Assembly: GCA_030248295.1 (NCBI GenBank)
Contig: JASANH010000239.1
Span: 186,001 to 250,000, forward strand
From: Mesodorylaimus sp. YZB2_4
Lineage: Eukaryota > Nematoda > Enoplea > Dorylaimida > Dorylaimidae
Direction of reading: 5' to 3'
DNA length: 64,000 nt
Made by a program: the position numbers and the translations under genes. This document shows positions 1 to 64,000 of the stretch, in pieces. The notes below the pieces were generated by a model, which made no database searches, was not told the origin of the DNA, and saw nothing but the letters and a program-made list of their open reading frames with translations. Numbering within the stretch: position 1 is the stretch's first letter; each line of letters starts with the position of its first letter.

Positions 1-1760
1 TGCCAAGAAACTGATGACATTTTAGCTGAAGAAATGAAAAAGAGACCATCGAACGCAACAGAAGGAAATCCTTTTTTGTGTTCCTCTATCCGCATTTTAA
101 TATTTCACAGAATCAGCGTTAAGTTGGGAATGCAAAAAGCGGGATGGGATATCCGCGGCTTAAAAATGGCGCGAAATTTGAATTTTTAGGAATTTTTATG
201 TAGTAAGATTGAAATCAGTAGCTTAAAATATGTCTGTGAAAAAGTAGGGAATACAGGAGCTTATTGGAGGCAATTTGTTAAAATTCAAATTTCGCGCCAA
301 TTTTTAAACATCACAAATACATTGGGATATGATAGAGAATTCTATTGTGCGCCGAGAACTGTACGTTTACTTGCTCTAGCTGCTTAAAAAATTGGCTTTT
401 TTTAAAGCCTATGCCAAAGCCACGTCTTCGACCAGGAATACACCTTAAATGGGCAATAACCAAAACAGAACCACCACGATAAACGTGCAAAATGTACGAT
501 CAGCTCATGGCGGAAGTTTTCCATGTCCAATGGTTTTCTATGACGTTAGTTTCATGAGCATTTCTGCCCCACCGCGCCAACCTGCGCTCCGACTTTTCAG
601 CGCCTATGAGACGGTCCCTCGCCGCGCGCGTTATCACTCCAAGCTGGCATGGGCGCAGAGGCGAGCTGAGCTGAGTTGAGTATTGTGTGAGGGAAAGGTC
701 GATAATAAGAAACCTAGGGGATGGGATGCTTGTAGCATGTGACAGGTCGTACGGACGCACGTACATTAATTATTAGCTTGCGCGGAGAAGAGAGGACCGG
801 CTTGTTCGTCTGTTGCGTGGGTTGAGAATGGGCTGCGGAAAATAGACTGGTCTGGTGGACACGACGATGTGGCGCAATGCATTGTGAGACCATTGATGGA
901 ATTTCCTTGGGCTCCAGCTGGGTTTTCAGTTTTCTGCGCGAGCGTTTTCTCTACTTCCTTGTAATTAGCCTTGACAGTTATTCTTCTCGCCAGTCGAGAA
1001 AGCTTGCATTGAGATGCTATAAACTGATATATATCAAGCGGGGATAATATAAGCCATAGAAAGGGGGCATTTCAAGAGAAATAGTCGCATCTCAATTTGT
1101 GACCCCTTGGTTGGACTCGGCAGCCCAACAGCCTTGTTATCACCGTATAAGCGGGCAACGCGCTGGTCTTCCTGTTGACATGGAATTCACACTTGGCATG
1201 TTTTATCAGGCCTATTTCGCCCAGTGTCTCTTCGTATTGCCTGCCTGTCCCTTTTCCCGTTTTATAATGAGGGAAAAGAAGCGAAAGTTCTCCACTTTTC
1301 CCCTCACCGCTTTTGCAACCTCCCCGTGTGCCCCGATCACAAGCAGCATATCTTGGAAACCTTATGCGGAGACACGCTAGAAAAATTGATTTTGCCTCTT
1401 CTTTGACGCGCGTTCCAACGAGTTTTTCTCATTCACTCGGCTCGAAGCGAGGACGAAGAGGCTCGCTTGGGTGCCTCGATAATCCATACTTGGACTGCCG
1501 GTCTGGCCTGGCCTCGACTGAAACCCTGGCTAGCTAGATGTGAGGATGCTTAGAGGAGAGTAGGTTGAGCAGAAGGGGCTTCTATTAGGTGAACATAGAA
1601 GGGCAGACTGTCACGAGCGGTCGCACCTATCGTAGCTTAGGGGGGGCTAAAAAGTTTATTCAGTCCCGAAACTTGAAAAATATCAATTTTTTCGAAAATA
1701 TACGTAAAATTTTTGTGTTTTTGAAATATATTTTATTTGAATTTCGACTAGACGGGCGAC
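1..1760. other. Intergenic, upstream of the PC2 gene
   Basis: No coding exon could be supported here. The open frames are short, overlap on both strands and lack protein-like composition. It contains one small palindromic element (160-307). The last 100 bases before the convertase start are AT-rich. I see no clear TATA box. Confidence 0.6.
160..307. repeat. Short inverted-repeat element with GCGCGAAATTTGAATTT arms
   Basis: The left arm (160-186) begins TTAAAAATGGCGCGAAATTT. The right arm (280-307) is its reverse complement with one extra T. The arms flank about 93 bases of unrelated spacer. This fits a very small MITE or a hairpin. The arm motif recurs through the window (see findings). Confidence 0.65.
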
Positions 1761-4700
1761 ATGTTATTCTCGGTGGCAGTCGCGTGCACGTTCGCATTTT
1801 GGTGCGCCACGACAACGGTAACGTGCACGAAATCGGACGTGTTCACGAATAGTTTCTATGTGAAACTCGACCAACCGGGCAAAGAAAACGCGCATCGAAT
1901 CGCCAAACGGAACGGGTTTATCAATGTGGGACCGGTAAGTCGAGGCTAGGTGATGAGGTGATAAGTCGTGTCCGACATCCCACGGGTATACTGATAAGAA
2001 ACTTATCACTTATCCCTTTCATAAAAACTACTCAGGTTTTCTACGCGAGTGTGCAACTACTGACTGATAAAGAACTGATAAGGGGCAGAGTCATATAAAT
2101 CATCCGCCCGCTCAGCTGTCACTGATAAGCGGTAAGATAAAATTCAACTGTGATCAGTTGCGATAAAACTACACACGCATGCCTACTCATGGTATTGATA
2201 TCGTACTGATAACGTTCTGATAAGGGTTATATGTATTCTTATCAGTTATCGCTCTGACCCTGCTCACTAGCGCTGATTCCTTGTCAGGTACTGAGCTCCG
2301 AATACGAATGGCACTTTATCAAACCGGCATTGCCCAAGGCCAGGACGAAGCGTAGTGTTCACAGCCACCGATCGCTGTTCCGCGACCCAGCTGTCGTCCA
2401 TGTGGAACAGCAGGCAGGCTACAAACGATTGAAACGAGGATACCGCCCCTTGCAACAACAATTGAAAGCTTTGGACTTCGCCCCTCTCCAATCGCCCAAT
2501 GATCCCTTGTATCCTTATCAGTGGTATTTGGTGAGTGATAAGGCTTATCAGCCGAGTTCAAGCGTTGATTGCACCATTTTCTAGAAAAACACGGGTCAAG
2601 GCGGTGGGAAAGCGCGATTGGACTTGAACGTCGAAAAAGCGTGGGCACTTGGGTACACGGGCAAAAATATCACCACTGCGATTATGGATGACGGTAAGGC
2701 CACTCCTAAAACCATTTTTAGAAGTGATAGTTAATCGATGATCAAATGTTCTAGGCGTTGATTACATGCACGCCGATCTAAAAGACAATTTTGTAAGTAC
2801 CGATTTTTAAAAGGGACCATCTCCATAATAATTTTTTAATTTTCAGAACGCGGAGGCCAGCTATGACTTTAGTAGCAACGATCCATATCCGTACCCTAGG
2901 TACACCGATGACTGGTTTAATAGCCACGGTACGCGATGCGCTGGCGAAATTGCTGCCGTTCGTGACAACGGCATTTGCGGCGTTGGCGTCGCGTATAATT
3001 CGAAAATTGCGGGTAAGCAAAATTTTTTGAAATTTTCTGCAAAAATACAGTTCTGACATAATTGGTTGACTTAGGTATTCGAATGTTGGACCAGCCCTAC
3101 ATGACCGACCTGATCGAAGCCAATTCCATGGGCCATGAGCCGAACTTGATCGATATCTACTCGGCGAGCTGGGGACCAACTGACGATGGAAAGACTGTGG
3201 ATGGCCCCCGCAATGCCACCATGCGAGCCATCGTCAAGGGAGTGAATGAAGTAAGCCCCTGTTCTTTGTCACCCACCGGACTTACGAAGACAACCACTTC
3301 AAACAGGGTCGACACGGACTCGGCAACATCTTCGTGTGGGCCAGCGGCGATGGTGGCGAGGATGACGATTGCAACTGTGACGGATACGCAGCCAGCATGT
3401 GGACCATTTCCATCAACTCTGCCATCAATGATGGCGAGAATGCCCACTACGACGAAAGCTGCAGTTCCACCCTGGCATCCACGTTCAGCAACGGAGGCAA
3501 GAACCCCGAAACTGGCGTGGCCACCACCGACCTCTACGGACAGTGCACCAAGAGCCACAGCGGAACGTCCGCCGCCGCCCCAGAGGCTGCCGGTGTGTTC
3601 GCGCTGGCTTTGGAAGCCAAGTAAGAGCATTCTGTACTGCAACCCGGGCTTCACTACTAAGCATGCTCACCACGTGACCTGGAAACACTTGACCCCTCGA
3701 TTACTTCATCTTGGGACCATCTCATAAGATGCACCAGGCCTGAGGACTACCTCATAATATTCACTCATCCTAGACACCATCTCATAAGATTCGCCAAGCC
3801 TTAGGACCATCCCCTAAGAATCACTAAACCTGGTGACCATCTAATAAAATCCATTAAACCTAGGGAGCAGTTCCCAAAATAAAAAAATACGTCGATCATC
3901 CTCCAAGATTCACTAAGCCGAGGGACCATCTCCAATAACTCCTTAAACGTGGGGGCATCTCCTAAAATCCAAGAATCTTGAGTTCAAATTCAAGTTTAAG
4001 TTTTACTGTGGTCCTAGGCAGCTTGCGCTTGAGACTCACAAAGCCTGGGAACCATCCCATAGGATTCACTAAACCTGGGGATGGAACATCTCCATCAAAA
4101 ACCTTGAGACCATCTTCCAAGATGCACTAACCGTGGGAACCATCTCCTGAGATTAAAAAAAACCTTGGCCATATAACCAGCTGTTCGCTTAATCATGACC
4201 AGATACCCTGACCCACGAAAAGAACAGGACAAAGCACGGGGGCATGCATCAAAGTACTTCTACCCTTGGGTACCCTAACATCTAAGATCCAAGAATGGCC
4301 TTTGGCTACTTAACACGGTACAGTATAATTTTTAAAAATTCCAGCCAACAATTGACATGGCGCGATCTGCAACATCTGACCGTCCTGACCAGCAGCCGCA
4401 ACTCGTTGTACGATGGCCGCTGCCGCGAGATGCCTGACCTCGGACTGGTTGACAACACTGAACATCGTGTCGACTCCAACGTAAGTCATCTTATCTGAGC
4501 TGAATCGGTGTTGTAATCCTTGCGCCCGGTAGGTCATGGCGACTTGGGGGGGGGGGGGGGGAAGTTTAACCGATCTCCCCTGGTTGGAAAACGTCAACCC
4601 GTCGAGTTGATGTTTCAGTCGCAGACATAGTCGCAAGACTTGATTGCTCCTGAGGCTGTCAGGCTCGGTATTTTCTAAAACAAGAAAGTCAAAAACCAAC

Positions 4701-5808
4701 TTTTTTAGAACTGCTCGCATTTCGAATGGCAAATGAACGGTGTCGGGTTGGAATACAACCATTTATTCGGTTTTGGTGTTTTGGACGCCGCCGAAATGGT
4801 TTTGTTAGCCCGCTCTTGGAAGACGGTCCCTGCTCGTTACCACTGCGAAGCTGGTAGTTTGATGGAACCAAAGTAAGAAACCTCAAATCTAGATGATTTC
4901 TTATCTGAAACTTTAAATTTCTTAGGCGCATTCCGAGCCATGGAAATGTGATCATGGAAATCAGTACAGACGCCTGCACTGGATCGGATACGGAAATCAA
5001 TTATCTGGAACACGTTCAGGCCGTCATTAGTTTGAACAGCACGCGTCGCGGTGACGTGACTTTGTACCTGATCTCGCCCACTGGAACACAATCAGTCATT
5101 TTGACACGCCGCCCCAAGGATGATGACGACAAGGATGGATTCACCAACTGGCCCTTCATGACCACCCACACCTGGGGAGAAAACCCGCGCGGAAAATGGC
5201 GTCTGGTAGCCCGTTTCCAAGTAAGCCACTCTGCCAGCCCAGGTTGCTGACTCCCCTTTGTGCTTTTCGAGCAGCCAAAGTGATACCAGCAGACTTTTTA
5301 ACAGCAGCCTTCCTTAATGGAAGATTGAAAAATCATTCTTGAACAAAATGCACGAAGCAAAACCAGTGCAAAAATTTCTCTTGTGTTGTTATTGTGTTAG
5401 CCGTGCTTCTCACGCGCTCGCCGTCATTTTCTCTGGTGCTTTGAGACATGAAAATGAGCTTAAGGAACCTTGACTGGCTCAAGGCTATCACTGATCAATC
5501 ACTGATCAGGCTATTAAATCATCAAAATATACCCATATTTGACTGTAGTCGGTCATATCTCAGCCAAATCTGAAATGCACGGCTAATAGAAAACCTCCAC
5601 AAGAATACTCTTACTCTCAAAACTGCGCTTGCTTTTTTTACAGGGTCCAAAAGTTCAAGAAGGTTGGATCAATCGTTGGACGTTGATGTTGCACGGAACT
5701 CGCGACCCACCCTACGCTGGTATCGAGCCATTAGCTGGACACGTGAATTCGAAGCTGCAAGTTGTGCAACGCGCCCACAAACGAATGGTGGCCGCCGCAC
5801 AGGCTTGA
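1761..5808 (+). CDS. egl-3: Proprotein convertase 2 (PC2/EGL-3), 11 exons, 659 aa
   Basis: A kexin-type subtilisin protease that cleaves neuropeptide and prohormone precursors after dibasic sites in dense-core vesicles. Exons: 1761-1934, 2288-2530, 2585-2693, 2755-2792, 2847-3012, 3075-3250, 3307-3620, 4345-4480, 4709-4872, 4926-5220, 5644-5808; all phases close. Residues 1-22 look like a signal peptide. The propeptide has RTKR at 77-80 and a KRLKR site ending at 108 just before the mature domain. The catalytic triad is Asp174 (MDDG), His215 (HGTRC) and Ser390 ([12 protein letters not shown]). The oxyanion position is Asp317 in ASGDGG; furin and PC1 have Asn there, so this is diagnostic for PC2. 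A P domain follows to about residue 630 and the tail is short. Mammalian PC2 needs the chaperone 7B2; no 7B2 gene is in this window. Length and spacing fit PC2 well (human 638 aa). Introns 1 and 2 carry a GATA-site cluster. Confidence 0.95.
1959..2551. promoter_or_regulatory. Cluster of TGATAA (GATA-factor) sites in introns 1-2 of the PC2 gene
   Basis: Exact TGATAA occurs at 1959, 1992, 2065, 2076, 2123, 2207 and 2218 on +, and near 2003 and 2239 on -. Three more lie at the end of exon 2 and in intron 2 (about 2515, 2536, 2545). Several are the extended form ACTGATAAG (1990, 2074, 2121 and 2238 on -). Two six-mer strands would give well under one site by chance over 600 bases. ACTGATAAG is the site bound by nematode intestinal GATA factors of the ELT-2 type. 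Enhancer function is inferred. Confidence 0.6.
3713..4155. repeat. Decayed intronic minisatellite in PC2 intron 7
   Basis: Intron 7 (3621-4344) holds about a dozen diverged copies of a 31-36 base unit, of the type GGGACCATCTCATAAGATTC followed by ACTAAACCT. Copies differ by many substitutions and small indels, so the array is old. It accounts for most of the length of this otherwise short-intron gene's longest intron. Confidence 0.7.
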
Positions 5809-7733
5809 AAGCGATCGTGACGAGGAGCCCGACCGGAGAGAATGGAAAAAAAGCCTCGCGAATAATACAGTATATTCAAATATTTCTAGATTTTTCTTCT
5901 TACAGGAAAGTGATAATTTTTACTGTTCCTTTCACAGGTAGTTTTTGAAACATTCTGTTACATTCCAATGAACGAGGCATCTCGAGGATATAATTACGTC
6001 CTACATTTGATAAAGTCGATGTAAATGAGCTTATGTGAGGCATTAAAAAAATTGGTGGGATTCTCTCAAGGGCTCCCCTTCTTGCCCAATTCTAATCGAG
6101 TTCCAACCTCATCTCTGCTTGTACTCTCTCGTACCTTCCGCTTTGCTTCTCCTTCCAATCAATCATATGGATGCGACTCATAAAAAAACCTTGCCTGTCA
6201 AACCCGTGTGAAAAATCGAAGGCGAATTCACACGTTCATGTCACATGCGGGATTTCAAATTTCCCGCGCTCGGCTGCTTATGACATAGTTTTATGGCAGC
6301 TATGCTCGAGGGGGGCGTCTCAAAAGCAAAAATCTGCTTCAATCGTGTTTTATTTTTTCGTTTTCGCTGGAAAACGACGCTTGAGAAAAAGAATTTGATA
6401 ACAAACGAAATAGGTCTTTGATCGCTAGACTTTCACGACGGCTGCAAGGCTAGATTTTTTTCACACACTCGCATTTTACCACCTGCATCGACCTCAAAAT
6501 CAATCGCCCCTTTAAACAGGCGAAGAATCGAAGGCGAATTCACACCATAGTATATCCATGATTCACACTCACATATCAGGTGTGGAGTTTGAAATTTTCC
6601 GCGCTCGGCTGTTTATAACAACATTAAATGGAAGATGTGCGCGGGGGCGTATAGAAGCTAAAATTTGATTAGAGTCCTTTTTTATCGTTCTTGGCTTTCA
6701 AAGGTCGCGTATTCAAGTGAATTTGATACCAAACGAGAAGAACGTTTTTTTGGTGTTTTCCTGACGGAGCTGTAGTCGTTAGACTTTCGATGGCTGCCAG
6801 GCTGGATTTTTTGCCCACACCCGCATTTTACTTCCTGTATTTCCCTGAAATCAATCGTCTCTATCAAACACCGGCGAAAAATCGGAAGCGAATTAACACT
6901 CACATAGCACATACAGAATTTCGGATTTCCCGCGCTCGCTGCTTATGACATACTTTAATGGCAGATGTGCGGGGGCGTTTCAAAAGCGAAAATATGTTTC
7001 CTTTTTCAATCGCGTTGGCTGTGAAATGTCGCTCGATCGAAAGAACTTGATATCAAGCGAGAAAAACTTTTTTTGTTGGTGTTTTCCCAACAGGTCGTTG
7101 GACTTTCGACGGCTGCTAGGGGCTGGATTTTTTATGGGGCCGTATTAGGTCTAACTGTAAGTGCGGGTACTGTCGACGGTTTATGTAGATCTTTGCTCGT
7201 AATTTCTGATTTCCCCCTTGCATTTTTGGATCTAAAATGAGTTTTCCCGAACCCGCACTTGACAAACACTCTTTTACTTTGGCAGTACAAACCAACATTT
7301 ACCACTCACATGCCCGGATCTATTCTGAGTAGTAAAATTACATGCCACTTCCATTCAGCTCGTTCAAACCTGACTATTTTCACGTGTTATCTTGTCTATT
7401 GCACGGGAAACCAACACAGACAACACAGAATACAGGAGGTACCGTACTTACAAGAGAAATATAGGAAATTAGAAACGACAAAAGGACTCGAGCAGAGCAG
7501 AGTTCAATCTTTCAAATCTTGCGATATGAAATCGCCAACTAGCGACTGAATGAGAAATGAAAAATTGTTCGAATCATAGTTCGTAACTCTTGTAAAATTT
7601 TTTAAAGTTTTTGGAGTTTTTTGAATAATTGGGGGCAATGAAGGAAACTATGAAAAATCATTTCCATCCTCTACAAATAATTAAATTGCAAAATTTTTAG
7701 GAAAATTCTCCTTTTTTCGCATTAATCGAAAAC
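5809..7733. other. Intergenic between convergent PC2 and membrane-protein genes
   Basis: The two genes converge on this stretch. No exon could be supported. It contains a three-copy tandem repeat (6205-7135). The rest is AT-rich unique sequence. Confidence 0.6.
6205..7135. repeat. Three diverged tandem copies of a 315-350 bp unit
   Basis: Copies begin near 6211, 6526 and 6876. Each starts with an AATCGAAGGCGAATTCACAC-like segment. Each continues through CCGCGCTCGGCTGCTTATGA-like sequence, a GGGGGCGT box, a run resembling TTGATACCAAACGAGAAGAA, and ends with a GACTTTCGACGGCTGC-like box followed by T-rich sequence. Divergence is high (roughly 20-30% by eye), so the triplication is old. It is probably a multiplied MITE, and related CTTATGACA boxes occur at 15.8 and 16.0 kb. 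Confidence 0.65.
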
Positions 7734-8966
7734 TTATGGTGGAATGCTAGCGAATCGATTAGGATCTGGCGGGCCCCCCATGCCGCCCATGCCTGCACCA
7801 TATGCACCCACATTTGGTGCAGTGGCCTGCTGGGCGGCCAGATTGCCAGCGTAACCGAGACCAGCAGCAGCCACTTGTTCGGGGGGCGTGTGCTGGAAAG
7901 TTTTCAGAATATAGCATACTGCTAGTACGGCGTAACATAAAGCTGAAATTTGAAAAATGATATCAAATTACAAAGGTTAAGTGGAAATTGGATTTTTTCT
8001 TGCTTACCAACAACGACTGCGAATGGGGCTGCAGCACCCAACAAAAAACAGAGTATTGTGCAAATCAAATAGAATACACCACGTTTCCAAGTGTCCAAAC
8101 GAAGGAAGAAATGCCAAACTACGCAAAATCGCCCTTCTGCTCTGAAATTGAACAGAAAAGTTAAATTTAGGACCCAAGTTTTTTGTACTTAAACAACTGG
8201 CATATAAAAAATTAAGCAATAAATATTCTTAAAATCGAATGTTGAAAATTCCATACTTTTTACACTTCGAGATTTTAATCCTGATAAGTAAATTAAAAAA
8301 TTTAAATTTCATGTAAGAAGGAATTAAATAAATTTTACGGCTTCAACGTTCAAGATTTAAAATTCTCAAAATATCACTTTTCTCGTGGAAAAATTGCAAA
8401 ATCTAAGGAAACTTACGGACAAAAGGTGCACTTGCTAATAAGCCAGCTAAATTCGAGTAAAGTCGTTGGAAAAGCGAATATTCTAAAAAGTCTTTTTGTA
8501 TATGAAAAGAACAATAAAATTTTATAACTTACAATAAAACAATTCCCAAAAGTGCGTAGGTAGCGCTCATCACCAATTGCAAAGCGGCAGCCCAGACCAC
8601 TAAAAAGTGTGCGAACTTCATGTGGGCTTTGTGTTTTTAAGTTAGCCGCGCGTTTCACAAGCTCTCATATTTGTGTAAAAGGATATTATTGGCTGCTAAT
8701 AAATAGTTTTTCCCCATCATTTGCGAGTTCATGCTTTTCATCCAAAATTTTTAGCTGGTTAAACGCTTTAAAGAGAAAGCTATGATATTTGCGAAACACA
8801 CGGCTAACAGAAAATTTTCGCGTTGAAAGCATAATTTTAGGTTCTTACAGAGAACTGTTAGTGGTCCCAGAATTAATCTCGTCGTGCTAATATAACGTAA
8901 AAATGGCCATCTGTAAGTGGTGTCGGTACCATCGGGCTGGGTGACAGCACTTTTTGCATTTCCCAT
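7734..8966 (-). CDS. Four-helix membrane protein, putative N-myristoylated, 206 aa, 5 exons
   Basis: Family not recognised with confidence. Exons on the - strand: 8966-8849, 8626-8533, 8482-8417, 8141-8008, 7942-7734; phases are consistent. The acceptor of exon 2 (after ACAAAG) is the weakest splice call. The protein starts MGNAKS, which fits the N-myristoylation consensus (Gly2, Ser6). Hydrophobic helices lie at about 43-60, 61-78, 106-124 and 124-139. A small Cys-containing loop (CTFC) lies between helices 2 and 3, and Trp/Arg-rich residues precede helix 3. The C-terminal 60 residues are Ala/Gly/Pro-rich and probably cytosolic. Helix spacing and the acidic residue at the end of helix 2 vaguely recall TMEM72-type proteins; I hold that at about 0.2. 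Start chosen as the first ATG in frame; no TATA box seen. Confidence 0.7.
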
Positions 8967-11588
8967 TTTTGTCTTCACAAAATATTATTTCTACTCGTTA
9001 TATGAAAATATCCGAGAACAATGTTGACTAAGCGATAGGGAGCGAGTTCATGGACAATTTCATTGACGTCGTATGTGTCGGCAAGAATGTGAATTGTATA
9101 CCTGTCAAGCGAGGCGGGCCTGTGTACGCGATCTGGTGTGCTAGCGGGAGACGACCTAGCCTGCCATCTAGGGAAAAGAGGGAAGCTCGCTTCGATGCCT
9201 CGGCCTGGTTATTGGCCAGAGGAAGGCTCGTTGAAGAATCAATACTGCTCCAAGCCGAGGTCGAACACGGGTTCTAGCAGCTACGCACCCAGAATCAATA
9301 CTCCTCCCCCCCCCCCCTTCATACGTACGATTGCAGAGGGGATACTCGGGATCGAATGTTTGCTGGTGCTGGTTGGAAAGTGAAAAATGTAGATTTAGAA
9401 TACTCAAAGAAAGGAATTAAAACTTGTGTTTTCAAAAATTTTATTGCCAAGGTAGGAAGCAGAGATAACATGGGCGGGGGGGGGGGTGAGAGAATTACAT
9501 GTGCGGCTTCCGTGCCATGAAATTGAGCAGCATGCCATTGGGGCATCGAGAATCTCAAAATAAGATTGACCCCTACGGCTCGCATCAGGTGATGTTCGCA
9601 GTCCAGCCATGGCTGCCTTGAGGTGGCGCGGTTTGTGGTCTGCAGTCACACTTGGTTATAAAAAGAGAGCAGGCTTTCGAGCGGTATCGGCTTGATGCTT
9701 AAGGGAGACCTGAGGACGTATTCCAGAAGCGTTTTCCAGCGAGATTTTCCAGTGAGGTGACTGGATTCTAGTGAGATGACTGCGTTTGCTATTACAGAAA
9801 CAATTGCAGTCACATAGTTCCAGTCACTGAGCCCGATAATACAGTCGCTGCGCAAAAAATACCTAAACGCTATTCCATAAAACTTTGTCGCTTGGAAAGT
9901 CCAGTGAACTAAAGTATCGAAGGTGGCTGGGAAAAATCTTCAGGTGCTCTCGATCGCCTGAAACTGTTTTCCAGCGAGCTTTTACCAAATATAAACAGTA
10001 GAGTTTTGCTGTGAGTTGTCCCAATGGCAGAGCAGAGATATGGCGGTCAATGCGAGGGAGGATTTTTTCAGGTTTCCAATGAAAGGAAGGAGGTGCGGGA
10101 ATTTTAGGACCACAGAAAAACACTTCAGACAATTTCAGAAGTGTACAACTGCCCAATTGATTGAGCCCATGTTATTGATGTAGCAAGTGCGTCTTCAGCA
10201 CCAGTTCGGATCTGATTGTAAAATAAAAGAGAAACTGATCGTTTTACATCCACATACTGTACTGTAACGTTTGTCTCGCATGATTTTCCGCCTAGCCGCA
10301 GTGGTGTTCAGCTTAGTTTTGACATCGATCGGGCGATCCAAGTAGTAGGTGGTCAACAGTCCAGGCAATAGACAGATCCTCTGCACTTCAAAAAAAGAAA
10401 AGAGCTTCAACCTTCGATGACAATTTACACGTGATAAGCACAGGTTCGATTCTCCCACCCAGCTCCACAAGCATAACATTCCGTAGATTCCATCATACCT
10501 GGCTAAACTCCAGTGCATATACTCTTGAGATGGAACATTCGTACTTTTGTTTGGCACTTGGAGCTCTCCTAGAAGCGTCATCGAAGAAGGGAGGAAGTCA
10601 TGTGAAAAGGTGCAAAATTTTTAGAAAAATGAATGTAAGAAGTGCAGGAGTAGGAAGGAATAAACGTGAGAAAGGGGGGGGGTGGAAGATAGAAGAAATC
10701 ATGACCTGCAATTTATTTTCTCTACTTTTACCTGACATTCACACTCATCTCTCTCCAGCCGCTTCGAACACCCCTGAAATCACTATTGCGACGTTGCACT
10801 CTGCGTGCGTATCTACTTACAAACCGTAGGTGATAGCAAAATGCACGCGGAAGTCCCTGGAATATGCGAGCCTTGTCACCAGAAAATCACAACGACCCCA
10901 TTTTATTTATGGAATAGGCGCAAGAAGTAAGGCCTTTCTACAGTCACCTCAATTGACTTTCACAGCGAGCTCAGTGAAATAAGTCACAGTCGCCTCATTG
11001 AAAAGTTACAGTCATCACGCTGGAATTTTCCGTTCATGTCACTATTTTCTAGCGAGCTTTCTGGAATACGGCCTCTGGTTCAGAGCATAAGGTATCCCCC
11101 ACTGGTCGTTTCCCCTTGTCTGCTCTGGTATGAAATCGATTCACGATCACTGAGATATGTGATGCCCGTAGCACCAGTATTTGAAAAATGTGCCTACTCA
11201 AATTTTTGACCCTTCGTTTAGAACTAACGCACATGCACGAATCGTTATCATTTATTCTAGAACATGTGAAACGCTTTCTTCCATCAGCCTATTGTTTCTG
11301 CATGTGTCTTTCAGTGCTTAAGGGCAGTCTACTCTGCTTTGCTGGAGGTACAGTATAATCATCATTATCATTGATCCTACTGTAAATTCCACTTAGCGTT
11401 AAAATGAACTTAGAAAAAGATAAATGTTAATATACAAATAATGATTTTTTCAAAAATCACAATCGAAAAATTGTGGACCAGCCAGTGCATCTGTGATCAC
11501 AGAGACTAGAAATGCCTTTCGACGTCGAGTTGCTCGCCCATTTGGTAGAATACGGGTCCTAACACGTTCTGTACGCCTAGTTGCACGC
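8967..11588. other. Intergenic with a possible decayed transposon
   Basis: No exon supported. Poly-C and poly-G tracts lie at 9306-9317, 9476-9486 and 10674-10682. Near-matching inverted segments of the type CGTATTCCAGAA occur at about 9714 and, reversed, at about 11075. Both are accompanied inward by short repeats resembling CCAGTGAGGTGACTG (9740-9960 and 10945-11030). This suggests an old inverted-repeat element of about 1.4 kb. Confidence 0.4.
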
Positions 11589-13730
11589 ACAAAGCACAGT
11601 GTGCAGTATACGGGTACTATGGGACCCATCACAAAGCACAGTGTGCAGTATGCGGGTACTATGGGACCCATCACAAAGCACAGTGTGCAGTATGCGGGTA
11701 CTATGGGACCCACCACAAAGCACAGTGTGCAGTATGCGGGTACTATGGGACTTATCACAAAGCACAGTGTGCAGTATGCGGGTACTATGGGACTTATCAC
11801 AAATCACAGTGTGCAGTATGCGGGTACTATGGGACTTATCACAAAGCACAGTGTGCAGTACGCGGGTACTATGGGACTTATCACAAATCACAGTGTGCAG
11901 TATGCGGGTACTATGGGACCCATCACAAAGCACAGTGTGCAGTATGCGGGTACTATGGGACCCATCACAAAGCACAGTGTGCAGTATACGGGTACTATGG
12001 GACCCATCACAAAGCACAGTGTGCGGTATACGGGTACTATGGGACCCATCACAAAGCACAGTGTGCAGTATACGGGTACTATGGGACCCATCACAAAGCA
12101 CAGTGTGCAGTATACGGGTACTATGGGACCCATCACAAAGCACAGTGTGCGGTATACGGGTACTATGGGACCCATCACAAAGCACAGTGTGCAGTATACG
12201 GGTACTATGGGACCCATCACAAAGCACAGTGTGCAGTATACGGGTACTATGGGACCCATCACAAAGCACAGTGTGCAGTATACGGGTACTATGGGACCCA
12301 TCACAAAGCACAGTGTGCAGTATACGGGTACTATGGGACCCATCACAAAGCACAGTGTGCGGTATACGGGTACTATGGGACCCATCACAAAGCACAGTGT
12401 GCGGTATACGGGTACTATGGGACCCATCACAAAGCACAGTGTGCAGTATACGGGTACTATGGGACCCATCACAAAGCACAGTGTGCAGTATACGGGTACT
12501 ATGGGACCCATCACAAAGCACAGTGTGCAGTATACGGGTACTATGGGACCCATCACAAAGCACAGTGTGCAGTATACGGGTACTATGGGACCCATCACAA
12601 AGCACAGTGTGCGGTATACGGGTACTATGGGACCCATCACAAAGCACAGTGTGCAGTATACGGGTACTATGGGACCCATCACAAAGCACAGTGTGCAGTA
12701 TACGGGTACTATGGGACCCATCACAAAGCACAGTGTGCAGTATACGGGTACTATGGGACCCATCACAAAGCACAGTGTGCAGTATACGGGTACTATGGGA
12801 CCCATCACAAAGCACAGTGTGCAGTATACGGGTACTATGGGACCCATCACAAAGCACAGTGTGCAGTATACGGGTACTATGGGACCCATCACAAAGCACA
12901 GTGTGCGGTATACGGGTACTATGGGACCCATCACAAAGCACAGTGTGCGGTATACGGGTACTATGGGACCCATCACAAAGCACAGTGTGCAGTATACGGG
13001 TACTATGGGACCCATCACAAAGCACAGTGTGCAGTATACGGGTACTATGGGACCCATCACAAAGCACAGTGTGCAGTATACGGGTACTATGGGACCCATC
13101 ACAAAGCACAGTGTGCAGTATACGGGTACTATGGGACCCATCACAAAGCACAGTGTGCAGTATACGGGTACTATGGGACCCATCACAAAGCACAGTGTGC
13201 AGTATACGGGTACTATGGGACCCATCACAAAGCACAGTGTGCGGTATACGGGTACTATGGGACCCATCACAAAGCACAGTGTGCAGTATACGGGTACTAT
13301 GGGACCCATCACAAAGCACAGTGTGCAGTATACGGGTACTATGGGACCCATCACAAAGCACAGTGTGCGGTATACGGGTACTATGGGACCCATCACAAAG
13401 CACAGTGTGCAGTATACGGGTACTATGGGACCCATCACAAAGCACAGTGTGCAGTATACGGGTACTATGGGACCCATCACAAAGCACAGTGTGCAGTATA
13501 CGGGTACTATGGGACCCATCACAAAGCACAGTGTGCAGTATACGGGTACTATGGGACCCATCACAAAGCACAGTGTGCAGTACGCGGGTACTATGGGACC
13601 CATCACAAAGCACAGTGTGCAGTATGCGGGTACTATGGGACCCACCACAAAGCAAAGTGTGCAGTACGCGGGTACTATAGGACTTATCACATAGCACAGT
13701 GTGCAGTATGCGGGTATTATGGGACCCATC
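11589..13730. repeat. Satellite array: exactly 51 tandem copies of a 42-bp unit
   Basis: The array is 2142 bases, or 51 x 42, with no net insertion or deletion. The unit starts ACAAAGCACAGTGTGCAGTA and ends ATGGGACCCATC. It contains two perfect 5+1+5 inverted repeats (GCACAGTGTGC and ATGGGACCCAT). Edge copies (units 2-9 and 48-51) carry extra variants (TATGCGG, TACGCGG, ACTTATC, AAATCAC). The centre is nearly uniform, differing only by CAG/CGG at one position. Because 42 is divisible by three and the unit lacks stops in five of six frames, long open frames of up to about 740 codons appear on both strands. They are a by-product. The variants are almost all non-synonymous in the longest + frame, which argues against a protein. 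Confidence 0.95.
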
Positions 13731-14409
13731 ACACAGATTTTTTATCAGTCGCTCCAGCTGACGACGGGCAAGGGACTCGAGCTCCAACTTACTGTGAATG
13801 CAGCACACACCAACAGCACTGGCAGATCTGCCTCAAAATCAATGTGAAGAACACTTCAATTCCTTGGCTAGATCAACTCCGATCAACTCAGCCAGCACAT
13901 TGACCGTCCCAGCTATGCTGAGGTGGCTCAGCTGAGACTGTCGATACTCCAATGATTTCTGGAAAAATAAATTTTTTTGCACTCAATGTATGAACTAAAA
14001 CCATTTTGTCTCTGTAATCGAGGTAGATACCGGTTTGTGAAGTCCAATCAGACTTTTATAGATTTTAATGCTGCTTTATAGTCACAGGATTTTTCTGGAA
14101 GAAACATAAAAATCCTCCAAACGATTCTGAAGTGCGCAAGACACGCAATATCAGCTGTGTGCACTGACTATTGTGACTTTATCACCGCATACGCACCTTT
14201 TACAGCCCCACGAAAATACCAAAAAACTTTTACCCAATTTGAGATAATACAGTCATACCAAACACTCCAACACCTACGAAAAGATGTCTGACCTAAAAAA
14301 TTTTTTTAATCCATGTTTTAAAGCAGCAAGTGTACCTTATTGAAAATCGAAAATCGAAAATCGAGAACCGATAATCGATACTCCATAATCGATAATCGAT
14401 TATCAGTGA
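13731..14409. other. Between the satellite and the MPP8 3' end
   Basis: No exon supported; it presumably includes the MPP8 3' UTR. At 14341-14403 there is a short low-complexity run of AAAATCG repeats passing into repeated ATAATCGAT-like palindromes. Confidence 0.5.
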
Positions 14410-17400
14410 TCATGGATAGAAAGGATGTGGCGGATGTCTAGGATGATCTTTGCTTGCAGGTTCAGGGGGTGTGGGTGGTCTGAATCGTCTCTGTCCATCA
14501 CGATCGTTCGACCAAGCACCGCCAGGACTCGATGAATTGGACCAGCTGGTAGTAACTGATCGATTTCCCTCAGTTCCACTTGGACTTAGCTGTGAACTGG
14601 AACTCGACACGCTGAAAGTGTCGACCATCCAATCATCACTGTGCTGATTATACCGACGCTGCGATGAATTGATGATCATTGAATTGCGATCTTCATAATC
14701 TGGTGTGGGTGAGCGAGGACGCCATTTTGGTGGATGATCTCGAGTAGGTTTCAATATCGATTTTTTCGGTTGCAAGACACCAATTGATGTTGGATAGCTC
14801 GGTTGGAAATGGACCAGTCGTAGATTCTGTAGGTAAGAAAATTTTTGTGGCAGGTATTCTAAGCAGCACGGGCAAGAATTCTATGAGTTCTATTGAAAAA
14901 GTCGCAATTTTTAACAGATTCGTGTAATTCAGTAAATGGCGGGAAATTTGAAATTTACAACATCTTTACGCAATTTCATAAATGGCGGAAAATTTAAATT
15001 CAATTTTATTCTCAATCAAGCTAATAGAACCTGAACAAGCTTAATCGATAGAGCCAATTCTGATGTCTCTGCTGCAGCTTCATCCACCCCAGCCATGGAG
15101 GATATAGAACGATTAAGAGAGGGTTTCTGAGAGACTCGACCCATAAAAAATATACTTGGCCAGTCGACTTTCTGGCCCCCCCCCCCCCATTTTTAAGTGC
15201 TCTATCAAAAGCACTCACAAAACTGATTGTCTTTGCAAAAGTGAAATTTGAAAAAATGCCCATATATGGAACTATGGCACATTATGCGGGAAAACTGGTC
15301 ACTTTTGGTAAAAAAAATCATAGCTTGCTTAATTTTTAACCTAGAACAATTTTAAAAAAAAAGGAATGATAGCTACATACATTCTAAAAAACCCGAATCT
15401 TTTTTTAAAATTAGCCTAGCTTTAACCGTTCATGAGATATTTTTTTAAAAGCAGACGGTGATCAGGTGCATAATCGATTATCTGTGAATTATAAAAACCA
15501 AGTGTCCCCGTTTTTTTCCTTTAAACAGTAGCCTAGGGTCGGTACATCATGAAACAACCCGAATTTCCACACTACGGACCACAGTTATTGTGCACATAGC
15601 CGATAACTGCGCCCTGTTTCGCCAATTTTAGCGAGTCATGATCGATAATCCTGGCTGTTAATCATTCGCGCAGATCAGTAATAGCCTATCTTGTAGCCCT
15701 TGAAAAAAGCATTAAAATAGTTTTTTTCTAGTTAGAAGTCGTTGATTTTCGCCTGAGATATTGAGAAAAACTCAAATTCGGAAGGATAGCCTGCAGTACG
15801 CACCTTTTGAATTTCCCGCCCGTGTGCCGCTTATGACACAAGAGGGGCTTTGGCTGCTTTCTCCGGGAGTCGCAAGTAAATTTCAAAACTTTTCTTATTT
15901 TTCATGAAAGGCAGATGCTCAAGCACAGAATTAGACTGACACGTGATGAAATAGTGAAAAACTCATGAATCAACTGGCGATTCCCGGCGTAAGCAGCCAA
16001 AGACACTATTATGTCATAGGCGGCACGCGGGCGGGAAATTCAAAAGGTGCGTATTGAAGGCACTCCTCCCGAATTTGAGTTTTCTTTAATATCTCGGGCA
16101 AAAATCAATGAATTCTAACGCGGAAAAAAACCATGTAGAAGCTTTTTTCGAGAGCTAAAAGAAAGGCTATGACTGATTAGCGCGAGTAATCAGTCATAGC
16201 TGTGTCGGTAATTTCTGTGTTTTCAGAATGTTTTATGCCCAAAAGTAAGCAAGTTATGATTTTTTGACCAGGAGTGACTACTTTTCACCATTAAAGTGCT
16301 ATATTTCCATATTCAGGCAGATTGGGAAAATTTCACTTCGGCCAAGACAATCTGTTTTGTGAGTTTTGTGAGAGCAAATAAAAAAGGGGGTCAAAAAAGT
16401 CGACTGGCCAGCCCCGGGTTGAGTCTCTCAGAAACCCTCTCTTGATTGTGCAAAATTTGGAAAAGCTGACCGTTCTAGACACGTGCATTTCTCGTTGATT
16501 TTGCCACCAAAAATGATTGGTTCGCCACATAACTCTCATACATTACCGCCATCATAAAAAATAAGACCACTCTACACCAATTAGCAGGAATTTCAAATTT
16601 CGCGCCATTTTTGCATTTTAAAAATTTTAGCATTATCTTGTGATAATTAAAGTATAATTAGAAAAACTCTGACCTACTCAAAACTTTTTTGGCCCTCCAC
16701 CAGTACTTTTTTAATGCCCAGGTAAAATATCAAAAAAATGGTATGTGTACTCAAATACTTTACGCATTTTTCAAGTTCAAATTTCGCGCTAATTTTGAAA
16801 AAAGCGCAAGGACAGCTGAAAATTATCCAACTGACATTTGGAAAATCTCAATTTTTCATCTTATGATTTGTGCTGGTGATAAGATTACAAAAATGAGACA
16901 GATTTCCTACTGTAGCTGACAGACGACCATATCGGGCAAGCAGGAACTTTGAAAAGTTCGATTTTTCAAAGAAGATGCATCCATTGTGTACGTTAGAATA
17001 ATCTGAGAGCTCTCCATTTTTCCAGCCGGTCTACTCTTCCAGAAAGCTCCATCTAAAATTCAAAAAAAATTTCTTACCCCAGTGTAAGCCGTATTAGCCA
17101 TGGTGATAAAAATTTTTTCCTCCCACAAGATGGTGAACCCAACGAGTCCCCACTCTAGCAGCTTTCCTGCTTCCCTTCGACCATCTTTCTTCGAGCAAAG
17201 TGTGCAAATAAGAATTCTCCAAAACCAGTTTTTCTCAAAGTCGTTCAACTTCGATGTGTACTTTAGAAACTTTGTGCAAGAAACCAAGGTTTCTTGGCAA
17301 ACAATAGAAAAATCTTTTACTCGAAACTAGTTTCGTTCTCTCGTAGATCTCAATTTGCCAGAAATGAAATAAATCGGTTCTCTTTCTGAACACGTTCATA

Positions 17401-20400
17401 AAAAATATCCAACAAATTTTTTGCGATAATTGCAAAAAAAAGATTATAGTATGATCTTCCAAGATGCAAGTTCATAAAATTAGAAAAACTGTAGTTCAGA
17501 GAAAAGTTGTCAGAAAATGACGAGATCTAACAGCTTACAGTGCTTTGAAAACATCATATATTGTCTTACTGTATTTCACTTTTTAAGTCAAGTCCTTTAG
17601 AAAAATCACTTTTTGGCTTACTTGAAATTTTTTTTGCTTTTGTGGTAAGTAAATGTCCAAAGAAGAAAAAAGTGGGGGTTAAATAAGGCAGTCAAAGAAT
17701 TTTTTAAACTTGCTATTCAACTAACAAGGGAAAATCGCCAACCGTTAAGTCGAATTTTGGAAAACTGAAAATTGTAACATGTTCCTGGGTGCAAAAGAAA
17801 GCTTTGTGCAAAATATTAGAGGCGTCTGGCCAACTGGTAAGTTGTAGTCAGCCCGTAAAATACAGTGAAATTTTCAAATTCTGCTGTCAAATTCGAGTGT
17901 TGTAAGCTTAAACTCGAAACCCCGAACCGAAAAACCTAGTTCAAAAAGACTCTGCGTGTTTTTCTCATCACTCAGCTATGTTACCACACAAAAATTCTGG
18001 ACTTTAGACGCTGACCACTGCTGACCAGTTGGCCAGACGCCTCTTATATTTTGCACCCAGGAACATGTCACAATTTTTGGTTCCTCAAAGTTCGACTTAA
18101 CGGTTGGCGATGTTCCATTGTGAGACAACTCAAGGGTCGACCAAAACCTTGCCAAGTGAAACTTTTGACCCCATTTTCTGTGCTTAGCTGCATGTATCCC
18201 ATGAGTGTATGGTAATGCAGGAGTCAAAAATGTTTTTCAGCTCTCTATAAAAATACGCATGAAAACGTATTGCTTTGGCGATTATCGGCCATATCCCCCA
18301 AGCCTTGGCCCTGGAATGATTGGAATATATCGGAACGGCCACAAGATAATAAGCTATCGAATGCTTTCAGAATTCTTCGTAGGGGCCGTACAAATACGAC
18401 GTCGCACGCCAGAGGGGGGGGGGGGGGGTCAGGCCAAATACGACGTCGTTTGTGCACTGGATATTCCAAGGTCACACTGCCGCCTGTACAGACTGCAAGC
18501 TGCTGCTGCTGATAGCAAGGCCAACCCAGGTCCTGCAAATGGTCCCAAGCCTACTCAAGCCTTGGGTTTCTATGTTGTATTGTGTGTTATCCATGATTAT
18601 CGGATTATCGCCACTCCAAAACGCGCCAGAATGGAACACTTCGCACCTACAAGTGATCTGTGATTTGGTGTCGTTCATGCTGGGTGTGCGTCTTCCTCTG
18701 TCGACCTGAATGGTCTGTTCGTCTCTTTTCTCTGGGTTACTGTAAACACCTCACTCGAAGCGTTGTCGTCTCTTTGTCTCTACATCTCGCGATAGATGTG
18801 GTAGCGTTCGTTCAGGGTCGCCCCTCCCTAACCTAATCCGGATAAAAAAGTGGTCGGGATTGAATGTTGTAGAGATGTGTGAAGAAGGGGAAGGGGAGAG
18901 GAAGGGATAAGGAAGGAAATGTTCCAGAAGGGTAAGCTAGAGAAACTTTAGCGGATGTTTGAACTGGTAAAGAGGAAGGAAGGGATTTGCTTGGTGAATG
19001 GTGAATAATTCGATGCTTTTTTGCTTGCATTTTTGTTGAATGCAATGATAAATACTGTACCGCACAAAAAATTTTGGGCTCTACATTTGCTGTCTACTTA
19101 GGGCGGGTTGTAGGTCACCTACAGCGAATTAAAAGAGAAAAAACCACTCTTAAAATCCCGATCTCGAAAAGTGATCCCGAACGAACGCTAAGATGTGCAC
19201 ACCAAGTCTGCGATATGTCGCAGTGCTCTTGATGGCAGTGAGAGTCTTGATGCACACAGGTCGGATAATTTGGAAGCCAGATCGAGAATCTGATACAAAA
19301 AATTTTGATTTTCCTTCTCATTCGTACAAAAGTCAAATCAAAAAGAGAGAAGATGCAGGCTTCAAAAATTCGAATCCTTGTAGTGCTTTAGCACAGTTAA
19401 CAAAAAATGGGTGGCTCTTACGCTGAACCTCAGCCTTACCTAGTAAAGTTCTTGTGGCAACTTTACAAATAAATTATCTATCAGAAATAAGAGACCGCGA
19501 GAATTTCAAATCAGCAAAAAATTTTCCAATTTCCTGATAGTTCGTCAGGATGTTGCAGTTTTTTCCAGATGTCACTGTTTTTTAAACCAGGGTTTCTCAC
19601 TGCTTACATATTTTTACTTTAACTCAATAAAGGCACAAAATCCATTTCTAAGCCAAGGCACATATCATAGTTGCTACCTCCCACAAATCAAAGCTACTGC
19701 AGGCATCTCGCTCATAAACCACAATGTACACCACATGCATGTTCACTACACCATTCCAGATTCCAGTCCTTCCTCCACGTTCCTCGCTTTTTAGTCAGCA
19801 CTTTCACGATTTTGAACCATTATTTTTTTGTAATAATACCCTCCGACGACCACAACTTCCTAAAACCAAAACCTGAAAGTAAAATTTCCCTGACCACTTT
19901 ATTCTTAAATCTTACCTCTGGCGCGATTTTTCGCGTCAACTTAATTTTAAGCAAATTTTTTCCAAATTTTGCATCCCTTATAGCCGCTTGATGACCGCCA
20001 TGCTAAAAAATTTCAAAAAATACTTCTCCTCGAGCGCAGTAAAACACAGAAAATCAATTATGAACGAAGTCCAGACGCTAAAAGTGGCAGAATTAGCGCA
20101 CACGGCAATTTTCGCTCTACAGTACTTTTAAATTGACTTTTCAGAGAAAAGCCCCCGAAATTATGCAACCACCTACAAGCCATAACTCACTGGTTTTCTA
20201 GACCACAAAAGCGAAGCAGGAAAAAAGAATCAGGAGAGATCTACTGAACACAAATTTTCAGCCCCTTTTCGATAAGACTTACCCAAGCACCAACATTCAA
20301 TTTTTTCCCATTAAGCATCACTTCGCTGACAAATCCCGAGTCATCCTTATGGGCAAATTCCGCAAACTTCTCACGATTCAACACTCCAATTCGCATGCAC

Positions 20401-23400
20401 ACAATTGCAGCGCAACCTGAAATTTTTGAAAACTAAATTTTTCTTACCAAGATGTAAATAAACTACTAAAGTCAAAACTTTGAATTCCCGCGCTCGCACA
20501 CATCAAAACTACATGTGCGCGTTTTGGATTTTGAAAAATGTCGAAAATTCAGAATTTTTCAGATTTCTTTTCTTACCTTCCACTTCTTCCAAAATGTTGA
20601 ATGGAATATGCAAATAATAATTTTCCGCCTGCGTAAACCAACGCAAATCCAAACATGAATTTTTCAACTCGGCGAATCCATGAAAAACCCGTTTTGTCCA
20701 TTCGAAAAAATCTTTTACCGTTCTGCGAAATAAAACAATAAGGATTTAAAAAATCCAACACAACAATATTATACCTTTCTAAAATCGTTTTCACCAAAAT
20801 CTGCATAGTTTCCAATTCTTTCGATTCCGGATCTTTCTTTAACTCTTCTTCGATAATGTCATAAATTGTATGCTCGCTAGTATTTTTCAAAGTTAAACAA
20901 GCGCCGCGAGAAATCAACAATTTCACAACGGCAAGATTTTTTCGTTTCACAGCCTAAAAAAGAGGGAAAAAAGTTTCAATTATTATCTAGTCCATTATCC
21001 AGTCAGCTTCTCCTATTTTTATTTCCAAGTGAACGTTTTGCTTGGCGCTGATTCTGATCCCAACTTTTACCAGAAAATCTGTGCGTGAGAAATATGAAAA
21101 AATTTTGAATAGAGTATAGATTTGAAAATTTGCTACTCACCCCACTCGTTTTTCATTTTTTTTGTGAATTCTTACTTTTTGTAAGCAAATTTTTCAAAAA
21201 AATTTGAAAATTGGAATTGAAAAGCAACTTACAGCAAACAAAGCCGTTTCGTTATTCCATCTTTCCGCAACGTCTAAAAGTGGCGAGAATTTCAATAAAG
21301 TATCAACACAGCATTCTGAACCCTAAAAAAACAGATTACAGAATAATTCTCGATTGAAACAAAGATTATCCAACTTACGTTTTTACAAAGTAGGATTAAA
21401 GCAGTTTCACCCCGTAAATTTTTCAAATTCAAATCAACATCATTTTTGACAAGATGCTCAATAATTTGGCAAAAATCCTTGCGTTCGTTGTCCTGATTTT
21501 TCGAAGCATACATCAATAAAGTATATCCTGAAAGAAACCTTTTTTTGAAAGATCCATTTTTATCCCTAATGTTTAGCGCGAGACCGACGGGAGAAAAAAA
21601 GCAGAATAAAGTAAAGATTTGGAAACTTCTTATTTAGTCTTTAGCATGTGTGAAACTTTGCGACTTGAACTATTAAGACACGCTTTTTGAAAAAAATCGA
21701 GCTAGGGACGACTAAGCCTTTAATTTTTGACCTCCTTTTTTATTTGTGCATCAGATGCACCCATGAGTTATGATAGTGACGCAACAGTGCTTTTTTGTGC
21801 AAACTCGATTTTCACGAGATTATTCCCAAAACAACGTTTTTTTGAAAGAGCTTGGGCGATATCGGTCATAACTCACTGACCTTTCGGTCTTTCTCGATCA
21901 ACGACTCACCAGCGTATTTGCTAATTAATGAGCAGTCGAATGCTTGTCGCAATAAGTTTTTATCTTTCGCCTATCTTGGTCAAAACCAGATGTATGGGGC
22001 GTACTTAGGGCTGGTCAAACCCCGTCATCCAGTTGGCATAAACGAACAATTGGTATAAAAAAAGTCATTTTAAGGGAGACCTCCCACTTTGGCATCCAAC
22101 ATCTCGAGACAGGTAGAAGGTAGAAACTTATCGCGACAAGCATTCGATTCCTTATTCATTTGCGAACACGCTGATGTGTCGTTGATCGAGAAAAAGTGAA
22201 AGGTCGGTGAGTTATGGCCAATATCGCCGAAGCACCTTGAAAATTCCGTTTCTTTCATAATTCGGTGAAAATCGTGTGTGCCCAAAAGCATTGTTACATC
22301 ACTATTATCACTCACGGGCGCGTCTAATGCACACATAAAAAAGATGGGTAAAAAAATTGAAGCTTGCCAATCTTATGTTTCCCATAAGTGGAACCTTACA
22401 GATAGCCTGTTTCGAAAAAGAGAAAATACATACCAGTTGGACTTAGTTGAGAAACGGCACATTCATAAGGACCGTATTGATTGATCAAATCGACTACTTT
22501 TTTGATGTCGCCAGCGCGAACTGCATTGTACAACTGTCGATCTGGAAAATCTAAAAAAGGAAATAACAGATTACCCAAAAAAATTAAGGGGACTAGAGGG
22601 TCTGCTGTGCCAGATGGAAAGAAATGAGGCTTTAGGTGGGTCAGACTGGAAGATCTGAATTAATTTTTTCCATCCTCTGAGATCCACCAACAATTTCGAG
22701 ATTCGGATAAAACAAGAAATCAAAAAATTTACCTTCTTGAGAATTCGGAAGAGTTATGGCATTATAAATTTGAATATTCTCATCGGAAGAAATTGACAGA
22801 TTTGAAGGGCAATCGCAAAAAATGACGGGTTCATCATGTTCCTCATTTTCAGATTCCTCCATCGAATCCGATCTTTCTTCGACATCGCTTTCACTCTCCG
22901 AACTTGAGCCACGGCCATCGTCATCTTCTTCTTCTTCTTCGATCGAACGAATCGATGGAGTAGATGAGATCGATTCGGTCGAAATCGTGTGAATTTCTTC
23001 AAGATCTGCATTTTCCTCGGAGATAAAACGAGGAGTTGGAAATAATAATTCGGGCGATGGCGATTCGCTTGAGAAATCGTTCGAATCAGCCACAGTCGAT
23101 ATATTAGTTGAGAGTGATTTTTTTTTCATAGCTGATTTTTCTTTAGCCGATAAAACGCTAGCAATCGAGTTCTCGATTTTAGAACTACTTGTGTCAGAAT
23201 TTTTGGCTTTTCTTTTTCTGATTGAGGATCTTTTAATTTTTTCTTCATCTTCATCTTCCGAATTTGATGTTGCAGTCGCTGGTTTTTTGTTCGAAGAATA
23301 CTTTTTCGATGACTGACTAATTTCTTCTTCACGCAATTGTTCGTAAAATGAATTGCCAGCTGATTTATTGACTGAAATTCGTGTTTGTTTTTTATTTTTG

Positions 23401-23854
23401 TTTTGTTCCGCCTTAAAAAAAATTAAAAACTAAAAGAAATACCGCAAAACTGAAAACAGGGTCTTTTACCTTTTTCGGCAGAAAATCTAGACTTTTAAGG
23501 TACGGGGTTAAAAAAATCAGGCAGAATGCTCCCGTGGAAACCGTAGGTTAAGGAATATACTGCACCTTATTTTTCAGAAATGTTTGCACCATGCCCCAAC
23601 ACGCGATGAGATTTTCTTTTGGTTCCCACGTATCATCGTCCGGACCGTATCCTTTCCAGCGAACGCGATACATCCGTTTACCCTAAATATAAACCAGAAA
23701 AATACTGCAAGGAAAATTGATTTTGCATAGGCCAACCTACACCTAGCGTTCTCATTCCAACGATCTCTTCGACCTCGTAGATGCCTTCCGCCTCGTTCAC
23801 CACGACAGGCGCTTCGATTTCTTGTACTTCATTATCCAGTTCTATTCTCGACAT
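14410..23854 (-). CDS. MPHOSPH8: MPP8 (M-phase phosphoprotein 8) orthologue, H3K9me reader, 10 exons, 713 aa
   Basis: Exons on -: 23854-23741, 23682-23566, 23411-22733, 22550-22434, 21527-21379, 21322-21233, 20953-20775, 20722-20577, 20416-20283, 14826-14410. A chromodomain (about 25-77) matches the MPP8 chromodomain closely. Its methyl-lysine cage aromatics are present (Tyr26, Trp47, Tyr50), followed by the DDDTWEP signature. Residues 80-300 are a Ser/Glu/Lys-rich disordered linker with long acidic runs. About four ankyrin repeats span 305-470. A C-terminal domain starts TVKDFFEW (483-490) and aligns along its length with the part of human MPP8 that engages TASOR in HUSH. The last exon lies 5.5 kb away but joins in phase 0 and continues the alignment briefly (LRLVHFQP). 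It then runs into Pro/Ser-rich sequence not in human MPP8. The last exon is therefore the least certain (about 0.65), and a missed exon is possible. Expected role: nuclear reader of H3K9 methylation in transposon silencing. Confidence 0.88.
15117..16441. mobile_element. 1.3-kb foldback element with TTAA-type target site (family A, copy 1)
   Basis: It lies in the last MPP8 intron. The termini are inverted: GAGAGGGTTTCTGAGAGA at the left and its complement at the right, one mismatch over about 23 bases. The flanks are TTAA (15113-15116) and TTGA (16442-16445), a decayed TTAA duplication. Complementarity continues inward with interruptions through most of the element, giving a long hairpin with an outer GGCCAGTCGAC box and an inner GTTGATTTT...GAGATATTGAG box. 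No transposase frame is present. The TTAA target suggests mobilisation by a piggyBac-type transposase. Confidence 0.8.
17725..18120. mobile_element. Foldback MITE of about 396 bp (family B)
   Basis: It lies in the last MPP8 intron. The arms (17725-17850 and 18003-18120) are about 85-90% complementary. They include a CGCCAACCGTTAAGTCGAA box near the ends and GAGGCGTCTGGCCAACTGG further in. A related segment lies at 48661-48775, where CAAGGGAACATCGCTAACCG opens a similar sequence. There is no coding capacity. Confidence 0.75.
21746..22336. mobile_element. Foldback MITE of about 590 bp inside an MPP8 intron (family C)
   Basis: It occupies the intron between the exons ending at 22434 and starting at 21527. 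The arms are about 260 bases each, with GTGCATCAGATGCACCC at the left pairing with GCGTCTAATGCACAC at the right. Inner boxes such as GATATCGGTCATAACTCACT recur inverted as AGTTATGGCCAATATCGCC. The arms give look-alike reading frames on opposite strands, which are not genes. Confidence 0.75.
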
Positions 23855-23954
23855 TTTTTGCTTGTAAAAACTACAAACAACACAGCTGCTTCCCTCAAGA
23901 AAAAAGCAAAGAACCTCAGCCGCTTAAAGGCAAACCTTCTCGCGCAATTCTGCT

Positions 23955-24492
23955 AAATTCGCAATTCCCGCGACCCAGCAGACAGCTCTAGCCAATGTAC
24001 CTGAGCATCTTTTAACAGCGGGAAAGTCGAGCTGGACCTTGCCTTTCTTGCTTGGGAGAAACCGAACCCAGAGTCAAGATATCCACGTGGGCAAGTACAA
24101 GAAACCAGCAACAAAACACCGGTGATTTTAAAGCGGATATCCTAGCGCCAATTTTTTATAAAATTCTTGAGCTACCCGCTCATAGCAGACAACTCTTACA
24201 TTTATACCTGAAAATCTTCATACCGCGGTAAATTTCGGACAGACTTTGTTTTCTGATTTTAGATTACGGAGAAACCAAACCTGAAATTCAAGATCAGAAT
24301 CTGCTGAGTTTGAAGGCCCTCGCAATTTCATCAAATCTGTAATTCCCGCGCATAGCAGACAACTCTTGCATCTGTGCATGAGCATCTTCCAACGGCGGTA
24401 AATTTAAACTAGACCTTAGTTTTTCTGCTTGTAAATATCACAAAAAACCATATTTAGAGTCAATATATTTACATAAGCAAGTACACGAACTA
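23955..24492. repeat. Three tandem copies of a 170-200 bp unit directly upstream of the MPP8 start
   Basis: Copies share CATAGCAGACAACTCTTGCA, then GAGCATCTTCCAACGGCGG-like sequence and TTTTCTGCTTG-like ends, at about 23982, 24184 and 24354. At least two copies carry AATTCCCGCG. The array fills the gap between the MPP8 start codon (23854) and the FBXO11 stop codon (24896). It may include the MPP8 promoter. The rest of the gap shows no other feature. Confidence 0.65.
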
Positions 24493-24895
24493 CAATAATA
24501 GCAAGAAAAACCTTTCCGAGAAAAGGTCACATCCAAGTCAAGAAAATATTACAAAACACGTTTAGGGTCTACACAAAAACAACACGAAACTTGTAATGAA
24601 TACAAGGTAATCTCCTAACTCTTATCATTCAGTTATGCAATAACTTTACATAAACTCCCGATCCTTCGAACATCCACTCAATTCACACTTAACTCACAAT
24701 TAGCAGCTCAAATCGTCACAAACTCACTTTGACAAATAGATTACTAATCTGGAATAAAATAAAAAATTGCAAACATTGCACGCGCACAATTATAGTCAAT
24801 TTGTTACAAAGAAACTTGAACATATCCTTGGCAAACCTGATAATGTACAAACATGCAACAAATTCTTCCATCCAAACTTATCCAACAACCACATT

Positions 24896-27800
24896 TTAAC
24901 TCGCGCGCAATGTCTCCGTCTCAGTCGGTGTAGCCGAGTCGTAAACCGTGTCATTATCACGCACCTCTGTTTGTAACCGACATCGCAATTCTAACGTCCC
25001 AGCGCCACAGTCGCAAAAAAATCTGAAGAACCAACGTTTTAGAAAAATAACTGGAAACCATATTTTACCCACCAGTATCATCCACTTGCAATGTCTCAAA
25101 CTACTATGGCTCTTACTCCCAAAGTAAGTCGGTACCTTATCCAGACTAGTCAAGGTAACTGGTTTTGAGCCCATAAAACACAGCTTGAGGAAATCGAAGC
25201 ACAAGGCATCACAACCAGAGAAATACAGTTTAAGATTGAGGGTCGCTTTTTGACCAAGTACTGTATGTGATCCTAGTTACATTATTACCAACCACCCATC
25301 CGACAACATCAGGTCGGTGTGCACGCTTTATCTCGCGCCACAGCATCAACCAGGTGATCCTACTGTAAGTCAGTCACAGGCAGCGACCATGGACACAACG
25401 CTAATATGTACCTGAAACCATATTTTACGCAACCCATGAAAAAGTGGCATTCTCATCAACGCATGTATATTAGAATGTCTATGACCACATTACTGTACAG
25501 TAGATAAAAAACTTTGTTCTGCGTAAAATACAGTTTCAGCTAAAGACTTATTTTGTCTGCCCTCACCTATCATGTCGTACAAATTCCACTTGATGATCGC
25601 GATGACACGTTTTTATACAATTGACACAAATAGCATTCCGATCCGACGTGTGGCAAGTAATGCACCTAAAATAAAATTACTGTGTCATGACCTACCTGTG
25701 CCCCCTCAGTTCAATAACTCGACCCCAGCCTTGACAGACCCACACATCTGACTGGTCAGACAAATCACACACAAGTCAGCAATGGATCCAAAACAAACTT
25801 GCTGCTTTTTCCTCCAGGACTATCCTTCATGCACCTGAAAAATTTCAAAGCCCCCTGGGGCAGGGGCTAGGCTTCGGATGCTGACCCCACTAGGAACTGA
25901 TGCATCTCGCCCCCACTTACTTATAAAAATCGTGCATCGGGAAACTCGTACAACTACTGATCTTGAACAAACATTGTCCACTGGCCACCGCTTTTTCCAC
26001 CACATTCAAATTTTTGAAAACCTTATTATCTTTCATAACTGGTTGAACTCCTGTCGCCACGCAAATTCCACCAAATTTATTATTGAACACGATATTTCCA
26101 TCCAAAGTGGCCGTCGCACCGTTCGTGATTTCCAATCCGGCCGCTTTGCCATCGAAGATACGATTACGACGTAAAGTCGGATTACTCTCAGTCGATATCA
26201 ACACTCCGGCCTGGGCATTACGAAATATTTCATTCTCTTCCAATACGCCTAGAAAGAATCAAAAAACACACATTTTCTACCTTGGCAAAACCTCAAAAAA
26301 GCACATATTTTGACCACATAAACCCTCAAAACGAAGCAAATTTTGTATCTTGGCAAAACCTATTAAGCATCTAACCTACAGTATATGACTCAATCGATTA
26401 CAAAAATGACCTAACCTACAGACCTACTGGGAATATGATCATATTCTCAAAACAGACATCACCTTCTAATCGTAGAACAAGGTGATACTACTTTTCCCGC
26501 CATTTTCAATTTGAATTTTTCTGGATAACTGAATTTCTTGCGCAAGAACATTTCTGAAACTCGTTAGTGAGCGGCTGTCAGCCATAGCACACGCACATAC
26601 CCTCAGCTGTACCATTAGACCCATTTAGGGTGTGCTGCTGGGCCTTCCTCCCAAACACACCACACCACATACCTCGTCCCTTATTGAAAATGCACACACC
26701 ACCATCTCGTCCATCGTAGATCTTATTCCGTCTCAAAACTGGATGGCTATCGGTCTTAATCCACACGCCAGCCATGGCATTATCGAATATCTCGTTCTCT
26801 TCCAACAAGCCCAGCCCACTGTTGTACACCAGAACACCACCATTTTGACCACCCCATATCTTGTTACGACGAATCTGCGGGTTACTACCAGTCCTAAAAA
26901 AAAGTATTCAAAAAATACAATCTACTTTTCTAAAAACCAGTTCATAACAGCATCCCAAACCTGGACCCTTGCCAGAGGGTGAGAGCGGGGTTGGGGAGCA
27001 AGTTTTCTGCATGCATTGCGGTACCTTACAGAGTTCGTCAGAGCGCGGAAAATGATTTTCCCTGATTTTTCCAAACAAAAATTTAAATTTCCCTTTGACC
27101 TTTCACGATTTGAAACCTCCAAGCGCAACTTTTCACATTTTCCCTAATTTTAGCTTAAAAATTCCTAACTTTCCAAGACACTTTTCGGATTCTTCGACTT
27201 TTCCAAACTTGACTGCTCGATAGCCTGAACCTTGCGATAGTGCCGCATGCAACTGCGTGCGCACAAAATTTGCAGGCAGCAATATACACTCACCAGGGAA
27301 GACCTCACTTGGGTTAGAGGGAAATACCCAGTTGCGCCGCTTACGAGTTGCGCCGTTCGGATTGCGCCGTTTCCTGATTGCGCCGTTTTGTGTTGCGCCA
27401 ATCCATAATTGCACCGCTTTGAGTTGCGCTTGTCACTAATTGCGCTGATTTCTCAGGTTGGATTGAAACCTCTCTGGGCCCGGCATCGAACGATCCAACC
27501 CTAAGTCTGGATGCCGATCCGACTCGGCCAATCCGCTCCAAAAGAATTTAGATTGATGGGGATGACGCATAAGCACTTGGCACTGCGTCCTCACCAACCT
27601 GCTCTGTTTCCTCGCTGTCACTCTGTCAGTCCACTCTAAAGGACGCAGGGAGGAGAAAGCAGCAGAGCCTAAAGTGGGACTAAATGCTATTTTGAGAGAA
27701 AAAACGGGATTTTCTCATCATAGTATGCCACACCTTATCATTCTTCGGCAGATACAGAGCGTAAAATTTCAGTTGCCGATCCAGCGGTCGGATCGGATAG

Positions 27801-30800
27801 GGAACCGATCAACCCCTCGGATCGCTCCGGCCGGATCGGTCAATGCTGGCTCTGGGCCGCAACGATTCGTGATCAGTGCTCATACTGTGGGTATGAGCAC
27901 TGATCACGAATTATGAGCTCAAATTTTGATGGCTTGCTCAAGAACCTATCAAAAATTTCATTGCAGAAACGCAGCTTTTTTAGCATCGCGTCTAGTCGAG
28001 ACCTGATCATAAGCGGCCGAAAGCTTTACTTTCATCAGGATTATTACAAGGTTAGATGATGTGCGAGTAAACACAGGCAACTACCACAAACTGCTATACC
28101 ACTCTATGACCCGGCTCAATCAAAGAGCGGCGCAACAGAAAGAAACGCAATTCGGGGTTGGCGAAATTAGGACATGGCGCAAACCAAAACAGCGCAAATA
28201 GCTCAGCGCTAGTAGAAACGGCGCAATCAGGAACGGCTCAACTGGCCTACACCCGGGCTAGATGCCTCTCGACTGGAGTCTTCGACTCATGTCAGTTCGA
28301 TTCCTACCTGGGAGGTCTCGTCAAAAACTGGCCAATTTTGTGTTAAAATGAGAGGAATCACCAAATAAAAGAATGTGGACGGGGGGGGGGGGGGTCACAT
28401 ATGCGACCTTCCTCCCCCCCCCCATAGATGCTGGTTCATACAAATCTCAATTCTCCAGTTCAGTTGGTTTAAGAACAGAGTTCATACAAGGAGAGGAAAA
28501 TGATTTTCACCAATTTCTTCATGTTATATTCACAAAACTTTGATATTTCAAATCTTGAAGTTTTCACGCCCACAGATCTCCTCGAGTTTGGTTAAGAAAT
28601 TCTCATTTTCCAAAATTTTTTAAACACTCACAGGACTCACAGACTTTTGCAGGTTACTCACATTTTCCAGCCTTGTATGAACCCTGTGACCTCTGTTCTT
28701 CCACCACCCCCCCACTTACCTTATTTGTACACCCGAATATAAATGGCTATAAATATCATTCTCCTCCAATAAACCATGCCCGCCGTCGTAAAAATAAACG
28801 CCCACTTGTTTTCCCGAATGAATTCGATTTCGTCTTAAAATCGGTGTCGACCCAGTCGTCACCCAAATACCAGCCAACGTATTACAATACACTTCGTTAT
28901 CTTCGATCAAACCTTTGCCTTTTTCATGCTGAAAGAGTTGAAAAAACCCTTTTCCCTCAAATCGATGCATATTCATCTGAAAATTCCTATCTCCACCCAA
29001 AAAGCAATTTTTACGGGAATAACCTCGAATAAAGTGACTTTACTTTAATATCCTGTCGTAGCCTAGCGGGTTAAGGCGTCCGCCTCTCACGCCTACAGGC
29101 CAGGGTTCGACTCCCACCCAGGGTAAAGCTTTTTACCGGTTTACATGTTCCTTAGCCCTCGAGTGCGCTGCTCAGCTATGGATAAAGTATGGGAAACCTG
29201 AGGGTTCGACTCCCACCCAGGGTGAAAGTTTATCATTGATTTATATGATCGCTTGCCCTCGAGTGTCCTGTACAGTGCTTAGCTATGAATAAATTATGAC
29301 ATAATTGATTAGCATACCACATAAATTCCGCCATGTTGCCCGTGATGTATTTTATTATGACGAACAATCGGATCAGATCCAGTACGAATTTGAATACCAG
29401 CCAATGCATTGCCATAAATATTGTTGCACTCGATCAATCCTCGTCCTTCCCCGAAAACGTACACGCCACCTTGGTGACCATTATATATTTCATTCTTCCT
29501 GAAAAAAAATCTTGTTGCCTTAAAAAATTTGAATACATTTACAAAACAAATTTTTCCAAACTCGAATTTTTTTTAAAACTTCGGAAATCATTTTACATTT
29601 AAATTTGTTTTCAATTATTTAGTTTTTTAAAAACGGCTTTCAATGTTTTTCATTAATTGGAAATCCAAAAGTACAAAATTTTATTCGTTTTTTTCTAATT
29701 TCAATTCAATTTGAACTCAAATTCAATGAAAAATTTTAAAATTTACGGGTTTTTAATCTCAATTTAAATGCGCATTTTTTATTAATTTTTTTTCAGAATC
29801 ATTTTTAAAAAAATTTGCATAACATATAAAATCCCTCTTTCCACATTTTAGCATCTTCATTCAAAAAACTTTTCTCCCCCCCCCCCCCCGGCTTACCTTA
29901 TGGTCGGTTCCGAATGTGATGTAATCCAAATTCCGGCAAAATTATTAGCGTATATTTTATTCTCCAAAAACCGTCCTCTCCCTTCCTCGTGCACATATAT
30001 TCCACCAGTTTGGCCGTGATGTATCTCGCTTCGGACCACGGTCGGATTGCCGTGCTGTTTCACTTCGATGCCCGAAATACGATTATTATGAATATTGCAC
30101 TTCTCAAAATAACCCTAAAAAAAACCACAAAATCTTCAATTTCTCAATAATTTACAGTACCAAAAAATTTTGAGCAACATCTGGGTGGGGACCATTAAAA
30201 AAAATGACAATGCTGTGATAAGTGGGCCCGGGTCGCGGCCAAGCGATAGGTTCGACTCCTGGCTCGTTAAAAATGATTAGGAAACATGTGTTCCTGAACT
30301 ATCGGGTGCTAGGCTATGGACAAAATATGACATGACATGCTTTCTTTTCCTCAGATCCGTATCGCTGTTTCAAAAGATTCAAAAATCGATTTTTCAGAGA
30401 CAGTTGAATCGCATGCAATTCCCGCCCTTTTGAAAGTGATGCTCAGGTAGCATGTCATATTGTAACCGCTAATTTCTCATTCAAAATCATTCCATGGTTC
30501 CCAGCACCTTGCAAGACCAGAATTTGAGGAGGTTTTGATGAGTTTTGAGGAGGTTTTTACGCCAACAAATGACTTTGCTCTGCTCCACAAACTGACACCT
30601 ACAGTATATTTTCTCACTGACAACCCTACCCTCATCCCCAACCATCTCATCAACCATACCCTCCTAACTAACCCTTTTATCAGCTCGAGAACACAAACGT
30701 GACCACCTGAACGCATCAAACTCAGTAGGGATAGGTCAGGATCACTTCCAGCATCGACCGACCCGGGTGTGAAGTCACCAAACCGACCCGACCCGACCCA

Positions 30801-33800
30801 GGGTCTGGATCGGCCCGACCCGATCCACCCGACCCCACGTTGTATTGCGCCCACTCATTTGTTTTCTGGCATGATGCATTCTTTCTTCGATCGATAACCA
30901 TCGATAACAGACACCCAGTCAGGTAGAAGGGGCCCACGGATTTCGGACAAAAGCGGACAGGGGGAGGAGAACTTTAGTTCTAACTTAACGTGCTCGTCCC
31001 TTGCCCCATGCTGTGTGAGGCGACAGCGTATAATTTCACAAATTTTTACTGTCCAACTGCACCTGCAATATCCCGTTTCGCTTCTAGACTTGATTTCTTA
31101 GAGTGGAAGGTGGCCAGTATGAGGACAGCTTTTTAAATTTTTTCAGGCTGGGCCCCCCACCTACCCTAATTTCCTATGGGTTCTGCCAGTTGCCAGCCAG
31201 CAGTCATGATGACGGGTGCGGCAGTGTGTGAGGCGATCAACTCTCATTACAGGCTCTCTCTGACGGCCTCACTTGGAGGTGCCCCGCTGAAGCATCACCG
31301 CCGAGGGCATCCTGCGCCAGAATCAGCGTTTCTGGATGATGGAGGGCAAGAACGGAAGGCCCCGACTGGCAATGAGGACCAGTTTTCTCAATCGAGGGCA
31401 CCACTTCCACCTCCAATTGAATTCCTGGTGAATCGCCCACAGCCAGTTCTTTGAGAACGGGTGTCCTAAACTGACGTCTTCAGCCAGAAGAGAACTGAGG
31501 CGTTTCGGTCAGGGTCCCCCCCCCCCCAATCAACCTCTCACAAGCCAAATGAGCCGCGCTCCTATGGTGACACAAGGTGGATGGGGTCGAAACTTGCAAA
31601 AAAAACGTCGATGTCATGCATGGGCGGCCAGTCCAGTGGGTTGAAGCGTCGATCCTAGCTGCCTGCATGAGGACATGACTGGAAGCCAGAGAAAAAATTT
31701 TGGCGGGAATTCAAAATTCCGATCCGGCCGACCCACAGCTTGGGTCGGTTCCCCCAAACCGATCCGGCCCGGATCGGCGGGTCGGTCGATGCTGGGATCA
31801 CTTTTTTGGGGATCAGGATTCTCTGCATTTTTCTGCTTTTTGCCTATTTTTCTCACTGAAGCACACTTTGGTCATCCAGGTTTCTTAGCTATTTCTTGAG
31901 CAGGTTTTCCATCAAACATGTATTAGCTGAACTTGTTGAGTACATTTGCAGTTTCGATACGCGTCCAGCAAGGTTGGCCCAGGCTAACAAAATCGGTGTC
32001 GCTATTGTTATCGATTTAAGCTGATGTGGCCGTTGCCTATTCCTCGCTGCTGCTGTTAGCCTCTGAACTTATCATCTCATCGAGCGATAATGAGCCAATA
32101 TCTTCTGCTTTTTCTAGCGAGATATGATATGATGGACCAGAGTGGGTGCCCTAACGTGCTTATATCTACTGTACCTACTGTATATACAGTCGACCTCGGA
32201 TAATTGCAACCGCTCCAGACGCCAAAACAAGTTGCAATTAAACGAAATTGCAATTATTCGAGATACTGCAATTATGTAAAGTTCAGAAATATTTTTGGAA
32301 AAAAGTTTCAATTGCACGAAGTTTTTTGATAAGCATAGCAGAAATTTTTATTGACGCCATTAGAAATCTTCCTGGAAAAAAACAGCGAAAGATATCATTC
32401 CCAATTTCATAGGCTGATTAATAGACCAAATCAAAATTCTCGCCCAGCGCCCTACTGCAAAATATAGTCTTAAGATTCTGCTTTGAAAACAGAATTACAA
32501 AGTTATTTCTCATCGCTTTCGATTTCAAACACAGCGTTTTGCCATAAGAAGGATATTGTGGAGCTCTTAGACTCCTGACTGGTCTTTTCAATCTGCTTTC
32601 TAGTGTCGGCCCATTAGCACTTCGTGCTGGTCCTACCTTGTTAATCAAACGTTGAGACACCGTGGTAAACGGGTTTCTCTCTTATACTTGTCTGGCCCGC
32701 CCTCTATCCTCATCACAAAGTGGGCAAAGTCTGAATTTCTGGAAGAAATTCAACTAGACTGCTGCAGTAAAAGTGAAATACGCTTTTTTATGTTAAACAG
32801 CGTTGCAATCACGCAAAGTTCCAACTATCCGAGGTTAGAATATACGTAAACAATTGCTGGAAAAATCGGGGAATGAGGACTCGTTGCAGTCCGAGGTCGA
32901 CTGTACGTGCAGATTCCTGACAAAGATCAAATCCCGACGGGGTCCCGACCTATCCCTGATACTCAGACCTTCATTTCCTTTTCAAGGACGCAATCTCCAC
33001 TTCGATAGCAGTCCGTTTCTGCCGTGTATCATTATCGAAACATTCAAGTTCTTTTTGCAATCGAATGAACAACGCAGCTTTCCAGCAATAACACTTTTTT
33101 ATTTTTGAAGAGATTCCAGAAATTTCTTGTGATTCGAGTAGGTTTTCAGGATTTCGAGGAGCACCTTGGAATTTGAGGAGTTTTCTGAGGTTTTTGAGGG
33201 TGCTGGGAGCCCTGCATTCGGTTTTCACCGTTTCCGTATACTCTTTTTTGTGATCCAAATTACGCTTACAGTAATCAGCTATCCTGCGCATCACAGTCAA
33301 AAGCGCGCGAAATTCAAATCCCCCCAAATACTCGGTTTTTGAATTTTGTAAAACGGGGATACGGATCAGAGCATAACAAAGTACGCAAGCCTTGTCTTCC
33401 ATGTGAACTACATATCAAAGTCTAGTCATATTTTTCAAGGCATCTTTTACAGGGCCCATATCACATGCTTTTCAAGGTTGCTCCCTCCCCATGCTATTGG
33501 ATGGATTAAACTGAAAACAACGAGTAGTGATCAACTTACGGCTCCATGCTCGAATATAAACGCTCCCACATCGCGACCATGGTGAATATGACAACGACGA
33601 AATATCGGATTCGCGTTATTCTTCACCCAAACGCCAGCCAATAAATTACGCGCAATTTCAATATCTTCGAATGTACCCTATAAAAAAAACCAAATTATAT
33701 TTTGCCATACATTTCAATTTCTTTAATACCCTTCACTTGAATTCAAAAATCCCGCCCAGAAACGTTTGATCCTCAGGTTGAATCAAAAAGCCCGCCAAAT

Positions 33801-36800
33801 TCAAATTTTTTCTTTTTCACAAACGTCAAGGCGCCTACTTTCCGACTCGCTTTATTCGACTTGTACATATATCACCCTCCTCACCTGTCCTCCGTCAGTG
33901 ACAAATATGCCAACATTCTCGCAATCGCAAATAGTGCAATGCTTAACTTGGGGCATAGCATTCGGCTTGCGAACGCACAAAGCTGCACCCACCGAAGCCG
34001 TACTGTGAACGATACAACGTTCAATTACAGGCGAACAAGAGTCCGTTATCTCCACAGCATATTGACCATTGTGCGATATCGCCGATGCCGAATCGGGCGA
34101 AAACTAGAAAAAAAGCAAAAACAAATTGTAATGTCTCTTTAATCTAAAAAATCATCACTTTTATAACTATCTTACTCGAATCGTACAATACCCTAAATAA
34201 GCACTATGAGCTCCTTCAGTGAAATGAATCGTCGAGCCAGTATGTCTCTCAATTGTCACTTCTTGAGCAACATTCTTGCCAGGAGCTGAAAAAAACAAGT
34301 AAATTTCCATCCAATTATTTTTAAATTTCTAATAAAAAAACTTATTTAAACTTCTATGCTGCCAAAGTTGCGGAAAAGCGAAAAACGACTATGTATCACA
34401 AAAATAAAAGATAACCCGAAGTGGGATTCGAACTCGCCCACAAAACCTCTGTATACTGCTGACCAGCGACGAGGGTTCGAATCCCACTCGGGGTGTTTCT
34501 TTTTCATTTTTGGTCCCGCGAATAAAAATCTCGAAAACACGAAAATCCATTCTTCCAAGGGCTGACCTCGCTGGACAGTGGACACGCACAAAAACCCCAA
34601 GTCAAATACTCACCAGCTCCAATCATTTGTAGGGGACAATCCACAACCAGATTCTCGCTCAAATATACACCACTGTGTATGAATATTAGAGAACGCCCGT
34701 CCGAAGTTTCCGCGTGTTGAACAGCTGTTTCGATTTTATCGAAAAACTAAAAATAAAAGCGCAATTAAAACCTAAATTTCTGAAAAAGAATACTTTCAAA
34801 TAATTTAACAGATCATATTTCCGCTATTAAACCCAGAACAAATTTTCAAGCCTAATTTCACCCATTTTTTGTAAATTTTGCATTCGTTAAAGAAATTTTT
34901 TTGATTCTCCTGCCACTTTTTAAATTTAATCTCCTTTCTTTATTCTCCTCGTTAATCGAAAATCATTGCTTTTATGCCATGAATACGCATTTATTATATT
35001 AATCAAATGTATTAGGAATTTTTTATCAAAATTTGATCAAGTTCTCCATTTTAATTCAATTAGTTCTTCCCATCACAGTAATCAATTTCGCATGCGACTC
35101 TAAGCTCATCAGCGCCAGAATAAATTTAACGCCGATTAAATTGATTTAATGATACAAAAAATTTCATCTTATGCTTATATTCTATTAATCTCGACCGGCT
35201 TCCATTTAGAAAAAATACAATTTAAAAAAAATATCGAAAAAAATACGATATTCAGATTTAAGGGGTGACCGGAATTTAGGACCTTCAGCATTTATACAAA
35301 AAAGGTCGAAATTCTTGCAAAGGCGGAGGGGCCATTCAGAAATGAAAATTTCGACTTCTTCAATAATTGAGATGGTTTTCTGGAATTTTAGCCACCCCCT
35401 ATAATATGTGGATGCTGAATCTGAGTATCGAACTATTTTTCCAATATTCCAACATCGATAAAACACAATATTTCGTCTGTAATGCGTTCGATTTACGGTA
35501 CTCGCTTGAAGCGTTGACTAAAGCTCAAACAGTAATTTATACAGTAATTTTATGCCCAACGAGATGATGTCTGCCTGATTTCCTGTAGGAATCTCTTCCG
35601 CTATCTCTCACCCACCCAGGCATCAGGGGGGCATGAGCATGTATTTGCTTAGGCAACGAGTCAAGTACTCACCATTATATTCCGCCCCTTCTCATTCGCG
35701 TATCGATCCGCATATCCGGCACGAACGTGCAGGCCATAATTCTAAAACGTAAGCACATCAATAATGCCCTCCCTCACGTCATCGACGCCCATACGTACCA
35801 ACATTCTGAAACTCTCTTTCCACGGATTATCGCAACTCCAACTCGAAATGTTACGAAATTCGAATCGACACGGTTCCGGATGATATAACGGAGTGTCATA
35901 CTCGAACATATTTTGATATAGACGCTTCCTTAAAAAAGACTTTTTAGTTTAAAGAGATACGAACATTTGATAGAAAACTTTACACAGCCGTCTGTGGGAA
36001 AGACGAGCTGAAACCACATTTTACATACCTACTCTCAAACTAGCAGCTTTAAACCATATTTTACGCATCGCATCTGGCGCAGAGTGCAGCTGAAGATATA
36101 TTTCAGCCACCCAACTCCCAAATGCACAGCTGAAACCGCATTTCAGCCACCCAACTCCCAAATGCACAGCTGAAACCGCATTTCAGCCACCCAACTCCCA
36201 AATGCACAGCTGAAACCGCATTTCAGCCACCCAACTCCTAAAGCACAGCTGAATCCACATTTTACGCATCGCATTTAGCACACAGGCCGGCTGCAGTTGC
36301 ATTTCACTAATACAACCTTAAACACCCACAGCTGGAACCTCATTATACCTACCCACCAAACAAACTCACAATTGGGACTACATTTTACACATCTGGCACA
36401 TGACCTAGCTGACACCATATTTCACGCATAGCATCTAGCACACAGGCCAGCTGAACTCACCCAACAAAAACCCTTATATCTTAAACCATAATTTTGCACA
36501 TCAACAGCTTAGCTTTAGCTGAAACTATATTTTACCTATTCTGTGCGTAAAGCTGCAGTTGAAACTGCATTTTACCTACTCGAAGTGCACTGACCACATT
36601 CTCTGCACTGGGCAGTCAGAACACTCCAACTGAAACCTGGTGTAGTAACTAGATCTGTAACTACATTTTACCCACTTCGTGGAAAATTCTGACACCTTTC
36701 CGATAGAAATAGAATAGCAACATAAAACTAGAGCCAAAATTTACTTTTGCGGGGGTAGGGCACTCGACTAGATAATACGCCACGATCTTGAATTGCCGTG

Positions 36801-38367
36801 CGTAAAATAAAGTTTCAGGTAAAAATTACCTGGGCTTGGATACCCAGGTCGTGGCCTCTCATGCTGGGCGCGCACTTAAAGGGCAGGGTTCGAATCCCGC
36901 CCTGCGTAAAAGAACTGATGGCTAGTTTTTGTTTTTCTTAGCCCTCGAGTGCGCTTGGCTATGCATAGAATATGATGGGACTTTTTTCAAGCGCTTTCTA
37001 AATCCTTTTTTTATAGCCCTAAATAAGTGTTTCTAATCTGCCTCATCGCTCTCTCACAAACGCGTAAGTCAAATGTGGATTTTCTTACCACAACGAAGGA
37101 TCATTGGCGATTCGATTGAACGTACGACAAACCGATGCTGAATGGCACAGATCGCCTTCCATCAAATATGCGAATATTCGCACCATAATCTCCTCCGGTA
37201 ATATATCGATTATCGATTGTACATTGACCGCGGCATCATTTTCGTCGATCGATGTGGACGAAGCACCGCCGGGGACACTGGCGATCTCCTGATACACCCC
37301 GACTTCCATCCCCTCCAACTGGCCATCAGTCGGCATTAAAATATTGGCCGCTGTCGGCACGTGCACAGACGACGACGCGCCAGCTGCTTCTTCTAATTCG
37401 TTACTAAAACGCATGAAAAAATTTACTTTAACTGAACGATAAGACATCGATTTTTCAAAATCGCGGTTTTTCAAAATCGATTTTTCAGAATCGATTGATT
37501 TTTTGAAATGGATTTGGGAAATCAATAAAATCTATTCGTACCTGCTCCGAAATTTCTTGCACGGTGGTTCATCTCCGATCAATGAACAATCGATATCTGG
37601 TCGCCCGCCAGCCACATTGATCGAACTCATAAATCCACTTTTACTAGCACCATCGCCAGTTTTCGAAGAGTGAATTCGACGTGTGCTACGTAAGGGATAT
37701 CGCATTTGGCCAGGAGGCGTTTGCACGGGACCATTAAAAGTGATCAAACCCGAAATCGGACTATTCGCTGCTGCAGCTTCGCTGGCTTCCATTATTTGCC
37801 GCGGCAAATACTGCGAGCCTGAAAAACGAAATCGATCATTGAAATTTTGATGACGCTTTTTTTTTAAACTAGAGTTTCACAAGGGAAATCTTGCGTTAAA
37901 GGAAAACCTAATTAGTGCCTTCGCCGGGATACAATTTCGAGGACTTAATTAGGGCGAAAAGGTCAAATATAATTTGAATGTAATTTGAAAATACTATGCC
38001 TCGAAAGAAATTACATTATAATGCCTAAAAGTTTTCCTTCGCAATTAACGAGAGGATGGGAATTTCAAAAAATTAATTTTACACGGATGGAATACGGCGC
38101 TTTTTTAGCCATAGGAAATCATTAAAAGAGAAGAAATCTTAATGAAAAGATGACAAAAACAAAACTCTTTCCAATAAACTTCGAGAGAAACAAGTTTAAA
38201 AAATTTTTTAAATTACCACTCATTGGTGTCATTGGCATTTGAGCAGTATTTTTTCGCGAATTCGTTCGCGAATGTTGACGACGTGAATTCGGACATTTTC
38301 GACCCGTACTTCCAGTTTCGTTTGAAGCCGAGGCTTTACTGCTACTTGGCGTTGATGACTCGTCCAT
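24896..38367 (-). CDS. dre-1: FBXO11/DRE-1 F-box protein, 16 exons, 974 aa
   Basis: The substrate receptor of an SCF ubiquitin ligase; in C. elegans DRE-1 controls developmental timing. Exons on -: 38367-38217, 37818-37542, 37403-37089, 35928-35799, 35741-35673, 34746-34614, 34285-34176, 34103-33885, 33677-33540, 30114-29897, 29498-29318, 28928-28720, 26893-26673, 26248-25921, 25665-25567, 25022-24896. All phases agree (2925 nt). The N-terminal 200 residues are Ser-rich and basic. The F-box is at about 209-255 ([15 protein letters not shown], then DPSLWKRLY). From about 325 to 890 run parallel beta-helix repeats (CASH/PbH1) such as [12 protein letters not shown] and [21 protein letters not shown]-box zinc finger spans about 901-943 ([16 protein letters not shown], then FFCDCGAG). 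The protein is complete compared with human FBXO11 (927 aa). Introns total about 10 kb and are rich in mobile elements. Confidence 0.96.
27328..28245. mobile_element. 918-bp inverted-repeat element ending in arrays of TTGCGCCG
   Basis: It lies in the FBXO11 intron between exons 12 and 13. The left end (27328-27450) is a run of about eight 15-16 base units starting TTGCGCCG. The right end (28130-28245) carries the same motif inverted as CGGCGCAA, less regularly. The outermost bases are CCAGTTG and CAACTGG. Inside lies a GC-rich segment (27462-27850) related to the CGACCCG elements. There is no transposase frame. Subterminal short-repeat arrays resemble transposase-binding regions of hAT-like elements; that class is a guess. 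Confidence 0.65.
29054..29303 (+). mobile_element. tRNA-derived SINE, one full and one partial tandem copy
   Basis: It lies in an FBXO11 intron. The head resembles a tRNA gene, with an A-box-like TAGCCTAGCGGGTTAAGGCG and a B box GGTTCGACTCC. It is followed by a body with GTTCCTTAGCCCTCGAGTGC and a tail near GCTATGGATAAAGTATG. A second copy lacking the 5' half starts at about 29203 with the same B box and tail. Four further copies and one fragment occur in the window. Confidence 0.75.
30223..30335 (+). mobile_element. tRNA-derived SINE copy, internally deleted
   Basis: It shows GGTCGCGGCCAAGCGATAGG fused directly to the B box TTCGACTCC, then a shortened body. The tail is GGCTATGGACAAAATATGA followed by CATGACATG. 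Same family as 29054-29303, lying in the large FBXO11 intron. Confidence 0.6.
30748..31795. mobile_element. 1.05-kb element with 18-bp perfect inverted ends, CGACCCG-rich
   Basis: The left end is CCAGCATCGACCGACCCG (30748-30765). The right end (31778-31795) is its exact complement. Runs of CCGACCCGACCC lie just inside both ends. The centre is notably GC-rich compared with its surroundings and holds short overlapping frames with no recognisable protein. Related ends occur at 27462-27850 and, more loosely, 59369-60515. Confidence 0.7.
32187..32903. mobile_element. Pogo/mariner-like MITE with TA target duplication
   Basis: The termini CAGTCGACCTCGGA (32187 onward) and TCCGAGGTCGACTG (ending 32903) are perfect inverted repeats. 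Both are flanked by TA, as expected for Tc1/mariner/pogo insertions. Subterminal TTGCAATT-like boxes occur at both ends. No intact DDE transposase frame is visible. It sits in the large FBXO11 intron. Confidence 0.8.
34418..34499. other. Hairpin carrying tRNA B-box motifs on both strands
   Basis: ACCCGAAGTGGGATTCGAAC at the left pairs with GGTTCGAATCCCACTCGGGGT-like sequence at the right across a loop of about 30 bases. Each arm read outward contains GTTCGAATCCC, a perfect tRNA B box. It looks like two tRNA 3' halves in convergent orientation, possibly from inverted SINE or tRNA fragments. No complete tRNA cloverleaf forms. Confidence 0.5.
35990..36700. repeat. Intronic minisatellite; 40-bp perfect core within a decayed array
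   Basis: It lies in FBXO11 intron 3. At 36101-36255 a 40-base unit (starting TTTCAGCCACCCAACTCCCA) is repeated almost four times with hardly any change. Around it are about a dozen diverged relatives built on AGCTGAAACCACATTTTACG at 40-60 base spacing. Single copies of the same motif also occur in other introns (for example about 25045 and 25410). Confidence 0.75.
36838..36985 (+). mobile_element. tRNA-derived SINE copy
   Basis: It shows CAGGTCGTGGCC, a shortened anticodon region, and the B box GGTTCGAATCCCGCC. The family body follows, with CTTAGCCCTCGAGTGCGCTT and GGCTATGCATAGAATATGAT. It lies in FBXO11 intron 3, next to the minisatellite. Confidence 0.7.
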
Positions 38368-40403
38368 TCTAACTAAACAGCATTAAATCAGATTAGATCG
38401 AACGAAATCAGAAGAAATCAATAAAAATAAGCTAAAATTTGTAGATTTACAAACCTGAAAATTCAAAATAATCGACACTTCCTCAGGGGCTTTTGAAAAC
38501 ACGCTCACTCAGAATGTACTGGCCACCGTGAGCGTGGAATCAGGAAGTAAAACACGACACGACCAGTTCCGCCCCCGTGCACCTATGCCGGTAATAATAA
38601 ATAGAGATCAAAGCGGAGGACAGGAAACAGGAAATTGAAGAATGTCCCACCAGCAAGCGACCAAGCGACCCAACTCCCCACCGAGCCATGCAAATCGTAG
38701 CGCACATGCTCCACAATGGCTATTCCAAATTGAGGTAAAAGTACCTGGAGATCATGCGCGGGAAATTTGAATTTCAGGTGGGGGAAAATTCATTGGAAGT
38801 GTTTGCGAAGTTTCAGCCATCAGTTCTTGTGCAGTTTTTGGAATTTACATGCTTTGAGAACAGCGAAAGAAGGATTTTTGAGCGTACAGAGCAAAAAGAA
38901 TGTGAAAAAGTCGGCTTATTTTTGTAAAAATGAATTGTCTACTGCTATGATCAAAGGTTAAGAAAATGTCACGTCGGATATGTTTAATCACATGTGCAGA
39001 TTATGAGCAAGTGACGGTTTTTTCTTCGGGTGAGGTGCGCCACTGGTGGATTCTCTGTATTATGCAGCCACTTTCCCCATGCTCTGCATTGCATGTGGCA
39101 TAGTCCTTGGAACATCATTCATAATGGACTGTGACTGTCAATCACGCTACGTTACACTTTAACTGAAGAGTGTAAAGTCAGGTGAAGGCTCCTACATACT
39201 CCGTCTTGGGTCTGGGGCTGGGGCGCCCCCCGCCTGGGGCGCCCCAGCTGAGGTGCTCCAGAAGTCACTTTATACTTCCCCCAGGTCCTGGGTCTGGGGT
39301 GGCCCCGCCTGGGGTTTCAAGAGATCCGCCACACCCCAGCCCCAGACCCCAGATGAAGTATGTAGGAGCCTTCAACATTTGCCAAAACTGAACAGCACTC
39401 AGTTTGAGGTGTTAGCACCTGAAGATCAGGCGCGGGAAATTTGAATTTGATGTTGCACAAAATACATTGAAAGTGTTTTGGAAATCATGGCCGCAACAGT
39501 TTGTGGAATGTTTCGAATCGAACCAGCCCACCATTCATCCGCCTAATTGTCAAGGTCCCACATATTTCTAACAAGTTTTACCCACCAGTTTCTACAGTAG
39601 GCACATTCCTTGTGCCACGATGCTGCAATGAAGAGCGAGTAGAAAGTAAGGCTTCAAAAAAGTATCTTGAGTGGTTTCACCTCGAATTCGAAATACAAAA
39701 CTTGAAGTAATAATTTTTGTAAAACTCGCAGCCAGATTTCAAACATTAAAAAAATTCAAATTAAAATAGCGGGAAATCAAAATTTCGATCATGAAGGACT
39801 AGCCTACAGAAAAAATACCTGATGGTTCATGAGAGGGATGAAACTGGCGCTGCTTCTTTAAGCTAACATTTGAAGAATTTCATTTAAAAAAATGGCGCGA
39901 AAGCCAAAAAAGAAACTTTTTTTCAAAATCTTACATAATCTTAGTAGACAATCGCAGCAGTAAGAAAAAGTTAGAAACAGATCCAACTTGCCATCCTAGC
40001 ATTCAGTCCAGGCACTTTTTGAGTTTCAACTGGTTCGATTGCCCACAGAAGACAATGTTAGATTTTGATATTAAACTTGCTTCATCGATTTTCGCGCCAT
40101 TTTTTGAATCTGGCATATTACTGTAAACTCGCCGTTCAAAATCAAAGATTTAAATTTCCCGCCGTTTTGAATCCATTTTTAAAATATTTTAAAAACAGAC
40201 CGCCAGTTAAAAAAATTTCTTAATTAAAATTATGCTTCAGAATTTAAAATTCTGCATTTCAATTTTAAATTTCCCGCTTTTTTGAATTAAAGTCGCCCAG
40301 AGTTCCCCAATTTTTTCGCAAACAATGTGCGCATTATATTTTTTTGCCAAGCAAAGAAATTCATGTCACAATTTTACAAACTCACGCTTTCTCCTCTAAT
40401 TAT
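38368..40403. other. Upstream region of FBXO11 and 3' side of the FN3-like gene
   Basis: No exon supported. It contains a 192-bp foldback (39183-39374). That foldback is flanked by two direct copies of an 85-base segment (about 38735-38815 and 39407-39490) sharing GCGCGGGAAATTTGAATTT. Several further GCGGGAAA/TTTCCCGC motifs lie between 39.7 and 40.3 kb. Confidence 0.5.
39183..39374. mobile_element. 192-bp foldback MITE, GC-rich
   Basis: The ends TGAAGGCTCCTACATACT and AGTATGTAGGAGCCTTCA are near-perfect inverted repeats. Complementarity continues through GGTCTGGGGCTGGGG. The inner part is made of GCCTGGGG/CCCCAGGC boxes. There is no coding capacity. Confidence 0.75.
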
Positions 40404-42404
40404 CTACAAAATTATCGATTTTAGCAAAAAAGCACTTAAAATTATAAAAATCACATGCATTCGATTACTTTTGACACAAATCGCAGACCCCTTTCCCCGA
40501 CGTCGACTATTCTGATCAGGTGTCGACACCAAATTGGCCGAGGCTGCTTGCGAGGGCATGTAAGCAATTGCATATTTCTTTTCTTTTTCCCATTCAATAG
40601 TTGCATTGCATTGATCCAAACTGGCGCACACTTGCAATGTGAAATTGATACCATTCCCAAAATCATTGGACAGTTTTTTAATTTCAATGAAATTTTTATT
40701 AGAATTCAAATTTAATTCTTGCGGATCCTTTTCAAAATATATTGTATTCCAAGGGGTCACATTTGCTTGCGCATATCGGACGTGATATTGACGAATTTCT
40801 CGATTTAATTGATCAGGAAATATCCAATCGATTTTTAAGTAATCACCATTATCTCGCATGTTATATGCACGAATATCCAGGGGAGAGCAATCCATGCGGC
40901 ACGCGCGTCTGGGTTGGACACACAACGATGTGGCATCGGAGACTGTATCGCAACTGAGGTTGAGTAAAAGTGATTGATTCGAGATGGATGTACTGAAATT
41001 GATTCGATCACAATATCGATTCTGCTGATCACCGATATTGGTAGATGGTTGAGTAATCAGTGACGGATTATGAGGGGATTGTGTGATTTGTTCCTGATCA
41101 GGAAACTGAGGGTGGGTGTGTACGAATGGTCCTCCATGGGATTGGGGTGGAATGAATGGGCCTTGGTTTGGTTGTGGTTGCACGACCATTCCTTGGTTTG
41201 GTTGGGCTGGAATGATCAGTCCTTGATTTGCCTGTGGTTGAACGACCATGCCTTGATTGGGGCGAGGCGGTAGGATGAAGACAGGATTGGGTTGAGGTTG
41301 TACGATCACACCTTGGCTCGGTTGTATGAACGGGCCTTGACCAGTTTGTTGGGGCACCATGATCGGACCTTGATTGAACAATTGCGGGATCATTCCTTGA
41401 TTAATCGATTGGCCGTGATTGATCATCTGTGATTGACCCATTGATTGGTGATCAATCGATTGGCTGTGATCGATCGATTGTTGCCCGTGATTGATTAGCT
41501 GTGATTGGCCCATGAATTGGTGATCAATCGACTGGCCCATACGTCCGTGATCAATCGATTGTGATTGGGTCATCGATTGATGATCAATTGATTGTGATTG
41601 ACCCATTTTTCCATGATCAATCGATGGAAACACAGAATCACGTTTAAGAGGCAATTGAATCATCTGATCATTTGTGATCAATTGTGGTTGTGGCCTTCTC
41701 AATTGCATTGGGGGACTTTGCATTATTTGTAAAGTACCATTCAACCCGAATTCGAAACTGCAATTATTTCGAGCATATTCGGCGTCAAAACTCCACAAAA
41801 TACCTCGATTTTCCATGATTGGAGGCGGGGCCACGTATTTGAACACGGACTGACAACTTATCAATCTGATCCATGGAGAAGCTTCGACCAAAACAGCGCC
41901 AGCAGCTGTATAATAATCGAAATCATTGCCCCAAATCAGTTCGACCATTACTCGATTTCGAATTGGGTCGAAAAAAATTCTGATCGGACGAGGTATCGAT
42001 TGGATTTTTAATGTTGGAATTGGGGCTTCCAAAATTTGTGTGTATTCTTTATCATTGGCAGTCGTCACCCTGATTTCATATTCGCCACATACGCCCTGGG
42101 GTTTTTGCCAAATGGGCACATGGGGGTCGTAGGACAAGGGTTGCCAAATTGATGAGGAAGGTTGAATAATTTGATTAGAATCACGATTCAATTGACGATA
42201 TTCAATTTTTTCGATATCTCCATTTGTTTTATTAACAATCCAAACAATTCTACCATCCATTCGATCATAAGTAAAATTTAATGGATTTTCATCATTTGAT
42301 ACAATTTGACTCGAAATATAAAAATTAGTAGAGAAAAAAAAGAAAAACCAAAAACCCAAATTCCAATGCAATGAAATCATGTTTTCAGTAAAATTGTTAC
42401 ACAA
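40404..42404 (-). CDS. Intronless secreted/GPI-type protein with FN3-like ends and Q/G/P-rich centre, 666 aa
   Basis: Not recognised as a named family. The frame is open for 666 codons without an intron. The second Met (position 9) gives a better signal peptide (MISLHWNLGFWFFFFF), so translation may start at 42380. Residues 40-215 and 460-620 have the spacing, aromatics and N-glycosylation sites of fibronectin type III-like extracellular domains. The second is preceded by a small Cys-rich segment (about 500-530). Between them are SIDH[GQ]SMGQSQ-type repeats (about 260-345) and PNQGMVVQPQ-type repeats (about 370-440). The C-terminus has a basic stretch and then a hydrophobic tail (HVIFIILSAFLL), as in GPI signals or a short anchor. 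Lack of introns is unusual beside FBXO11 and MPP8; only the SLC46 gene shares it. Possibly a neuronal or cuticle adhesion protein; function not assigned. Confidence 0.75.
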   Translation of the reverse strand: MCNNFTENMISLHWNLGFWFFFFFSTNFYISSQIVSNDENPLNFTYDRMDGRIVWIVNKTNGDIEKIEYRQLNRDSNQIIQPSSSIWQPLSYDPHVPIWQKPQGVCGEYEIRVTTANDKEYTQILEAPIPTLKIQSIPRPIRIFFDPIRNRVMVELIWGNDFDYYTAAGAVLVEASPWIRLISCQSVFKYVAPPPIMENRGILWSFDAEYARNNCSFEFGLNGTLQIMQSPPMQLRRPQPQLITNDQMIQLPLKRDSVFPSIDHGKMGQSQSIDHQSMTQSQSIDHGRMGQSIDHQFMGQSQLINHGQQSIDHSQSIDHQSMGQSQMINHGQSINQGMIPQLFNQGPIMVPQQTGQGPFIQPSQGVIVQPQPNPVFILPPRPNQGMVVQPQANQGLIIPAQPNQGMVVQPQPNQGPFIPPQSHGGPFVHTHPQFPDQEQITQSPHNPSLITQPSTNIGDQQNRYCDRINFSTSISNQSLLLNLSCDTVSDATSLCVQPRRACRMDCSPLDIRAYNMRDNGDYLKIDWIFPDQLNREIRQYHVRYAQANVTPWNTIYFEKDPQELNLNSNKNFIEIKKLSNDFGNGINFTLQVCASLDQCNATIEWEKEKKYAIAYMPSQAASANLVSTPDQNSRRRGKGSAICVKSNRMHVIFIILSAFLLKSIIL

Positions 42405-42450
42405 ACAAATTTGTTGAGTAGACTCGTAGCTAGCGACTAGTCATTGGTTT

Positions 42451-42721
42451 TCACTGATTCGTGTCGAAAACTGTCTGAAAGTCTGTCGAGTATGGCATAT
42501 TTGGTGGAATATAAAGTTCTGGCTGTTCAATTCTGAAGAGTGGTTGGCCGATGCGAGAGAAAACTGGCTTCTCTTTTATTGTGTGCTGGTAACAATCGAG
42601 TTCATACAATCCTCTTCCCTCAATTGACAGTATTCCATTCAAAGGCGCCCTCGTTGCCAGCAAGTGTAACGGAAACGGCTTGCCATCACTCGGGTCCCAC
42701 GTGACCATACATGGCCTACAT
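42451..42721 (-). other. Possible terminal coding exon, unrecognised
   Basis: An open frame of about 88 codons follows a plausible acceptor (ATGTAG). Its composition is protein-like (for example LSIEGRGLYELDCYQ). It ends with a stop at 42451, about 50 bases from the FN3-like gene's start. No matching upstream exon was found, so it may be a gene relic. Confidence 0.25.
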
Positions 42722-42943
42722 AATAATGCCGCTATATTCTAGTTTGTATGAATACATGTCAATTTTTTTGACATTTTCTCAATTGTACACAATGTAGGAA
42801 GATCTTGTCACATTGCCTATTTTGACATCGTAGGGTGGCCTAAGTGTAGAAATGAATCTCAAAATTTCTGCGCCTGGGGTGGGGGGACGCTCTTGCTCTT
42901 GTTATGGAGTGTTGGTTTCTGTTAGGCTACAATAGCAGTCAGA

Positions 42944-43022
42944 TGTGCTCAGGAGCTGGTAGAGCGAAGGACTGTCGAGTGTAATGTTGTCCTTTGGTCG
43001 CTGGTTCAAAATCGGCTCGGAG
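42944..43022 (+). pseudogene. Decayed tRNA-Tyr copy
   Basis: It resembles the intact tRNA-Tyr 200 bases away. It has GCTGGTAGAGCGAAGGACTG, a shortened intron region, and GGTCGCTGGTTCAAAATCGG. The 5' acceptor strand is lost, the anticodon GTA has become GTC, and the B box has an extra A. It could not fold as a working tRNA. Confidence 0.75.
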
Positions 43023-43223
43023 AAAATCTTTTTGAAATTTTATAGGTATAGCCTGGGAATATTAAAAAGTCATAAAAATAGTATAGGTATATTGAAGTGC
43101 AGTCATTCCTACACTGCTGTCAGATGGACCGGATTATGTCAACACATTTTACCACCAACAGCATGGGTCTGAAAATACAATTTTACATCACCAAAAGTAC
43201 GCTTCGTTAAAAACCAAAAGATT

Positions 43224-43310
43224 TCCTCCGAGCCGGATTTGAACCAGCGACCTAAGGATAACAGCGATTTATTCTACAGTCCTCCGCTCTACCAGCTGAG
43301 CTATCGGAGG
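43224..43310 (-). tRNA. tRNA-Tyr (anticodon GUA) with a 14-nt intron
   Basis: Read on the - strand it starts CCTCCGATAGCTCAGCTGGT and ends GGCTCGGAGGA. The acceptor stem is a perfect 7 bp (CCTCCGA/TCGGAGG). The A box TAGCTCAGCTGG and B box GGTTCAAATCC are intact. The anticodon loop CTGTAGA is interrupted after position 37 by 14 bases (43260-43273), the usual place and type of intron in eukaryotic tRNA-Tyr. Confidence 0.95.
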
Positions 43311-45639
43311 CATACAACGCTGTGTTCTGGGTGTAGATGCAAAAGGATGCTGGGAAACTTGAGCCTTCAGCAAAAAGGTTCACTTTAATGGAAAATCGAA
43401 CTTTAATGAAGAAAATGTAACGCAGGGTCCTCTGCAAACTCATCCACCTTTGCATCCACCCCCCTGAAGTTTCTTTGTATGACAGTCACTAGCAGGGAGT
43501 AGCTGATGCACCAAGCACAGCTATACTGCTGACCTGAAACCATTTTCTGCCACAACATTGTTCCAAAAATTAGTGGATATTTTCCAAGAGGTGCCCACAA
43601 ATACTGGACCTGATGTTCTGTAGCTCTGGACATTGCCATTGCTGGAGATCTGGACAGCTGCTGGTCCTCTACCAGCTGCATGTAAGTTTCCGTTTAAGTG
43701 CACGAAAGTGCTTGGGAACGAGCAAAATAGGGTATGGTATGGGTATTGCAGATTTTTCAGTCTGCAAAACATGCGCTAGTTAAGACAGACCAGTCAGGTG
43801 TCTGCCTGGTCACTGCTCCTAACTGCCACCACTGGCCTGCCTGCATTCAAGCCAAGTTCTTAGTTCTTAGTTCTTACTTTACTGCAATCCCAAGCGGCCA
43901 AATCGCACTGACAGGGCAGACATGACAATCAACAAAAAAAAGGAAACAGATGTCACACAGAAAAAGACTTAAAACAAATATTCGTCATAAAAACACGTTG
44001 AGGGGTTCTTGGACGAAAATTATGTTTTGTACTAGACATGTGCAAATATGGTGGCATAAGCACACTGCACTGGTGGCATTTCGCGTGGCAGGAAAATTGC
44101 TCCCAGCAAAGAGTATCAATTTCCCAGCGACCCCACTTCCCCCCCCCCCCCACCCCTACACGCCACATTCAAGGGGGAGGTTGAACCAGGTTTTCATAAC
44201 TAGGGCATAGGCAACAGACACGCACCACACCCACCACCAACCAAAACCGATCTCTTGACTTTCTCACCCTCATTTCCAATTTCCCATACACGCCACATTC
44301 AAGGGGGAAGGTTGAACCAGGTTTTCATGAAACATAGTGGCATAGGCATACAGACACGCACCACACTGCACTGTACTGCACTGGCGGCAATTTTCCGTGG
44401 CAGGAGAATTGCCCCTGGCAGAGAGTATCAATTTTCCGCAGCGATTTCTTGACTTTCTCACCCTCATTTCCAAATTCCCAAACAACAGTATACATTGACT
44501 GGGAGAAAGGTAGGACCAGTTCTTTGATGACAATCGAATCCATGTTTTCATCGTGACCCTACATGGTGCGGCCCCCAAATAAGTCCTCCTTTTTGATCTA
44601 GTTCTTCCTAATCATACCGACTCAACCTACGCCTGTCCAGTTCTCCATGAAAAGCCGCGGAGAATGGAAAATTACTAAAAGTAGTCATAAATTGAAAAGA
44701 GAAGGCTAGCTCACAATTCAATGCATCATGCGACTCGGCAATAATCTTTGTCATTTTTAAGGGAAAAATACACGCCAAGATTCTGTTCAATAAAAGATAT
44801 AGAACCAATTTCTAAGTTTATGCATTTTCATGCCCCAAAACTTTCATTATTCTATTCTCAATGTCAACAAGGCGGATGTTTTATTTCGCAATCTTTTCAA
44901 TACTTTTCAAATCAAAACTGGTTTCTAAATTTTTTAAAAATTTTGAATATGTGAACATAATTGATTGATTAAGTTAGAATATTCTATGGTTCTACTTTGT
45001 CACTGTGCTTTCTATTTTAAGAAATTTTTTAACTAAAAGGCAAGGCTCTAAACTTTTGGCGGGAAATTGAGTGATTTAAAAATATGGCGAAACAGACACA
45101 AAAATGCAGTGTGTTCATTATGGACGCATGTTTAAAAGAAAGAAAAAAACCTGGGACGAAAACAATTCGAAAAAAGTGTCGATTGTCATGTCATGCATGT
45201 CACCACTTTATCAGCCGCCCAAGCCCTCAGGGAAGGACACAAATTACAACCTTTTACCGAGGCGGGAGTCGAACCCTCCCCTTTTTACATTTTACAGATT
45301 TTACAGCGACAACTTTTAAATGGATGGAAAGAAAAAGGATTTTGATTTCCTTCCAACCACAAATATATGTAGACTTGCTTAAAAACTTTTTTACAGCTTT
45401 ACATTATTTCGCGCTTATAATTCGATAAAAAATTTCTACAAAACGGTTGAAACCATAAACAACTTCAATATGCTTCCCAAAGCGTTTTCAAAAAATTTAA
45501 AAGATTAGAAGTTAGAAATTATTTCAAACATAGAATTTCTATGTTTTCTATTCCTAAAAACTTTCTTTAGAGCAATCTCCATAAATCGAAGTATGTGCGC
45601 TAGGTTTCTGTTGCCCCATCATTCCGCTTACAGTATCTC
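43311..45639. other. Repeat-bearing intergenic stretch
   Basis: No exon could be supported. A frame at about 43520-43770 on - looked protein-like but lacks usable splice sites. Imperfect tandem repeats lie at 44030-44470: boxes CACGCCACATTCAAGGGGGA, GTGGCATAGGCA and GAGAGTATCAATTT recur two or three times. At 45258-45290 there is an inverted fragment of the SINE family (GGCGGGAGTCGAACCCTCCC). A 13-base poly-C tract is at 44139-44151. Confidence 0.5.
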
Positions 45640-47615
45640 CTTCTCGACTGACAGCCTGGTCGGACTCGATCGGACTTGATCGAACTGGTCCCATCTGATC
45701 GAAAACTGGTCTGGTTGCTAAATCGTGCGGATTGGGACTCTGCAAATCGCCAATTGGTTGAAGCGAACTTGGTGCAATCAGTTCAGCCGGCCGCTGATGT
45801 GGACTCGGCATGTGGGACTCTCATGAATTCGATCAACAGGATTCTTACTCAGTCGGTTCCTCAGAAACTGTTACCGACCAGTGATCGTCATCCTTGGATG
45901 ACTTCTGATGTCTTGAAGATGATCCGGGCGAAGCGCGATGCGTACAATCGCTGGACGAAATTTGGCTTTCCGTTTGATCAGCACCTATATATCGCCCTAC
46001 GTCGTCAGTGCAGATCGGCAATTAGAGCAACCAAGCGTCAATTCATTGTCAACTCATTCTCAGGGGATCTCTCGTCGTCCAAGTTCTGGTACTGCTACAA
46101 GAAACTGTCGCCCAAGGACCAGTTAGTTCCAAGCCCCATTAATGAATTTGACCAGCCGCTAATCACTTCAGCGGAGAAGGCAAATATTTTGAATGAAACT
46201 TTTCCAAAAATTTCAATAGCAGTACTGTTCCTACTTTTTCGCAGAATGATCACATGCATGTTATTGATCGATTGGACTATCAGGTCACTCCAGCCTTGGT
46301 TGAGAATGAAATTCGTCGATTACGTGTCAATGTGGCGCTAGGAGATGATGGTATTACTTCACGTATGCTCAAACCGATAGCTAAATCGATTGCCCCAGAA
46401 GTCTCTGCTCTCTTTAATCGCTCAATCGATGGGGAATTTTTTTTTCTTCAAAATGGAAATCCGCAAGATCGTCCCAATCAGTAAACCAGGTGACAAGACA
46501 CGGTCTTCGTATCGACCTATTTCACTTCTTCCGATCTTATCGAAGATTCTAGAGATTCACTTATCGGATTGTCAATTTGGCTTTCGCCCAGTGCGTGGGA
46601 CGAATGGTGCACTAATAAGGAAATCTCAAAGAATCCATGACTGGCTTCACGATTTTAAAGGTGGCTTCGTGACGGGGGTATAACACGATTTGAAGAAGGC
46701 TTTTGATCATGTTCTCCACCCGAACCTGCTCCGCACGCTCGAAGGCTATCACGCAGTCCCTCCCAAGCTACTTCGGTGGATTCAATCCTATCTCTCTGAT
46801 CGGAATCAGCGTGTTGTGGTAGGCAATTGTTCCTCACCATCCAGCTCGGTACCAAGTGGTGTTCCGCAGGGTTCGATTCTCGGTCCAACCCTGCTTATAG
46901 CTTTCATTGACCCACTCCTGAAAGCATTCGCTGATCGTTTTCCAAACTTTTCGTTATTTGCCTATGCCGATGATCTCTGCTTATTGGCTCCCAGCAGCCG
47001 TTTGGAGGATATTCAGAATTCGCTCCAGCCCGCCCTGGATTTGATTGCTCATTGGATTACGTCTGTTGGCCTCGATCTGAATGTGTCAAAAACTCAGGCA
47101 ATCATTTATCGCTATCGACAAGGCCCTCTTGCAATGCTTCCCAGTCTCTCACTTTGTGGGCAGCCCCTACAGTTTGTCGATCAAATAAAATATCTCGGCA
47201 TCACTTTTTGCTTCGACATGCGTTTTTCAGAGCATGTCTCATCGATCTGACGAAGCGCCAGGTCGATGATTGCTGCTCTGTCGAGAGTGTTGGGCCGCTA
47301 TGTTCACCCGATCGTGCTGGAATGCGTGTACAAGTCACGCATTCGAGCAAAGTTAGGAATACGGCTCACATGCGTGGGACCCTTTTTTGAGGTCGAACAT
47401 TGATGAGCTGGAAAAATCACACCGTTTTGCTGTTCGTCTGTGCTAGCGTGCGATTGGGTTATTGGATATGATCGAGGCCTTCATTTGCTCGATTGAGATT
47501 CGCTTTACATTCGTCGGAAACAGCACAAGCTGATTCAATTTTACAAATTTTACACGAACATCCACTTTAGCAACATCACGTTCAAACGTTAGCAACATCA
47601 CGTTAGCAACATCAC
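45640..47615 (+). mobile_element. Decayed non-LTR retrotransposon (Jockey/CR1-like reverse transcriptase), 5'-truncated
   Basis: Pieces of one reverse-transcriptase frame are spread over several reading frames with stops. First comes a linker with HPWMTSDVLKMIRAKRDAYN (about 45890). Then come SSYRPISLLPILSKILE (46510), a conserved GFRP box (46570), DLKKAFDHV-like motif A with an upstream stop (46690), VPSGVPQGSILGP (46850) and the catalytic YADD (46965). A KYLGI box is at about 47190 and a C-terminal ELEKSHRFAVRL at about 47410. The endonuclease half is missing. Three TTAGCAACATCACG repeats at 47567-47614 probably mark the 3' end. A dead element. Confidence 0.85.
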
Positions 47616-49017
47616 AATCAAAATTTCTTATCTTCTGCAGGACTTTTGCTAGTTTTGGGCGCGTCTAGACGCTGGCCTGTTTTTCAGAAAGACCTGTGAA
47701 TGCCCGGAGGGCTGTGACGTCGCTTGCGAAGCTGTGCCCACGACGGACAGGAACGGTCTTCCTGGCTTCTAAAGAGCGCCATCACACGGATTGCTTGACG
47801 TGGTGTCTGTTCTGATTGCTGCTACGGAGTGAATGTGAACATGTATTGTCCAGTTGTCTACACATGCAGCCAGAGGCGTTTGTCAGATTGTCAGCTGAAA
47901 CAAGTCTTTAATTTGCAATTACCAAGCCCTTGCCAAATTAGTATAATCAGATTTGAGCCGATCAGGTTAAATTGATCGGGCCATATCCACTAACAGTTTT
48001 CGCAGACAGTCCAACACTTCACCCAACTTCAAACCTCGCCACTAAATAACCCTGAGCGCTAAAATTTCAGCGACGACACTTTTTTTAAAAAGCAGTGAGC
48101 AGCTGGCTCTGTTTGAATATTGGTCCAAGCATAGAAAAAGCTTGCCACATCTTCACAATATTGTATATTGCAGTGGTTTATGCTGCCGCTCCGAGAGGGT
48201 TTTTAATTTCAATTATTTTGAAACATTTCAAAGTCACATCTCCTTGCTCTGAGCGAGCTTCATAATCGATGATTGTAATTTGTTCTCAGGCGCATAACAG
48301 CTGGTCAGCTGTGGTCAGCGCCAGCGGGTTTTTGAATTCTAGTGTGGAAACGCTAGTTATCGTAAGAAAATCGATCCATTCGAACCGACTCGCACCGACG
48401 CTCGCGCTCCCAAGGGGCCATACAAATACGATATCGTATGCAAACGCGGGTTTTTTAAACCCCCCTCCCCCTCCCCCTGTCGTACAAAATCGTTTTTTAA
48501 TAGACCCCCCTCAAAACGGCCTAAAACTACGTCGTATGGGCAGCACCCCCATCCAGCAGATTTTTGATAAAACAATTCCAACATCACCCTTAGCTTCTAC
48601 AAAATATCAAATTTGGTGGACCTTTAGATTGCCTAAGCGCTATTCAAACTGATCAACTCACAAGGGAACATCGCTAACCGTCAGGTCGAACTTGGCAAAA
48701 CCAAAAATCGCAATTGTTCCGAGATGCAAACTGGAAAATATTCGGCGGCTGGTTAACTGGTCAGCGCCGACATGACAACGCAGATACTTGCAAAATAGTC
48801 ACTTGTGACGCTATAAACACTTGGAAGTGCCTTGGTGAAACTGAGCCCAGGAATGTGCACTTTTGACATATTAAGGCTCCCGATCCAAATTAAAATCAGC
48901 TAATCATTTCACGCTCATGCAATTACAAAAGTTTTAGCCAGTGTAGTACCAAAAAGGCTAACCTCAAAGCCCTTGATTAAACAGCAAACACTTCAATTTC
49001 TACACCCCCCCCCCCCC
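47616..49017. other. Intergenic between retroelement relic and SLC46 gene
   Basis: No exon supported. At 48409-48560 a segment with GGGGCCATACAAATACGATA and, inverted, a related ACTACGTCGTATGGGCAG occurs; a similar GGGGCCGTACAAATACGACG lies at 18383. At 48661-48775 is a part-copy of foldback family B. A 13-base poly-C tract (49005-49017) abuts the SLC46 stop codon. Confidence 0.45.
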
Positions 49018-50589
49018 TCACGTCAAACATTTCACTGTGTCGTTTTCAGTCGATATAGCATGAACAGTTGTGGCCACACACGTCTCTCTCAGCTGATCGA
49101 TCCTTCTCTTCTGCTTCCTAATGTCCAAGTGCATCCAAGCCACTGCGCAAAAACAGCCAGCCACCACAGCCGCACCCAGCACAAATACGAATCCAGCAAA
49201 TACAGTCAATGTGGCATTGTAAATATTAGTGAACACCAAAGTGGTCAGCACGAATGCTAAATCGGCAGCGATGCCATTCAGGGCCAACGCCTTGCCAATT
49301 TCATTCGAATCAACTTGATGAGTCAGAAATGATTTCATAGCTGGTACTAAAAGAGTAGCGAATGCACCCAGGCCAGATGCGATATACAATACAAAAGTAT
49401 GTTTTGCTAAACCAGTTAATAATAGAAAACAAAAACCAGATGCTAATGCTAATAAAATAACAGAGGTTACTTGAAATTTTTCATTTTGATATTTTTTTAT
49501 TAAAATTGCTCCTAAACCATTTCCAATCAAAGCGAATGTGTGTTGGACACCTTTATAAGTACCCAATTGGGAAAGGGACCAATTAAATGGACGACGAAAC
49601 ACGTATAAACTCATCAATGGCCCGTGTTGTAATCCTAATTCGGACATGGTATAACAAAAAAAGGTAAATGTACATAAAATAATATAAGTTCGTCGATGAT
49701 ATGGCCTTTTTTTAATTAAAGTTCTCATTACTTCTTTATTCATTTTAATCACGTGACCACAAGAATTTGAAAAATTTTTTAACCATTCTGAACACAAGTT
49801 ATTTTGATTTAATTTTTCTTCAATCTCAATTTCCAATTTTGGTATTAAATCAGGTTTTAAATTTGAATTTACTTCAATTTCTTTTTGCTTTTTATTCTTT
49901 TCAGGTATAATATTAGGTATTCTCCATAAAGTATAAAAAAATGCGATGACTAATATAAATTGTGATAATAAAATAGCTTTACCCAAACTGACATATTTTG
50001 CTAATGTACCCATGGCGAATGCACCGCATAAGGCACCCAAGGATTTACAAATTGAGACAATTGTCATACGAAAAGTCAACGAGCGTTCATCATTGACTGT
50101 ATCAGCCAAAAATGCCATACATGAAATCATGACCGATGCTGCATAACCAGTAAACCCGGCTAAAATATTAGATATAATCATAATATAAAGTGGAATTTGA
50201 GGAAAAGCTAAAAGAAATAAATCAGGGACAGTAGTTAAAATTAAACCGCCAAAACCTAAAAGAATATTAAATTTTCTTCCATATAAATCAGAAAAAGCGC
50301 CTAAGAAATTTTCAGCTAAAATTGCAGGTAAAATGTAACTAAGCGAAATAAATATGGTCCATGTGGAAGCAATAGTTTGAACACGATCTTCTAAAATTGG
50401 ATTATTCCTTAAATCGTTACAATTTATATTTTCATGTTGAAAATTTTGTATACAAACGACTCTGTATAAAAGAGTGTGCTCGGATACGGCTAATGAAGAG
50501 AATGCTAGAAAGCTAAGAAAAATTATTGGTTCCACTGTAATATTTTGAAAAATACGTGAAATAGATTTTTTAATATTTTCAATCGTCAT
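49018..50589 (-). CDS. SLC46-family MFS transporter (proton-coupled solute carrier), 523 aa, intronless
   Basis: A major-facilitator protein with about 12 hydrophobic helices, expected in the plasma or lysosomal membrane. The start VEPIIFLSFLAF followed by a long Cys-containing, N-glycosylated loop (about 45-75) is typical of SLC46. The cytoplasmic loop after helix 2 has the MFS signature GAFSDLYGRK (about 115-124). A charged central loop (about 235-300) separates two six-helix halves. The C-terminal tail is short and cytosolic. SLC46 members carry folates (A1) or muramyl peptides and related metabolites (A2, A3). The substrate here cannot be read from the sequence. The ATG at 50589 is the first in frame. 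No intron interrupts the 1.57 kb frame, unlike most genes in the window. Confidence 0.88.
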   Translation of the reverse strand: MTIENIKKSISRIFQNITVEPIIFLSFLAFSSLAVSEHTLLYRVVCIQNFQHENINCNDLRNNPILEDRVQTIASTWTIFISLSYILPAILAENFLGAFSDLYGRKFNILLGFGGLILTTVPDLFLLAFPQIPLYIMIISNILAGFTGYAASVMISCMAFLADTVNDERSLTFRMTIVSICKSLGALCGAFAMGTLAKYVSLGKAILLSQFILVIAFFYTLWRIPNIIPEKNKKQKEIEVNSNLKPDLIPKLEIEIEEKLNQNNLCSEWLKNFSNSCGHVIKMNKEVMRTLIKKRPYHRRTYIILCTFTFFCYTMSELGLQHGPLMSLYVFRRPFNWSLSQLGTYKGVQHTFALIGNGLGAILIKKYQNEKFQVTSVILLALASGFCFLLLTGLAKHTFVLYIASGLGAFATLLVPAMKSFLTHQVDSNEIGKALALNGIAADLAFVLTTLVFTNIYNATLTVFAGFVFVLGAAVVAGCFCAVAWMHLDIRKQKRRIDQLRETCVATTVHAISTENDTVKCLT

Positions 50590-51113
50590 GGTTAAACTTT
50601 TTTTGTATGAATAAAAGTTTTAACTTTTTCTTTGCAATTTATTGAAACTCAAAAAATGTGTTTTTGAAGGAACTAGAACAAAACGCGCCTGTTTTGCAGA
50701 TAATATCAACAGAAAATGGCAGGAAAAATCTTGCAAAATGTTCCAAAAATGCTAGGCTGCAGATGAAGAGGCTAAGACGCTGATGTGTAAATAGATGGGA
50801 GAGGGTGGGGAAAATACGAGATCCACAAGCAGATTCTATTTACAGTACATTTTCGATGTCACATCTGTATTTGGGAGCAAGTGTAGAGCTGTCAAGGTCT
50901 GCACTAGATTTGCTACAAATTTTATTCACATTTTTGCAGATTTGCTACGTGCAATAAGGCCAATCAGCCAGGATTGTCGGATGTTTGAACTACAGTACAG
51001 TCTGTGCTAGACACTACTACTGCACGGACGTGTCAAAGAATGGACGCTGTATCAGACACTAGGACACTCGACCTGAAGTTTGACATCACAATTTCCCGAA
51101 TATGGCGCTTTAA

Positions 51114-51400
51114 GAGGGGGTTCATGACAGAACAGAGAGAGCGAGGGCAGGCCAGTCAAATTTCTTGGCCCCCCTTTTTATTCGTTATATCGAAAGTAAT
51201 CACAATCTATCGCCGTTATCGGCCATGTGCACAATAACTGTGGCCTGTAGTGTGAAAATTCGAAATCTTATATGATATATACTAATCTTAGGGTACTTTA
51301 TCAGTGGAAAAACAAAAACATCTCGCTTTCACAATTTACCCACCAAAAAAATTAGACTGACCAATCATCCATTTGGGTTGAGTCTCTCATAGACCCTCTC
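51114..51400. mobile_element. 287-bp TTAA-flanked MITE (family A, copy 3)
   Basis: It is flanked by perfect TTAA on both sides (51110-51113, 51401-51404). The right terminus GAGTCTCTCATAGACCCTCTC matches family A at 15.1-16.4 kb; the left terminus is more decayed. It keeps the GGCCAGTCAAATTT box and the internal TTATCGGCCATGTGCACAAT box but has lost the centre. It is an internally deleted relative. Confidence 0.8.
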
Positions 51401-51943
51401 TTAAGAGGGTCCTTCGTGCAGATGCGCAATTGGGCTAGTTTCGGCAGATATTTGAAAACACCTCTTACAATAGAAGGCAGATTAAAGTAATAACTTAAAG
51501 CCCCAAACTTTACATTTTATAAACTTAACTCTTAAGAGAGTCAACAGCCCTCCTTTAAAGCATGAAACCACTCTTTAAAATACAAAGTTTCATGTGCTTA
51601 TACACAAGGGAATAACAGGAAATTACTCCTATTTTGGAACTTTAATCCAAAGCAAACGCTTTGTTAGTGAGTATAGATTAAGGTCTTTGACTATAAGCCT
51701 TCAAAGCTTAAGGATACAAAGATGATATTACATTAATTATAAAACAACATTATATAACTAATTTTGCCCTTTTATTTTAAAATTAAATTGGGAATATGTC
51801 CAAAAAAACGCATCATGCGATATTTTGAAGTTCCCTGAGCTGCTGAGCTAGAAAAACCAGCAAGAAGTCAGCCGAATGTTTCTTTCTCCATCTTAATCTT
51901 TTTTCAGCCGAAAGTTATTGAAAAACGGTGGGAGACTGCGGCA

Positions 51944-52080
51944 TGTCGTGGCCTAGCTGGTTAAGGCGTCTGTCTCAAAAGTATAGCAGCAGGGACTCCC
52001 ACCTGGATAAAAAGTTGTGTTCCTTGATCCTCGAGTGAGCTGTATAGTGCTTGGATGCGGATAAACTATGATATGATATG
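51944..52080 (+). mobile_element. tRNA-derived SINE copy
   Basis: The head GTCGTGGCCTAGCTGGTTAA is followed by a degenerate B box (GGGACTCCCACC). The family body follows (GTGTTCCTTGATCCTCGAGT) and a tail GATAAACTATGATATGATAT. It lies in the intergenic transposon-rich stretch. Confidence 0.65.
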
Positions 52081-52398
52081 ACATTTAAATTCAAAAAAAT
52101 CACCTTTAGCAGCCTACTTCACAAATACCCACTAGCGTTTGGCAATTTTTCTTGTGCATTGAACTTTTGCACGGAATTGTGCAGTAGCATGTACTAGCAA
52201 CTTTTAGCTCCTCCAACAACAAACCCGGTGCAATGCGTCAAAATTTCCATGTAACATTTTCAGCTTCTCTTAATTCTAGTAGTTTGTGTCGAATAGCTCA
52301 GAGAAACTGCCTGCTTATGAGAAAAGTGTCACTGTTCTCATGCCAAAAACCATACATCATGAACATTGGTTTCCTTCACCATCTACGCGTACAGTACA

Positions 52399-54570
52399 GC
52401 GCTTTTAAATGCTTTTTCCCTCGTTAGAATTCGTTGATGTTTGCCCGAGATAGTGAACGAAAACTGAAGTTTGGCTAAAGCGCGGGAAATTCAAATTTGC
52501 GAGTTTTGCAACTTTTTGTGAAAAGGCGTGTTTTTAGAACGATTTCGCTTGTGTAGAGCTGCAGAGGCTCAGGAACAACAAGAGGATGATAATTTTAAGC
52601 ATTTTAGCAATCTACAATCCAGATAGTTATATTTACAATAGACTACCTGATGCTAGAGTTCTGGGAATGATAAGGGTAAAAGGGACAACGGAATAATTTC
52701 CATCAGGGATTAATTCTAATCGGTTTTGTTGTTTGTTTGTTAGAAAAACCGAGCTAGAAACTTTAGTGTTTCAAAAGTTTTTTCATGGCTACCTGCGAGT
52801 TTCAAAGTGAAAAAATCAAGATTGAGAAAAATCTTGATTATGTCACCTGTGGTACACCGTACTATGGCATCAGGTAGTCTATTGTAAATATAACTATCTG
52901 GATTGTAGAGTGCTCAGATGCTTTAAATTAAAATCCTCTTTTCGTTTCTGAGTCTCTGCAGCTCTACACAAGCGAAATCGTTCTGAAAACACACCTTTTC
53001 ACGGAAAGTTGCAAAACTCTCAAATTTGAGTTTTCCGCGCTCTATCCGAATTTCAGTTTTCGTTCACTATCTCAGGCAAACATCAACGAATTCTAACGCG
53101 GAAAAATCATTTAAAAGCTCTTTGCAAGGGCTACAAGATAGATTATTATCGATCAGCGCGAGTAATCAACAGCCAGGATCATGATTAGCTGAAATTGCTG
53201 AAATCGGGAGCAGTTATCGGCCATGTGCACAATAACTGTGGTCCGTAGTGCAGAAATTGGGATTGTTTTTTGATATTCTGACCATTTCAGAAAAAAAGCA
53301 GGGAGATCTGGGCCCGGTTCCTGAATCGCGATTAACTTTAACCGGGCAGTCAAGATTAACTGGCTGGTTTAGTGCCTTAACCGGGCAGTTCACTAACTGG
53401 GCAGTTAAGGCAGATTTAACTGGCGTTCCTGAAATCTAGTCAACCAGGCGGTTAACTAACCTGCCCCCCTAAATCACTAACTGTGCCTAGCCAACTAATA
53501 TTTCTGTATTATAAGACTGCCTCAGTTTCAATTTGTTTTGAGAATTGTACCAGAAGGCAATCTGTCTGAAATCTGATTATTTTGACTGTGAAAAATGTCA
53601 AAAAAGAGTGACTCATACTATTCCTAAAATTATGGATGACGGAAATTAACATTAAACAGCGCTACCAAACCGCCTAGAGTGCCCTCATGATCGCTAATAC
53701 CCCAACTAAACATTGATTAAGTGGTTGCTTGCGATTGAAGTGCATGTGTCTTTGATCACCCTGCCCCATGACCATGATGTACCCTGATGCCAAAATCTTT
53801 ATGCGAGCAATCTAAGGCGCCAATAACGCAAGGAACATTCCGAATATCAAAGAATCCTTTTGTAATTTGCCTTTTTTTCTTTTGACACCTTGACAAACTT
53901 ATTTAGCTTACGACATATAGCTAACGAAACAGCATGAACCACTTGGCTAACCCTCTATTTTGGCACTGCCATCAAAAATGTCCCCAATCACTTTAAAGAC
54001 AGGGCTTCTGTAAGGGTCGAGTTATCCTAATCCCAAATAAGGGACGGTCAGCATGTGCGGAAGCAAAGTCATGATGGTTTTAACATTAAAAGCTGCGCCG
54101 CAGTGCAAAAGATGGGATAACCGGCTAGTTAATCTACCTCTCGAGGTAGGTTAGATTTGGGCGGTCAAGTCACCCGGTTAAATTTTCCAGTTAACTTTAA
54201 CTGCGACTCAGGAACGCCAGTTAAAGTTGACTGCCCAGTGATGCTAGATTTAACTGCCCAGTTAAAGTTAATCGCGATTCAGGAACCGGGCCCTGGCTTT
54301 TACAATTCACCCATAATCGATTATGTGCCTGATTACGGCTGATCACGGACGGATTTTTCGAGGACCCCATGAATGACGGGTTATAGCTAGACTAATTTCG
54401 AAAAATAGTTTCAGATTCCTTGAAATGTAGCGGTCATTTCCGTATTTTAAAAATTGTTCTAGACCCAAAACTAAGCAAGTTATGATTTTTTGAAAAGTGA
54501 CCCTTTTGACCTTTAAAGTGCCATCTTTTTCCATAAATAAGCATTTTAGAAAAGCCAAAGACTAAATATA
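52399..54570. mobile_element. Foldback element of family A (copy 2), split by a Harbinger insertion
   Basis: A long palindrome spans 52399-53125. Its arms include a perfect 43-base match (52612-52655 against 52868-52910). To the right the sequence follows family A boxes in order: ATCAGCGCGAGTAATCA, TTATCGGCCATGTGCACAAT, then after the Harbinger insertion CATAATCGATTATGTGCCTG and AAGCAAGTTATGATTTTTTG. The left half ends at the palindrome, so the element is truncated there. Confidence 0.75.
53311..54292. mobile_element. PIF/Harbinger DNA transposon relic, 982 bp, nested in a foldback element
   Basis: The termini are inverted repeats starting GGCCCGGTTCCTGAATCGCG and extending with breaks for about 100 bases. 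They are flanked by a 3-bp CTG duplication (53308-53310, 54293-54295). On the - strand, broken frames match a HARBI1-type transposase. At about 53885-53955 is VSQVVHAVSLAICRKLNKF (helix-turn-helix region). At about 53760-53860, after a frame break, is VPCVIGALDCSH, the first catalytic Asp region. The transposase is heavily deleted and dead. The usual Harbinger target is TWA, so CTG is off-consensus. Confidence 0.85.
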
Positions 54571-54966
54571 GCAAGCAATGTCTCGATAGGAACCCGAATT
54601 TCTGAAACAGTATCGCAAACCTGCATTATGAAACGTCAACACACCAAAACTAGTTTCCATTCCCGCCTGCTGATCTTATACGTCATAGGCACTGCAAAGT
54701 GGTTGTTTATTCCTGTGAATGTTATGACGCAGCCACGAAAACAGGAATGAGCAAGAGTTTAAACTACAACAAAGTTTTCGTAGGCGGTTAGTTTAACAAG
54801 CAGATATTTTGACGTGGGAAAACAGCCAGGCAGCCAGCCGGCCCTGTATACATAAGCCTGCACGGATCGAGATCAGTCTACTGCAAGTGTGCTCTCACGA
54901 TCAGCTGTTCTATTTTGACTCTTTTGAGTCTTCTAGCATATCCTATTACCCAAATTTCATCTGGAA

Positions 54967-55504
54967 ATGCGTCTTATCGGCAGTCTAATCCTTATTATTT
55001 TCGGCTCCCTGTCTGCCAATGCGTGTTCGTGCTTTATGAGAAGAAATGAAACTTATGCCGATTTCGTTTGCAAAGCGCCATTGGGTAAGCGTAAAAATGT
55101 TTCTCACTGTTCTAAAAATCTTTATTTTTTGTTTCTAGTACTTCGAGCTTTTGTACTTAAGCAAAGCTTGGTTGAGGAGGGTGGCACAGCCCCTGTTACA
55201 ACCCCCAGTCCACAGGGTTTCTATCCACGTGATTTGCTTTACGATATCAAGGCAGTTAGTGTGGTTCGAGTAAGTAAAAATTGTTAGGTCTGATTTTATG
55301 ACAGTCTATTGAACATTAATTATGGCATGACATAATTCATCTTTTTTTAGAATGTTGAAAAGGCACCCGTTCCTATCACAGTTCGCACTGCGGGCTGGGA
55401 TTCGATGTGCGGTGTGGAGCTAATTGAAAATGAGGAATACTTGCTTTTTGGTGAGTAAAAGTTGCTTTTTATAATAGCCTGCGTGGTTATATTGTACATT
55501 GTAG

Positions 55505-55544
<40 letters not shown>

Positions 55545-56406
55545 ATGTATATATATATATATATGTGTGTAAACACACATACAATATATATGTGTGTGAA
55601 ATCTGTGCTGTACATGCATGCTTGTATGTGTGGTATGTAAATGCATATCTTTTGTGGCCATGTAGATTTATGTATAGGCACATATTTTTTAATATACACA
55701 TTCATATATATATACACATGTAGATATACGCAAATGCATATATCTACATGTGTATATATATATATATATATAATGTGTATGGTAATATGAATATATGAAT
55801 GTGGGTGTATTCATACTTGTGTAAAGGCATATGTTCATGGGCATATGCATGCACGTATTGTATATTTATAAATATATGTATGCATATATATGCAATATAA
55901 TATACGCACATATAGATACATATGTATGTATATGGAGGTATATATGTATATATATGTGTGTGTATATCCGTATATGTGATTTTCTACTGCACAACATTTT
56001 ATTGTCACATACATATATATATCTATATATTTATACGTCAGTATTAATATTTACTCATACGTACCCACAAAGATACCATATCTACATACTGTATAGATAA
56101 TGGCAAAACATATTTTTGTGTATATACATAATGGCCAGTGACGGTCAAGAATTGAAACCGTATTGATCAGACATATAACTCTGTGTAATAAGCCTCTGTG
56201 TACAGTACATTATGTGGCAGGCAGCGGGGAGCAGTGTAAACGTGGCAGCAATAATAACTGATGTACTTTTTTCAGGAGGAATCAGGAATGGTGAAATGCG
56301 GATAGGCCTGTGTGGACACAATACATTATGGTCTAGATTGCCACACGACGTGATCGAAGATCTACAAAACGGACAGTATGCTGAAAAGTGCGGACCGAAA
56401 TTATGA
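54967..56406 (+). CDS. Single-domain TIMP (tissue inhibitor of metalloproteinases), 159 aa, 4 exons
   Basis: A secreted inhibitor of zinc metalloproteinases. Exons: 54967-55084, 55139-55269, 55351-55450, 56276-56406; phases close. A signal peptide of 19 residues ends SANA. The mature protein would start Cys-Ser-Cys, the TIMP N-terminus whose Cys1 chelates the protease zinc. Six cysteines (20, 22, 35, 103, 129, 155) match the three disulphides of the N-terminal TIMP domain. MCGVELIENEEYLL and GLCGHNTLW match the CGV and LC...W signatures. The C-terminal domain of vertebrate TIMPs is absent, as in nematode TIMPs such as CRI-2. The loop between strands A and B is Pro/Thr-rich (about 55-65). Intron 3 contains a large TA-rich microsatellite. 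Confidence 0.9.
55508..56100. repeat. TA/TG-rich microsatellite region in TIMP intron 3
   Basis: It consists of runs of (TA)n interrupted by TGTG and CATA variants, for example 55508-55538, 55549-55565 and 55754-55772. These blocks recur with partial inverted symmetry (about 55700-55775). The open frames here consist of Ile/Tyr/His strings and are artefacts. Confidence 0.85.
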
Positions 56407-57351
56407 TCATGACCGTAAAAACTAAAATTTCTGAGAACTAAATATCTCAGAATCTGACCCATTCTCCGCAAGGAATCTCAAAATATGGGTGAGACTGGAT
56501 ATGGGTTATGCAAGTAGGATAAAATACTTGATCTGCTAATTTCTTATTGCCATGTTTTTGTATAACTTATGCCTTCTTCCAGCTAAATATTGTATTTTTT
56601 ATCTCAGTTCTCTAAAATTAAAGATTCTGCACTCAATTTGAATTTAACGCCTATTCGATTTTTTTAATTTCCATGCATAAACATGCAAAGTTTCACGAAG
56701 AAGCAAAACTCATCTAGATTTACCATTCGAATAGTCTACCTCCTGGAAAATATTTCTTTGAAGAACCCAATTCTAAAAAAAAGCTTAACTAGCTTTGAAC
56801 TAGTTGCACCTGACAGCATAAGCCGACTACTGCAAGTGGGGTTACATGCAAATGTGTTCGCACAGCAAAAGTTTATTGACCTATTGCATCAGGCTGTATG
56901 AAATCAAAACAAAAAATCTGCACTTCTAAACCAATCTCTGATTTGCTATACTAGAGCGCAAATGCAAAATCACAAGTGGGCTATTCTTTGTGCAGTGTAA
57001 AAAGTATTTTTCCTTCATTCCATAAGTAACAAAAGTTCGAACCAAGAAAAATAAAAAAAATCTGGTGGACTTATCACAGCGCCCTTTCAGATGATAAAAT
57101 CAGACATTAGCAACAACAATTGGCTAAAAAATCCCATACCCGCTTTTTGTGCTGCAATCTGACAAGGCGATGAATCAGCCAGTATTTGACACAGGGCAGA
57201 ATGGCATCTAGTATCTTATTTGAATTTTCCAGCATGAATATCTTTCAGCTAAATGTTATTCAGAAAATGCCACCGCTCGCATATATAAGCAAGGGCAAGG
57301 GCCAGAATAGCATAGCAGCCTGTTGCTGCCTGCATTTTGATCCGACCAAAA
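56407..57351. other. Intergenic between TIMP and the neprilysin, with a TATA box
   Basis: No exon supported. TATATAAG at 57282-57289, about 65 bases before the neprilysin start codon, is a good TATA box. The rest is unique AT-rich sequence. Confidence 0.55.
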
Positions 57352-60300
57352 ATGTTCGAAAAGTATCGTCTCCTGTTGCTTCTGATCGTCCAACTTTTCC
57401 AGTTTGGCGTTTCATCCTCTGGCTACGATGAAGAAATGTGGATCAAGGCTGGCCAATACTTGTTCGAGCACGTCAACTTTACGAAAAAACCATGCGATGG
57501 GTTCTTCGACCACGTTTGTGGCAACTGGTCCAGCTACAAAACCTTACAGAGTACAGGCTTAAGGGAGCAGATGGACGCCATATATGAAGCAGTCAGCAGA
57601 AACTTGAATCAAATCGATGTAAAAAGTGATGTCGCCACTTCATCTGAAAAAATCACCAAAATATTTTATGAAAGTTGTCTTGAAGTCCAATCGAATTCCA
57701 CAGAAACCTTTGAAACGATTATTGAAAGAGAGATTAACGAAATTTTATCGGATGCCCGGAATATTTGGAAATTAGCAGGGCGAATGAAGCAAAAGTTCGA
57801 CATTGACCTTGGTTTCGTTTTGCAGCTCGACCAATTTTTTCTTCCAAAAGGGGCTAATATCCAGATATCGCCTATTGAAAAAGACGAATTAGAAATATTT
57901 TACAAGATCGTAGCCCGTAAACTAGGCGATGATGCAGCTGAGAAGCTGAGAGAAAAAGTCGATGCGCTATTAAAGCAAGAAAATTATGACATAATATTGC
58001 TCTCTGAATTACCGCAACTTTTGCCAAAAATAGACTGGGTGCTTTATTTCGATACGCTCGCGCCAGAAGACATCAAAAAACATTTCCACGTGAGAACTTC
58101 CAATATTACAGTTGCTGTTTTTAATAAGAATGTGGTTGCTTTGTTGACTGAACCTTTGAATAATTTCAAGTACGCCGATTCTATAAGAGTGGCAGAGCAA
58201 TTGCTGGAGGAGAAATATCGAACTGATGCAACAGATCTGTCATCCGAGCGCTTATGCCTGGAAACAACGGTAAGTAATTTTTCTAGGCTTCTGCGTTTAA
58301 AGGACGGGTATATGGATAAGTGGTCGCGTAATCTTTGAGGTGATGCCGGGTGCTCCGCCTCCAATCTTAGCCAATCTGACGACCAGAAGAGTGGTCGTTC
58401 ACCCCTGACCACTCTGCTCATTGAGGAGAAGACAGGAAAAACAGTCGCCGTCTCTGTCTTTGTTAAACTCTGTCCTTGGTGTGAGCAAAGCGTCCAAGTC
58501 AAAAATATCTGCCATGAGCCATTGCTGCTAAAATTTTCACATTATCCTTTCGAAACTGCAGGTCCTCCTAAAGCCTAGAAACGCATCGAAACGACAAAAA
58601 TTTTTTAATTCACGCGAATCTTGCGGTGCTCAGCAGGCTTCAGGTGCTCACCACAGAGAGAGATAACTGAGTGCGTCCAGTGGGAAACTTTTTACATTTC
58701 CAATGAAACGGAAAAAATTAAATAAAAACTAAATATGGTACTGTATTTCGGCCCATGCTTGGATATGATGATCAAAGACTGCTACAGCGGTTAATCTAAT
58801 CAGATATCTGCGCGAATTCAACTTTCGACTTTCTGATGCATTTGTAGGTCCATGCAATGTTATGGTTTTTTCGAAAACTTTTGTTACAGTTGCCCTTCAA
58901 GACACTGAAAACTGAAAACTTTTTTGTAGGCAAAACATCTGGGTCCTGCCGTTGCCAAGCTGTACTTTAAAGAAATCGGTCAAAACATCAACGCATGGCG
59001 TCACGATTTGATAAAACTATTCCGCAAAACTGTCTCGGCTTTTCGTTTTCTCCTCGACGACGTCGATTGGCTGACTGACAAGGACAGGGAAAAAATCCAC
59101 GAGAAAATCGATCAAATTAAATTCTATTCAGGAATACCGGAATGGATCGAAGATGAAGCAAAACTTGTGGTGGAATCAAATCGATATTTCTTCAACAAAA
59201 CACTGTCTCGGATAAAGAATGATTTTCTGTTCAGACAGCAGAAGGTGGAACGCGCTTTGAGAAGAATTGCTCGGAATGAGGGACAGGAAGAAAGTGTTAC
59301 CATTGTGCCAAATGCTTTCTATTCAGTGGCCAACTCTATCCATTTATTATTTGGTGAGTCCTTCGTAGACCACGGATCGGGTCAGGTACTTTCGGGTCGG
59401 GTCGGGTCGGGTCAAAAACAGGTCGGGTCACTTTTTTGAAAGATCGGGTCAAACGGGTCAAAAATACAAATATTTTGCAAGTTACTACTATTAGCAAGTA
59501 CAGAAACCTTTTCATAGTTGTTCGACTCCAGGATTTGCAGTATATGCTTCATGAATGCATGCACAAAGTCTTTCATTCCACGTTCTCATTCTGCGTCACT
59601 TTCGAGAATGTCAGACGAATTATAAGCTGTGAGAATGACCAATTTTTCTGAGTAATTTCTGCAAAGGGAAGGGTCCATATGTGAGAGTTCTCATAAACAT
59701 TCTTGTTAACTCTGATGAATGAGTCGGACTAGCCATACTCTAACATAAGAAGGAATTGATAACTTTTAGCAGGTCGAAGGGGTATCTCCAGTCACATTTG
59801 ATTCCTGAATATGACATAACTTCCTGGGTATACGTGGCTGGAAGAGCAATATAGTCTGTACCCAAACACCAAATATGCACCAATAATAGCCCCCTTGACC
59901 ACCATCCATGTTACCATTGCAGAACACTTTGCTGTGTTCAAAAGTGATCGGTACCCTCACATCTCTCCATCAGTAGTGGAGGTTCTGACGTGAGCTAGTG
60001 TCCAGCACACTGTGACTTTGTGAGCAATATCTTTTGTGAAGACTAGATGCAACTCCAGCCCGGGGCTCATATATATTTAGGTATTTCTTTGTTTGACCAA
60101 GGATAAGCTGTGTCAGACTCCGAAAGTTATGACAGAGTTGTCTCTATTATCCATGCCTATTATTCGGATTGGTTAAATCTTGTCTCCAGTGGACAGACCA
60201 TAGTCGCTTTTAGATCTGAGGTTTTTAAAAAGTTATTTGACCACTATTGTGGGAAATATGAAGAAACGTTATTGCATTAACTAAGGATAACTTGGGAATA

Positions 60301-63300
60301 ATATAAGATGAAGATTCGCGTGCGATTCTCCATCTCATATTTCCTCACAGTCACCTTTACACCAACGCGACCTCTTTCTGAGCATTTGTGAATGGTTTCT
60401 ATCGCGAGGAACTTTAACTCCTTATACCGAATTCGGGTCAACCCGACCCGAAATTTCGGATTAGGGACTTTCGGGTCGGGTCGGGTCGGGTCGAACCGGA
60501 CCTGATCCGGTGTCTAGTCCTTCATAGTAACTCACAAAAATTCAAAACAAATCTTCGATAAATCTGAAAAGGGGAAATCCAGCCTCGAAATTATATTTTC
60601 TCGATAGACCACGTTTGCCTCTGCAAAATTATCGCTGACATCAACATGGGTTATCGCTGAAATTTTTTTCAAAAATCGCCTGAAAGAGGCGACTAGGCGA
60701 CTTTGGCCCACACGAGTCTGCCGTGCGGGTCTGAGTCAAGAGCGCGCACGCATTGTCCCGACTAAGAATTTTTTCCTTTTTGCTATTGCGTGGAAAAGAG
60801 GAGAAAGTGACCAGAATAAAAAATTATTCCTCCGAAAATGCAAAATTTTGGCGCGCCTTAGAAGATCCTCAGCGAGCACTTGAATAAATCGCTTATTCGA
60901 TGGAAACTTCGAAATGACGCAAATTCCTTTTACGTATTTCGTCAGCAAAATCCACCGGCAGAAGACGGCGAAAGTTGGAAATCACATTGGGTATGTTTAT
61001 CATGCGAAAGCGCTAAAAGACGGAACGGCGCCCTTCAACCATGCTGCCGCTTACATGTGAGGCATGAGGGAGCAAACGAAACGATAATGACAGATCCAGG
61101 ACAGGGTCACAATCCAAATTGTAATCCAAAAATGGTTGGTGAGGTCGAATCCAGACGCGAAGCTTGCAAGGAAGTTTAAAGAGGCAGGAAACGGCCTCTC
61201 CAAGCCTATTCAGAGGCTGCAGAAGGAATTACGAAGCGGTTTCATGGTATGGAGCAGGTATTAGTAGAGTAATTTCCCGACGTATGAGCACGTAAAACGT
61301 ACTCTATATCGCCGAGCCGAATAGAGCCAAGTCCAAGTCGAAGATCCCCGCCATTTGCTAGTCGAACATCAGCGGACAACGCGGGGTAGATGCAGCGCCT
61401 GACAGCCCATTTTGGAACGAACGTTGGTTATTGCACGCGTCACCAGATCCAGATTTCGTTCTCCTAATTTTCGCGAGCGATTTGGATCTGATATTGTTGA
61501 GCGAGTGCCATACTTGGGTCATTGATGGTACTGTCAAGGCCTGCCCTAAGCCCGATTTCGTTCAGCTTTATAGCATCCATGGATTCGGTCGGTTTGGAAA
61601 CGAAGCAGTCCCATGCGTCACTGCATTGCTTTCTGGTAAGTCGCAAGACCAGCATGGAGCTTTGTTTCGCCAGACACGCGATCGCATATTTCGTCAAATG
61701 GGTAATTTTGGCGCCGTTAAGAGAATTTCGGTCGATTTCGAACTGTCAGCCAACAATGCTATACGAATCGTATTTCCTAACGTTGTTATTTCTGGGTGTC
61801 CATTTCATTTCGGCCAAGCGCTGATACGGAAAATGCACAGCGAAGGGCTGCGGGGAAAATATCTGACGAAAGTTGAAAATCAGCTCGAACATCCAGTCAA
61901 AGCGTGGTTTGGAAGAGTCAGAGCTTTAGCCTCACTGCCATTGGAACTGGTTAGTTTGGGTTGGCAGGTCCTCGAATTCGCCTTCGAGCAGACTGTTTTG
62001 CCCGAAGCTATCGATCAGGAAGATACTGGTCCCCTGCGTTGCCGTTTATTTCCGGGAGACTTGGATCAATAACCATCATTTCCGCAATCCGTTTAAAATC
62101 ACTTCCGAAATGACGGGCTGAGGACGACTAATCATGCGGAAGGGTATCACTCGCCAGTCAAACCGCAACTGTTCCAGAGATGCATATGGCACTTCGCAAT
62201 TTTTTGCGTGCTATGCAGCAGGAACATAACCGGGTTCAGCAACGCATCAGGAAGCTGTATGAAAGATCCTGTGTATGAGGGATTGCATCAACAAATCAAT
62301 GCCGAAAAAGTTATTTTTACAAACGGTACGGGCCATTTGTGGCAACAAAATTTTGATGCTGGCGTTTTGTTTCATTTCAATAAAGGTGCTTACGAATTTT
62401 AAGTTGATTCGATACGTCAATACTTGAATGTTCAGCGTTATCGCATGGGCGACAAAATTACTGTACAGTAATATGGGAATGGTTGTAATTTGACAAACTT
62501 ATCATATGTAGCGATAATGAAAGGATCTTTCAAAACATATGAGCGTGCTAACGATAAGACAGGCCCATAAAATGACCCGTGCGCGCTCTTGACAGCGATT
62601 ACCTCAGGGAGGTGACCTCGCATTCGGAACAATGCGTGCGCGCTCTTGACGCGGAATCTGCTGTGCGACAGGGCGAGCGACCGGCTGCAAAATGGTCCTT
62701 ACTGGAAGAAGTGACTGGTGGAGCTTTTGTATCTGCGCTGCCCGGGTCGTGGCCTAGCAGGTTAAAGCGTCTTCCTCTCACGCTGAGTGAGCACTTACAA
62801 GGGAGGGTTCGACTCCCGCCTGGGTAAAAAACTGTTTGTCAAATATGTGTTCCTTAGCACTCGAGTGCTCTTGGCCTTGGATAAAGTATTACGTATGCAT
62901 GCCGAGTCTTCCTGAATAGTCCATGGCTAGGAATCATCTGAATGGGTGACACTCCTAGCTGCTGGCTCCGCGCAGAATACTGTGCCTATTGGTTTGCCAG
63001 TCAAGTAACTACTTTACACCTTTAGCCAGACATTATGCTTCTTTTTAGGATTTCTGACCCCGCCACGCTTCCACATGAATTATCCATTGGCTGTAAAATA
63101 TGGAACCCTGGGTGAGGCATTGGGATCGGATTTGCTTCAACCATGTCTTTCATCAGTTCATCTATTTAGGTCTCATATTAGGCCATGAACTAATTCACGC
63201 GCTCGATGGGAGCAATCTGCAGTATCCACCGCATATGACCGGCGAATGGCTGAGTCAACAAGCTTTTCAACAATTCGAAAAAAGACGGAAATGCTTCGAA

Positions 63301-63714
63301 GAGCTCTACGCCCGATCGGAAATCGGCAGCCACACATTCAGCGAGAATCTGGCCGATATCGATGGATTGAAAATAGCATATTTCGCTTACAAATCCCACT
63401 CTCATATTTCACAAGAAGAACCCCCGCTGCCTTATGTTCCAATTCAACGCGATATCCTGTTCTTTTTTGCTTACGCTCGCCAATGGTGCACTAATTCGCT
63501 TCCAATTTTCAACTTTCCCCCGAGTGATCCACGAAGCGATGAGCACAGCCCGGACAGGTATCGGGTCGATGTGGTATTACGCAATGTGCCCTTGTTCGCC
63601 CGCGCCTACGGGTGTCCATTGGGCAGCATTTTTGCGGCACTGAAGACTTGCAGCATGTGGGGCGACATCTACAATCCGCCACCAGCATTCTTCGCCCGCA
63701 AACATCAGAATTGA
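57352..63714 (+). CDS. Secreted neprilysin-like M13 metallopeptidase, 649 aa, 4 exons
   Basis: A zinc endopeptidase of the neprilysin/ECE family, which degrades extracellular peptides. Exons: 57352-58269, 58930-59353, 63049-63111, 63170-63714. The first ATG (57352) gives a signal peptide (LLLLLIVQLFQFG) rather than the usual cytosolic tail and type II anchor, so the enzyme is probably secreted. The N-terminal lobe begins with CDGFFDHVCGNW. The substrate-binding NAFY is present near residue 430. Zinc ligands are His474 and His478 in HELIH and Glu527 in ENLAD, with Asp531 supporting. C-terminal Cys pairs include a CSMW motif in place of the common C.VW. At 649 residues it is somewhat shorter than the typical 700-770. 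The 3.7-kb third intron, just before the catalytic exons, contains a GGGTC-rich element, a MULE relic and a SINE. The key residues are intact. Confidence 0.9.
59369..60515. mobile_element. 1.15-kb element with GGGTC-repeat ends, in the neprilysin intron
   Basis: Both ends carry GGATC and runs of CGGGTCGGGTCGGGTC. The outer bases are roughly inverted (ACCACGGATCGGGTCAGG against ACACCGGATCAGGTCCGG). The flanks AGTCCTTCGTAG (59357-59368) and AGTCCTTCATAG (60516-60527) match at 11 of 12 positions. They look like a target duplication starting inside the splice donor region of exon 2. There is no coding capacity. Confidence 0.6.
60880..62400 (+). mobile_element. MULE (Mutator-like) transposase relic with FLYWCH-type zinc finger
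   Basis: At 60880-61176 a frame shows a FLYWCH-like finger (HWVCLSCESAKRR, then PCCRLHV and GQGHNPNC). At 61440-62070 a 213-codon frame shows the MULE DDE core. It has VIDGTVKACPKPDFVQLYS (first Asp), SVDFELSANNAIRIVFP (second Asp) and GCPFHFGQALIRKMHSEGL. At about 62125 RTTNHAEGYHS matches the conserved RTNNHVEG box. Stops and frameshifts separate the parts, so it is dead. It lies in the third neprilysin intron in the same orientation as the gene. Confidence 0.85.
62745..62892 (+). mobile_element. tRNA-derived SINE copy, best preserved
   Basis: The head GGTCGTGGCCTAGCAGGTTA, B box GGTTCGACTCCCGCC, body GTTCCTTAGCACTCGAGTGC and tail CCTTGGATAAAGTATTA are all present. It lies in the third neprilysin intron, just after the MULE relic. 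Confidence 0.75.
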
Positions 63715-64000
63715 TATTACAGGTTTATTGAGATATTGCCATGTTATGCTGATTAATCAAGCATATTTTAATCAAGTTGGTAATTTGTCACTAATGAATG
63801 ATTTTATCAAGCTGCATGCATGTTTTTAAAACCTGACTACTCTGCTGTGAGATCACAAGGATAAGTAGGAACATCAACCTGCACAAAGAAGCTAAGCTCA
63901 CAGAGATGTGAAAAATTAGTTTTCTTAGCAGCTTATTTCGCTGACTTAAGCCTTTAAGGCAGAAATCATTTAGTACCAACATAGACAAAATTCCGTAGCT
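63715..64000. other. Downstream of the neprilysin gene
   Basis: AT-rich sequence with no gene or repeat that I can see. It probably includes the neprilysin 3' UTR. Confidence 0.5.

Follow-up and report, generated by a model that had tools for sequence, protein, structure and literature searches.

A probable nematode orthologue of the HUSH subunit MPP8, with TASOR and MORC2 genes in the same genome

Introduction

Does a nematode carry MPP8, the chromodomain subunit of the HUSH silencing complex? The question is raised by a locus in a stretch of 64,000 nucleotides (the window) from the dorylaimid Mesodorylaimus sp. YZB2_4, in which an initial annotation had recognised an MPP8 gene. HUSH is called vertebrate-specific in a passage of PMC7532188. 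The initial annotation had noted that flies and Caenorhabditis lack MPP8, and this is in print: a passage of PMC9635835 gives MPP8 and MORC2 as having no orthologues in Drosophila and Caenorhabditis. Whether C. elegans has HUSH-like complexes is posed as an open question in part of a review (PMC7649781). We found no report of MPP8, TASOR or HUSH in a nematode among the titles and abstract openings of the open-access literature. Here, we describe the gene and search the same genome for its expected partners.

Results

The minus strand of the window contains a gene of ten exons in frame, running from position 23,854 to 19,916 if exon 10 is spliced on, or to 19,820 if exon 10 runs to the stop codon (Table 1). 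Each of the nine introns starts with a GT donor and ends with an AG acceptor, and all joins keep the reading frame. The gene is single-copy and encodes an MPP8-like product of ~604-636 aa, in which a chromodomain is followed by an acidic linker, ankyrin repeats and a TVKDFFE helix motif. On the spliced product, the Pfam models Chromo (PF00385) and ankyrin (PF12796) scored 53.6 and 57.1 bits, respectively; the acidic exon 3 and the ankyrin match bear out the linker and repeats that had been claimed. When exon 3, the large exon, was searched against the 145 Mb genome, its sole match was itself. The initial annotation came without an exon list, and exon 10 was added by the present analysis.

Table 1. 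Coordinates of the MPP8-like gene and of a doubtful open frame in the window
Feature	Position	Strand	Remarks
Exon 1, start codon and N-terminal half of chromodomain	23741..23854	-	Donor GTAGGT; joined product gives the Pfam Chromo match
Exon 2, second half of chromodomain, cage W and Y	23566..23682	-	Genome-wide Chromo search, 41.6 bits
Exon 3, acidic Ser/Glu-rich low-complexity linker	22733..23411	-	In-frame codon bias 0.22 bits per codon
Exon 4, ankyrin region begins	22434..22550	-	Pfam, HHalign register
Exon 5, ankyrin repeats	21379..21527	-	Called frame not the highest in codon bias
Exon 6, ankyrin repeat	21233..21322	-	
Exon 7, final ankyrin repeats and start of long helix	20775..20953	-	Codon bias 0.28
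Exon 8, TVKDFFEW at end of long helix, C-terminal domain begins	20577..20722	-	
Exon 9, middle of C-terminal domain, PINIT-like fold undetected by sequence	20283..20416	-	
Exon 10	19916..20002	-	Frame open to stop at 19822-19820 if donor at 19915 is unused
Open frame, apparent last exon in the initial annotation	14411..14826	-	Unsupported as coding

Of the three sense frames, the called one had the highest codon bias in nine of the ten exons; in exon 5 it had 0.08 versus 0.11. The bias was small overall: among 2000 non-coding 300-mers, the highest value was 0.13 and the 95% point 0.04, and exons 2, 4, 5 and 6 (0.06-0.11) fell below that highest value.

The gene had originally been extended down to position 14,410. 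At 14,411-14,826 lies an open frame with neither codon bias nor a Pfam domain, and we rejected it as the last exon on these two grounds; the gene thus ends at 19,916 or 19,820. An AG acceptor precedes this frame, which had one match in the genome. When its first 40 residues were added to the protein, 74 of 5000 shuffles aligned as well at the best of 12 alignment settings, a gain that we did not count because 12 settings had been tried.

The chromodomain carries aromatic residues (Y26, W47 and Y50) at the model positions that we take to form the methyl-lysine cage, in agreement with the intact cage of the initial annotation. Comparison with the PDB placed MPP8 chains nearest among solved chromodomains (57.2 bits), followed by CDYL (46.9) and CBX1 (40.7). 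In pairwise alignment, identity was 29/55 to human MPP8 versus 26/55 to CDYL; human MPP8 was also closer than eight pieces of the genome's other chromodomains, which sample 70 matches and include several mere fragments. A tree had also been proposed as a way of placing the gene; the pairwise and PDB scores put MPP8 nearest, and the tree itself gave no resolved placement. The CEC chromodomains of C. elegans likewise resemble that of MPP8, according to a section of PMC7649781, which makes the chromodomain weak evidence for MPP8 when taken by itself. The same section describes CEC proteins as differing from MPP8 outside the chromodomain. What they have in common with the gene described here is an MPP8-like chromodomain within a nematode; by contrast, the present gene has an ankyrin region and the helix motif.

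The part of the protein beyond the linker was compared with MPP8 and with generic ankyrin proteins. HHalign matched it to vertebrate MPP8 over 171-173 columns, from the repeats through to TVKDFFE/TIKDYFE at column 181. TVKDFFE falls in register with TIKDYFE, where the long helix of human MPP8 ends. None of 32 generic ankyrin proteins reached column 181 (the best stopped at 177), and none has the motif. The entire C-terminal part scored z=19 against human MPP8, with 0 of 2000 shuffles as good. For the repeats only, Kidins220 gave 64.7 bits versus 32.2 for 8QFB, and the 32 generic ankyrin proteins gave 59.6-118.6 versus 84.0; the repeat score is not MPP8-specific, being matched or exceeded by generic ankyrin proteins. 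When the ankyrin and C-terminal region, together with the doubtful last open frame, was used to look for homologues, 32 hits from 3103 candidates came up with none named MPP8, because ankyrin words swamp such a search. Searching with the C-terminal part of human MPP8 gave 647 hits among 779 candidates, the best 120 of which comprised mammals, two rows from one bird and two nameless rows, with no invertebrate bridge sequences.

The extreme C-terminus of MPP8 is a TASOR-binding PINIT-like fold. For the last ~120 residues of the nematode protein, homology to this fold was not demonstrable from sequence. With an HMM built from 32 distinct vertebrate sequences, the gene was not among the best 42 of 5002. 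Pairwise, 1339-2238 of 5000 shuffles were as good for the part after the motif and 4-243 of 5000 when the helix and motif were included; alternative protein ends gave 74-4911 of 5000 over 12 settings. Of the C-terminal domain that had been claimed to align with the TASOR-binding region, TVKDFFE thus holds its place in register with human TIKDYFE, and the PINIT-like part is mostly at chance. As for better hits outside MPP8 over these regions, the repeats do have them; the register and motif through to TVKDFFE favour MPP8, and a PINIT-like nature cannot be demonstrated for the extreme C-terminus.

A CEC-like nematode chromodomain protein that gained ankyrin repeats independently, and that is neither MPP8 nor part of HUSH, would account for the generic repeats, the MPP8-like chromodomain, its lack of resolution in the tree and the undetectable PINIT-like region. 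We consider this origin unlikely, since the register to the end of the long helix and the motif fit MPP8 and none of the 32 controls, and since TASOR and MORC2 genes are present in the same genome (see below).

Compared with human MPP8 (MPHOSPH8), a HUSH subunit of 860 aa, the nematode protein is shorter. Both have an N-terminal chromodomain with its cage, a long charged linker and C-terminal ankyrin repeats, which stay in register through a long helix ending T[IV]KD[FY]FE. The stretch before the chromodomain is ~24 residues in the nematode versus 58 in human MPP8, whose chromodomain starts at residue 59 according to a passage of PMC7618375. The nematode counterpart of the human PINIT-like C-terminus is too diverged for recognition.

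TASOR had been named beforehand as the gene to look for in the same genome, and it is there. On contig C90, a TASOR gene of 16 exons encodes 854 aa, with a DUF3715 pseudo-PARP domain (E=3.5e-30 versus 6TL1) and then a PIN_TASOR domain (E=2e-26, profile positions 1-137 of 141), the order of vertebrate TASOR being kept. In a two-sequence BLASTP comparison, it was collinear with one mammalian TASOR (E=1e-30 and 6e-14). Vertebrate TASOR is longer, at 1450 aa for the isoform compared (P0033), and differs further in that the nematode copy gave no match to TASOR_alpha-beta, has a weak DomI (54 and 178 of 5000 shuffles as good) and has no demonstrable SPOC. The SPOC alignment looked convincing by eye, and we dropped the claim when pairwise and HMM tests came out at chance level, with 182-4864 of 5000 shuffles as good depending on the setting, and the alignment was no better than those of other windows of mammalian TASOR. 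SPOC and DomI make up the region of TASOR that binds MPP8, and human TASOR requires DomI for this binding. Elsewhere, a stretch on contig C110 gave a weak PIN match of 18.1 bits, under the cut-off. A part of a 2023 survey (PMC10578480) assigns the full architecture including PIN to vertebrates and DUF3715-SPOC-DomI to invertebrates, and a pond snail TASOR transcript is mentioned in a section of PMC12294990.

The genome also has a MORC2 orthologue, on contig C13. Its query, made of trimmed open pieces whose splicing is not exact and outside of which lies the C-terminal part, scored 418 bits to MORC2 versus 151 to MORC4 and 148 to MORC3; its six best solved matches were all MORC2, and S5, HATPase_c_3 and zf-CW were all above cut-off. 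It thus has in common with human MORC2 the GHKL ATPase, the S5 domain and the CW zinc finger. A MORC3/4-type gene on contig C19 is distinct from it. These two MORC genes account for two of the four CW zinc finger matches in the genome; one further match lies among open frames on contig C53. A SETDB1-type Tudor_4 domain was above cut-off in one exon (C61:268103-268234). Reading the genome exon by exon, we found no candidate for Periphilin_C (PF25234), and the controls gave no signal either.

True MPP8 and TASOR orthologues might have taken on a changed role, such as germline gene regulation together with the RNAi machinery, and not silence transposons. Nuclear RNAi is strong in nematodes, the TASOR gene is without recognisable DomI and alpha-beta regions, and the periphilin search gave no match. 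Against these points, both end domains of TASOR, the chromodomain cage and MORC2 are conserved, which suggests constraint on the whole pathway, and we regard a changed role as somewhat less probable still than an independent gain of ankyrin repeats.

The host of the MPP8 gene is a nematode. The nematode cuticle collagen model Col_cuticle_N had 133 matches in the genome, one of them on C27, the contig of the MPP8 gene (C27:99099-99224), and one on the TASOR contig (C90:219521-219640), ~23 kb from TASOR. No match to the SL1 trans-splice leader appeared among the 50 of 31302 candidates that were scored. The assembly is in 1067 contigs, and contamination by a non-nematode animal was considered; we rejected this artefact as extremely improbable, since nematode collagen matches share contigs with both MPP8 and TASOR.

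Discussion

Very probably, this nematode gene is orthologous to MPP8 (MPHOSPH8), which belongs to the HUSH silencing complex; complex formation, targets and silencing are inferred. The TASOR gene on C90, the MORC2 gene on C13 and the nematode host all support the overall interpretation of the initial annotation, namely MPP8 and a HUSH-like system in a nematode. On the best reading, this nematode has retained a silencing complex of the HUSH type, with binding and function presumed.

In such a complex, the chromodomain, whose cage is intact in sequence, would most likely read methylated H3K9, and the C-terminal ankyrin part would most likely dock on TASOR, as judged from the human MPP8-TASOR pair. 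TASOR on nascent transcripts would bring the MPP8 reader to long unspliced transposon RNA, the SETDB1-type enzyme, represented by one Tudor exon, would spread H3K9 methylation, and MORC2 would compact chromatin.

A tentative version of this system is a working, stripped-down nematode HUSH, made up of MPP8, a short TASOR with pseudo-PARP and PIN domains and a lost or remodelled DomI, and MORC2. As there is no recognisable periphilin, RNA would in this case be sensed by another protein. If this possibility is true, HUSH would be an ancestral bilaterian transposon defence that Caenorhabditis and Drosophila have lost, and HUSH and nuclear RNAi could operate side by side in a nematode.

Together, the MPP8, TASOR and MORC2 genes point to HUSH transposon-silencing machinery outside vertebrates. 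Their joint presence in a nematode implies that the set dates back at least as far as the ancestor that nematodes share with vertebrates, and that its absences in model worms and flies are losses. The nematode TASOR retains PIN, which the part of the 2023 survey cited above (PMC10578480) places in the vertebrate architecture. Comparison with this nematode can show which HUSH parts are ancient, and how HUSH divides the work with RNA-guided silencing within one animal.

An MPP8-type gene with ten exons

By reading the minus strand and joining exons from a start codon at 23,854, we obtained a spliced MPP8 model of ten exons. The frame was kept at 9 out of 9 junctions, with GT donors and AG acceptors, mostly preceded by T runs; introns measured 52–906 bases, and the product through exon 10 comprised 604 amino acids. 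Codon bias, trained on other genes and set against non-coding 300-mers (highest 0.13; 95% point 0.04), favoured the called frame in 9 out of 10 exons, at 0.06–0.28 bits per codon in called frames; in exon 5 another frame was preferred by 0.03, and values for exons 2, 4, 5 and 6 did not exceed the highest non-coding 300-mer. The sole match to the linker exon in the 145-Mb genome was itself. At the 3′ end, exon 10 is either spliced to a further exon or read to a stop at 19,822–19,820. The initial annotation had placed the gene's lower end at about 14.4 kb, apparently on account of an open frame at 14,411–14,826. We abandoned this limit and left the frame out of the model because it had no Pfam match and no codon bias (0.00); it was favoured by 1 out of 12 alignment settings (74/5000 shuffles as good).

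Features of the window
Feature	Position	Strand	Basis or remark
MPP8 exon 1	23854-23741	-	joined spliced model
MPP8 exon 2	23682-23566	-	joined spliced model
MPP8 exon 3 (linker exon, 679 bases)	23411-22733	-	joined spliced model
MPP8 exon 4	22550-22434	-	joined spliced model
MPP8 exon 5	21527-21379	-	joined spliced model
MPP8 exon 6	21322-21233	-	joined spliced model
MPP8 exon 7	20953-20775	-	joined spliced model
MPP8 exon 8	20722-20577	-	joined spliced model
MPP8 exon 9	20416-20283	-	joined spliced model
MPP8 exon 10	20002-19916	-	joined spliced model
Subtilase exon	3250-3621	+	domain match
42-base tandem array	11588-13733		51 copies, 97% matches; both strands open in several frames
Beta-helix exons and F-box exon	25920-29039 and 37088-37531	-	domain matches
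tRNA call	29050-29125	+	one of two programs
678-codon open frame	40407-42440	-	Fn3_nematode match, 20.4 bits, below cut-off
tRNA call	43224-43310	-	one of two programs
Reverse transcriptase RVT_1	46684-47247	+	81 bits; ~23 kb from MPP8 gene
MFS transporter ORF, long, intronless	49021-50619	-	domain match
M13 peptidase exon	57316-58335	+	domain match
MULE transposase domain	61362-62069	+	domain match

Since the tandem array has several open frames on either strand, long ORFs within it are not evidence of genes. The reverse transcriptase apparently belongs to a non-LTR retroelement, its type judged by eye. The MULE domain is flanked by the M13 peptidase exon (57–58 kb) and, at 63 kb, by sequence that on visual inspection resembles the same peptidase. 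The beta-helix and F-box exons presumably form an FBXO11-type gene.

Relationship of the product to MPP8

Pfam recognized a Chromo domain (53.6 bits) and ankyrin repeats in the product. Among the best 60 of 271 PDB matches, three MPP8 sequences led the chromodomain matches (57.2, 55.6 and 55.1 bits), followed by CDYL (46.9) and CBX1 (40.7). Against nine human sequences and pieces of 8 out of 70 host-genome Chromo matches, human MPP8 ranked first by pairwise identity (29/55), followed by a host-genome chromodomain (24/49) and CDYL (26/55); a tree of 18 short chromodomain rows did not separate the types. The 70 host matches are spread over many contigs, many in near-identical open frames of 72–74 amino acids, some with stops; these frames look like transposon copies.

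The ankyrin score alone is not diagnostic of MPP8. The MPP8 C-terminal structure 8QFB scored 32 bits against the ankyrin part and other ankyrin proteins up to 65 (best 60 of 271 PDB matches), while HHalign against a vertebrate MPP8 alignment gave 59.6–118.6 for 32 generic ankyrin proteins and 84.0 for the nematode protein. A homologue search with the ankyrin and C-terminal region, swamped by ankyrin proteins, returned no match named MPP8; automatic database names could already label some nematode protein MPP8. The specific feature is the register: 171–173 alignment columns run from the repeats into a long helix and end with TVKDFFE opposite TIKDYFE at column 181. None of the 32 generic proteins reached this column (the nearest ends at 177) or carried the motif, and one had a looser form. 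Best hits over the repeats lie outside MPP8; the register up to the motif matches MPP8 and sets the protein apart from all 32 controls.

With helix and motif included, the pairwise score against MPP8 was equalled by 4–243 of 5000 shuffles; after the motif, the range was 1339–2238, or 74 to 4911 with alternative gene ends. A PINIT-like domain is described in human MPP8 (PMC7618375, in excerpt). For this part, the nematode protein was not among the best 42 rows of a search with a vertebrate MPP8 HMM (32 distinct sequences, drawn from 67 pattern-caught among 120 proteins, the best of a longer list). Of the full MPP8 domain order originally proposed, the chromodomain, ankyrin repeats and TVKDFFE in register stand; the PINIT-like part was not shown by HMM or shuffles.

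TASOR and other HUSH components

We looked for TASOR in the same genome and found it on contig C90, with DUF3715 and PIN_TASOR. A six-frame search with DUF3715 gave one weak, stop-containing match there (21.9 bits, below cut-off); on reading, the locus was a multi-exon gene, through whose intron the match had run. Once spliced, the first eight exons gave DUF3715 at 70.2 bits and human TASOR 6TL1 (E=3.5e-30) as the sole PDB match up to E=1. A genome-wide PIN_TASOR search reached the same gene, ~6 kb downstream of the DUF3715 locus (50.8 bits). Over its full length, the model comprises 16 exons that encode 854 amino acids and end in a stop, with PIN_TASOR at E=2e-26 (profile 1–137 of 141) and DUF3715 at E=1.5e-18. 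Both ends were collinear with one mammalian TASOR in a two-sequence BLASTP comparison (E=1e-30 and 6e-14). A protein search, limited to scoring the 7994 candidates with the most shared words, returned 10 proteins, each a mammalian TASOR.

The DomI match was weak (54 and 178 out of 5000 shuffles as good). SPOC, plausible by eye, was not supported by the tests, with 182–4864 of 5000 shuffles as good and a score no better than other mammalian TASOR windows. For TASOR_alpha-beta there was a single candidate, and nothing matched up to E=1; a genome profile search for Periphilin_C gave no candidate. Searches of this kind have little power for short domains spread over several exons, and controls were silent. 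TASOR-like proteins with DUF3715-SPOC-DomI are described across metazoa, and the PIN-bearing architecture in vertebrates (PMC10578480, in excerpt). The nematode combination (PIN present, alpha-beta unrecognised, DomI weak) appears in none of the published descriptions compared, as excerpted.

A CW zinc finger search led to a gene on contig C13 with S5, HATPase_c_3 and zf-CW domains, whose trimmed open pieces scored 418 bits with MORC2 versus 151 with MORC4 and 148 with MORC3. C19 carries a second MORC gene, of the MORC3/4 type. Within its locus (915000–924999) lie two neighbouring CW-like stretches, of which one exceeds the cut-off and the other falls short of it. A SETDB1-type Tudor_4 exon lies on C61.

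The nematode identity of the host was borne out by the N-terminal domain of nematode cuticle collagens, a nematode marker as its family name indicates, which matched the genome 133 times, including once each on the MPP8 contig (C27) and the TASOR contig (C90). SL1 gave no match among the 50 candidates scored of 31,302.

Implications

HUSH parts are present in this nematode genome, and their actions can be proposed by analogy with human HUSH. TASOR would collect on nascent retroelement RNA, MPP8 would link TASOR to H3K9me3 and bring in further methylation, and MORC2 may compact the chromatin. Whether C. elegans has HUSH-like complexes is left open, in the text excerpted, by a review of its chromodomain proteins (PMC7649781). 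HUSH has been termed vertebrate-specific (PMC7532188, in excerpt), and Drosophila and Caenorhabditis are said to be without MPP8 and MORC2 orthologues (PMC9635835, in excerpt), which puts in print the absence of MPP8 that the initial annotation had stated. The MPP8 gene is therefore most likely a HUSH member in an unexpected phylum.
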